Assembly: GCA_021815785.1 (NCBI GenBank)
Contig: JAKAZS010000013.1
Coordinates: 1 to 42,639, forward strand
Length of the DNA: 42,639 nucleotides
Reading direction: 5' to 3'
Origin: a bacterium
Lineage (GTDB): Bacteria > Cyanobacteriota > Vampirovibrionia > Obscuribacterales > JAKAZS01
Part shown: in pieces, positions 1 to 42,639 of the stretch
Numbering within the stretch: the stretch's first letter is position 1
Layout: each line of letters begins with the position of its first letter
Made by a program: the position numbers and the translations under genes
The notes under the pieces: generated by a model
Told to the model about the DNA's origin: nothing
What the model saw: the letters and a program-made list of their open reading frames with translations, nothing else
The model's database searches: none

Positions 1-3000
1 TACCAACTGAATAAGGAGCATCAAAGGTTATACTTTTAGCTTGAGTCGTTAATGGTGATAAGCCACCTACGCCAAAGCCAATTTCACCAGTTGTACTGGT
101 TAAATTTAAGGTATTAGCCATAATTACCCCGTTAGTTCCGGTTGTTAAATAACCACCAGCATTTAAATTATCAGTACTGGTACTTAAACCAATTTGTGAA
201 TTAATAGTTAAAGCACCGCTACCAGCAGTTGTCAGATTTAAATTAGAAGCCGCAAGTGTTGCATTGGTAGTTAAGCTACCACCAGCTGTAGCCAAATTAA
301 CTGTTGTAGCTGTAAGTGTTTGAGCCAGAGTTAAGTTACTTGAGGCTCCAGTTACATTTAAATTAAAGCTATTGCCGGTTGATGCGTTTAAGTTAACACT
401 ATTAGCATTGTTATCTGATATATAAACATTGCCGTTACTTCCAGTTCCAGAAGTGTTAGCACTAACTATTGAAGCATTGGTTTTAATATTTGTGCTAGTA
501 GCTCCGGCTAAACTACCTATATTACCAGTACCGCTAGTCAAAGTTAAGGTTGTAGCAAGAATTTGAGGATTATTGCTATTAATTGCATTAACTATACTAC
601 CGCTGCCATTAGCACTTATCGTTACACTGGTAGCATTGGCTCCACTAACTCCACTTAAAACGTTGGCTAAAGTAATATTGCCATTAGATGTAGAACTCAA
701 ATCAATATTGCTCGCCTCTAAAACACCATTTATAGTCAAATTAGATGTAGATGATAAACTGACGCTATTAGCATTTAGGGCTCCGTTTAAGGATAATGTT
801 GAAGAAGCGCTGCTAACTAAGAAGTTAAAGCTATTACCACTTGAAGCATTCATACTGACACCGCTTGCATTGCTATCAGTTATATAAACATTACCAGATG
901 TATTGGCACTTAAAGCAGAAGCATCAGCCATTATATTGGTAGTACTTGTTCCAACAATACCACCAATATTACCAGTTCCACTAACTAAAGTTAATGTTAA
1001 GGCTTGAATTTTGGGATTATTGCTATTAACATCGTTAACTATATTGCCACTGCCATTAGCATTAAGTGTTACACTCGTAGCATCAGAGCCACTAGAACCA
1101 CTTATGACATTGGCTATTGTTATATTGCCATTGGTAGATGTAGATAAATCTACATTAGTCGCTGACAATGCACTCAGGATGGTCAGATTAGAATCCGAAG
1201 TTAGACTTATGCTTGTAGCGCTTAAGGCTCCATTAACTGATAACGTTGCACCACTTACATTAGCACTTACATTAAAGCTATTGCCAGTTGATGCGTTTAA
1301 GTTAACTGATGCATTCGTATCAGAAATAAAAACGTTACCACTGGTGTTTGCGCTTAAATTAATCGCATTAATTGACAAATCATTACCACTAGCACCTATA
1401 TTACCTGTAGAACTAGTTAAATTAGCCGTGTTTGCTGAAATCAAACCAGCGATTTGAGTTATATTACCACTGCCATTAGCAGACAAATCAATATTTCCAT
1501 TGGTACTGGTTAGATTAGCTGCTATAGCAATATTCCCATTTGTTCCAGTAGTTGAGGCAATCGTCAAATTGCTATTAGCTGTAACAACTCCACTAATTTG
1601 GCTACTGCCAGCCACACTAAGGTTTAAACTGCCATCACTGGTTAGTGTACCAGTAGAACCAATAACAAATATTGGACTAGTTGAAGATAAAGAAGAGTTA
1701 ACGGTCATGTCAGCTACCGATCCACCACCGGATGTGGTAAAGTTTTCGGTGCCGCTTATGGTAACAACCTTAGTTGTGCTGGCACTGGTCAAATTTACAT
1801 CCACTGGCGTGCTAGCTGTAAAACCATTGAATTGAACACTTACATTAGCTGGAATAACCTCAGCAGTTAGACTATTCATAATATCAGTGCTGGCATTAAA
1901 AATCAAATTACCACCTGTAGCAACACCGCCAGTAACAATCAAGGTTCCACCAACCGCACCGCTACTTTGCAAGCTTAGTAAAGTGCTTGTAACCGTAGAA
2001 TTAGTTAGATCAAGACTGGATATTGTCACTTGTGATATAGCGTTAATTATATCGCTGCCGCCCAAAGTTATTGGTGTAGTCGATGAACTGCCATTAAATA
2101 TAACATTTAGACCGTTAGCGTTAATCGTATTGGTTGGTGAACTGGCGGTAATGCTATTAGAACCAAAATAGGCATTACCAGAGTTGCTAGAATTTACCAC
2201 AACATTAGTCGGAACTATCGTATTGGTTCCAGTTGTTGGTATTGAACCTATGGCAAATACAATGGCATTGGTTCCGGGGGCAGCACCAGAATCGTTACTA
2301 TTTATGGTAACGCCACTACCAATAGCTATGCTTCCACTGCTTGTACTAATTTCATTCAGTACAATGGTTTTAGCAGAAATTGTAGCACTAGCATTAATAG
2401 TTAAAGGACCTGAATTAGTTGACAAATTAATACCACCATTTTGAGCGGTTAAAGACCCAGCCGATAATCCTGCTATAGCTGATAAAGATAAACTGGCGCC
2501 AGCTGTTAAATTATTACCAGCTGTTAAAGTTGACGTCGACCCCGATTGAGCTTCTAGAATCAAATTTGTGCCAGCTGATATGTTATTACCAGTTGACAAT
2601 GAACCTTGTGCAGTTATATAAAGAACTCCCCCAGCACTAGTGCCAGTATTAATCGCTAGCGAACTTTCGTCATTTACGTAGACCGATCCATTAGTAGAAT
2701 TGGCTGTTAAACTATTGCCGATAAAGTTAATTGACTGACTATTTGAGCCTATATTGCCGCTAACTGAATTAAGGGTTACATTTAAAGCATTAATCGTAGC
2801 CGCCGAATCTGATTGGGTTATGGCGTTCGAACCAGAAACTGAAATACTTAAACTGGTCACACCGTTAATACTGGTGTTAGACCCAAAAACAAAATTACCA
2901 CCACTGGTAAAATTTAAAGTTTGAGCGGTTATACTACCACCAACAACTAAATTACCTAATGTGCTTAAATCAAAAGTTTGGTTTACATTCGATGAATTTA

Positions 3001-6000
3001 TAGAGCTTAGGGTTAAAGTAGGCGTGCCTAAACTTGCAATATAAGCACTACCATTTATCGAAATAACTGTTAAAGAACCGGTATCAACATTAATGCTTTG
3101 ACCATTTGTACCAGTTGAGCCAATATTAGATTCAGCACTTAAAGTTACATTTCCGGCTGTTAATACATAAGAATTAGAAGTTTGGGTTATCGAAGAAGAG
3201 GCGACAAAAGTACCAATACCAATAGTGCCAGTTGAAGCAGTGGTAATACTACCGTCAATAACTACACTGCCATTAGCACTAAGGCTCAAATTGCCAGTTC
3301 CATTTATGCTAGCAATATCTAAATTGCCTTGAGTTAGGAAAGTTAAATTAGCAATTGAAGAAATAGAATTCAAAGTAGTCAAACCTGTATTGGTATTGCT
3401 AATATTTACCGAAGCTGTAGATGCTGTGCCAAGATTAATATTTAAATTGCTTGTATCAGTAGTGACTGATTTACCAAGACTTATTGATCCAATATTATTG
3501 TTATTAGTGTTCAAATTAACTGTACCAGCAGTTATTTGGTAAGTTGAAACACTTGTCAAACCAGCAGTAGAAGAGCTTGAAGTATCTGTAAGGGTAATAA
3601 TTGAATTAGTGCCAGCCACATTTACCGCACCATTTACATTAATACCATCTGAGGCTGCCGTAGTTAGATAAAATTCACCATTGGTAGTTGTAGCAAGACT
3701 AACAGAATTTAAATTAACTGGACCGGTTGCAATTGAATCAGTGATATAAACGCTACCGTTTCCATTAGTTGTTGCGACATTTAGATTTGAGGTATCAACT
3801 GTAAATGTTGCCGAACTACTAGTTCCAATATATCCACCATTGGTAGCAGTTAAACTAATAGTTCCAGATGTTAAGCTATCGCTACTACTAGCATATGAAA
3901 ACACGCTAGAGCTTCCACTGCCACCAGCTGATAACAGTATAGAACCTGTTCCTGTATCGGCTCCAACCGATACAGCTGACCCAATTACAAGATTATTACC
4001 CACAGTTAAGGCTAAAGTCCCGGTTGAACCTATAGTGGCAGCAGTCAGAGTAACTGCGCTATTGTCAGTATCATTAACGTAGGCACTAGTTGAAGTTGGT
4101 GGGCTAGTACCGCCCATAACATTTAAACTTAAACTTGGGGTATCTACTAGTAACATTTTTGTGCTACCTGAAGCCCCAATATTATTACCGCTGGTATTAA
4201 GTGATATAAATCCACTAGTAGCGGATAAAATAGCCCCAGAACCAGAGGCCAAAGTAATACCACCTGGAGCTGTAATATTAATACTTCCACCAGTACTATC
4301 AGATGAAACGTTTGCATTTACAATTAGCGAACCAGCTGTAGTTAAACTAATTGTATCTGCAGTTCCACCACTGCCGACACTAGCAGCGTTTAAAGTTAAG
4401 CTGCCCGTATTTGAGTCATTTATATAGGCGTTACCACTTGTACTAGAATTATTAAGAGTCGAAAAGCTAAGACTGCTGGTATTTACGTTTAAATTATTAC
4501 CAGAACTGCCAATATTACCCCCTGAAGTATTAAGCAGAATACTATCTGACTCAAGACTACCAGAAGATGCATTAGTTATCTGACTAGAACCAGTTCCGGT
4601 TAGATCAATGGAACTAAAATTATTGTTAGCACCACTTGAAACAATTCCAGCTATATTTATCGTACCGGAACTTGTCAAAATAAAACTGTACGGGTTGGTA
4701 GCCGTTCCATTACCAAAACTCGAAGCATTAAGATTGATAGTGGTGGATATAGTACTATTTAAGTAAACATTACCGGTTGTAGCAGAATTATTAAGCGTAT
4801 CGAAAGATACATTACTAACATCAAATAGAACGATACTTTGGCTTACACTGCCAATTTCGCCGCCAGCGGTATTCAAGTTGACAGTATAAGCGTTTAAAGA
4901 AATTCCGCCTGTTTCAGTTATAGTTCCTGCTCCTGTCGTTGCTAAAGTAATTGAACCAATTGTACCCGTACTTGATATAGAAGCATCCAAAACAATGCTA
5001 CCCGCACTTGTAAAACTTATATTTCCATCTGAAACGACAGAAGTAGTAGTTGTATTGATTGAACCAGTACTGATTAAAGTTATTCCGTCACCAACGGTTA
5101 AGCTGTCTAACGATAAAGTCCCTGAACCAGTATTATTTATAAAGGCACTGCCATTTGTTGAAGTTGTAGTTAAATCAAGTGAACTTGCCGTAACATAAAT
5201 AGATTGTGTCGAAGACCCAATATTACCGCCATTTGTAACTAGACTAACAGTATTGCCGGTTATTACATAGGGTGTCGTTGAGGTTGCCTGTGCTATTGTA
5301 CTGGCTATTTGTGTAGTAGATAAAGTTATTGTAGCAGTTGATGATGTTGTTGATAAATTGCTAGCGATATCAAGATTACCGGCTGAGGTTATGTTCAAGT
5401 CCGTCGTTCCAGTTATATTGCCATTTATAGCCAGAGATCCAGCTGTTGTTAGGGTTAAGCTGTTAACGGCACTGGTATTAAGACTTAAGGCTATCGTAGA
5501 AGTATTATTTACAAAGGCATTTCCAGTTATATCTAGACTTAAATTACTGATTGAAGCCTGTATGTAGGCAGAAGTTAACCCTATATTACCGCTTCCACCA
5601 GCTATATCAAGGGTATTGGCTGAAATTGTTCCAGCCGTCTGGGTTATACTTCCACTACCATCAGTGGTTAAACTAACACTACCAGTTGTACTGGTGGCTG
5701 AAACATTAGCACCGATAGCAATACTCCCATTGCTGCCAGCTGTAGCAGCCAGAGTCACCTGGTTGACAGCGGTTATAGCACCATCAATTTGACTGTTGCC
5801 TTGTACATTTAAAGTTAAACTGCCGTCACTGGTAATAGTTCCGGTTGAGCCAATGGCTAGAATTGGTGTGGTTGAACCAAGATTAGAGTTTATATTTTCA
5901 AGACCAAAAGAACCTCCACCAGTAGTTATAAATTCCTGGGTTCCATTAATAACTACCTGCTGCGTTGTGCTTGCAGCTGTTAAGTTGACGTTAACGGGTG

Positions 6001-9000
6001 AAGTAGACGTAAAATTATTAAGCTCCAAAGTCACATTAGCTGGAATATCTTCAGCTGTTAAATTGGATAGGTTAACTTTAAAATCATTTATTATAATATT
6101 CCCTCCATCAGCTACACCACTGCCATTAACCGATAATGTTCCGCCAATGACGCCAGATCCTTGTAAACTTATAATATTGCTGGTAACTGAGCTTTGGGTT
6201 AAATCTAAGCTAGTCAGATTAACAGTTGATAAAGTATTAAAGTTGTCGCTACCACCAAGAATAATGGATGAAGAAGTATTGCCATTAAACAACACATTGT
6301 AAGTATTAGTTGTTATGGTATTGGTAGGTGAACTAGCTGAAATGCTGTTAGCGCCAAAATAAGTCAGACCGCCATTATTGTTGGTGACGGTAACATTAGC
6401 TGGACTAGTGGTATTGGTGCCTGAAGTTGGAATTGCTCCTATTGCAACAATGATAGCGTTAGCGCCACTGGGTGCTCCTCCATCAGTGGCCGATAAAGTA
6501 ACGTTAGATCCAAAGCTAATTATGCCAGTTGTCGTATTGGTATTGTCTAAGGTAATAGTTCCACCTTGATTGGTTAAAGTAGAACCATTGCCAACAACTA
6601 TATTACCGCCATTGGTAGTAAATATCATATTGCCACTGCCATTAGTTATATCGCTAGAGACTACCTGAGCAATGGTTATTCCGTTAGCTGCCGAAAAGCT
6701 AAGGCCTGACCCAGCAGAAATATTCCCAGCTGTTGTATTTGTAATAATTATTCCATTTGTTGTAACGTCAAAACTTCCGCCAACAGTCGAGGCATTAATA
6801 GTCAAAGTATTTGTGTTAGAAATATCAACAGAACCAGTTGTAGTAATAATTACCGAACCAGAGCCCATGTAAAATGGAGTTGTGCTATTACCCAAATCAC
6901 CGCTGCCAGCATTATAAGTTAAATTAGTTGTCACATTTGTACTACTGGCATCGCTTAGAGCTCCAGTACCAGCAGTATTTACAGTTAAATAAGCAGCAGT
7001 TACATTAGTTCCGCCAGAAAATACAACATTACCAGAGGCAGCTGTTAATGAAACATTATTGCCCGCAATAACCCCAATAGAAGTTGTTGGTAAACCAGTC
7101 ACAGTCGTTGTTGTTAAATTAATACCATTAACCGTGCTTAAATCACCTTCTGCATATAATAAATTTAAAATTGCGCTACTGGAATTATTTACAAAAGAAG
7201 CGGAACCATTACTATTAACGTATAAATTAGTTACGTTTGTTTCTAGAGGGCTGCTAGACGATGTACCAATTTGCCCAGGATTAGCATTTAATTCAAGACT
7301 TAAAGCATTAATAGAGCTAGCCGTACTGGTTTGGGTAATGGTACCACCATTAGTAGTTATTAAATCAATATAGCCAGTAGCAGTTAGATTACCGCCAAGT
7401 AGAATATTACTCCCAGAGGCAGAATTAGCATCGAATATTATATTGCCAGAAGCTGTTATATTAGCAGCTGTATCAATGGTGCTTAAGCTATCAAAAGTCA
7501 AATTATTAATCCCGGTTAGAAGAGGAATTGTAACAGTACTACTACTGGTATCGTTGATATAAATACTAGGACTGGTTCCAGTTAAATCAAAGTTAAAAGC
7601 AGTTGCATTAGTCTGTAAATCAGACGAACCTGTTCCCAAGCTAGTGCCAGTAAAAGTGAATGATAAAGTATTAGCGGTTAACACGTCACTTGCCAATGCG
7701 CTGACAATAGTTGCACTTGAATTAGCAACTGAGTCAATTATTTGAATAGTTGAAGTGGTCCCACTGGCCGCAACAATACCATTAACAGTGATTCCAGTTA
7801 AAGCGTCACTGTTTAGATACAAAGTACCATTGCTGCCAACGGTTGAAGCATTAAGAATCATATTTGTTGTACCCGAATAGCTATCATTAATAAAAGCGGA
7901 TCCAGATGTTGAACCTGTATTAACGCTTAAAGCCTGAGTATCAACAGCTAAAGTAGAAGTCGAACTTACCCCAATAAAATTGCCGCCAGTGGTTATTTGA
8001 ACTGTGCCAGCCTGGATGTTTGGAATGCCACCACCTGTATTATCAGTAATTGTTCCACCGCTATTATTTATACTAATGGTTCCAGTTAGATCACTGCCAG
8101 TTGTTATTATTCCATTGTCAACAATGCCACTAGAACTATTTTGTAATGAAAATGTCTGACCAGAGCCTACAGTTACGTTATTTAAGTTTAAACTTGCTCC
8201 AGTACCTAAATTATTTACTACATAGGCACTCGAACTAGTACTTATGGTAAGACTACCAGTAATAGTTGAAAGTGAACCGCCAGACGAACCAATAGAACCA
8301 GTTCCTCCATTTAAGGTTAAATTACCGGCTTCAATTTTTGTGCCACTAGATTCAGTAATTCCATTACCGGCTGATATGGTCATATTAGTTACGGTTGAAT
8401 GATTGCCAATTTCGATTATAGAGCCATTAAAATTAACAGCTGTATTTAGAGCCGAATAGGTAAAACTGCCAGAAGACTGATTAGCAAGGACAAATAGCTC
8501 AGCTATTGTGTTTGTTGTACCAGAAAAGCTGTTAGTTACATAGTTAGGTAAATTAATTCCAGTACTTGTCAAACTAACAGTTTGAGCATCTATTTTTAAA
8601 GGGTTTGAACTAGAACCTAAAGCACTTGACGAAGTCAGATTAAGATTGCCAGAAGTATATGTAACACCACTAGCTGTATTATCAGTTATTCCAGCAACCT
8701 GAATATCAAGCGAACCACTTGTATTGCTGGCAGTGGAAATCAAATTAGTAGAACTACCGTTGATGACCAGCTGACCTCCATCAGTTATAGTTATGTTTTG
8801 AGGCGAATTAATATTACCATTAACAATAACGCTAGAACTTTCAATTGAACCAGTACCACTAATGACCGGTGAAATTGATCCAGAAGTAATACTTCCATTT
8901 TGGGCAAAAACAACGCTTGAAGCAATTAAATTAGATGTGTATAAGCCAATATTGCCACCTCCACCACTGCCGCCGGTTGTATTAATTTCACCTACATTTA

Positions 9001-10750
9001 TCCCAGTACCACCACTGTTATTATTAGTTATTATTTCCACATTCCCGTTAGTAGCCGTAGAACTTCCTGAAAAACCACCAGTTTGAACGATGTAATTAGA
9101 GCCAAGATTAACTTCGCCCGATCCATTAGTTCCAGCTAAAGCTACTAAAGTCACGCTACCGCCGTTAGCACTACCAGTAACACCTTGGGTATTAATTATA
9201 GCCGATCCACTTGTTAAACTATTATTTGTACTCAAATCAATAACACCGCCACCATAAGCATTGCTTCCGCCAAAAGTTATCGTGGCTCCGGTAGCGCCAC
9301 TGCCATTAGCTAAAGTACCGTTAAGACTTGATGAGCTTGTGCCAGTTATAGCTATATTAGCAGAACCTAGACCAGCTACCATCACAATATTATTGCCAGG
9401 GTTACTAATGCTTACACTGGCCGAGGCTGGAATTGAGATATTGCCTCCAGCTAAAATAGATAAAGCTTCTCCAGCTGTTATGGAACCAGCTAAACTAATA
9501 CTGCCAGAACTTGCAAAAGTCGGATCGCCATTAATATATTCATTACCCAAAACCATATTAGAACCAGATGTTAACAAATGAGCACTATCGCTATTAATAT
9601 TGATAGTGCCGGTTATATTATTGACAAATCCATCAATATAACCGTTTTTATCGTTAACATTAAATTCATGGCTAAAATAATTACCATTGGCTAAATTAAT
9701 ACCATCTGAATTGCTTGAAGTTAAATCATTAAAATTAACACTGCCATTTGGTGCTTCGATAACGCCATTAAAACTTTGGGTCAAATTTAAGTTATTATCC
9801 GTAGAAAAATTAACGCTGCCTAATCCAGCTTCAATTGTACCAGCGTTAAATATAGACGAGCTAGCTATATTTATACCGCTGCCACCATAAATTCCACCAT
9901 TATTGTAAATTGCACTACTGGCAGAAACAGTCAAAATATTAGTTGAACTTATTTGCCCACTACTTTCATTAACCAGATTAGTAACCTGAATACTGCCATT
10001 ACCATTAAAGACAATATCGCCGTAGTTAACCAAATTGTGAGCGATTTGTAAATTGCCACTATTATCTACCAGGGTAACATTGGCTGGTAATTCCATACTA
10101 TTGATGTTACGACTCAGCAAAACTGCATTAAAACTGCCACCACTAGCCTGGCCAAGAGCATTTAACATAAGTGTTTGATTGTTGTCAACCAAAATCTCTT
10201 TAAGAGCTATTGCTTCAGCTGGTGTTAAATTGGCATTATTATTTACTTCAAAATTATGTCCGTTTAAATCAAGACTTACACTATGACTTAAATTATTTAC
10301 CGTCACATTACGGGTAATAGAGCTCAAATCAAGACTTGAATTAATTAGACTGTGCAAAATACTGCTTATGTTTTCTTGGGGATTAACAATATTTGGATTA
10401 ATAAAAGCCAAAGAATTCTGAGCATCATGGATAAGTGTTGATTGACTACTTCCTTCATGGGTTGAATTATGCTGCATTGATCCTGAATTGGCGGTATTGG
10501 CTACTAATTCACTGGCTAAAGCTAAGTTTATATTTTGAGCACAGATTAGATTTATAGCAAAAAATAAAACCAGGCTTAATTTTAGGCCTGGTTTACGAGA
10601 ATTTTGTGAATTAAATTGACACAACTGCTTTATATTTACGGAATTAGTGATATCGGAAATTATTAATGACATTAATGTTGCCGAATTTGTTATTGACAAA
10701 TCTTTAAGCGGCAATTGTTTAGCTAATTTAGTTTTAGAACTCAACATCAT
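1..10750 (-). CDS. Giant repetitive secreted/surface protein, 3' end beyond window
   Basis: The minus strand stays open from ATG 10750-10748 to the left edge, about 3,580 codons, and I saw no in-frame stop where I translated it. GGGGAG lies 7 nt before the ATG. Residues 1-52 are a polar leader. Residues 53-79 are a basic then hydrophobic signal-peptide core (KPGLKLSLVLFFA...) ending near ALA-S. The rest is rich in Ser, Thr, Asn, Gly, Ala and Leu, with countless short runs such as GSLTLN and SGNIN typical of right-handed beta-helix or haemagglutinin-like adhesins. The first 400 residues after the signal peptide contain Asn-rich strands, but I could not identify a definite TPS/FHA secretion domain. 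Internal duplications are listed separately. Its likely place is the cell surface or outside the cell, with a role in adhesion or matrix; this is inferred from composition only. No C-terminal anchor is visible because the gene continues leftward. Confidence 0.85.
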   Translation of the reverse strand, partial: MMLSSKTKLAKQLPLKDLSITNSATLMSLIISDITNSVNIKQLCQFNSQNSRKPGLKLSLVLFFAINLICAQNINLALASELVANTANSGSMQHNSTHEGSSQSTLIHDAQNSLAFINPNIVNPQENISSILHSLINSSLDLSSITRNVTVNNLSHSVSLDLNGHNFEVNNNANLTPAEAIALKEILVDNNQTLMLNALGQASGGSFNAVLLSRNINSMELPANVTLVDNSGNLQIAHNLVNYGDIVFNGNGSIQVTNLVNESSGQISSTNILTVSASSAIYNNGGIYGGSGINIASSSIFNAGTIEAGLGSVNFSTDNNLNLTQSFNGVIEAPNGSVNFNDLTSSNSDGINLANGNYFSHEFNVNDKNGYIDGFVNNITGTININSDSAHLLTSGSNMVLGNEYINGDPTFASSGSISLAGSITAGEALSILAGGNISIPASASVSISNPGNNIVMVAGLGSANIAITGTSSSSLNGTLANGSGATGATITFGGSNAYGGGVIDLSTNNSLTSGSAIINTQGVTGSANGGSVTLVALAGTNGSGEVNLGSNYIVQTGGFSGSSTATNGNVEIITNNNSGGTGINVGEINTTGGSGGGGNIGLYTSNLIASSVVFAQNGSITSGSISPVISGTGSIESSSVIVNGNINSPQNITITDGGQLVINGSSTNLISTASNTSGSLDIQVAGITDNTASGVTYTSGNLNLTSSSALGSSSNPLKIDAQTVSLTSTGINLPNYVTNSFSGTTNTIAELFVLANQSSGSFTYSALNTAVNFNGSIIEIGNHSTVTNMTISAGNGITESSGTKIEAGNLTLNGGTGSIGSSGGSLSTITGSLTISTSSSAYVVNNLGTGASLNLNNVTVGSGQTFSLQNSSSGIVDNGIITTGSDLTGTISINNSGGTITDNTGGGIPNIQAGTVQITTGGNFIGVSSTSTLAVDTQALSVNTGSTSGSAFINDSYSGTTNMILNASTVGSNGTLYLNSDALTGITVNGIVAASGTTSTIQIIDSVANSSATIVSALASDVLTANTLSFTFTGTSLGTGSSDLQTNATAFNFDLTGTSPSIYINDTSSSTVTIPLLTGINNLTFDSLSTIDTAANITASGNIIFDANSASGSNILLGGNLTATGYIDLITTNGGTITQTSTASSINALSLELNANPGQIGTSSSSPLETNVTNLYVNSNGSASFVNNSSSAILNLLYAEGDLSTVNGINLTTTTVTGLPTTSIGVIAGNNVSLTAASGNVVFSGGTNVTAAYLTVNTAGTGALSDASSTNVTTNLTYNAGSGDLGNSTTPFYMGSGSVIITTTGSVDISNTNTLTINASTVGGSFDVTTNGIIITNTTAGNISAGSGLSFSAANGITIAQVVSSDITNGSGNMIFTTNGGNIVVGNGSTLTNQGGTITLDNTNTTTGIISFGSNVTLSATDGGAPSGANAIIVAIGAIPTSGTNTTSPANVTVTNNNGGLTYFGANSISASSPTNTITTNTYNVLFNGNTSSSIILGGSDNFNTLSTVNLTSLDLTQSSVTSNIISLQGSGVIGGTLSVNGSGVADGGNIIINDFKVNLSNLTAEDIPANVTLELNNFTSTSPVNVNLTAASTTQQVVINGTQEFITTGGGSFGLENINSNLGSTTPILAIGSTGTITSDGSLTLNVQGNSQIDGAITAVNQVTLAATAGSNGSIAIGANVSATSTTGSVSLTTDGSGSITQTAGTISANTLDIAGGSGNIGLTSAYIQASISNLSLDITGNAFVNNTSTIALSLNTSAVNSLTLTTAGSLAINGNITGTTDLNITSAGNLDIASNLSTTSSTATITLSTTQIASTIAQATSTTPYVITGNTVSLVTNGGNIGSSTQSIYVTASSLDLTTTSTNGSAFINNTGSGTLSLDSLTVGDGITLISTGSINTTTTSVVSDGNISFTSAGSIVLDASISSTGTIGSITLATTGAGTITETGGISLNAYTVNLNTAGGEIGSVSQSIVLFDVSNVSFDTLNNSATTGNVYLNSTISTTINLNASSFGNGTATNPYSFILTSSGTINIAGIVSSGANNNFSSIDLTGTGSSQITNASSGSLESDSILLNTSGGNIGSSGNNLNVNTSSLSFSTLNNSSTSGNAYINDSNTGSLTLNAASVGSGGTADTISLTTAGSLIVNANVSSDSTGGSINITAPGGITLASGSGAILSATSGFISLNTSGNNIGASGSTKMLLVDTPSLSLNVMGGTSPPTSTSAYVNDTDNSAVTLTAATIGSTGTLALTVGNNLVIGSAVSVGADTGTGSILLSAGGSGSSSVFSYASSSDSLTSGTISLTATNGGYIGTSSSATFTVDTSNLNVATTNGNGSVYITDSIATGPVNLNSVSLATTTNGEFYLTTAASDGINVNGAVNVAGTNSIITLTDTSSSSTAGLTSVSTYQITAGTVNLNTNNNNIGSISLGKSVTTDTSNLNINLGTASTASVNISNTNTGLTTLNSISSIANLTFLTQGNLDIASINGTGNLSLSANGSVVIDGSITTASTGTIGIGTFVASSSITQTSNSYVLTAGNVTLSAESNIGSTGTNGQSINVDTGSLTVISINGSAYIASLGTPTLTLSSINSSNVNQTFDLSTLGNLVVGGSITAQTLNFTSGGNFVFGSNTSINGVTSLSISVSGSNAITQSDSAATINALNVTLNSVSGNIGSNSQSINFIGNSLTANSTNGSVYVNDESSLAINTGTSAGGVLYITAQGSLSTGNNISAGTNLILEAQSGSTSTLTAGNNLTAGASLSLSAIAGLSAGSLTAQNGGINLSTNSGPLTINASATISAKTIVLNEISTSSGSIAIGSGVTINSNDSGAAPGTNAIVFAIGSIPTTGTNTIVPTNVVVNSSNSGNAYFGSNSITASSPTNTINANGLNVIFNGSSSTTPITLGGSDIINAISQVTISSLDLTNSTVTSTLLSLQSSGAVGGTLIVTGGVATGGNLIFNASTDIMNSLTAEVIPANVSVQFNGFTASTPVDVNLTSASTTKVVTISGTENFTTSGGGSVADMTVNSSLSSTSPIFVIGSTGTLTSDGSLNLSVAGSSQISGVVTANSNLTIASTTGTNGNIAIAANLTSTNGNIDLSANGSGNITQIAGLISANTANLTSSTGNIGASGNDLSINAINLSANTSGNVFISDTNASVNLNASTGNSFNVSANVSGATLSVNGALSATSISLTSDSNLTILSALSATNVDLSTSTNGNITIANVISGSSGSDATSVTLNANGSGNIVNDVNSNNPKIQALTLTLVSGTGNIGGIVGTSTTNIMADASALSANTSGNVYITDSNASGVSMNASSGNSFNFLVSSASSTLSLNGALNANSVSLSSTSNLTINGVLEASNIDLSSTSNGNITLANVLSGVSGANATSVTISANGSGSIVNAINSNNPQILATTLTLTSGTGNIGSLAGATSTNIKTNASIVSANTSGTGSNGNVYISDNNANSVNLNASTGNSFNLNVTGASSNLTLAQTLTATTVNLATAGGSLTTNATLAASNLNLTTAGSGALTINSQIGLSTSTDNLNAGGYLTTGTNGVIMANTLNLTSTTGEIGFGVGGLSPLTTQAKSITFDAPYSVG
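364..1350 (-). repeat. Tandem repeat units of about 149-154 codons in the giant gene
   Basis: Landmarks recur at fixed in-frame offsets. GATTATTGCTATT occurs at 568 and 1015 (447 bp, 149 codons), and TAAAGCTATT occurs at 364 and 826 (462 bp, 154 codons). At least two full units (about 455-900 and 905-1350) and part of a third to the left are visible. They look like stacked modules of a fibrous protein. Confidence 0.7.
1458..2390 (-). repeat. Long internal repeat, copy A (partner at 5643-6581)
   Basis: About 930 bp are recognisably similar to 5643-6581, in the same frame. Matching landmarks are displaced by exactly 4,191 bp (1,397 codons): ACATTAGCTGGAATA occurs at 1842 and 6033, and GTATTGGT at 2220 and 6411. 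Divergence is considerable, so the duplication is old and has been kept under coding constraint. Confidence 0.75.
5643..6581 (-). repeat. Long internal repeat, copy B (partner at 1458-2390)
   Basis: This is the second copy of the roughly 310-residue block of the giant protein. The match to copy A is collinear over most of its length, with a small indel of about 6 bp near its left end. Similarity fades right of about 6581. Confidence 0.75.
10559..10594 (-). terminator. Terminator-like hairpin plus U-tract inside the giant gene
   Basis: Read on the minus strand, AAACCAGGC (10594-10586) pairs perfectly with GCCTGGTTT (10575-10567) across a 10-nt A/T loop. It is followed at once by UAUUUUUU. This is the form of an intrinsic terminator, but it lies in codons 53-64 of the giant gene, the signal-peptide core. 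Ribosomes translating the leader would prevent folding, so it could act as a translation-dependent attenuator. It could also arise by chance from Leu/Phe codons; the perfect 9-bp stem argues somewhat against that. Confidence 0.5.
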
Positions 10751-10856
10751 TTAGTATCTCCCCAGAAACTAGTTATTGGTAAATATAAGTTCCTTTAATT
10801 TAACAAGGGACTTAAAATTAATTTACAATTATTAAATAAAGTAAAATTTAAACAAA

Positions 10857-10885
10857 CTAATAATTGGCAATCTTTTTGATATCAA
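10857..10885 (-). promoter_or_regulatory. Candidate promoter for the giant gene
   Basis: On the minus strand TTGATA (10885-10880) is followed after 17 nt by TATTAG (10862-10857). It would give a leader of about 100 nt before the GGGGAG ribosome site. The surrounding 280 bp between the two minus-strand genes is very AT-rich, with only weak AT hairpins (for example 10937-10966), so chance matches are likely. Confidence 0.3.
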
Positions 10886-11030
10886 TTGGACATTATGGTA
10901 ATTAATGATTAAAAAATTAAAATTAATTAATTATAATTAAAATCATCAGTATAAATGATTAATTTTTCAAAAAATAATTTTGGTACTTACTTCATTGCAG
11001 AGTTATTGTTACTATATTTAATATAACGAA

Positions 11031-13862
11031 TTAATCCTCAAAACGTAAATCCCGATTACGTTGTCTGGCTTTGTCTTTTTGCCGACCGCGCATTGATTTT
11101 TGGCGGCGATCTTCTTTATCAGTAGATCTATCAAAGATAGTTTCAGGAGTTTGTGCAGCAATTAAAGTATTGTCAGTTGGATTACTTTTAAATGTTTTTA
11201 CAGCCGCAATATTATTACTGGTATTATCAGTTACAGAATTTCCATTATCGCTAACTGCAGGATTAACACTGGTCGCTGAAGTCGAATCTATTGATGTGGC
11301 TGTGATATTACCATTATTAGCTTCGGATGAACTACGAGGTTGAAAAGCTTTATTGGGATCAGTTAATCTTGGATCATTTATTGGTCTATATGATCTGCCC
11401 AAATTTGCTTCTGGTTTAGTAAATCTTGGCTGTCTTACAAAGAAGCTATGAATTGTCTTTTCATTTTGACTGATTGTCTGTACATCAAAATTGTGTTCAA
11501 GAGCTAATTTTTGGAAAATAACTAAAGCAATTTGTTCATTAAAATTTTTATAGACCGGATTTTGCGACGGATTATTATCACATAGGGCATTAGCAAAATA
11601 TTTTAGATCATTTGGGTTACTAGAATTATCAGCAATTAAATTAAATAATTTAATATATTCGCTACCCATCTTTGGATTATGGGCTTTATATAAAATATCA
11701 TTAACTAACTTACTATTTTTACTCTCTAATTCCATTAAGATATTAACCGTTTTAGAAGGATTAGCATTAAAGGTATCAATAAAATTACTTAAATTGGTCA
11801 ATCTATCCGATAAATTAGCAATTGGGATTGATCGATCGTTATTAGGGGATATATCAGTAGTTGTGGTATCAGCATTAAAGCTTTGAGCTATAGTTAGCTT
11901 AAACCAATTAGGCAAATCATTATTATCTTTATTTTCATCATAGAATTGATCAATTTGGGGAATATTAGTATTTCCCTGAGTTTTAAGCCCACCACTTAAA
12001 TATGCTTGAATAAGCTTAGGATCAATCGTTGAATCAGATGGATTATTTATGGCCTCATTAATTTCTGGCTTTAATAAAACAGAACCCATTGGCAAATGCA
12101 TATGTAATAAATTTTGGCTGACGCAATTATACCAATCTTTAAATTGACTACTATCCATAGCACCAATAAATTTGGTTAAAATTCGTGCTGATCTTACTTG
12201 CGTACCTTTTTCAGTTGAATTTAAATCAATAGTTAAATTACTAATTTCATTATTTACATAATCAATTTCATGAGGATGTAACGTTGTTAAATCATAAACA
12301 TGACTAGCTTCACTTTGCACATTTTCACTTTGACTTGCATTACCAGAATTGGTAATTAATGAATTGCCACGTAAGGCAGCTTTAATTTTGGCAAAAACTG
12401 GTGATTGGGGTTTTAAATTATCATGATACTCGCTGGCTAGCTTTTGCTCAGAATGATGGAAATAGTCATCAATAGTATTAGCCAGCGCAAAGGATCGATA
12501 TTGAGTAGCAAATGATTTAACTACATCGTGAAGTTGAGGATTGTTATCTAAAAATGTTTTTAAGGCATCAATAGCACCAGGCTGTTCGGTAGTAGTTGCT
12601 AAAGTGACTTTATTGGCAATATCCTGAAATTCTTGAAAATTTTTAATTGCCGCAGCCTTAGCTTGAACAAATGCTACTGCATTACCAGCGGTTAAATCAG
12701 GTGAGGGCAATACGATTTTAACCTGACTGGGCTTATTATCATTATATCCATCCAGCATTAGATAAGTTGCATATGAGCCTAGGCTCTTGGCCACTGGAAT
12801 TAAGTTGAGCTTAACACTTTTACCATCGGTTGATTGCGCAAAATTAATAAAATTTTGACGCGCATTTTCACGCTCAGTTAAATCCGGTGATTGTAAAGAT
12901 TGCATGGCAGTGCTTAAGAGGTTCATTCCATCTCTAAAGGCTGGATATTTTTCTGGAGTTAATTCAATGTGAATTGGTGAATCATCATTGGGTAAATCAT
13001 TAAGATTAACAACTATTGCTGAATCATTGACTTTGGCAGCTGTTATGTTATCGGATTGAGGGGTTAAACTAACATCATTTACTGGCGCAAATTGCAGATT
13101 ATTTAAAGTTTGGGTATGAATTGCATCAGTCAATGCTGTTTTTGCCCCAAAAACCCCACCAATCAAAGCCATATCAGCTAATGACTGTTTTATTTCAGTC
13201 CAATTCGCTAATTGATGATGCCTCACCAATGAATCAAATTCTGAACTTACTATGCCAGCCGGTAATCCACCCATAGCACCGCTTACAATTTTACTGCTTA
13301 AAACGGATTTAACATCACTATTAATCAGGCTTAAATCTGAAAGCTTCACTACACCAATCGATCCAGCGGTTAAAGTACCAAAAGTCAAAGCGCTACCCAT
13401 GGCATTTTTAGCTTTCCCTTGCCAAAAATTAGCATCATTAGTAGGGCTAAACAAAGTTCCATAGGCTGCTCCAGATATTGCCGAATCACGAACAGATAAA
13501 GCTAAAGCATTTTTAGCTATAGTTGTATCATAGGCTGAATTTAATCCTAATTTATCCAGACTAAAGCCAATTCCAGATTGAGCTAGCATAAATGGTGCAA
13601 GCATGCCGACTGCTCCGCCCAAAGTTTGCGCGCCCCAATCCATACTGCCAAATTTGGCTTGCGTTGGCGCCTCCATAAATTTTAAATTATTATGCCATTT
13701 ATCACTACTTACCTGGTTGTGGATATTGTCCACAATTTGAGTAACGCTGGTTACTGGCTCTTGAAGACCAGAGTACAATGCACTATTGATAAACTCATTA
13801 ATCAAGCTTTGGGGTCGATTTTTAGAACTTATTGGTTTATCGTTAAGGTGTTCAAGATTCAT
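11031..13862 (-). CDS. Hypothetical protein, 943 aa, Gly/Ala-rich hydrophobic N-terminal part and basic tail
   Basis: I do not recognise a named family. Residues about 70-250 alternate small-residue hydrophobic stretches (for example GGAVGMLAPFMLAQSGIGF and SGAAYGTLFSP) that resemble helical hairpins. Residues about 250-860 are soluble, mostly helical, and rich in Asn, Asp and Lys. The last 30 residues are strongly basic (about DKEDRRQKSMRGRQKDKARQ), then RNRDLRFED. No classical N-terminal signal peptide is present; the protein begins with a polar stretch of about 75 residues. No Shine-Dalgarno is seen before ATG 13862, and the start is chosen because it is the first ATG in a long open frame. 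It reads toward the giant secreted protein, 280 bp away, so the two could be co-regulated. Roles such as surface-protein partner or secreted effector cannot be told apart from sequence alone. Confidence 0.85.
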   Translation of the reverse strand: MNLEHLNDKPISSKNRPQSLINEFINSALYSGLQEPVTSVTQIVDNIHNQVSSDKWHNNLKFMEAPTQAKFGSMDWGAQTLGGAVGMLAPFMLAQSGIGFSLDKLGLNSAYDTTIAKNALALSVRDSAISGAAYGTLFSPTNDANFWQGKAKNAMGSALTFGTLTAGSIGVVKLSDLSLINSDVKSVLSSKIVSGAMGGLPAGIVSSEFDSLVRHHQLANWTEIKQSLADMALIGGVFGAKTALTDAIHTQTLNNLQFAPVNDVSLTPQSDNITAAKVNDSAIVVNLNDLPNDDSPIHIELTPEKYPAFRDGMNLLSTAMQSLQSPDLTERENARQNFINFAQSTDGKSVKLNLIPVAKSLGSYATYLMLDGYNDNKPSQVKIVLPSPDLTAGNAVAFVQAKAAAIKNFQEFQDIANKVTLATTTEQPGAIDALKTFLDNNPQLHDVVKSFATQYRSFALANTIDDYFHHSEQKLASEYHDNLKPQSPVFAKIKAALRGNSLITNSGNASQSENVQSEASHVYDLTTLHPHEIDYVNNEISNLTIDLNSTEKGTQVRSARILTKFIGAMDSSQFKDWYNCVSQNLLHMHLPMGSVLLKPEINEAINNPSDSTIDPKLIQAYLSGGLKTQGNTNIPQIDQFYDENKDNNDLPNWFKLTIAQSFNADTTTTDISPNNDRSIPIANLSDRLTNLSNFIDTFNANPSKTVNILMELESKNSKLVNDILYKAHNPKMGSEYIKLFNLIADNSSNPNDLKYFANALCDNNPSQNPVYKNFNEQIALVIFQKLALEHNFDVQTISQNEKTIHSFFVRQPRFTKPEANLGRSYRPINDPRLTDPNKAFQPRSSSEANNGNITATSIDSTSATSVNPAVSDNGNSVTDNTSNNIAAVKTFKSNPTDNTLIAAQTPETIFDRSTDKEDRRQKSMRGRQKDKARQRNRDLRFED

Positions 13863-14217
13863 TCGATATTCAAAAATTTAGCATAAGTCTATACAATAAT
13901 AAAAAAATATAGACTAGAAACAGTCCTTTTACAGTGGTAGAAACACGAATGTTAATTTTTTTTAATCATTAATTTTTATTTGCTTTAGAATTTTAAAATC
14001 TTATTTTTTATACCTAGAAAATATTTCTGGGGATTTAAGATTAATTACTGTAATCCTAATACAGATAAATCCTGTTTTAGTAAATCAACAAATAAATTTT
14101 GAACCTTATACTCTAAACGCTATTCTTGAAATTTTGTAAATAATTTAGACTTGTCAGTAGACGTATTTATAGTACAATTAATTGACTATAAACCAACGAT
14201 ATATACAGTGTACATAA
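13863..14217. other. Divergent intergenic region with a 30-nt inverted repeat
   Basis: These 355 bp separate the 943-residue gene (minus) from the 14218 operon (plus). The left end holds a perfect 8-bp inverted repeat, AGTCTATA (13886-13893) and TATAGACT (13908-13915), around an A-rich loop. It sits just upstream of the minus-strand start and could be an operator or leader hairpin. The right end holds a promoter for the plus operon (listed separately). No gene is seen in between. Confidence 0.5.
14151..14178 (+). promoter_or_regulatory. Sigma70-type promoter for the 14218 operon
   Basis: TTGTCA (14151-14156), a 16-nt spacer and TACAAT (14173-14178) fit the consensus well. Transcription would begin near 14185, leaving a leader of about 33 nt before ATG 14218. 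No Shine-Dalgarno is visible in that leader. Confidence 0.5.
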
Positions 14218-14610
14218 ATGAATGAAAATACTAAACCAGAAATAAAATCAACATGGCTAGCTTATGGAGTTGTTCTAATTTTAGTCTGGTCGATAGCTAT
14301 TGCAATTTCACTGACTTTTAAATACTTTGGCTACGCTAAAACTTTAGTAATTGCCGAATCTCTAATGAAAAATGGTCAGTACGATTTAGCGATAAATCAA
14401 TTCGATTCCATCCTTGATAAAGAACCTACATCATTGAGAGCTGTGTTCGGCATAGTCGAAACCCTTGCCAAAGAAGGCAGTTCTAGTGATATTTATCTGG
14501 CCAATGCTTACTTAAGTAAAGTTCAGTTGTCCAAACAAGCCTGGCAAAACTTTGCCCACAGACTACCCGAAAATACTCGTAATATGCTAATACCTAATTT
14601 TACAAATTAA
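14218..14610 (+). CDS. Small membrane-anchored protein with a TPR-like helix pair
   Basis: This 130-residue protein has one transmembrane helix at about residues 14-36 (WLAYGVVLILVWSIAIAISL). It is followed by helices that match a tetratricopeptide repeat: AESLMKNGQYDLAINQFDSI, then LDKEPTSLRAVFGIVETL. The short basic N-terminus suggests the TPR part faces the outside of the membrane, but topology is not certain. It is the first gene of a plus-strand run with the membrane protein at 14656 (45-bp gap) and topoisomerase III. A single TPR unit usually mediates protein-protein contact; the partner is unknown. Confidence 0.75.
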   Translation: MNENTKPEIKSTWLAYGVVLILVWSIAIAISLTFKYFGYAKTLVIAESLMKNGQYDLAINQFDSILDKEPTSLRAVFGIVETLAKEGSSSDIYLANAYLSKVQLSKQAWQNFAHRLPENTRNMLIPNFTN

Positions 14611-14655
14611 GCTAATATTAATAATTGACTTAATTTATATTCCGGAGTTAAATTT

Positions 14656-15210
14656 ATGTTTATAATACCAGGTGGACTTTTTAACAAATTAACATTTTTA
14701 GGCATTGTGTTAAATATTTTTTTGCGCCAGTGTTTTTGTAAAATGCTTGGTGTAAATTACTCAAAACTAGAATATTTTAATTTTTCGAGCAGTTATGGTT
14801 TTATTGAACCCAGTATTGAAGCTGATTTAAACCAGTTATTGTTAATTTATTTAGGACCATTATTTATCGGTTTGTTGATTGGTACATTTTTGCTCTTTCC
14901 CATGTTTTTATTATTTTGGTTCTTGCGTAATTTTGATTTTCCCTGGACAATACCATTATTAGCTTATTTAGGGATATCATTTAGTACACATGCTAGTTTA
15001 AATAATTATGAATGCAAGTTTTTACTGGAAAAAATTGCCCTGGTTCAAGATCCTACAATATTAGTAAGATTAGCTAAAACTGTAATTCAAATACTCGAAT
15101 TAACAACCAGATCAAAAAGAATATCGATGAATTTTTCATTAGCTTTATTAATTTCAGCGTTACCACCATCATTATTAATGTTAATCTGGCATTATCACTA
15201 CGACTTGTAA
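14656..15210 (+). CDS. Membrane protein resembling a metalloprotease that has lost its HExxH motif
   Basis: This 184-residue protein has hydrophobic segments at about 8-28, 60-90, 95-112 and 157-180. Its layout resembles the small integral-membrane zinc-protease-like family, whose members start with PG, then have FPG-HELAH-FC, later GP, and LGIS-HAF-S. Here PG (5-6), FLG (14-16), FC (27-28), GV (32-33), GPLF and YLGISFSTHAS line up, but the HExxH positions read N20-I21-x-x-R24. Both histidines and the glutamate would therefore be missing. The family match is from memory of the pattern and was not searched. If right, it is a catalytically dead homologue. It ends 10 bp before topB, so the two are probably co-transcribed. 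Confidence 0.65.
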   Translation: MFIIPGGLFNKLTFLGIVLNIFLRQCFCKMLGVNYSKLEYFNFSSSYGFIEPSIEADLNQLLLIYLGPLFIGLLIGTFLLFPMFLLFWFLRNFDFPWTIPLLAYLGISFSTHASLNNYECKFLLEKIALVQDPTILVRLAKTVIQILELTTRSKRISMNFSLALLISALPPSLLMLIWHYHYDL

Positions 15211-15220
15211 TTATTTTTTA

Positions 15221-17350
15221 ATGAAAGTTATTTTAACCGAAAAGCCATCAGTTGCGCAGGATATTGCTAATGTTCTTGGAGCTAAATCGCGTCGCCAAGG
15301 TTATTTTGAAGGAAACGATTACATAGTTACCTTTGCTTTTGGTCATTTAATTAAAATAGTCGATCCTGAAAAAATGGATTCTAAATGGGGCAAACCCTGG
15401 AAATTAGACAATCTACCCATGCTGCCAACAACCTGGAAATACTGTGTAGATTCTAAGGTTAATGAACAGTTTAAAATTATTAAGAATTTTTTTCTTGATA
15501 AAGCTACTACTTCCATTATCTGTGCAACTGATGCCGGACGCGAAGGTGAACATATATTTAGATTAATCTATGAATTAACAAATTGTCAAAAACCGGTTTA
15601 TCGTCTTTGGATAAGCTCATTAACACCGGAGGCAATACAGTCTGGTTTTAATAAATTAAAACCAAACAGTGAGTTTGATAATTTGGCTAACGCTGCAAAA
15701 GCTAGAGCCCATGCTGATTGGATTGTAGGCTTAAATTTCACCAGAGCTTACACGATAATTAATAGCCAGTTATGTACAGTAGGGCGGGTTCAAACACCAA
15801 CTTTAGCTTTAATAACTAAACGGCAAATCGAAATTGACAATTTTAATCCACAAATTTTTTATGAAATTATTGCAAACTTTGAACCTGGTTTTAATGCCTA
15901 TTATCAAACACCAAGTGATAAGCCTGAGACCCGGTTAACTGATAAGAATCAGGCTTTTGCAATATTAAATGAAATTATGCCCTGTCCTAATGGAATTGTT
16001 AAATCTGTTGCGCTCATTGAAAAAAAGACTAAGCCACCATTGCTTTTTGACTTATTAAACTTACAAAAAGAAGCCAATAAACGCTTTGGTTATACTGCTA
16101 AAGAAACTTTAGATATTGCCCAAAATCTTTATGAAAAATATAAACTCTTATCCTATCCTCGAACAGAGTCACGGCATTTATCTACCGATATGTTAGCTGA
16201 ATTACCCAAAATTCTGACAACTTTACTAAAAACGGCTACGATATCTGCCAATGCCTTTAAAGCTTTTACGGCAATTGGTATCAATGCAGACACTGTAACC
16301 CTCGATCAAATCCGTCCTAGTTTAACTAAAAATTATGTCGATAATACTAAATTAACCGATCATCATGCGATTATTCCTACCAATAAATATCCTACAAGTG
16401 ATTTGCCTATAAAGGAAAGTAATATCTACAAATTAGTATCTATGCGTTTTTTGAGTATATTTTTACCACCAGAAATCCGCAACGAAACTACGGTAATAAT
16501 TGGTATCAATAAACATAATTTTCGTGCCCGTGGTATTGTTATAACCTATCCTGGTTGGACCGTTCTTACCAGTAACCAGGATAGGGATAAAGATGAGTCT
16601 ACCGATATTCAAATCTTACCTAAGCTTGAACCCAAACAAATAATAATTAAACGACAGGCCAACCTAAAAGAAGGTAAAACCACACCGCCCAAACCTTATG
16701 ATGATGCATCCTTGTTAACAGCCATGAAAAATGCTGGACGAGAAATTGATGATGAGGATCTTGCCAGTTATATGAAACAAAATGGTCTAGGGACACCAGC
16801 TACTCGCGCTGCCATTATTGAAAGATTAATACAAAGTGGTTACCTTGAACGGAAGACTAAAACTTTAATCCCAACAACTAAAGGCCGACTGTTAATTGAA
16901 AATGTCCATCAAGATCTTAAAGATGTAAGTTTGACTGCGTCATGGGAAGAATTGTTAGGTCAAATTATGGATGGCAAATTAAATTTAAAATCGTTTGAAG
17001 AGGCCATTGGCAATTTTGTTACTAAAATTATCCCCGAAATAGCTAAGCAAAATGCCCAAATTCCAGTTGCAACAACCAATGGAATTGGTCCGTGCCCTCT
17101 ATGTAAAACTGGTGAAGTAAGGCCAACCCCAAAGGCTTATGGCTGTAGCCGATGGAAACAAGGTTGCAAATTTACGATTTGGCGCGAACAATATGGTAAA
17201 AAATTATCCGATCCCCAGATAACTGAACTTTTTAACAAACACCAGACTAAAGTCATAAAAGGTTTTAAAAAAAAGGACGGCTCAGGCAATTACGAAGCTA
17301 AATTAGTATTGACTGATGATTTTAAAGTTCGGCTCAATTTCGATAAATAA
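15221..17350 (+). CDS. topB: DNA topoisomerase III (type IA)
   Basis: Type IA topoisomerases cut one DNA strand through a 5'-phosphotyrosine link and pass another strand through the gap. They act on decatenation and recombination intermediates. The 709 residues show an N-terminal TOPRIM domain starting MKVILTEKPSVAQ (E7, K8), with the acidic motif TDAGREGE (D104, E108, E110). The catalytic motif SYPRTES has active-site Tyr312. NGLGTPATRAAIIERL marks the conserved region after it. The C-terminus carries one zinc-finger-like element with CPLC, then C-x7-C. Length is somewhat above E. coli TopB (about 650). It lies 10 bp after a membrane protein gene, an odd partner with no evident functional link. 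No terminator is obvious downstream. Confidence 0.95.
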   Translation: MKVILTEKPSVAQDIANVLGAKSRRQGYFEGNDYIVTFAFGHLIKIVDPEKMDSKWGKPWKLDNLPMLPTTWKYCVDSKVNEQFKIIKNFFLDKATTSIICATDAGREGEHIFRLIYELTNCQKPVYRLWISSLTPEAIQSGFNKLKPNSEFDNLANAAKARAHADWIVGLNFTRAYTIINSQLCTVGRVQTPTLALITKRQIEIDNFNPQIFYEIIANFEPGFNAYYQTPSDKPETRLTDKNQAFAILNEIMPCPNGIVKSVALIEKKTKPPLLFDLLNLQKEANKRFGYTAKETLDIAQNLYEKYKLLSYPRTESRHLSTDMLAELPKILTTLLKTATISANAFKAFTAIGINADTVTLDQIRPSLTKNYVDNTKLTDHHAIIPTNKYPTSDLPIKESNIYKLVSMRFLSIFLPPEIRNETTVIIGINKHNFRARGIVITYPGWTVLTSNQDRDKDESTDIQILPKLEPKQIIIKRQANLKEGKTTPPKPYDDASLLTAMKNAGREIDDEDLASYMKQNGLGTPATRAAIIERLIQSGYLERKTKTLIPTTKGRLLIENVHQDLKDVSLTASWEELLGQIMDGKLNLKSFEEAIGNFVTKIIPEIAKQNAQIPVATTNGIGPCPLCKTGEVRPTPKAYGCSRWKQGCKFTIWREQYGKKLSDPQITELFNKHQTKVIKGFKKKDGSGNYEAKLVLTDDFKVRLNFDK

Positions 17351-17453
17351 AGAAAAGTATATATTTCATAAATATTACTTAAGTTTTAAGGAAAATTGCT
17401 TTAAAATAATTATTTAACATATTTTTTCAGTTGACTAACCTAAGTTAAATCTC

Positions 17454-18683
17454 ATGTCGCAAACCATCCCACCCGAAATTATTGAGGCTGCCAACGTTTT
17501 AGCCCTGCATAGTGAAATACTTCCTAATGGCAATAATGGCTTAATCCATAAATTACAAGAAGCTTATAATGAAAAGCGTCCGTTAAGGGTAAAACTTGGT
17601 GTTGATCCAACTTCATCAGACTTACATTTGGGACATACCGTATGTCTAAATAAATTAAAACGCTTTCAAGAATTAGGTCATCAAGTGGTATTAATCATTG
17701 GTGGTTTTACAGCTCAAATTGGCGATCCCAGTGGACGCAATGCCACGCGACCTGCTTTAACTTTAGATCAAGTTAATGAATATGCTAAAACCTATCTTGA
17801 TCAAGTAAGTTTAATCCTTGATATCGATAAAACCGAAATTGTCAATAATGCTGACTGGTTGAGTCCACTTAGTTTAAATGAAATCTTAAAATTAGCTTCT
17901 AAAATTACTTTAAACCAGCTTTTAGCTAAAGAAGCTTTTGGTGACAGGTTAGCTAAAGAACAACCCTTAGCTTTTCATGAATTGTTTTATCCTTTACTTC
18001 AAGCTTACGATTCAGTAGCAATTAGAGCCGATATTGAATTAGGTGGAAGCGATCAACGCTTTAATATCCTTCAAGGGCGTGAATTACAAGCTAAACTTGG
18101 CTTAAATCAACAAATTGCGATGCTTTTACCTTTAATTGAAGGAACTTGCGGCAAACAGAAAATGTCCAAAACCTATGATAATTATATTGCCTTAAAACAT
18201 ACACCCAATGAAATGTTTAGTCGCACGATGCGTTTAAATGATGATTTAATCATTAAATACTTTGAATTAACGACAGCTCTTAGTAATAATGAAATTCAAC
18301 AACAGGTACAATTTATGCTTAATGGTGGCAATCCAGCTCAAGTTAAAAAAATCTTAGCTTGTGAATTAGTAAAAACTTATCATGGTCAAGTAGCTGCCGA
18401 TATTGCTCTTAACGAATGGAATAACATTCACTCATTTAAGGCTCTCCCTACTAAGTTAGAAGAATACACCCTTAATGAAGATACCACTATTTCTAAATTA
18501 CTGGTTAAAACCAATTTAGCTAGTTCAGGTAGTGAAGCTAAACGCCTTATTCAAGAAGGTGCGGTTAAATTTAATAGTGAAGCAATTAAAGATATTAATT
18601 TTGTTTTTAATACCACTATCCTAAATAACGACGAAAATATTCTCCAAATAGGTCGACGTAAATTTTTAAAATTAATTAAATAG
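17454..18683 (+). CDS. tyrS: Tyrosyl-tRNA synthetase
   Basis: The enzyme charges tRNA-Tyr with tyrosine in the cytoplasm. The 409 residues contain the class I signature PTSSDLHLGH (H58-H61), GGFTAQIGDPSGR, the tyrosine-site region GGSDQRFN, and the KMSKS-type loop KQKMSKT (K236-T240). The form of that loop matches the TyrZ-like branch rather than the E. coli type, which has KFGKT. A C-terminal S4 RNA-binding domain covers about 346-409 (ISKLLVKTNLASSGSEAKRL). No Shine-Dalgarno is evident before the ATG. The next gene starts 12 bp downstream behind a GAGG site, so they are probably co-transcribed. Confidence 0.96.
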   Translation: MSQTIPPEIIEAANVLALHSEILPNGNNGLIHKLQEAYNEKRPLRVKLGVDPTSSDLHLGHTVCLNKLKRFQELGHQVVLIIGGFTAQIGDPSGRNATRPALTLDQVNEYAKTYLDQVSLILDIDKTEIVNNADWLSPLSLNEILKLASKITLNQLLAKEAFGDRLAKEQPLAFHELFYPLLQAYDSVAIRADIELGGSDQRFNILQGRELQAKLGLNQQIAMLLPLIEGTCGKQKMSKTYDNYIALKHTPNEMFSRTMRLNDDLIIKYFELTTALSNNEIQQQVQFMLNGGNPAQVKKILACELVKTYHGQVAADIALNEWNNIHSFKALPTKLEEYTLNEDTTISKLLVKTNLASSGSEAKRLIQEGAVKFNSEAIKDINFVFNTTILNNDENILQIGRRKFLKLIK

Positions 18684-18695
18684 AGGTAAAATTCA

Positions 18696-19433
18696 ATGAC
18701 GCAAACTCAATCAGTAACCAGACCCAATACCAGTGACAAAAAACCAATTAAACGGCAATTAGTTAGTTTTGTAGTATACGAAGTTGCTAATGAATGGCGT
18801 AGGCTTTCCAAATCCGAAAAAATCAAAAGTGTTTCTCAATTTCAAAATATTGTCCAAAAATTCCAAAGTATTAAAGACTGTCAGATAATCACCTATAACA
18901 CTATGGGTTTAAGATCCAATGGTGATTTTTTACTATGGATTATTGCCTATGACATTGATACTATTCAAAATTTCAATATTGCTGTAGCTAAATCTCACCT
19001 GGGCTCTTATCTAACTAAACCACACTCATTTTTATCAATGACGAAACGTTCAACATATATTGATCCGCTCGATCCTGAACATCAAGAAGATAGAGTTCAT
19101 ATAATTCCTGGAAAATATAAATATTTTTTCGTCTATCCGTTTATTAAAAAAAGAGACTGGTATACATTATCAATGGATGAACGTCAGGAAATGATGACTG
19201 AACATATAGTAATTGGTAATAAATATCCTTCGGTAAAACTTAATACTACCTATTCATTTGGTTTAGACGATCAAGAATTTGTTGTAGCCTTTGAATCAGA
19301 TAGTTGTGAAGATTTTTTAGATCTTGTCCAAGAATTACGTGAATCAAAGGCCAGCAGTTATACGTTAAAAGATACCCCAATTATTACTTGTATCCGTAAA
19401 GATATCATGACAATTTTAAATGAAATTGGTTAA
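18696..19433 (+). CDS. hemQ: Chlorite dismutase-family protein, probable HemQ-like coproheme decarboxylase
   Basis: This family (Cld superfamily) includes chlorite dismutases and, far more commonly, HemQ, which oxidatively decarboxylates coproheme to protoheme. The 245 residues carry the family core in order: KYFFVYPFIKKRDWYTLS, ERQEMMTEHIVIG with the candidate proximal haem ligand His170, then YPSVKLNTTYSFGLDDQEF and VAFESD. The last section ends with DLVQELRESKASSYTLKDTP. The first 20 residues are a polar extension. GAGG lies 9 nt before the ATG. It follows tyrS closely and precedes the EVE gene by 6 bp. hemB lies 10 kb away, consistent with haem synthesis, but whether this protein is HemQ or another Cld member cannot be fixed from sequence alone. 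Confidence 0.85.
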   Translation: MTQTQSVTRPNTSDKKPIKRQLVSFVVYEVANEWRRLSKSEKIKSVSQFQNIVQKFQSIKDCQIITYNTMGLRSNGDFLLWIIAYDIDTIQNFNIAVAKSHLGSYLTKPHSFLSMTKRSTYIDPLDPEHQEDRVHIIPGKYKYFFVYPFIKKRDWYTLSMDERQEMMTEHIVIGNKYPSVKLNTTYSFGLDDQEFVVAFESDSCEDFLDLVQELRESKASSYTLKDTPIITCIRKDIMTILNEIG

Positions 19434-19439
19434 TTAGTA

Positions 19440-19901
19440 ATGACGATAAATTACTGGCTGTTTAAATCAGAGCCTAGCGTTTTTTCCATAACCGATTTAT
19501 ATAATGCTCCTCAACAAATAACGCAATGGGATGGAGTTAGAAATTATCAAGCTCGCAATTTTTTACGTGATAGTGTTAAATTAAATGATTTGGTTTTTTT
19601 CTATCATTCTAATAGTGAGCCATCAGGAATTGCTGGAATTGCCAGCGTCGTAAAAACGGGTTATCCAGATTATACGGCTCTAGACCCTCATAATCACCAT
19701 TACGACCCTAAATCAACTAAAGAAAAGCCAATTTGGTATATGGTTGATCTTAAATTTGAAAAAGCCTTTAACCAAATTTTAAGTTTAGCGCAACTCAAAA
19801 CCTATCCTGAATTACAACATATGGTGTTATTAAAAAAAGGTTCAAGATTATCCATTCAGCCTGTTAGTAAGGAAGAATGGGTTTTTATTAATCAAATTTA
19901 G
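19440..19901 (+). CDS. EVE-domain protein (thymocyte nuclear protein 1-like)
   Basis: EVE domains are small PUA-like folds related to YTH that bind modified bases; bacterial members have been linked to RNA modification and to defence against modified DNA. The 153 residues are almost all EVE domain: YWLFKSEPSVFSITDL, QWDGVRNYQARNFLR, VFFYHSNSEPSGIAGIASVV, YDPKSTKEKPIWYMVDL and KGSRLSIQPVSKEEW. These cover the family hallmark WDGVRNYQARN and FYHS pocket residues. It begins 6 bp after the HemQ-like gene, so translation may be coupled. The exact ligand is unknown. Confidence 0.93.
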   Translation: MTINYWLFKSEPSVFSITDLYNAPQQITQWDGVRNYQARNFLRDSVKLNDLVFFYHSNSEPSGIAGIASVVKTGYPDYTALDPHNHHYDPKSTKEKPIWYMVDLKFEKAFNQILSLAQLKTYPELQHMVLLKKGSRLSIQPVSKEEWVFINQI

Positions 19902-19911
19902 TTACTTCCAT

Positions 19912-19928
19912 TCAACTTGTGAAGTTGA
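19912..19928. terminator. Short hairpin between convergent EVE and rpsA genes
   Basis: TCAACTT and AAGTTGA form a perfect 7-bp stem around a GTG loop. It sits between two convergent stop codons, where a shared terminator is expected, but neither side has a clear U-tract. Confidence 0.3.
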
Positions 19929-19970
19929 TCCTATTTGGAGGGAATACCAATTATTTTACTATCCAATTAC

Positions 19971-21095
19971 TTAGTCTTTAAGTAATTCAGCAACTTCAAG
20001 GTTTTTAACACTTAAGCTGATTTTATGTTCTTTAGGCGAGAATTTTTTGATTACTGCTTTTACTGATTGACCAATCTGGAATAATTCTTCAGGTCGAACA
20101 TTAGGTTGATCGGTCATTTCAATAGTGGGCAACAAGGCATCAACACCTGGATAAATCTGGACAAAAGCCCCAAAACTTTGCATTTTTCGAACGGTACCAG
20201 TAACCACTTGACCTTCTTGGAATTTATCTTCAATTTCACGCCAAGGATCAGGTTGCATTTGTTTTAAAGATAATGAAATATGACCTTTTTCTTTATCAAT
20301 TTTAAGTACCTTAGTATTAATAATTTCACCAACTTTAAGGTTGTCGGATGGATGTGATACCCGTTCCCAGGAAATTTCTGAAATTGGTAACAAACCATCT
20401 AAACCACCCAAATCAACGAAAGCACCAAAATCAGCAATTCGAACAATTTCACCGGAAATTTCTTGTCCAGGCTCTAAAGTATCTAGAATTTTTTCGCGTT
20501 GAGCAGCTTTTTCTTCTTGAATAGCCAGTCTTTGACTTAAAACTAATTTATTATGCTTAACATCTGCTTCCAATATCTTCATTGGTATTTCCAGCCCAAT
20601 TAAATCTTCTAAAGTAGTCGACTTCACCCTTAACTGACTAGCTGGAACAAATCCCCGTAAGCCATAAACATCAACGACCACACCACCTTTAACAATGGCC
20701 GAAATTTTCGCTTTAATAGTTTGATCATGCTTTTTAATTTCTTCAAGCTGAACCCAACCACGCGCCTGTGCAACCCTTTTTAAGGACAAGGTCAACTGGC
20801 CGTTTTCATTTTCTTCACGTAAAATGTAGAATTCAAATCGATCACTAATTTTAACAACATCATGAATGTCATCAAAAGGCATATTGGACAATTCTTTAAC
20901 AGGTACAAAAGCCTCGGATTTAGCACCAACATCAACCAGGACGCCGTCACGTTCAATTCGAACAATATCGCCGGTAACAATACTACCTTGTTCAAATTTA
21001 GATCGAAGCGTGGCTTCTAAAAGTTTTTCAAATTCTGTTTTTTCCATTTGTTTTTCCGACACTGAATTGTTTGCTCCTGTTGAAAGTTTTATCAT
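19971..21095 (-). CDS. rpsA: 30S ribosomal protein S1
   Basis: S1 binds mRNA on the small subunit and helps load structured messages. The 374 residues hold four S1/OB-fold repeats at about 36-107, 122-189, 208-279 and 293-365. Each shows the G-x-V-x-x-I...G-hydrophobic-V-D hallmark; the third is the most canonical (GEIVRIADFGAFVDLGG). That is shorter than the six-repeat E. coli protein and close to the reduced forms in cyanobacteria and Gram-positives. ATG 21095 has only a distant AGGA (12 nt). An alternative start at Met17 has GGA 8 nt upstream and may be the real one. A promoter and a hairpin lie upstream. Confidence 0.93.
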   Translation of the reverse strand: MIKLSTGANNSVSEKQMEKTEFEKLLEATLRSKFEQGSIVTGDIVRIERDGVLVDVGAKSEAFVPVKELSNMPFDDIHDVVKISDRFEFYILREENENGQLTLSLKRVAQARGWVQLEEIKKHDQTIKAKISAIVKGGVVVDVYGLRGFVPASQLRVKSTTLEDLIGLEIPMKILEADVKHNKLVLSQRLAIQEEKAAQREKILDTLEPGQEISGEIVRIADFGAFVDLGGLDGLLPISEISWERVSHPSDNLKVGEIINTKVLKIDKEKGHISLSLKQMQPDPWREIEDKFQEGQVVTGTVRKMQSFGAFVQIYPGVDALLPTIEMTDQPNVRPEELFQIGQSVKAVIKKFSPKEHKISLSVKNLEVAELLKD

Positions 21096-21181
21096 TAGTA
21101 ATAATTATCCTAAAATACCTGGTCATTCTGAATTATATGCCTAATCTAATATAAAGATAGGAAATGTTGGGCATTCTACGT

Positions 21182-21199
21182 TAAGAATACTTATTCTTA
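21182..21199. promoter_or_regulatory. Inverted repeat at the predicted 5' end of the rpsA transcript
   Basis: TAAGAAT-ACTT-ATTCTTA is a perfect 7-bp stem. On the minus strand it begins about 4 nt after the -10 box, overlapping the expected transcription start of rpsA. It could be an operator or a 5'-end stabilising hairpin. Confidence 0.4.
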
Positions 21200-21202
21200 T
21201 AA

Positions 21203-21232
21203 ATTATATCAAAAAGGTATATAGTTAAGTAA
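21203..21232 (-). promoter_or_regulatory. Extended -10 promoter for rpsA
   Basis: On the minus strand TTACTT (21232-21227), 18 nt, then TATAAT (21208-21203) preceded by TGA, an extended -10 element. The perfect -10 and its placement about 100 nt upstream of the S1 start support it. Confidence 0.5.
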
Positions 21233-21599
21233 AATTTAAAGCAATATTTTAAGGATATTTACTATTTCTTAAAATTACTTGAGCAAAATAGCTCTAAAAC
21301 AGTTGCTATTTAAGCTAATTGTTAACAAAATATTATTGTCAATAGATAAAATCTTCTTAATTTTAAAGCCAATTTTTTTTTATTGATTTTAATCTTAGTA
21401 GCGTAAAACTGATATATAGACTATGGTTCATTTATTTTGACTAATTTTGGTGGAGGTAATTGATATATCCAAAAGTCATAGCTAGTGCCAAGTCTAGATA
21501 TATTGGATTGATAAAATTAAAAATTACTTTTAAAGAAACTATGCTATAAATCATTATATTGGTAGTAAAATCCATTTATATTTTTTATCGAGGTAGTTT

Positions 21600-22235
21600 A
21601 TGAAATCAATCATCCCACACAAATTAAATTCTTTTAATAAGTATTCGTTAATAATGCTATCCTTAATAGCATTTTCCTTTGCTAACCACAACCAAGTCCA
21701 AGCTGAAAATAGCCTTGATACTAATACAGCCAATTTACCTGTTTCAAATGGTTTGCCATTAGCTAATCCTAGTCAGTCAATGACCAGTAATGATCAATCA
21801 CTAAATTTAGCTAATGAAAGATTTGTCAAAGCTAAAAACGATTTAAGTCAAGCTAAAAAAGTATTGACATGGGCTAAAGCCAATCTTAAAGCCAGTTTAG
21901 CTGAATACAAGGCCGCTCAAAGTAATCAAACGGCTACAGCACTAACTAATTCGGCTAAACAAATTGCTAGTAGCGTTACTATACCAGCTAATATGCAACC
22001 AGCAAGTATGCAAAATAATGAGATGGGTAAGACGATTAGTTCAAGTAATAATAATTTACCAGTTAATACCCCGGTTTCAGTTGGTACGCCAGCCAACAAT
22101 CAAGTTGTAACACCTGATTTAGTCAACAGTCAATCTGGTGATACTGCTAGTATGAAAATTGGTAGTTTTAATACCCCTAGTAGCGACATTTCAAATAAAA
22201 GCGGTAACAGTGCTTTTCAAGCGCCACTTCCATAG
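21600..22235 (+). CDS. Small secreted protein with a helical segment, unknown function
   Basis: The 211 residues start with a signal peptide: a basic n-region to Lys14, hydrophobic YSLIMLSLIAFSFA, and likely cleavage after QVQA (about residue 35). Residues about 70-120 are a Lys/Ala-rich helix with heptad-like spacing (NDLSQAKKVLTWAKANLKAS), a possible coiled coil. The rest is low-complexity Asn, Ser, Thr and Gln, a composition like that of the giant surface protein. GAGG lies 6 nt before the ATG. It is a single gene, bounded by a strong hairpin downstream. A periplasmic or surface location is inferred; no family is recognised. Confidence 0.8.
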   Translation: MKSIIPHKLNSFNKYSLIMLSLIAFSFANHNQVQAENSLDTNTANLPVSNGLPLANPSQSMTSNDQSLNLANERFVKAKNDLSQAKKVLTWAKANLKASLAEYKAAQSNQTATALTNSAKQIASSVTIPANMQPASMQNNEMGKTISSSNNNLPVNTPVSVGTPANNQVVTPDLVNSQSGDTASMKIGSFNTPSSDISNKSGNSAFQAPLP

Positions 22236-22260
22236 TTAATAACACCAAACTACTTTCAGT

Positions 22261-22300
22261 AAATAAATTAGCAGTGTTCATTATCACTGCTAATTTATTT
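22261..22300. terminator. Strong bidirectional terminator hairpin
   Basis: AAATAAATTAGCAGTG (22261-22276) and CACTGCTAATTTATTT (22285-22300) form a perfect 16-bp stem with an 8-nt loop. It lies between the convergent secreted-protein gene and rnc. The A/T arms supply a U-rich 3' side in both directions. Confidence 0.85.
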
Positions 22301-22343
22301 AAAAGCATTATTAAAATTAAAAAACCATAAATTTTTGCATTTA

Positions 22344-23039
22344 TTATTTTAAATGCAACTTTATATTATTTAGTGCTAGCTTAGCTGCAGCCTGTTCAGC
22401 ACTTTTCTTGGATTTACCCAGACCGCGACCGATTTCCTGGCCAAAAATCATAACTTTAACTTCAAAATTGCGGTTGTGATCTGGACCAGTTGTTTTAACT
22501 ACTTCGTAAACTGGTAATTCCTGCGAATAACTTTGCGCTATTTCCTGTAAACGAGCTTTAAAATTATTTTTTAAATCATCTTGATCAACTACGTTAGCTA
22601 ATTCATTAAACAATAGTTGGATTGCCGCAAGTACGCAAGACATATCATTGTCAAGATAAATTGCTGCAATCAGTGCTTCCATAGCCTGAGCCATTATGGA
22701 AATTTTGGGCTTAGTATTATTGGCTAATTTTAGACAGTGGTTAAGATTATACTTATAACCTAATTCACTTAAAGTATTGTCAGAAACTAAAACTGCTCTT
22801 ATCTGCGTCAATTCCCCTTCATTATAATTAGGGAATTTTTTGATTAAAAAATCACTTATGGCAAATTTTAAAATTGCATCACCAAAAAATTCGAGAATTT
22901 CGTTGTCCTTAGCTAAATTATTCTCAATAGCATATGATTTATGTAAAAATGCTTGATCAAATAAATCCGGATTATTGACCGAAAAATTAAATTCTTCTTT
23001 GAATATGTTTAAATATTTTTGAAAATCAGTCATTGTCAA
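22344..23039 (-). CDS. rnc: Ribonuclease III with an altered active-site position
   Basis: RNase III cuts double-stranded RNA in rRNA and mRNA processing, using two metal ions held by four acidic residues. The 231 residues have the endonuclease domain (about 1-150) with the signature NEILEFFGDAIL, giving E50 and D54. The second half of the site normally reads ADxxEALIGAIYLD. Here it is MAQAMEALIAAIYLD, so the usual Asp is Gln118 while Glu121 is kept. A dsRNA-binding domain covers about 157-229, ending GKSKKSAEQAAAKLALN. Length is normal. The enzyme may be active with changed metal binding, or impaired; sequence alone does not decide. Confidence 0.93.
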   Translation of the reverse strand: MTMTDFQKYLNIFKEEFNFSVNNPDLFDQAFLHKSYAIENNLAKDNEILEFFGDAILKFAISDFLIKKFPNYNEGELTQIRAVLVSDNTLSELGYKYNLNHCLKLANNTKPKISIMAQAMEALIAAIYLDNDMSCVLAAIQLLFNELANVVDQDDLKNNFKARLQEIAQSYSQELPVYEVVKTTGPDHNRNFEVKVMIFGQEIGRGLGKSKKSAEQAAAKLALNNIKLHLK

Positions 23040-23254
23040 GTCGATAAATAATTGTAAATATATGACCGTTAAATAATTTTAATTTGATATAAAATTTAAT
23101 TAAAGTTACAAGGATTAAATTATTCATTAACTTTATACTCAAAATTTACTTATATTATGGTTTAATCTGATTATATAAAAGTTATTTATTTAATCTTAAC
23201 GTTAGTTAAATTTGTGATTTTACCTTTAATCATATTATAAGGATTTTTAAACAT
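23040..23254. other. Divergent rnc/nuo intergenic region
   Basis: An AT-rich 215-bp gap that must hold promoters for rnc (minus) and the nuo operon (plus). The best plus candidate is TTTACT (23145-23150), 18 nt, GATTAT (23169-23174), which is weak. AAGGA stands about 11 nt before the nuoA start. Confidence 0.35.
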
Positions 23255-23647
23255 ATGGCACAGCTTCAAGTTATTCAAATTTTAATTTTTGTCATACTAG
23301 GATTTGCCTTACCAGCTATTGGCATGATTGGACTAGCTTACCTTTTACAGATTATGTTTGGTTACCACCGTCCTAATTCAGTTAAAAACCAACCTTATGA
23401 ATGTGGCATTAAAGCTTTTCAAGATGCGTTTTTACAATTTGATATCAGATACTATTTATATGCACTGTTATTTATTATATTTGACATCGAAGTAATTTTT
23501 ATCATGCCATGGGCGGTCACTTCTGATTTTATTAGTAAAGCTCTTAAATATCCAATGCTTGGGGCTATCGAAATGGCTGTTTTCTTAGTAATTCTAACTT
23601 TTGGCCTAGTTTATGCCTGGAAAAAAGGTGCCTTAGAGTGGGAATAA
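23255..23647 (+). CDS. nuoA: NADH-quinone oxidoreductase subunit A (NdhC)
   Basis: This is a small membrane subunit at the junction of the peripheral and membrane arms of complex I/NDH-1. The 130 residues show three transmembrane helices and the family motifs NQPYECGIKAFQDAF and FDIRYYLYALLFIIFDIEV, followed by MPWA and a third helix ending YAWKKGALEW. Length is normal. It is the first gene of an eight-gene run nuoABCDHIJK. nuoB follows after 14 bp behind AAGGAG. Confidence 0.96.
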   Translation: MAQLQVIQILIFVILGFALPAIGMIGLAYLLQIMFGYHRPNSVKNQPYECGIKAFQDAFLQFDIRYYLYALLFIIFDIEVIFIMPWAVTSDFISKALKYPMLGAIEMAVFLVILTFGLVYAWKKGALEWE

Positions 23648-23661
23648 AGGAGTAAATAAAT

Positions 23662-24348
23662 ATGTCTGAATCATTAAACAATGACTTGAATTCAACTAAC
23701 CTTGCTAGTGAAAACGCTTCACTTATTACACCAGAATTGGCTGATACGGTTACTTTAACTAGTATTGACAAAGCTATTAACATGTTGTCACAAATAGTTA
23801 GCCCAATTGCTAATTTAGCACGGTCAAATTCTGTTTGGCCATTAACTTTTGGTACTTCTTGTTGTGCAATTGAAATGATGTGCGTAGGAATGTCGGCCTT
23901 TGATATATCGCGCTTTGGCTCAGAAGTATTTAGAGCGACACCACGTCAGGCTGATTTGATTATTACAGCTGGTACCATAACTCGAAAAATGGCATCAGCG
24001 CTTATTACTCTGTATGAGCAATTACCTGAACCTAAATATGTCATTGCAATGGGAGCTTGTACGATTACTGGTGGTATGTTTAATGACTCTTATTCAGTAG
24101 TTCAAGGAGTTGATCGAATAATACCAGTAGATGTATATTTACCGGGTTGTCCACCCAGACCTGAAGCAATTTTAGATGCATTGCTTAAATTACAGCAAAA
24201 AATTCGCACGGAAAACTATGCCAAACGTAGGGTTCAGGCTTATCAACAAAGGCCAGTTTGTTATGTTGATTATGACTGTGGTCGTCCCCTTGAAGATCTT
24301 CTAGCTATGGCCATGGAAGATACGAGCTTAGCCTTAGACCAGAAGTAA
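23662..24348 (+). CDS. nuoB: NADH-quinone oxidoreductase subunit B (NdhK)
   Basis: NuoB carries cluster N2, the last iron-sulfur centre before quinone. The 228 residues contain the four ligands in their motifs: [10 protein letters not shown] (C67, C68), [11 protein letters not shown] (C133) and [11 protein letters not shown] (C163). The first 45 residues are an acidic, variable extension. The C-terminus (about 190-228) continues past the usual end as in cyanobacterial NdhK. It sits between nuoA and nuoC with short gaps. Confidence 0.97.
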
Positions 24349-24373
24349 ATAATAATTAACGAGGAAAATATAA

Positions 24374-24913
24374 GTGTCACAAACTGATACCAATAAACCA
24401 AACGAAACTAAAGAAATGGAAGTAGGAAAATTTGGTAAATTTCTTAAAGATAATGGAATTGATTCAACTCGCAAAGAAGACAGTATTAATGTAGAAACCA
24501 TTGTCATTAGTGCTAAAGATTTAGAACCAGCTCTAAGACTTTTAAAAACCAGTTCGGAAACTAAGTTAAATATGCTTTTAACGGTAAGTGGTGTTGACTA
24601 TACTGACCGAATTGATTCGATTTATCATTTATGGTCTTATGATCATAATGACGCATTGGTAATTAAAGTTGAATTACCAAAACAGAGTCAAGCTAATACT
24701 GATACCGTAAATTTAACCAGTATTGCTAATTTTTGGTCAGCAGCCAATTGGCATGAACGTGAAACTTATGATTTGGTTGGCATAAGATATCTACGCCATC
24801 CGTATTTACGACGAATTCTTAATCCTTGGGATTGGGAAGGTCATCCGTTAAGGCGTGATTATAAACAGCTTGTTGATGCACTCAATGATAAAAACCCCCA
24901 TAGTTTCAGATAA
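24374..24913 (+). CDS. nuoC: NADH-quinone oxidoreductase subunit C (NdhJ)
   Basis: This is a peripheral-arm subunit that packs against NuoD. The 179 residues hold the signature NWHERETYDLVGIRYLRHPYL, then RRILNPWDWEGHPLRRDY near the end. It starts at GTG with GAGG 9 nt upstream; an ATG at codon 16 is possible but lacks such a site. It is a separate gene rather than a NuoCD fusion. Confidence 0.96.
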   Translation: MSQTDTNKPNETKEMEVGKFGKFLKDNGIDSTRKEDSINVETIVISAKDLEPALRLLKTSSETKLNMLLTVSGVDYTDRIDSIYHLWSYDHNDALVIKVELPKQSQANTDTVNLTSIANFWSAANWHERETYDLVGIRYLRHPYLRRILNPWDWEGHPLRRDYKQLVDALNDKNPHSFR

Positions 24914-24932
24914 TTTTTAGGAATAATATAAT

Positions 24933-26063
24933 ATGTCAACTAATTTAGACACAACTAATTTAAAAACTGATGAAATGATAATTAACATGGGTCCGCAGCA
25001 TCCAGCTACTCATGGTGTGTTAAGATTGATTTTAAAACTTGATGGTGAAATTGTAAGACATGTAGAACCAGTAATTGGTCATTTACATCGGGCTCAAGAA
25101 TGGCAAGGTCAAAACCGCACCCTTTTTCAATATCAGGCTTTAATTGATCGTGTAGATTATTTATCCGGAATGTTTACATCCTTAGCCTTTGCGCATGCTT
25201 GCGAACAAATTGATGGTTGTCAAATTCCGCCACGAGCGCAATACTTGAGAGCGCTCGTTTGTGAAATGAATCGGATATCATCGCACTTACTCTGGTTGGG
25301 TACATTCTTAATCGATTTAGGGGCTTTATTTGGCTTTCCTTTTTATCCTTTTCGTGAACGCGAAAAGCTTTTAGATTTATTTGAAGAAATTGCTGGTCAA
25401 CGTATGATGTTTAACTATATTCGTATTGGTGGTGTTCAGCGCGATCCTAAACAATCATGGTTTGAAAAAGTGCGCAAATTTACGGCCGAATTTCCTGATC
25501 GTATCAATGAATATGAAGCAATTGTAACCCAAAATCCGATTGTTTTGAAACGTACTAAAGGCGTTGGCATATTAGACAAATCTGTAGCAATGGACTATGG
25601 CGTAACTGGACCATCAATTCGGGGGTCGGGGATTAATTATGATTTACGCAAAACTCGTCCTTATGGTATTTATCCTGAATTGAATTTTGAAATACCACTT
25701 GGCCAAAATCAAGGTGATACCTGGGATCGATACATGTGTCGTATTTTAGAAATGCGTCAATCAAATAATTTAATTAATCAATGCCTCGACAAAATGCCTG
25801 AAGGTGAAATTTTAGGTAAAAAACAAATTGCTGGTTTGAGAATTAAAGCTGGTGAGGGTTTTGCAGCAATAGAATCACCACGAGGTGTTTTAGGCTGTTA
25901 TGTCATATCAAATGGGTCTGATAAAGCCTATCGTATCAGATGGCGCAATCCTTCTTTTTGTAATCTTGCCGTTTTACCAAGTTTATTGATTGGGCGACCA
26001 ATTTCCGATATTATGGCTATATTTGGTTCAATCGATGTTATTTTACCTGACGTTGATCGTTAG
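24933..26063 (+). CDS. nuoD: NADH-quinone oxidoreductase subunit D (NdhH)
   Basis: NuoD forms the quinone-binding cavity with NuoB and descends from the large subunit of [NiFe] hydrogenases, without the nickel ligands. The 376 residues begin with MIINMGPQHPATHGVLRL and VEPVIGHLHRAQEW. The middle has DYLSGMFTSLAFAHACE and MNRISSHLLWLGTF, and it ends IFGSIDVILPDVDR, close to the usual GSIDPVMGEVDR. Length is slightly short but the ends are intact. AGGA precedes the start. A 95-bp gap with a tiny ORF follows, at the point where nuoE-F-G lie in 14-gene operons. Confidence 0.97.
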   Translation: MSTNLDTTNLKTDEMIINMGPQHPATHGVLRLILKLDGEIVRHVEPVIGHLHRAQEWQGQNRTLFQYQALIDRVDYLSGMFTSLAFAHACEQIDGCQIPPRAQYLRALVCEMNRISSHLLWLGTFLIDLGALFGFPFYPFREREKLLDLFEEIAGQRMMFNYIRIGGVQRDPKQSWFEKVRKFTAEFPDRINEYEAIVTQNPIVLKRTKGVGILDKSVAMDYGVTGPSIRGSGINYDLRKTRPYGIYPELNFEIPLGQNQGDTWDRYMCRILEMRQSNNLINQCLDKMPEGEILGKKQIAGLRIKAGEGFAAIESPRGVLGCYVISNGSDKAYRIRWRNPSFCNLAVLPSLLIGRPISDIMAIFGSIDVILPDVDR

Positions 26064-26092
26064 AACTACTTGATTAATGAGGAGTCAATTTC

Positions 26093-26140
26093 ATGGAAAT
26101 TTACACTAAACATATGATAAAAATTACACACAGAAATTAA
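26093..26140 (+). CDS. Possible 15-residue leader ORF between nuoD and nuoH
   Basis: ATG at 26093 follows GAGGAG by 8 nt, one of the best ribosome sites in the operon. It encodes MEIYTKHMIKITHRN, then TAA. No homology can be judged at this length. It may be a translated leader, a vestige of a lost gene, or chance. Confidence 0.3.
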   Translation: MEIYTKHMIKITHRN

Positions 26141-26158
26141 GTTAATAAAGGATAAAAA

Positions 26159-27562
26159 ATGTTAGCAAATAGTGCAGAATTATTTAAATTTACAAGATTA
26201 ACCTTAATTTGGCTTACGATAATCTTTGGCAGTGTTTGGGGGGCTTGTTTTGTTGTTGGTGTCTTAATACCAACTTTACTCTTACATTTAGGTGAAAATG
26301 AAATATTTGCGTTACTTGCGCAAATTTGTCAGTATTTAACACCAGTTATTGCTATCTTAGTTTTTATCCCGATTAATGCCATGTTTATGGTTTTAGTTGA
26401 ACGCCGCGGACTAGCCTTATTCACCGTGCGCATGGGACCAAATCGAGTTGGTCCAGATGGACTTTTACAAACCGCTGCTGATGCTGTTAAATTGTTATTT
26501 AAAGAAGATATTATTCCTACCGGTGCTGATGCCTGGTTATTTACACTAGCCCCAATTATCTTTTTTGCACCATCCATTTTTGGTTCAATACCTTTATTAG
26601 CAGCTATAACTGGTAACAATGACTTATTTGCCATTACTAATTTACCCACCGGAATCTTTTTTATCATTGCGGCGTCATCTGTGCCAGTTGTTGGAATAGT
26701 TATGGGTGGCTGGGCCAGTAATAATAAATATTCATTAGTTGGTGGTCTTAGAAGTGCAGCTCAGGCTATAAGTTATGAAATCCCCTTGGTGTTATCCTTA
26801 GTTACAATTTGTTATTTAAATCAAAGTTTAAATGTTGTAGAAATTGCTAGCCGGCAAACCGGTGGTTTTCTTAACTGGAATATATTTGGCGGTGGAGCTT
26901 TAAATGGCTTGGATAAATATTTTAATGCATTAATTAATGGCTCGTCAAATGCTAACGATATTTTACAGGCATATTATCCAAGTAATCAATGGATTCTAAC
27001 CGTAATTGCCATAGCTGGACTTGTTGTTTCAACAATAATTGCTTTTTTCATGTATATTACAGCTGCCTGTGCAGAAGTAAACCGAATCCCATTTGATCTT
27101 CCTGAAGCCGAAAGTGAATTGGTAAGCGGTTATAACACTGAATATAGTGGAATTAAATTTGCCATATTTTTTCTGGCTGAATTTACGAACTTATTTATTG
27201 TTTCCAGTATCGCTACCATAATGTTTTTAGGTGCTGGGAATAACCCAATTCCTCAGTTTTTAATTGATTACCTATTTAAAAATGTAACTTTCATCCCACA
27301 AACTATTAATGCAATTACGCAAGCTTTGTCGCCGTTGATTAATCAAATTCATTTAATTAATCCCATTACCTTCTGGTCGGTAGTCTGGATGATTGTTAAA
27401 ACCTATAGCCTGGTTTTCTTTGCCGTATTAGTGCGAGGTACATTACCTCGATTTAAAATTGATCAGTTAATGGATTTTGGTTGGAAAAGACTAATTCCCT
27501 TATCCCTACTTGTTTTTTTCATAGTTATTTTCGCCAAAGGAGTAATCAATACCAATGTCTAA
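26159..27562 (+). CDS. nuoH: NADH-quinone oxidoreductase subunit H (NdhA), enlarged
   Basis: NuoH forms the membrane side of the quinone channel and links redox to proton pumping. The core motifs are clear: MFMVLVERRGLALFTVRMGP, NRVGPDGLLQTAADAVKLLF, then EVNRIPFDLPEAESELVSGY and YSGIKFAIFFLAEF. At 467 residues it is about 100 longer than usual. The extra length lies at the N-terminus, in a loop near residues 230-280 (about GGALNGLDKYFNALING), and in another near 360-410 (about PIPQFLIDYLFKNVTFIPQ). AAAGGA lies upstream of the ATG. The end overlaps nuoI by 8 bp. Confidence 0.96.
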   Translation: MLANSAELFKFTRLTLIWLTIIFGSVWGACFVVGVLIPTLLLHLGENEIFALLAQICQYLTPVIAILVFIPINAMFMVLVERRGLALFTVRMGPNRVGPDGLLQTAADAVKLLFKEDIIPTGADAWLFTLAPIIFFAPSIFGSIPLLAAITGNNDLFAITNLPTGIFFIIAASSVPVVGIVMGGWASNNKYSLVGGLRSAAQAISYEIPLVLSLVTICYLNQSLNVVEIASRQTGGFLNWNIFGGGALNGLDKYFNALINGSSNANDILQAYYPSNQWILTVIAIAGLVVSTIIAFFMYITAACAEVNRIPFDLPEAESELVSGYNTEYSGIKFAIFFLAEFTNLFIVSSIATIMFLGAGNNPIPQFLIDYLFKNVTFIPQTINAITQALSPLINQIHLINPITFWSVVWMIVKTYSLVFFAVLVRGTLPRFKIDQLMDFGWKRLIPLSLLVFFIVIFAKGVINTNV

Positions 27563-28352
27563 CCTAATTACTAGAGCTAAAGATAGTATATATCAAGTTC
27601 TACGTGGTTTAAAGACTGTTGCGGTTCACAGTTTAAGAATTCCTACCACTAAAGAATACCCCGATACAATGCCACCATTGCCACCGCATTTTCGCGGCAG
27701 GCTAGCTTTAAACGTCAACCCAGAAACCAATGAGCATTTATGTATTTCGTGCCGTCAGTGTGAACGGGTTTGTCCGGATAAATGTATTGAAATAACTGCT
27801 CATAAAAGCCCTGAAACCAATAAACTTGAATTGATTGATTTTAAAATTGATCACGGTCTATGTATGTTTTGTGGCTTGTGCACAGAAGTTTGTCCAACCG
27901 ACTGTATTATAAATACTAATGATTTTGAAATGGCTGATTATAGTAGAGAAGCATTAGTTTATGACATTCGTAAACTTACACTTACTCAAGGCGAATCCAG
28001 CCATTATTTTGCAGCCAAAGAAATTGCCTTACCCAAGCCTAAACCTACTAAACCTGCTGTAACAGTTACGCCAGCAACAAGTACAGTTAAACCAGCCGAA
28101 GCTAAAACTGAAAGTAAGCCAGCCGAAGTTAAAACTGAAAGTAAACCAGAAGAAGCTAAAACTGAAAGTAAGCCAGCCGAAGTTAAAACTGAAAGTAAAC
28201 CAGCCGAAGCTAAAACTGAAAGTAAACCAGAAGAAGCTAAAACTGAAAGTAAGCCAGAAGAAGCTAAAACTGAAAGTAAGCCAGAAGAAGTTAAAACTGA
28301 GGCAAAACTAGAAGAAACTGATATTAAGTCAACTGATAACGATATAAAATAG
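27555..28352 (+). CDS. nuoI: NADH-quinone oxidoreductase subunit I (NdhI) with a repetitive charged tail
   Basis: NuoI carries two [4Fe-4S] clusters (N6a/N6b) that pass electrons to N2. The ligands are all present: CISCRQCERVCP (C63, C66, C69, C73) and CMFCGLCTEVCP (C103, C106, C109, C113). The normal domain ends near residue 165. It is followed by a Pro/Thr linker and then eight 9-residue units of the type KPEEAKTES (179-250). This Lys/Glu-rich tail is not part of the family fold. The start overlaps nuoH by 8 bp; GGAG lies about 12 nt upstream. Confidence 0.96.
   Translation: MSNLITRAKDSIYQVLRGLKTVAVHSLRIPTTKEYPDTMPPLPPHFRGRLALNVNPETNEHLCISCRQCERVCPDKCIEITAHKSPETNKLELIDFKIDHGLCMFCGLCTEVCPTDCIINTNDFEMADYSREALVYDIRKLTLTQGESSHYFAAKEIALPKPKPTKPAVTVTPATSTVKPAEAKTESKPAEVKTESKPEEAKTESKPAEVKTESKPAEAKTESKPEEAKTESKPEEAKTESKPEEVKTEAKLEETDIKSTDNDIK
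28089..28304 (+). repeat. Eight tandem 27-bp units in the 3' end of nuoI
   Basis: Each 27-bp unit encodes KP(A/E)E(A/V)KTES. Copies differ at only a few bases, mainly GCC/GAA and GCT/GTT switches. A decayed ninth unit follows. Frame is conserved, and copy number is likely to vary between strains. Confidence 0.9.
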
Positions 28353-28370
28353 CTAAAAAGAGGTAAATAA

Positions 28371-28964
28371 ATGACGTTTGATCTACTTACAAACTATACT
28401 AATGGTCACTTTATTGACATTATTTTCTACATAATTGCCTTTATCTCTTTTCCTATGGCAATTGGCGTCATTATGGATAAAGTAATCATCAGAAGTGGCT
28501 TTATGCTTATTGGCTTATTTGGAACTATTTGTGCCATGTTTTTGCTTTTACAAGCCCAATTTATTGCTTTAGCTCAATTAATGATTTACGCTGTTGGCAT
28601 AACGTTAGTTGTTGTTATTGCCTTAATGTTAACCAGTCCAAAATTAGAAAGCTTAAATGAATTAGATTTAGACGATAGTAAAATCTCCGGTTTTTTCCTA
28701 AGCTTAGCTGTTTTCTTTACTTTATTCACGGCCATTAAAAGTGAATCATGGCCAGTTAGACCCGAAATTTCTGGAATCGATAGTGTTAAAGTTATCGGTG
28801 CCCAACTTATGACTGGGTATTCAATTCCTTTTGAATTTGCATCATTACTGTTATTATCAGCTCTCATTGGTGCCATAATGATAGCTAAACACAATCAGTC
28901 CGTAACCAAAAAGTCTCCAGTGCAAACCAATGAAGACAATTTAATAACCAGTAGCAAAAAATAA
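28371..28964 (+). CDS. nuoJ: NADH-quinone oxidoreductase subunit J (NdhG)
   Basis: This is a membrane subunit next to NuoA, K and H. The 197 residues contain five hydrophobic helices. The conserved section is FLLLQAQFIALAQLMIYAVG, followed by ITLVVVIALML, where the mid-membrane pi-bulge of the family lies. The last 25 residues are a polar tail. GAGG lies 9 nt before the ATG. It falls between nuoI and nuoK in the standard order. Confidence 0.94.
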   Translation: MTFDLLTNYTNGHFIDIIFYIIAFISFPMAIGVIMDKVIIRSGFMLIGLFGTICAMFLLLQAQFIALAQLMIYAVGITLVVVIALMLTSPKLESLNELDLDDSKISGFFLSLAVFFTLFTAIKSESWPVRPEISGIDSVKVIGAQLMTGYSIPFEFASLLLLSALIGAIMIAKHNQSVTKKSPVQTNEDNLITSSKK

Positions 28965-28996
28965 TTTAGTTAATCATCAATATTGAGGTTTAGAAA

Positions 28997-29566
28997 ATGA
29001 ACGATCAAACTGTAGCCACTGTAAAACCAAGGCAATTATCCGACTTTATTGGTTTAAGCTTTACTTTTTTTACTTCACTTATGGCTATAACATATGCAAC
29101 CGGGTTTATTGAAAAAATCATGAATTTTAATTATCTGGAAATATGTTTGTTTATTATAATTGTTATCCTTGGCTATTTAGCCTGTGCGATGCGTGCCAAT
29201 ATTAAGACGATTGTTATTGCTGGTATCACGATGTCATTTTTTATTCTTTCCTTTCATCAAAGCAGTTTAAATAAATATTTAATTTTTTCAGCCGTACTTT
29301 TTAGTATCGGTATTTACGGACTCACCGTATCCAGAAATGCCGTTCGAGTTTTAATGTCGATTGAATTAATGCTTAACGCTGTCAATATTAATTTAGTAGC
29401 TTTTGCCCAATATATTGACCCTATTGAATTAAAAGGCCAGGTATTTGCTATTTTTGTCCTTACAGTGGCCGCTGCTGAAGCAGCTGTTGGTTTGGCTATA
29501 GTACTTTCAATTTATCGATTCATGGCATCTGTCGATATGGAACGATTCAAACTACTTAGATGGTAA
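28997..29566 (+). CDS. nuoK: NADH-quinone oxidoreductase subunit K (NdhE) with an N-terminal membrane extension
   Basis: NuoK is a three-helix, roughly 100-residue subunit homologous to MrpC. Its core is in the C-terminal half here: [36 protein letters not shown] with the two conserved helix Glu residues (IEL here, and [18 protein letters not shown] later), ending near residue 180. Residues 1-90 are extra and contain about three more hydrophobic helices (for example [19 protein letters not shown]). No start inside gives a clean 100-residue protein with a ribosome site, while GAGG lies 9 nt before ATG 28997. nuoL, M and N do not follow. Confidence 0.92.
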
Positions 29567-29628
29567 AATATTTTCAGATTTAATGATTTTTCCTTATCCG
29601 CCCATATAAATATTTACATTTACAGCCT

Positions 29629-30639
29629 ATGTCTAATCAATTGCTCACCTTATCTAATATTGAAAACACTTTTCGGTTTAGACGTTTACGATCAAATCAA
29701 GTGCTTCGTGATATGTATGCTGAATCTAGCCTTAATTTAAATAAATTTATTTACCCCATGTTTGTTGTAGATAAACCGGGGTTTAAAAAAGAAATTGAAT
29801 CGATGCCGGGAATTTATCAACAAGATATAAATTATACTTTAAAAGAAATCGATAGTTTAGTTAAAAATGGTCTAAAATCAGTTATATTATTTGGCATTCC
29901 CACTACTAAAGATGAGTTGGCTAGTGAGGCCTATAGTTCTAAAGGAATTGTCCAAAGAGCCATTAAAGCCATAAAGGCTGAATTCCCTCAATTATTAGTC
30001 ATAAGCGATACCTGTCTTTGTGAATTTACATCACACGGTCACTGTGGCTTAATTGATGGCGAACATATTTTAAATGACCCCAGTCTTGAATTATTAGCTA
30101 AAGCAGCCGTCTCACAGGCCAGCGCTGGAGCTGATATGATTGCCCCATCTGATATGATGGACAATCGCATTGGCTTTATTCGCCAAAAACTTGATGAAGC
30201 GCATTTTGAACATATTCCGATTATGGCCTATAGCGCTAAATATGCATCAGGATTTTATGCTCCATTTCGCGAAGCGGCTGAATCAACTCCTCAATTTGGC
30301 AATCGAGCTAGCTATCAGATGGATGTTCGCAATAGCCGGGAAGCCATAAGGGAAATCGAGCAAGATATTAAAGAAGGAGCTGACATAATCATGGTTAAAC
30401 CAGCATTAAGTTATCTTGATGTCATTAACCAAGCCAAAAACAACTTTAATTACCCAGTAGCAGCCTATAATGTATCTGGCGAATATGCTATGGTCAAAGC
30501 TGCTAGTTTAAAAGGCTGGATTGATGAGGAAAAAATTACTTTAGAAATTTTAACCTCGATTTTTCGAGCTGGTGCTGATATTATAATTTCTTACCACACC
30601 AAAGATTTAATTAGGTACATAAATAAAGCTAATTTATAA
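29629..30639 (+). CDS. hemB: Delta-aminolevulinic acid dehydratase (porphobilinogen synthase)
   Basis: HemB condenses two 5-aminolevulinate molecules to porphobilinogen, the second committed step of tetrapyrrole synthesis. The 336 residues carry the zinc-type cysteine cluster DTCLCEFTSHGHCG (C129, C131, C139). The two active-site lysines are in YSAKYASGFYAPFR (K204) and IMVKPALSYLD (K257, Schiff base). The segment MIAPSDMMDNRIG is also conserved. Length is normal. No Shine-Dalgarno is visible, and the ATG is 62 bp after nuoK. It may be read from the nuo transcript. Confidence 0.97.
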   Translation: MSNQLLTLSNIENTFRFRRLRSNQVLRDMYAESSLNLNKFIYPMFVVDKPGFKKEIESMPGIYQQDINYTLKEIDSLVKNGLKSVILFGIPTTKDELASEAYSSKGIVQRAIKAIKAEFPQLLVISDTCLCEFTSHGHCGLIDGEHILNDPSLELLAKAAVSQASAGADMIAPSDMMDNRIGFIRQKLDEAHFEHIPIMAYSAKYASGFYAPFREAAESTPQFGNRASYQMDVRNSREAIREIEQDIKEGADIIMVKPALSYLDVINQAKNNFNYPVAAYNVSGEYAMVKAASLKGWIDEEKITLEILTSIFRAGADIIISYHTKDLIRYINKANL

Positions 30640-30660
30640 TTAACTTTAAGGATTATATAA

Positions 30661-31119
30661 ATGAAAACCAGTTCACAATATCAAATTAGTTTTGCTAATG
30701 CTTATGCTGATTTGTATCTTGACAAAGAAAATGGTGAATTTGCCCTGGATTTAAGAAGACAGGAAATCACTATATATCTTAATAGTAATCAATATGGAGC
30801 CTTAGTTTTATTAATTCAGGAATCCAATGAGAATGAAGAATTGATGGACTACATATTGTGGAAAAAAGATCCCCTACAATGTGATGATAGTCAATTGTTT
30901 GAAGTTTGTGGTCCGGACCATGTAGTTTGCCTAGCTTGTACCCCTAATTGTGAACGAATTAAATTAACTTTTGACTTAGGTGTAGCCATTGATCTAGCCT
31001 TTGCTGATTTTCAGGGTCTTAACGAATTAATTTTAGAGGCTCAAGCTGATTTAGAATGGCGGCGCGAACTCTTACGCTGGAATAGTGGTGAAAGTGGTCA
31101 GGATTTTCAGGCTACATAA
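30661..31119 (+). CDS. Hypothetical acidic protein with a cysteine cluster
   Basis: This 152-residue protein is not recognised. It is soluble, acidic and has no signal peptide. A central cysteine group, VCGPDHVVCLACTPNC (C83, C90, C93, C97, with C74 nearby), could bind a metal. The C-terminus is a helix with ADLEWRRELLRW. AAGGA stands about 9 nt before the ATG, 21 bp after hemB, so the two are probably co-transcribed. The pairing might hint at a haem- or iron-related role, but that is only proximity. Confidence 0.8.
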   Translation: MKTSSQYQISFANAYADLYLDKENGEFALDLRRQEITIYLNSNQYGALVLLIQESNENEELMDYILWKKDPLQCDDSQLFEVCGPDHVVCLACTPNCERIKLTFDLGVAIDLAFADFQGLNELILEAQADLEWRRELLRWNSGESGQDFQAT

Positions 31120-31128
31120 GAATAATTT

Positions 31129-31170
31129 AATATTTGCCAAATTTTATATTATAAACTGGCAAATATTTGT
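31129..31170 (+). terminator. Hairpin terminator after the hemB operon
   Basis: AATATTTGCCA (31129-31139) and TGGCAAATATT (31157-31167) make a perfect 11-bp stem. Its 3' arm overlaps the -35 box of the SRP RNA promoter. The U-tract is weak (ATATTTGTTC). Confidence 0.5.
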
Positions 31171-31196
31171 TCAAAAATTCAATTATAGTTTATAAT
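31167..31196 (+). promoter_or_regulatory. Promoter of the SRP RNA gene
   Basis: TTGTTC (31167-31172), 18-nt spacer, and a perfect TATAAT (31191-31196). The -10 box ends 7-8 nt before the predicted first base of the RNA, so position and sequence agree. Confidence 0.75.
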
Positions 31197-31203
31197 AATT
31201 ATT

Positions 31204-31295
31204 AGGATCGCTGGATACGGCCATTGGTAGTGAACCTGGTCAGGAGGGAAACCTAGCAGCCATAAGCTTTCTTAATGGGGTGTATACAGCGGTCT
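31204..31295 (+). ncRNA. ffs: Signal recognition particle RNA (4.5S type)
   Basis: SRP RNA binds Ffh and FtsY to target membrane proteins co-translationally. The invariant domain IV is present: CCUGGUCAGG, an AGG/CCU stem closed by a GAAA tetraloop (31245-31254 region), then AGCAGCC. The usual GGAA loop is thus GAAA, another GNRA loop. The ends pair, CGCUGGAUAC with GUAUACAGCG (one mismatch), as expected for a roughly 92-nt small bacterial SRP RNA. No clear terminator follows before the gene at 31331. Confidence 0.93.
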
Positions 31296-31330
31296 AAACT
31301 TATTACTAATATTATTAATCTTTTCTATTT

Positions 31331-31615
31331 ATGAAATCTAAACCAGTTAAAAGTTCGACAGCTAAATCAACAAAATATAGTCAAGTTAATGACAAGACTT
31401 TAATTGGCCAAATTCTTGTTGAACTTGGCTATATAACTATATACCAACTTGATGAAGCTTTGTTTATTCAAAAACAAGACAAAGAAAATAATAAAGAACC
31501 TAAAACCCTTGGACAAATTTTTCTTGAACTTGGTTATTGTGGACCAAACCAACTTATCCGAGCTATTCAAGTTCAGGCTGAATACCGAAAGCTTAAGACA
31601 AATTTACAAGAGTAA
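31331..31615 (+). CDS. Stand-alone MshEN/GspE-N-like small protein
   Basis: The 94 residues consist of a basic N-terminus (1-21) and two copies of a motif typical of the MshEN / type II secretion ATPase N-terminal domain, G-x-x-L-x-E-L-G-Y-I-x-x-x-x-L-x-x-A-L-x-x-Q. They lie at 24-47 (GQILVELGYI...LDEAL) and 60-82 (GQIFLELGY...LIRAI). In ATPases such as MshE these tandem motifs bind c-di-GMP. Here no ATPase follows, and the leading Arg of the motif is not kept (Thr precedes LIG/LG). Binding of c-di-GMP is therefore possible but unproven. It lies 98 bp before the pseudo-kinase, probably in one transcript. Confidence 0.75.
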   Translation: MKSKPVKSSTAKSTKYSQVNDKTLIGQILVELGYITIYQLDEALFIQKQDKENNKEPKTLGQIFLELGYCGPNQLIRAIQVQAEYRKLKTNLQE

Positions 31616-31713
31616 CCTAATTAAATTATACTTTTATAGCCTAAATTTTAATTTAAGGTTAAACTTCTTATAGAGAATTAAAGTTAATTTAGTTTGTAAA
31701 AAGTGATTTCATC

Positions 31714-34026
31714 TTGAGTACTGGTGTTAAAACATTCCTATCTTACCTAACCGTGATTATCATCATGTTGGTTGGAATTTTAGGTGGTTCTTGGTTTTTA
31801 TTAAGTCAAGGTGAAAAATTTAATGCCAGCCAAAAAATTCAAATTGCTAAAGATGATTTATTTAAATTACTCATCCAGGTTGAAAATAATAATGCCAATT
31901 TAGCTAATCTAATTGCTAAAGACAGCAATGTTATTAACGGTCTTGATGATTCAACTAAATTAATAACTTTATTACAGGGTTATTTAAATAAATTCAATAA
32001 TACTGGCTGTGTAACGATAGTTAACCGAGATGGCCAGGTTTTAGCTAGCACCGATACCCCTTCTAAATTTAATTATTCCATTAAAAAAGATAGTGAGACA
32101 ATCCGATTAGTGCTAACCCGCGAAAAAGATTATCATGGTTATACCAGTTTTGGTCCAACTGGAGTAATATTTTTAAGTTCAGCAGTACCGATAATGGAAG
32201 ATAATACCTTAACCGGAGCAATTATTGTAAGTCAGCCAATCAATAATGAATTTTTAGCAAGTTGCTCAACTGCGCTTACTTTTATGAAAAATAATCCGGT
32301 TAGTAATATTGACTTAGTTGTATATTCAACCAAAAGTAAAAAAATTGTTGCTTCAACCACTGATTTATTAACAGCCAGGCTAAATTTATTACAAAACCTT
32401 TCCAACAACACGATAAATTTTTCAACTTTACTAAACTCGAAAAATCTCAACTTAATGCCTAATAGCCCCGGTATCTTTGGTTTTGAATCAGACAGCCGTT
32501 GGTGGTTTCTTCAGCCTTTGGATAGTGGTAATGTCCAGAATCCGTGTGGTTATTTATTTTTTACGACCAAACTAAATTCTATAAATGATACTTTACTGGC
32601 TATTTTAATTGCGAGCCTAGCCTTTTCTGCTATAGCCTGTTTAATTAGTCTTATATCAGCTGTGGTAATTAGCAATTCAATTTCAGCTCCCTTAAAAAAA
32701 CTTATAAATCATGCTCAAAAATTAAGTAAATATCAAGATGATGTGCCACCGCTTAAAGGTTTAAGTGGCCAATGGCTTGTTTTAGCTGAAAATATGGATA
32801 CTAGCGTTAGCAGTTTAAGAACGAGTATTAATAACATAAAGAATCAGGTTTTACCAAAAGAAGAAACTCATCACAGTGAAGATACTAAACAGGTTAAATC
32901 TTTAAGTGATCAATTAGCTAATCTTAACAAACAGTTTTCGGTGCAAACTAAACAGTTATCGGAAATAACTAATTTAAATGATATTGCTAATCAACGTGTA
33001 AATAATTTACAGCAAACTATTGATACGATAATCCATCAAAGTTTTGATGGTATGGTGGTAACGGATAATCGTCAAAGCATAATTCTAGCTAACCAAATTT
33101 TTCTTCAATGGTTAGGACTTAAGGAAAATGAAATTTTAGGTAAATCAGTCTATGATTTTTTAAAAGTCAGTAACAAAAAAAATCCTCAAAATTCGCTAAA
33201 TTCAGATGATGAATATATAGTTTATAATTTTGAAAATCAAGAATACCGCGAAGTCATAGGTATTAAAATAACTTTGCCGGTTTTAAATAACCAAAGTACT
33301 GAATTAATGATTTTACTGGATAAAACTACTCAAGTTGAACCATCGAGGCTTAAGGGTGAATTTACTTCTATTTTAACTAATTCCATTAGGCAAAGTTTAC
33401 TCGAAAGCAAGGACAGCCTTGATAATTTGCTTAAAATAATCAAAGCCAATATCCCTCCAGTTATTGGGCAAAATCTTTTACAGCTAAATGAAAACATTAT
33501 GAATATTTTAGCCTTGGTCGACAGCCTGATTATGGCTTATGGAGGAATGGTACCAACCAAAGTTGAACCTCGTGAATCAATCGCAGTTACCCGATTAATG
33601 TCGGAATGTCTTGAAGAAACGGCTAATCTTGCCCGACAGCGTCAGTTATCGCTAGATCTTAAATCACCGCTAGGGCTTCCAGCCTTAAATGGTAACAGTA
33701 GTAATATTAAAGGGATTATTATTCCCCTGTTAGAAAAAATTATTAATATGACTAGTGCCGGTGGCAGAGTTCGCATTGAAAATGTTGTAAAAGGTCAAGA
33801 GCTTAAAATCTCAATCATAAGTTCTGGTCCAGCTTTAAACCCTGAAGAAACCTTAGAATTTTTTGCTGGCTTTATTCCGGAAAAACATCATGAAGAAACT
33901 TATGGGGAAAGACTTTCCCTGTATATGGCTAAGACTAATGCTGAGCGAATGGGTATTAAAATAATGATAGATTCTGGCGCTAACCGTGGCACTACTATTA
34001 TGATTATTTTGCCTGTAAAAAATTAA
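31714..34026 (+). CDS. Membrane sensor with a degenerate histidine-kinase core
   Basis: The 770 residues read: TM1 8-30; extracytoplasmic Cache-like sensor about 31-290; TM2 292-322; HAMP about 323-375; coiled coil about 395-440; PAS about 437-540 (SFDGMVVTDNRQSIILANQ); then a dimerisation and HATPase-like region to the end. Catalytic boxes are changed. The H-box, normally SHELRTPL, reads TNSIRQSL with N556 for His. The N-box Asn positions are P671 and K675. The G1 box DxGPG reads SSGPA (703-707). The G2 box reads GERLSL (731-736). The fold signals GGRVRIE and GTTIMIILP remain, so this is a pseudo-kinase, not a decayed gene. TTG 31714 is the only usual start codon after the in-frame stop at 31690. 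Its stop overlaps the convergent gene by 4 bp. Confidence 0.9.
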   Translation: MSTGVKTFLSYLTVIIIMLVGILGGSWFLLSQGEKFNASQKIQIAKDDLFKLLIQVENNNANLANLIAKDSNVINGLDDSTKLITLLQGYLNKFNNTGCVTIVNRDGQVLASTDTPSKFNYSIKKDSETIRLVLTREKDYHGYTSFGPTGVIFLSSAVPIMEDNTLTGAIIVSQPINNEFLASCSTALTFMKNNPVSNIDLVVYSTKSKKIVASTTDLLTARLNLLQNLSNNTINFSTLLNSKNLNLMPNSPGIFGFESDSRWWFLQPLDSGNVQNPCGYLFFTTKLNSINDTLLAILIASLAFSAIACLISLISAVVISNSISAPLKKLINHAQKLSKYQDDVPPLKGLSGQWLVLAENMDTSVSSLRTSINNIKNQVLPKEETHHSEDTKQVKSLSDQLANLNKQFSVQTKQLSEITNLNDIANQRVNNLQQTIDTIIHQSFDGMVVTDNRQSIILANQIFLQWLGLKENEILGKSVYDFLKVSNKKNPQNSLNSDDEYIVYNFENQEYREVIGIKITLPVLNNQSTELMILLDKTTQVEPSRLKGEFTSILTNSIRQSLLESKDSLDNLLKIIKANIPPVIGQNLLQLNENIMNILALVDSLIMAYGGMVPTKVEPRESIAVTRLMSECLEETANLARQRQLSLDLKSPLGLPALNGNSSNIKGIIIPLLEKIINMTSAGGRVRIENVVKGQELKISIISSGPALNPEETLEFFAGFIPEKHHEETYGERLSLYMAKTNAERMGIKIMIDSGANRGTTIMIILPVKN

Positions 34027-35261
34027 TTATCAGTAATAACCCAGCCAAATAACTTTATTGCTTCATTAGCATTAATATTATTTTCTAAAGAATAATATAA
34101 AATAATTTTAGCCTGTTCAGGGTCTAAAAGTGTTAGACATAGTAGGTTATTTAAAAATTCAGCCTGGTTTAAGATAAATTCACTGATAATATTTAAGTTT
34201 TTTAGTGCATTGTTAAAACTTAATTTGTTATCAAGCGCATACTTAAAAACTTCATCACTTTGTTTTTGCGTAATAATATTACAAGCAATTAAAAACTGGG
34301 CAAATTTAAGGCTAGTTGATTCATTATTTTCACTATTTAATATTTCATCAATAACTTCTTCAAGACTCAATTGCGTTATAGTTAGCTTTTTTAAAATCAT
34401 TACGGCGTGATCTAGGTATATAGAACCCTCTTCAATTAATTGCAAAAGATATTTAGCATATTCGAGAATTTTCGGGGTAAGATAACCATTTTCTACTAAG
34501 ACATCCTGAATTTGTTGATCATTTTGAATAATGATTTCTTCCGCTGAGGCTAAATCAGTAATGTTAATAATATTAGATCTTAACAATAACTCTTCTAATT
34601 TTTTGATATCAATTATGGTATCATAATCAATATTGTAGAGCATAAGACATTCACGAAAAGATAAATTATTATTACGCATAGCTCGAATAATCTGGACTCC
34701 AGTGTGTCGATCTATTTGCTGACTACGAATTAGTTTTTGAATTATTAATAGTTTATTTTTTAAATCCTGGTTTAAATATCCTAAATCAGTTAACACAATT
34801 CCTAAAGGCAAACCTGATTCGTTACTAGCTTTAAGCCCTTCACGTAATTCACTTTTGGTAATAAGATTACATTCAATTGCTAATTCACCAATTTTATTAG
34901 TTTGATAGGCTTCAGTACCTACACTAATCCAGCCTAATTTTTTGATCGCTGTATCTAAGTCGAGTCCTTCACTAATCGATAGCTTTAAAGCCTTGATTCC
35001 ATTATCAAGACTAAGTATTCTATCTCTAATATATGATTGCACCGTCAAAGCATCTCTTAAACGATCATCGGTCAAATGTCCTTGTAAACATAAAACCTTA
35101 CCAACTGGTAATCGCATCTGATTAGCAAAAGTTAAAACGCCTTCCCATTTTTTTTCATTAATAACACCACTTAAAATTAATAGCTCACCAATGCGAATTG
35201 AAGTTTCATTTTTTGGATTAGGAGGTTTATGAGGATCGCTTGGAGAAAGACTATTATTCAT
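34023..35261 (-). CDS. Protein of four roughly 97-residue MshEN-like repeats
   Basis: The 412 residues divide into four similar blocks, about 23-112, 123-211, 220-306 and 319-409, spaced 97-100 residues apart. Each begins with an IGELLI/LEELLL-type helix, then a turn with N/G-I-I, a second half with a GYL-type turn, a helix ending near LIRS, and a closing section EAI-x-x-L-GW (for example AIKKLGW at 105-111, AIKLFGW at 401-407). The first half of each block resembles the MshEN motif pair. There is no ATPase, membrane segment or signal peptide, so it is probably a cytoplasmic scaffold or ligand-binding array. ATG 35261 overlaps the stop of the upstream gene (ATGA), implying translational coupling. 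Confidence 0.85.
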   Translation of the reverse strand: MNNSLSPSDPHKPPNPKNETSIRIGELLILSGVINEKKWEGVLTFANQMRLPVGKVLCLQGHLTDDRLRDALTVQSYIRDRILSLDNGIKALKLSISEGLDLDTAIKKLGWISVGTEAYQTNKIGELAIECNLITKSELREGLKASNESGLPLGIVLTDLGYLNQDLKNKLLIIQKLIRSQQIDRHTGVQIIRAMRNNNLSFRECLMLYNIDYDTIIDIKKLEELLLRSNIINITDLASAEEIIIQNDQQIQDVLVENGYLTPKILEYAKYLLQLIEEGSIYLDHAVMILKKLTITQLSLEEVIDEILNSENNESTSLKFAQFLIACNIITQKQSDEVFKYALDNKLSFNNALKNLNIISEFILNQAEFLNNLLCLTLLDPEQAKIILYYSLENNINANEAIKLFGWVITDN

Positions 35262-36898
35262 TCATTTTTAATCCGACCTGGTGACATTAAAATCGGGAAA
35301 TTACCTTGATAGGATAATTTCATAGCGTTATACGCAGAATTAACCAATTCTTCCAGGCTAATACCATCATGGGGCAAAGAAGCTATGCCAAAAGCCGCTT
35401 TGATATTCTTTTTATCAATACCTGGTAAAATTGGTGTAGCACATAGAGTCTGCCAAATTCGATTGGTTACAAAAGCCGCCTGGGATATTTTAGAATTAGG
35501 CATAATAATCATATATTCACCAGGCCGCACATGACAAACAGTATCCAGTGGACGTTTTACCAGTTCAATCCGTTTAAGCATAATATTTTCACCTTGAGGT
35601 GGTAAAGCTTCATATTTATTAAGGGATTTATCTTGATTAACTAATATACTAAATATAGTTACTGCCATAGGATAGCCATAATATTTAAAGCGATAATATT
35701 CGTACTCTAAAAAATATAAACCTGGACCAAAATACAGCATTTTGGTCTCAGCATTTTGCATTGATTTGACAACGTCTTTAACATAATCAACACCTTGGGG
35801 GATAAATTCCAGGGGTTTTTTCTCTGGTGGTAAAATCCGAAATTCAATTAAGCCGGAATTAAGAAAATTATATAAAGTCGGAATCCATTGATCACTTGCT
35901 AAACTAGTGTCTCGTAATAATTCCTGTAAAGTAATTGAACTATGAACACTTAAATGTTGAAACAGTTGTTTTTGAATATTAAAATCAATGGGTACACCTT
36001 TGACCAACATGGTTTTAAGTTCGCTTTCATTGATTTTTGTTTTAGCTAATGAAATTACGGTATCATAGGCTAAACCAGACTGTTCCAGTCGATGTTTCTG
36101 TTCAGCTAAAGCTAATCCTTCAGCTATTAACGAAATTAAATCTTTGTCAACCGTGCGGTGGCTAGATTTATCATCTGTTAAAAATATATAATCTCCATTT
36201 GCCCAGGTAAAAACGTCTTTAATCGCACTTGACCCGATTTCACCCATTAGATAAGCATGATAAGGGATACCATTTTCAAAGAAAATTTCGGATTTGTTGT
36301 CGCTGGACAAAATTTCTAGTTTCCCCGATAATTTAGCATTTGCCACTGACTGTATCAATGACTGCATAGGCATTTGACTTAAATTTCCTTCAAGTACTGA
36401 ACTAGTCGATAGTAATTTGTCTTCAAGGCTTAAGTTTTCATTTAACTGGCGTTGTGGTGATGGTGTTGGAAAAGTTGAACTGACTGGTTTTTCGACTGCA
36501 AAATTATTGTTACTTTCATTACCTAAGGCTATCGATCCAGGAAAACTTGGCGCTGGTGGATTATTAGCAACAATTTCTTGTTGGATTGATTCAATTTTAT
36601 AAAGACAGTCATTAATAATATTGACATCACTAGTTTCGTTTTTAAGTAATGGAGTTTTATTCTGATTGACAACCATCCACACCGTCCAAAGTGGATTTGC
36701 TTGTCCTTTTTGAATAAAGCAGTGAATCATATAATTTTTATTCACCAGATTATCCGACCAAGCCAGTTCAATAACTGCTCCAGGATTTCCTCTTGATTGT
36801 TTGAGGACAAACATTAATTCAGCCATTTGTGGTCGACCCACACGGCTAGGTAAGGTTATTAATGTTTCATGGTTAGGTTTATTTTGTCCAAATATCAT
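35258..36898 (-). CDS. PATAN (DUF4388) protein with a degenerate GGDEF-like C-terminus
   Basis: The 546 residues have an N-terminal region (1-110) of unknown fold and a Pro/Ser linker. A PATAN/DUF4388-type domain covers about 167-265 (LEGNLSQMPMQSLIQSVANA, KLSGKLEI, IFFENGIPYHA, GDYIFL). A helical winged-helix-like part follows to about 355. The C-terminus, 405-530, follows the GGDEF order: YPMAVTIFSI, then HVRPGEYMIIMPNS where GGDEF should be (RPGEY, 458-462), then KAAFGIASLPHDGISLEELV and AYNAMKLSYQG. The catalytic GG and the metal-binding Asp are absent, so synthesis of c-di-GMP is unlikely. PATAN proteins in cyanobacteria act in surface motility signalling. It is coupled to the repeat protein downstream by a 4-bp overlap. 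Confidence 0.88.
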   Translation of the reverse strand: MIFGQNKPNHETLITLPSRVGRPQMAELMFVLKQSRGNPGAVIELAWSDNLVNKNYMIHCFIQKGQANPLWTVWMVVNQNKTPLLKNETSDVNIINDCLYKIESIQQEIVANNPPAPSFPGSIALGNESNNNFAVEKPVSSTFPTPSPQRQLNENLSLEDKLLSTSSVLEGNLSQMPMQSLIQSVANAKLSGKLEILSSDNKSEIFFENGIPYHAYLMGEIGSSAIKDVFTWANGDYIFLTDDKSSHRTVDKDLISLIAEGLALAEQKHRLEQSGLAYDTVISLAKTKINESELKTMLVKGVPIDFNIQKQLFQHLSVHSSITLQELLRDTSLASDQWIPTLYNFLNSGLIEFRILPPEKKPLEFIPQGVDYVKDVVKSMQNAETKMLYFGPGLYFLEYEYYRFKYYGYPMAVTIFSILVNQDKSLNKYEALPPQGENIMLKRIELVKRPLDTVCHVRPGEYMIIMPNSKISQAAFVTNRIWQTLCATPILPGIDKKNIKAAFGIASLPHDGISLEELVNSAYNAMKLSYQGNFPILMSPGRIKNE

Positions 36899-37044
36899 AA
36901 ATTTTTATTCTTTTTTAGGCTAGAAAATTTTAACTATTTATTTGTTTTAATGAATTATTGTATATAATTATTAGGTTATCTATTTTCAAGCATATCAAAG
37001 ATTTCTAGCTTTGTTAAGCCTAAACTAATAATCATTAAAAAATA

Positions 37045-37935
37045 ATGGTATTATCCCAAGAAAACTCTTCAAATATTAACGCTTCAGCAAATTTGTCAGC
37101 TGAGGAATTAATAGCGCAAAATCTTATCAAACCAAAATCTGAATCATTTATAAACTTTCTTAAACGTTCGTTATTTGAATTATCTAATTTAAAATTTGCC
37201 TTAACTTCATTCGTCGTTAATAGTTTACGTAGACGTTATCGACGGTCAGTGCTTGGCTTTGCCTGGAGTTTACTTAACCCATTAACAACCATGGTTGTCA
37301 TGACTACGGTGTTTTCTTTACTTTTCCATAATAACCCCAAAGAGTTTGGTATATATATATTTACCGGCATTTTACCCTGGTCATTTTTGCTCGATTCCAT
37401 AACTGGAGGAAGTTTATCATTAGTAGATGCCGAAGGCTTTCTAAAAAAAGTTTACATTCCTAAACTATTTTTCCCTTTAGTTATTGTTTCAACTGAGGCC
37501 GTTAATTTTATCTTTAGTTTAAGTAGTTTAATGTTTCTCGCTTTAGCCTTAGGCATGCATTTAAGCTTTAGTTTATTAACTTTGCCCTTAGCCATAGCCA
37601 TTCTTTATGCCTTTAACCTTGGCTCTGCCTTGTTTTTAGCTATAAGCACCGTTTATTTTCGCGACCTTACCCATATAACTAGACAATTGCTCCAAGCGTT
37701 CTTTTATTTAGTCCCCATTTGTTATCCATTAAATGTTGTGCCACCTAAATATTTATTTTTATTTAAATTAAATCCATTTTATTATTTTATTAATTTATTT
37801 CGCATCATTATTTGTGATGGTCATTTTCCTCAAGCCAAAGACTGGTTAATTCCTAGTGCTATTGCGGTTATTGTATTGTTCATGGGTTTTTCCCTGTTAA
37901 AGAAAACCGAAAGTGATATAATTTTTAGACTTTAA
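37045..37935 (+). CDS. wzm: ABC-2 type polysaccharide export permease (Wzm-like)
   Basis: With the next gene it forms an exporter that moves lipid-linked O-antigen, capsule or teichoic-type polymers across the inner membrane. The 296 residues have a cytoplasmic N-terminus of about 65 residues ending in the basic RRRYRRSVLGFAWSLLNP. Six hydrophobic helices follow, with the family segments GILPWSFLLDSITGG, FLKKVYIPKLFFPL, STVYFRDLTHITRQ and LNPFYYFINLFRI. The gene lies divergent from the PATAN gene with 146 bp between starts. The ATPase gene follows after 18 bp. Confidence 0.92.
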   Translation: MVLSQENSSNINASANLSAEELIAQNLIKPKSESFINFLKRSLFELSNLKFALTSFVVNSLRRRYRRSVLGFAWSLLNPLTTMVVMTTVFSLLFHNNPKEFGIYIFTGILPWSFLLDSITGGSLSLVDAEGFLKKVYIPKLFFPLVIVSTEAVNFIFSLSSLMFLALALGMHLSFSLLTLPLAIAILYAFNLGSALFLAISTVYFRDLTHITRQLLQAFFYLVPICYPLNVVPPKYLFLFKLNPFYYFINLFRIIICDGHFPQAKDWLIPSAIAVIVLFMGFSLLKKTESDIIFRL

Positions 37936-37953
37936 AGGCATAGGTTAAATTTA

Positions 37954-38709
37954 ATGATAAGCGATAAAGTATATATTGAAATTGAAAATGCCTGGCTCAA
38001 GTTTCGCATCTATAAAAATCGATCTCCAGCCTTAAAAGAGGCCATACTTTCAAGATTTAAGCCCAAACCAGATATTGCCGAAATCACTGAATTTGATGCT
38101 TTGAAAAATATCAATTTAAGTTTGCGTGGTGGCGACAGAGTTGGTTTGGTTGGCTTAAATGGAGCTGGTAAGTCTACTTTACTTAAAATGATTGTGGGAA
38201 TTTACCCGCCTAAATATGGCAACGTTCATGTGCGGGGTAAATTAACCCCTTTAATTGAACTGGGCACAGGTTTTGATGCTGAATTAAGTGGTCGCGAAAA
38301 TATTTTTCTTAATGGGGCTTTACTTGGCCGATCTTACAAACAAATGAAGTCACTGGAACAAGAAATTATTGATTTTTCTGAATTAGGTGAATTTATTGAC
38401 TTACCCATTAAATATTATTCTTCAGGGATGCATGGACGTCTAGCCTTTTCAATCGGAACAATTGTTGATCCAGAAATTTTAATTGTCGATGAAATTTTTG
38501 CCACAGGTGACGCTCATTTTGTTAACAAGGCAACCAATCGGATGAAAGCTTTATTTACTAATTCACAAATTGTAATGTTGGTATCACATGATACCCAAAA
38601 AATTGTTGATTTATGCAATCGGGTTTTAGTGTTACATAAAGGTGAAGTTATTAATGATGGTAACCCCAAAGAAATGGTTGATTTTTATTTAAAAGAAATT
38701 GTTGCCTAA
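37954..38709 (+). CDS. wzt: ABC transporter ATP-binding protein for polysaccharide export (Wzt-like, short form)
   Basis: This is the ATPase partner of the permease at 37045. The 251 residues include Walker A GLNGAGKS (67-74), the signature YSSGM (155-159), Walker B ILIVDE (175-180) and the switch histidine in VSHD (H212). FDALKNINLSLRGG and GKLTPLIELGTGFDAELSGR are typical of the O-antigen/teichoic group. It ends right after the nucleotide-binding domain. The C-terminal carbohydrate-binding domain that reads the polymer end in longer Wzt proteins is absent, so chain-end recognition is not expected here. Confidence 0.94.
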   Translation: MISDKVYIEIENAWLKFRIYKNRSPALKEAILSRFKPKPDIAEITEFDALKNINLSLRGGDRVGLVGLNGAGKSTLLKMIVGIYPPKYGNVHVRGKLTPLIELGTGFDAELSGRENIFLNGALLGRSYKQMKSLEQEIIDFSELGEFIDLPIKYYSSGMHGRLAFSIGTIVDPEILIVDEIFATGDAHFVNKATNRMKALFTNSQIVMLVSHDTQKIVDLCNRVLVLHKGEVINDGNPKEMVDFYLKEIVA

Positions 38710-38837
38710 AGCATAGCTATTTTATATAATTTAAATAATTAATTTAAAAAGCAATTTAACTATACTGTTTAAAATTAATATTGATAATTTAGCTTTCTTC
38801 TGTAAAAAAAAAATTAAATTCAGGATAATTATATTAC

Positions 38838-39728
38838 ATGACTAAATTTCATAATCGGCTTTTACTAATTTTAATTAACTTTAGTGTATTGAGTAATAAT
38901 ATTAATTTAAACGCTTTTGGTCAACAAATTGTCTTAAACCAACAACAATGTCTAACTAATATTTCTACAAACACTGATTTAAAAATCAATAAAGCCATGG
39001 CTAAATGTATTGAATATCGTAATTCTAATCAATTACAAAAATTAATCGATGAAGAACTTAATATGTGTTTTGACATTGGCTCAGTAGCAGGAATTTTAGA
39101 CCAAAAAACGTTAGTTAATTTTTATCGTGGACTAATAAGTGATATGGTTGCTTATTGCAATGCTAACCCTAATGATAATCGTTATTATAATACCTGTTAT
39201 GCTTATTATGGTTATTTACTCCAGCTCGAACCGAAAAATCCAGTCTGGAATTTTGGCGAAGGGATATTAGCTGCCATGCGGGGCTCTTATAACCAAGCCC
39301 AGGATTGTTTTAAATATACCGCTAATTTATTTACCAAAAATAGTAATTATAAGGCTAAATCAATTAATAGTTCAATGGGCTCCTGGCAGGCTGAAAATAT
39401 TAAAGAACAACAACAGTATGAACAAAATGTTGCTGATTATAATGCCAATCCTTATACTCGTAAATACTATCCAGGAGCGCATTATATTCATATAGAAACC
39501 GTACCTAAAGCCGTTCCCCAAAAACCTGTCCCAGGACCAGCTCCATTTTCAGCTAAGCAAATTCCTAGTTACGATGCCACGCCTTTAAGCAAACCAACCA
39601 ATACTACGATAGCACCGTTTCCTGCTAAGCAAATTCCTAGTTACGATGCCACACCTTTAAGCAAACCAACCAATACTACGATAGCACCGTTTCCTGCTAA
39701 TCAAATTCCTAGTTACTATAACCCTTAA
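38838..39728 (+). CDS. Secreted protein with TPR-like helices and a proline-rich repeat tail
   Basis: The 296 residues start with a signal peptide (hydrophobic LLLILINFSVLSN, probable cut near NAFG-QQ, about residue 30). Residues about 50-180 are helical, with a TPR-like unit near PVWNFGEGILAAMRGSYNQA. The C-terminus from 236 has two and a half copies of a 24-residue unit (P-F-x-A-K-Q-I-P-S-Y-D-A-T-P-L...). Cys, Tyr and Asn are frequent. AGGA lies 12 nt before the ATG. The start is 128 bp after wzt and the next secreted gene follows by 6 bp. A periplasmic or surface role alongside the exporter is possible; no family is recognised. Confidence 0.8.
   Translation: MTKFHNRLLLILINFSVLSNNINLNAFGQQIVLNQQQCLTNISTNTDLKINKAMAKCIEYRNSNQLQKLIDEELNMCFDIGSVAGILDQKTLVNFYRGLISDMVAYCNANPNDNRYYNTCYAYYGYLLQLEPKNPVWNFGEGILAAMRGSYNQAQDCFKYTANLFTKNSNYKAKSINSSMGSWQAENIKEQQQYEQNVADYNANPYTRKYYPGAHYIHIETVPKAVPQKPVPGPAPFSAKQIPSYDATPLSKPTNTTIAPFPAKQIPSYDATPLSKPTNTTIAPFPANQIPSYYNP
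39543..39719 (+). repeat. 72-bp tandem repeat, about 2.5 copies
   Basis: Units occupy 39543-39614 and 39615-39686, plus a 33-bp partial copy to 39719. The copies differ at only a few bases, so the expansion is recent. The unit keeps frame (24 codons) and encodes a Pro-rich segment. Confidence 0.9.
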
Positions 39729-39734
39729 AAAACA

Positions 39735-40226
39735 ATGAAAATAATTAGTCTCATTTACTTCAATATAATTATAAATTTAATCACTAACAATGTTTATGCT
39801 AATTTAGATTATGCTAATACCGACTATAACATAGTGAATAATAATTTAATTAACCAAAGTAATTTTTCCTTAGCCAAAAATGAAGATAAACTCATTACGC
39901 AAAACTATAATTTTGGCTCTAATTCATTTTTTAATTCTTTCCGCACCAATAGGGCAAATAATTCAAATCAAGTCCAGGCCAACGGCATGTATAAATATGC
40001 TGATGGATCTGATCTATACTATTTAATGGATCAACCAAAAAATGGCCAATCCAGCCCTTTTAGTCCTGGTATTTCCCTAGATTATACTAAAAGAGCTAAT
40101 GATTTATATGATGCCTTTAATAAATATACGAATCAATTATATCCAAATTTACCAGACCCCCAAAGCAACCCACCCTTTTACATTCCTAAATTTGTGATTG
40201 ATAATGCGCCCAAATATCGTAAATAA
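39735..40226 (+). CDS. Small secreted Asn/Tyr-rich protein, unknown function
   Basis: The 163 residues begin with a signal peptide (MKIISLIYFNIIINLITNN, likely cut after VYA, about 22). The mature part is rich in Asn, Tyr, Phe and Ser, with no repeated units or recognised domain. Near the end there are several proline turns (YPNLPDPQSNPPFYIPKF). It starts 6 bp after the previous secreted protein gene, so it is probably translated from the same message. Its lack of similarity to known families makes function open. Confidence 0.75.
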   Translation: MKIISLIYFNIIINLITNNVYANLDYANTDYNIVNNNLINQSNFSLAKNEDKLITQNYNFGSNSFFNSFRTNRANNSNQVQANGMYKYADGSDLYYLMDQPKNGQSSPFSPGISLDYTKRANDLYDAFNKYTNQLYPNLPDPQSNPPFYIPKFVIDNAPKYRK

Positions 40227-40245
40227 AATTATTTTTTGACATCGT

Positions 40246-40273
40246 TTGACTTGGTTTGGCAATGTATTATACT
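40246..40273 (+). promoter_or_regulatory. Near-consensus promoter with no gene downstream
   Basis: TTGACT (40246-40251), 16 nt, TATACT (40268-40273); a perfect TTGACA also stands at 40236. It points into 180 bp with no open frame and then into the antisense of the gene at 40458. It may start a small or antisense RNA. Confidence 0.45.
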
Positions 40274-40395
40274 GAGTTCCAGGCATCATTATCTACATTG
40301 AAATCAGTTAAAGAATTAAATTGATTTTGGTCATTATAATTTGACAAATCTTAACTGGCTTGTAAACAGATTTTGTTATTGGTGTAGTTATTGCC

Positions 40396-40432
40396 ATTGG
40401 TATTTTAAATTATCTTAAAGACATATACCAAT
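40396..40432 (+). terminator. Weak hairpin in the convergent gap
   Basis: ATTGGTAT (40396-40403) and ATACCAAT (40425-40432) make a perfect 8-bp stem with a long AT loop and no U-tract. It may end a transcript from the 40246 promoter or the minus-strand gene. Confidence 0.25.
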
Positions 40433-40457
40433 TTAAATTAATAACACCCAATCGTAA

Positions 40458-42639
40458 TTAATACTTAACCGAAATTTTATTTTCTTTACTTAAGGATTTT
40501 TGTTCAGCATAAGATAAAATTGATGAAACTTGCGTTAAATAATTAGCAATATATTGAGCACGAAATCCACGTTTAATAAAGGCTTCTAACCTTAACCAGT
40601 TATTTACGGTATCGGCTAAGATTTTAATATCACTAGCAACATCATCAATCTGAGTAGAATTGGCATTATTATCCATTTTATCTAATTTACTTTGAATTAC
40701 GCGAATTTTATACAATACATCATTAGTACTAGCTTGGTCTGACATAATATGTTTATGGGGGTCCTGAAGATATTTATAAACCATAGTACTAAAATCTTTA
40801 AATAATAATTTAGTAGCTTCAATAGGTTGAGACTGAGGTGTTAAAACAGTTGGTTTTCGATATGGGCCAAGTTTTAACAAACGTATTTTATCATCATCCA
40901 ATTGGGCTACAGCAAATAATGTAGTACCTAAAGTACCTACGACTCTAGATGTATCTAATTGTTCAATTAATGAAGCAATATCTAATTGACGTATGGATAA
41001 GCCAGGATAAACCAGAGCCAAGTCATTGGATTCTTCCCGAACGTATGAGGCCATATTGCTTAATTCACTAGCTTTAGTCACATAAGTCATAGGATTAACT
41101 GTATCAATCCAGCCATTTTTAACCCAGGTTTCCCATTCCTGCTGAATCGAATTTAAACGCATCCGTTTTGGCATAGCATAAACTGCTGCCGAGATTCTTA
41201 AATTAGGCTTAATTTGCCGTATTTCAGAACTTATCATTCGGACAAAAGTTGAAATGTTATTAATTTTCCAAGCTTGCCAAACTTTTAAACCTTCGTCATT
41301 AAGGCAGTCTAAATTAAAGCCAGTATCATTTTCAAATTTTTGTCGACCTAAATAATTATAGCCCATTTCCGAACCTTTGCCATTAAATGGGTATCTAATA
41401 TAGTCTAGCTGAATACCATCAACGGGATATTTTTTGACAACTTCAAGTACTAAACTTTTAATATAATTACGCGTTTCATCATAAGATGGATCAATCCAAA
41501 ATTCATGTTGACGTGGTGGTAATAATGATCCATTTACTCCCGCTAAGCCCCAGATAAGGTCATGACTGGTTAATACTGGTCCAGGAAAATCAAGCGGTTT
41601 AGCTACAAGTTTATTATGTAAGGTATTACCAACATTAAAAATCCAGAACCAGGCATGTAATTCAATATTACGTTTATGGGCTTCATTAATGGCCGCATTT
41701 AAGGCATCGAAGCCATTAATATTAGGGTTTTGCTGGGCAATTTGACTTGGATACATTGCATAGCCAGCATTATTCGTTTCAAAATAAACACAATTGATAT
41801 TAGCCTCACTTAATCGATCAAATAACTTAGCCATAGCTTGCGGATTAGCTACGCTAACAATCGTTCCTCTATCCAACCAGACACAGCGAGCTTCGACCGG
41901 TCGAACCGGCATGGCCTGAGCAAAAGCAATGGCAAAATCTTGTCTAGCTTCTTTTAAATATTTATTTGCTTGGTAAAATTGTCTGGCATGATAGGCTGTA
42001 TTAAATTTATTTACAGATTCTTGAGCATTATTATAATTGTTTTCAATTGTGGGCATTGGTACCATAAGATCGGCTTGTTTGGCGGTAGCAATTGTTTCTT
42101 GAGTGCGTTTTTGAAGATAGTTTAATTCCTGATTAATGGTTTGATATTCAGCATAACTTATTTGAATACTAGCCTCTTGGGTAATGCCAGGATAAATTTC
42201 CGATAGACATAAACTTGTAAGTTTGGCATTATTTGTTACATCCCCTTGAAGTCCAAGCGACCAGGCAAGATACGCATTCTTGTTATTTAAAATTATAGCT
42301 GGTACCATATTTACTGCTGAAGTTAAATCATAATTAGCAAAATTAGCTAAAATTTGGCAAGTTGGTAAAGTTTTAACAATATTAAAGGAACTACCCACCG
42401 AAAAATTAAAAGTTTCTTTAGTATCGTTTTCATTTAATATTAAATCAAAGCTTTTATTGGCCGTAATTTGCTGATTTAGCGTGATACCAATTAAATCTAG
42501 TAAACAAGTGGCGTTTTTGCTTAAAATGCCACCACCATTAAAACATATGATATGACCGCCATCCTTTAAATAGTTCTGAATTAAAGCTAATTCTTGATCA
42601 CTTAAATCAACTAGTAAGGGTAAAATAATCACTTTATAA
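40458..42639 (-). CDS. GHL10-type glycoside-hydrolase-like protein, 5' end beyond window
   Basis: The frame runs off the right edge. GTG at 42632 could be read as a start, but upstream codons remain open (Y-K before it) and VIILPLLVDLSDQELALIQN looks like the middle of a Rossmann/amidotransferase-like domain, so I call it partial. Numbering from that GTG: amidotransferase-like part to about 150; helical linker about 160-240; GHL10 (DUF187) barrel about 245-560 with EARCVWLDRG, VYFETNNAGYA, ELHAWFWIFN, DGIQLDYIRYP (D410) and DTVNPMTYV; then a helical C-terminus. GHL10 proteins are predicted to act on cell-wall or extracellular polysaccharide. It fits the surface/polymer theme of the neighbouring exporter and is convergent with the secreted-protein genes. 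Confidence 0.88.
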   Translation of the reverse strand, partial: YKVIILPLLVDLSDQELALIQNYLKDGGHIICFNGGGILSKNATCLLDLIGITLNQQITANKSFDLILNENDTKETFNFSVGSSFNIVKTLPTCQILANFANYDLTSAVNMVPAIILNNKNAYLAWSLGLQGDVTNNAKLTSLCLSEIYPGITQEASIQISYAEYQTINQELNYLQKRTQETIATAKQADLMVPMPTIENNYNNAQESVNKFNTAYHARQFYQANKYLKEARQDFAIAFAQAMPVRPVEARCVWLDRGTIVSVANPQAMAKLFDRLSEANINCVYFETNNAGYAMYPSQIAQQNPNINGFDALNAAINEAHKRNIELHAWFWIFNVGNTLHNKLVAKPLDFPGPVLTSHDLIWGLAGVNGSLLPPRQHEFWIDPSYDETRNYIKSLVLEVVKKYPVDGIQLDYIRYPFNGKGSEMGYNYLGRQKFENDTGFNLDCLNDEGLKVWQAWKINNISTFVRMISSEIRQIKPNLRISAAVYAMPKRMRLNSIQQEWETWVKNGWIDTVNPMTYVTKASELSNMASYVREESNDLALVYPGLSIRQLDIASLIEQLDTSRVVGTLGTTLFAVAQLDDDKIRLLKLGPYRKPTVLTPQSQPIEATKLLFKDFSTMVYKYLQDPHKHIMSDQASTNDVLYKIRVIQSKLDKMDNNANSTQIDDVASDIKILADTVNNWLRLEAFIKRGFRAQYIANYLTQVSSILSYAEQKSLSKENKISVKY

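Follow-up and report, generated by a model that had tools for sequence, protein, structure and literature searches.

PelD of Pseudomonas aeruginosa and Bacillus cereus belongs to an exopolysaccharide locus and is a catalytically dead GGDEF protein with an intact RxxD motif and a third Arg; its binding of c-di-GMP controls polysaccharide post-translationally, and in the B. cereus protein R363, D366 and R395 are needed both for binding and for biofilm (PMC7112168). The I-site of PleD comprises R359, D362 and R390 (PMC7288161). MshEN domains have been described in MshE, PilB/PilF and NfrB, the last of which ties the domain to exopolysaccharide (PMC5013675; PMC8669469), and Wang et al. reported that altering Arg9, Asp12 or Gln32 of MshEN changed its affinity by no more than fivefold (PMC5013675). 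The Synechocystis PATAN-REC regulators PixE, PixG and LsiR carry a PATAN domain that likely binds partner proteins (PMC7690835; PMC12288463), and DivL, a kinase that has been repurposed, can act through contact with other proteins (PMC4211667).

Here we compare with these systems a group of neighbouring genes in a genome (2.9 Mb, 94% complete) of the Obscuribacterales, cyanobacteria that are uncultured and do not photosynthesise. The window, the whole stretch of 42,639 nucleotides that was analysed, is one complete contig. Its sequence bears out the positions that a first-pass annotation had given for genes A, B, C and D and for the genes of a Wzm- and a Wzt-type protein, together with the claim that these are tightly packed: B and C converge in a 4-nt overlap of their stops (34023-34026), and D and C overlap in an ATGA (35258-35261), both read directly in the sequence. 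The guess that the DNA came from Melainabacteria was also sound, since the order is Obscuribacterales and gene A has its named near relatives in MAGs of Candidatus Melainabacteria and Obscuribacterales, including Ca. Obscuribacter phosphatis. Elsewhere the window holds an open-ended reading frame for a highly repetitive, Ser/Thr/Gly/Asn-rich protein of 3583 aa (2-10750, minus strand), whose start resembles a filamentous haemagglutinin by eye only, and a gene for a NuoI-like ferredoxin protein with a long C-terminal tail of KPEEAKTES-type repeats (27555-28352, plus strand).

Two conserved gene pairs that adjoin in one genus

The comparison covered 60 relatives: 2 congeners, 50 genomes of another Obscuribacterales family (here f2) and about 7 from other families of the class. 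Gene A (31331-31615, plus strand) encodes a stand-alone single MshEN domain of 94 aa, and gene B (31714-34026, plus strand) starts with TTG and encodes a membrane Cache-PAS pseudo-histidine kinase of 770 aa. Of the 48 genomes with A, 45 have B on the same contig no more than 1.5 kb away, and in the remaining 3 the two genes are on broken contigs; both are on the same strand in 41/41 fetched loci, with a median gap of 140 nt. The small SRP RNA gene ffs (31204-31299, plus strand; Rfam RF00169, 59 bits against a gathering threshold of 40) is a conserved upstream neighbour of A, and its core was recovered there in 35 of 43 loci, a lower bound given that a simple pattern was used and that some contigs end at this point. 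It is usually preceded by hemB and by a gene for a 152-aa protein (30661-31119, plus strand in the window), which is about 67-78% identical across f2 genomes, matches nothing over cut-off in Pfam and nothing in NCBIfam, and stands as a conserved protein without a family. Homologues of A without B are present in other families of the class; the loci L141-L144, from other Vampirovibrionia families, hold short stand-alone MshEN proteins (68-72 aa) in varying gene contexts, again without B.

Gene C (34023-35261, minus strand) encodes a four-unit MshEN-like alpha-helical array of 412 aa, and gene D (35258-36898, minus strand) a protein in which an N-terminal alpha/beta domain is followed by a PATAN/DUF4388 domain and a degenerate GGDEF domain. 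In all 25 genomes that carry a best match to D, C adjoins it, and at the measured loci the two genes share a strand (23/23), overlap in 12 cases and lie within 3 nt of each other in 14; judged from this layout, D and C are translationally coupled in many genomes. Orthologs of this pair were recovered from no more than about half of the order's genomes (25-26 of about 53).

The first-pass annotation had read all four genes as one pathway controlling Wzm/Wzt, a reading favoured by their contiguity in the window and in genome G001 (71-78% identity to the B, C and D of the window) and by contig ends in G002 that are consistent with the same order. However, A-B and D-C lie on different contigs in 22/22 f2 genomes that carry both, including assemblies of 6 and 8 contigs, so that their contiguity in the window reflects an arrangement at the level of the genus, and a four-gene unit was rejected on f2 synteny. 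Nor does A-B have a glycan neighbour at any of 46 loci, and control of polysaccharide by A-B was rejected as unsupported. A-B and C-D form two pairs, each conserved independently of the other, which adjoin only in this genus; the contiguity of all four genes does not extend outside the genus, and a single pathway through all of them is very improbable.

Gene B, a kinase-like sensor, and its neighbour A

Gene B matches Pfam HATPase_c over cut-off, PAS (PAS_9) and, weakly, dCache, with transmembrane segments at residues 12-30 and 296-314. Its kinase core had been called dead, and the alignments agree. In none of 46 aligned sequences is the phospho-accepting His present, its place being taken by Asp, Asn, Glu, Gln and other residues (Asn556 in the window, 33379-33381, plus strand). 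Within the degenerate ATPase domain (33703-34020, plus strand; Pfam and alignments), Lys, Arg or His stands in place of the N-box Asn and Ser in place of the G1 Asp, and the glycines of G2 have been lost, as seen both in the ortholog alignment and in pairwise comparison with solved kinases. By these residues, every ortholog of B is a pseudokinase, and the conservation of the catalytic loss argues for a function free of phosphotransfer rather than for decay.

RetS, which acts by protein contact, is a sequence match of B. With DivL and RetS, B has in common the character of a kinase-like sensor that can act through protein contact; it differs from them in being without the His and the ATP-site residues, in being always paired with an MshEN protein and in having no gene for a partner kinase or regulator beside it. 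B, a membrane sensor unable to phosphorylate, would, like DivL or RetS, act through contact with proteins, and we infer that it may contact A.

Because the Pfam MshEN model (PF05157) gives no match in A, in C or anywhere in this genome, it was dropped as a detector, and MshEN domains were sought with NCBIfam NF053729 (cut-off 38) and with family profiles. A lies over the NCBIfam cut-off (46.2 bits), and in a PDB profile search its family profile matches the solved MshEN domains of MshE and PilF/PilB. A lone MshEN-like protein, as first annotated, is thereby confirmed, but its motif is near intact rather than degenerate. The window's A retains both motif-terminal Gln residues along with the Gly and Leu contact positions, and across the family (44 aligned sequences) the Gly, Leu and both Gln positions are largely retained. 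The first Arg is replaced by Leu in motif I and by Thr/Pro in motif II, so that the window's A does not match the published relaxed MshEN motif, and the two motifs are separated by 11 residues instead of the MshEN spacer of 5. A and C have the sequence motif and the NCBIfam and PDB matches in common with MshE, PilB/PilF and NfrB, although A differs from these in standing alone, without an ATPase or enzyme. A, a small and near-intact MshEN protein, probably binds c-di-GMP. A-B is a separate, order-wide pair, in which a non-enzymatic sensor goes with a likely nucleotide receptor.

A degenerate GGDEF protein with a retained I-site, and an MshEN-like array

In gene D, the assignment of a PATAN domain and a degenerate GGDEF domain by the first-pass annotation stands. 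The PATAN domain (residues 170-266; 36101-36391, minus strand) matches DUF4388 (PF14332) at 47 bits against a cut-off of 25, and the GGDEF domain falls just below its Pfam cut-off, while the AlphaFold2 model of D finds GGDEF structures by Foldseek with TMt values of 0.77-0.80. The ortholog alignment places RPGEY (residues 458-462; 35513-35527, minus strand) at the GGDEF position; this sequence is not conserved, and the position varies freely among orthologs. The cyclase residues DxD, FK, ND, GH and GD are lost from D and its homologues, and an active cyclase was ruled out on the loss of GG(D/E)EF and of the metal and substrate residues.

The loss of cyclase residues, correctly noted before and conserved across orthologs, is accompanied by a complete I-site that had been overlooked. 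R449 and D452 of the RxxD motif (RPLD, residues 449-452; 35543-35554, minus strand), together with Arg480 (35459-35461, minus strand), align with R359, D362 and R390 of PleD, and all three are invariant in 19 orthologs of D. Among the degenerate D homologues of the order, RxxD is present in 49/49 and the R390 equivalent in 48/49, and in the 158-column alignment only 8 columns reach 95% identity or more, 3 of which are the I-site residues. Since many GGDEF domains of all kinds carry RxxD and a third Arg, this retention could be partly structural; the catalytic GGDEF domains examined here keep RxxD in 9/11. The complete I-site turns what would be a generic binding module into a specific hypothesis, that D is a c-di-GMP receptor.

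As in PelD, then, a dead GGDEF fold is combined in D with an intact RxxD motif and a third Arg. D differs from PelD in carrying a PATAN domain and another N-terminal domain in place of membrane helices and a GAF domain, and in having an MshEN array as its partner; with no transmembrane segment in D and no pel context among the D-C loci inspected, it is not a PelD ortholog proper, and we would call it PelD-like in logic only. D has its PATAN domain in common with PixE, PixG and LsiR; in contrast to them, it has no receiver domain, is fused to a degenerate GGDEF domain and has glycan rather than pilus neighbours. No description of the D-C architecture was found in the literature searched. In this genome D has 11 matches, of which some consist of GGDEF alone, and relatives have up to 24 matches per genome to D-like proteins.

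C also lies over the NF053729 cut-off (59.2 bits against 38), and its family profile matches the solved domains of PilF (1e-13) and MshE (3e-7). It is built from four units of about 98 residues, with about 25 predicted helices, which agrees with its earlier description as a four-unit MshEN-like array. The AlphaFold2 model (pLDDT 78, pTM 0.40) gave no significant whole-chain match in Foldseek, the low pTM and loose inter-unit geometry making it uninformative. The motif columns show that units 1-2 (34605-35198, minus strand) are better preserved, in that the second motif keeps its Gln and is complete in most orthologs, while the first is without Gln; units 3-4 (34026-34604, minus strand) have degenerate motifs that have lost Gly/Gln, and no unit has both motifs with a terminal Gln. 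As a four-unit array with partly lost motifs, C differs from MshE, PilB and NfrB. There are 9 matches to C in this genome and up to 39 matches per genome to MshEN-like arrays in relatives, where one array lineage adjoins a superoxide dismutase and an SNF2 helicase.

The partial degeneration of these motifs raises the possibility that D-C is purely a protein-protein scaffold, in which the GGDEF fold and the MshEN array are structural, no c-di-GMP is bound and the PATAN domain binds the MshEN-like helices. The coupling of the two genes would fit this, as would the interaction of PATAN regulators with the MshEN-bearing motor PilB1 in Synechocystis (PMC12288463; PMC9090330). Yet the three I-site residues occupy some of the most conserved columns of a domain from which the cyclase site has been erased, and units 1-2 of C retain their complete second motif in most orthologs; we regard a scaffold of this kind as unlikely, though it carries some weight.

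Surface-glycan clusters and a possible read-out of c-di-GMP

Divergent from D in the window lie genes for a Wzm-type ABC-2 permease (37045-37935, plus strand; Pfam ABC2_membrane) and a Wzt-type ATPase (37954-38709, plus strand), whose best NCBIfam matches are galactan Wzm (9e-25) and galactan Wzt (8e-68), both below the equivalog cut-offs. Glycan genes were found at 22/23 f2 D-C loci, where 112/306 genes matched in a leave-one-locus-out comparison with same-locus matches excluded, against 0/46 A-B loci (579 genes) and 0/20 loci of other MshEN arrays (283 genes), in a comparison that takes its glycan families from the D-C loci, counts related and so non-independent genomes, and uses control arrays from a few synteny groups. 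The contrast recurs in a Pfam census of the nearest genes that was made without such selection. The clusters vary, and Wzm/Wzt itself occurs at only some loci: Wzt is present at 13/25 D-C loci and Wzm at 7/25, with homologues directly divergent from D in the f2 loci L076, L078 and L161. Other members include nucleotidyltransferases, family-2 and group-1 glycosyltransferases, acyltransferase-3 and MBOAT proteins, as well as GDP-mannose dehydratase-like, RmlD-like and bacterial sugar transferase proteins. D-C is found in glycan clusters as PelD is found in an exopolysaccharide locus, although these clusters are mostly of ABC-export or acyltransferase types and not pel. The link to surface polysaccharide that had been proposed for the whole set is supported for D-C and unsupported for A-B.

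Type IV pilus motors are the targets known for PATAN regulators (PMC9090330; PMC12288463), and in Myxococcus PilB signals to exopolysaccharide production (PMC5544727), so D-C might instead regulate a pilus motor, its link to glycans being secondary. However, D-C is flanked by glycan and not by pilus genes, and no MshEN-type PilB was detected in this genome, where, besides the silence of PF05157, the only two strong T2SSE ATPases (G000:C90:30691 and G000:C111:8057) are followed by TadB/TadC-like genes and look to be of the Tad/CpaF type. A PATAN-to-PilB mechanism was accordingly demoted to a rival, and we consider regulation of a pilus motor improbable.

With regard to c-di-GMP, the genus encodes active-type GGEEF cyclases and two EAL proteins per genome, and no PilZ domain was found in it. 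Absence of PilZ throughout the order was rejected, as 34/60 relatives carry one or two. In the genus, where turnover enzymes are present and PilZ is absent, receptors had no known candidate.

On balance we lean towards the reading that D-C is a c-di-GMP I-site receptor joined to an MshEN-derived scaffold, which would control the assembly or export of surface glycans. In this scheme D and C would form a co-translated pair regulating a surface-glycan cluster, which in the window would be the adjacent Wzm/Wzt exporter. D, as a dead diguanylate cyclase, would sense c-di-GMP at its retained I-site as PelD does; the resulting change would pass through the PATAN domain to C, whose helical scaffold may in turn take up more c-di-GMP or dock partner proteins, and C would relay the signal to glycan assembly or export. 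More tentatively, D-C could represent a receptor complex for c-di-GMP of a new class, in which a protein with PATAN and an I-site-only GGDEF is coupled to an MshEN-derived helical solenoid, present in many copies per Obscuribacterales genome, which might serve as the main read-out in PilZ-free lineages and gate glycan assembly and ABC export post-translationally.

The family of PATAN proteins with a dead GGDEF domain and the MshEN-like arrays are candidate receptors, with R449, D452 and R480 as the residues in question in D. If the receptor reading is true, the PelD principle would reach a new architecture and ABC-exported surface glycans. The same reading offers a hypothesis on what a large gene expansion does in an uncultured cyanobacterial sister order. 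A-B contributes a further element, a pseudokinase conserved across the order and paired with a one-domain putative nucleotide receptor.
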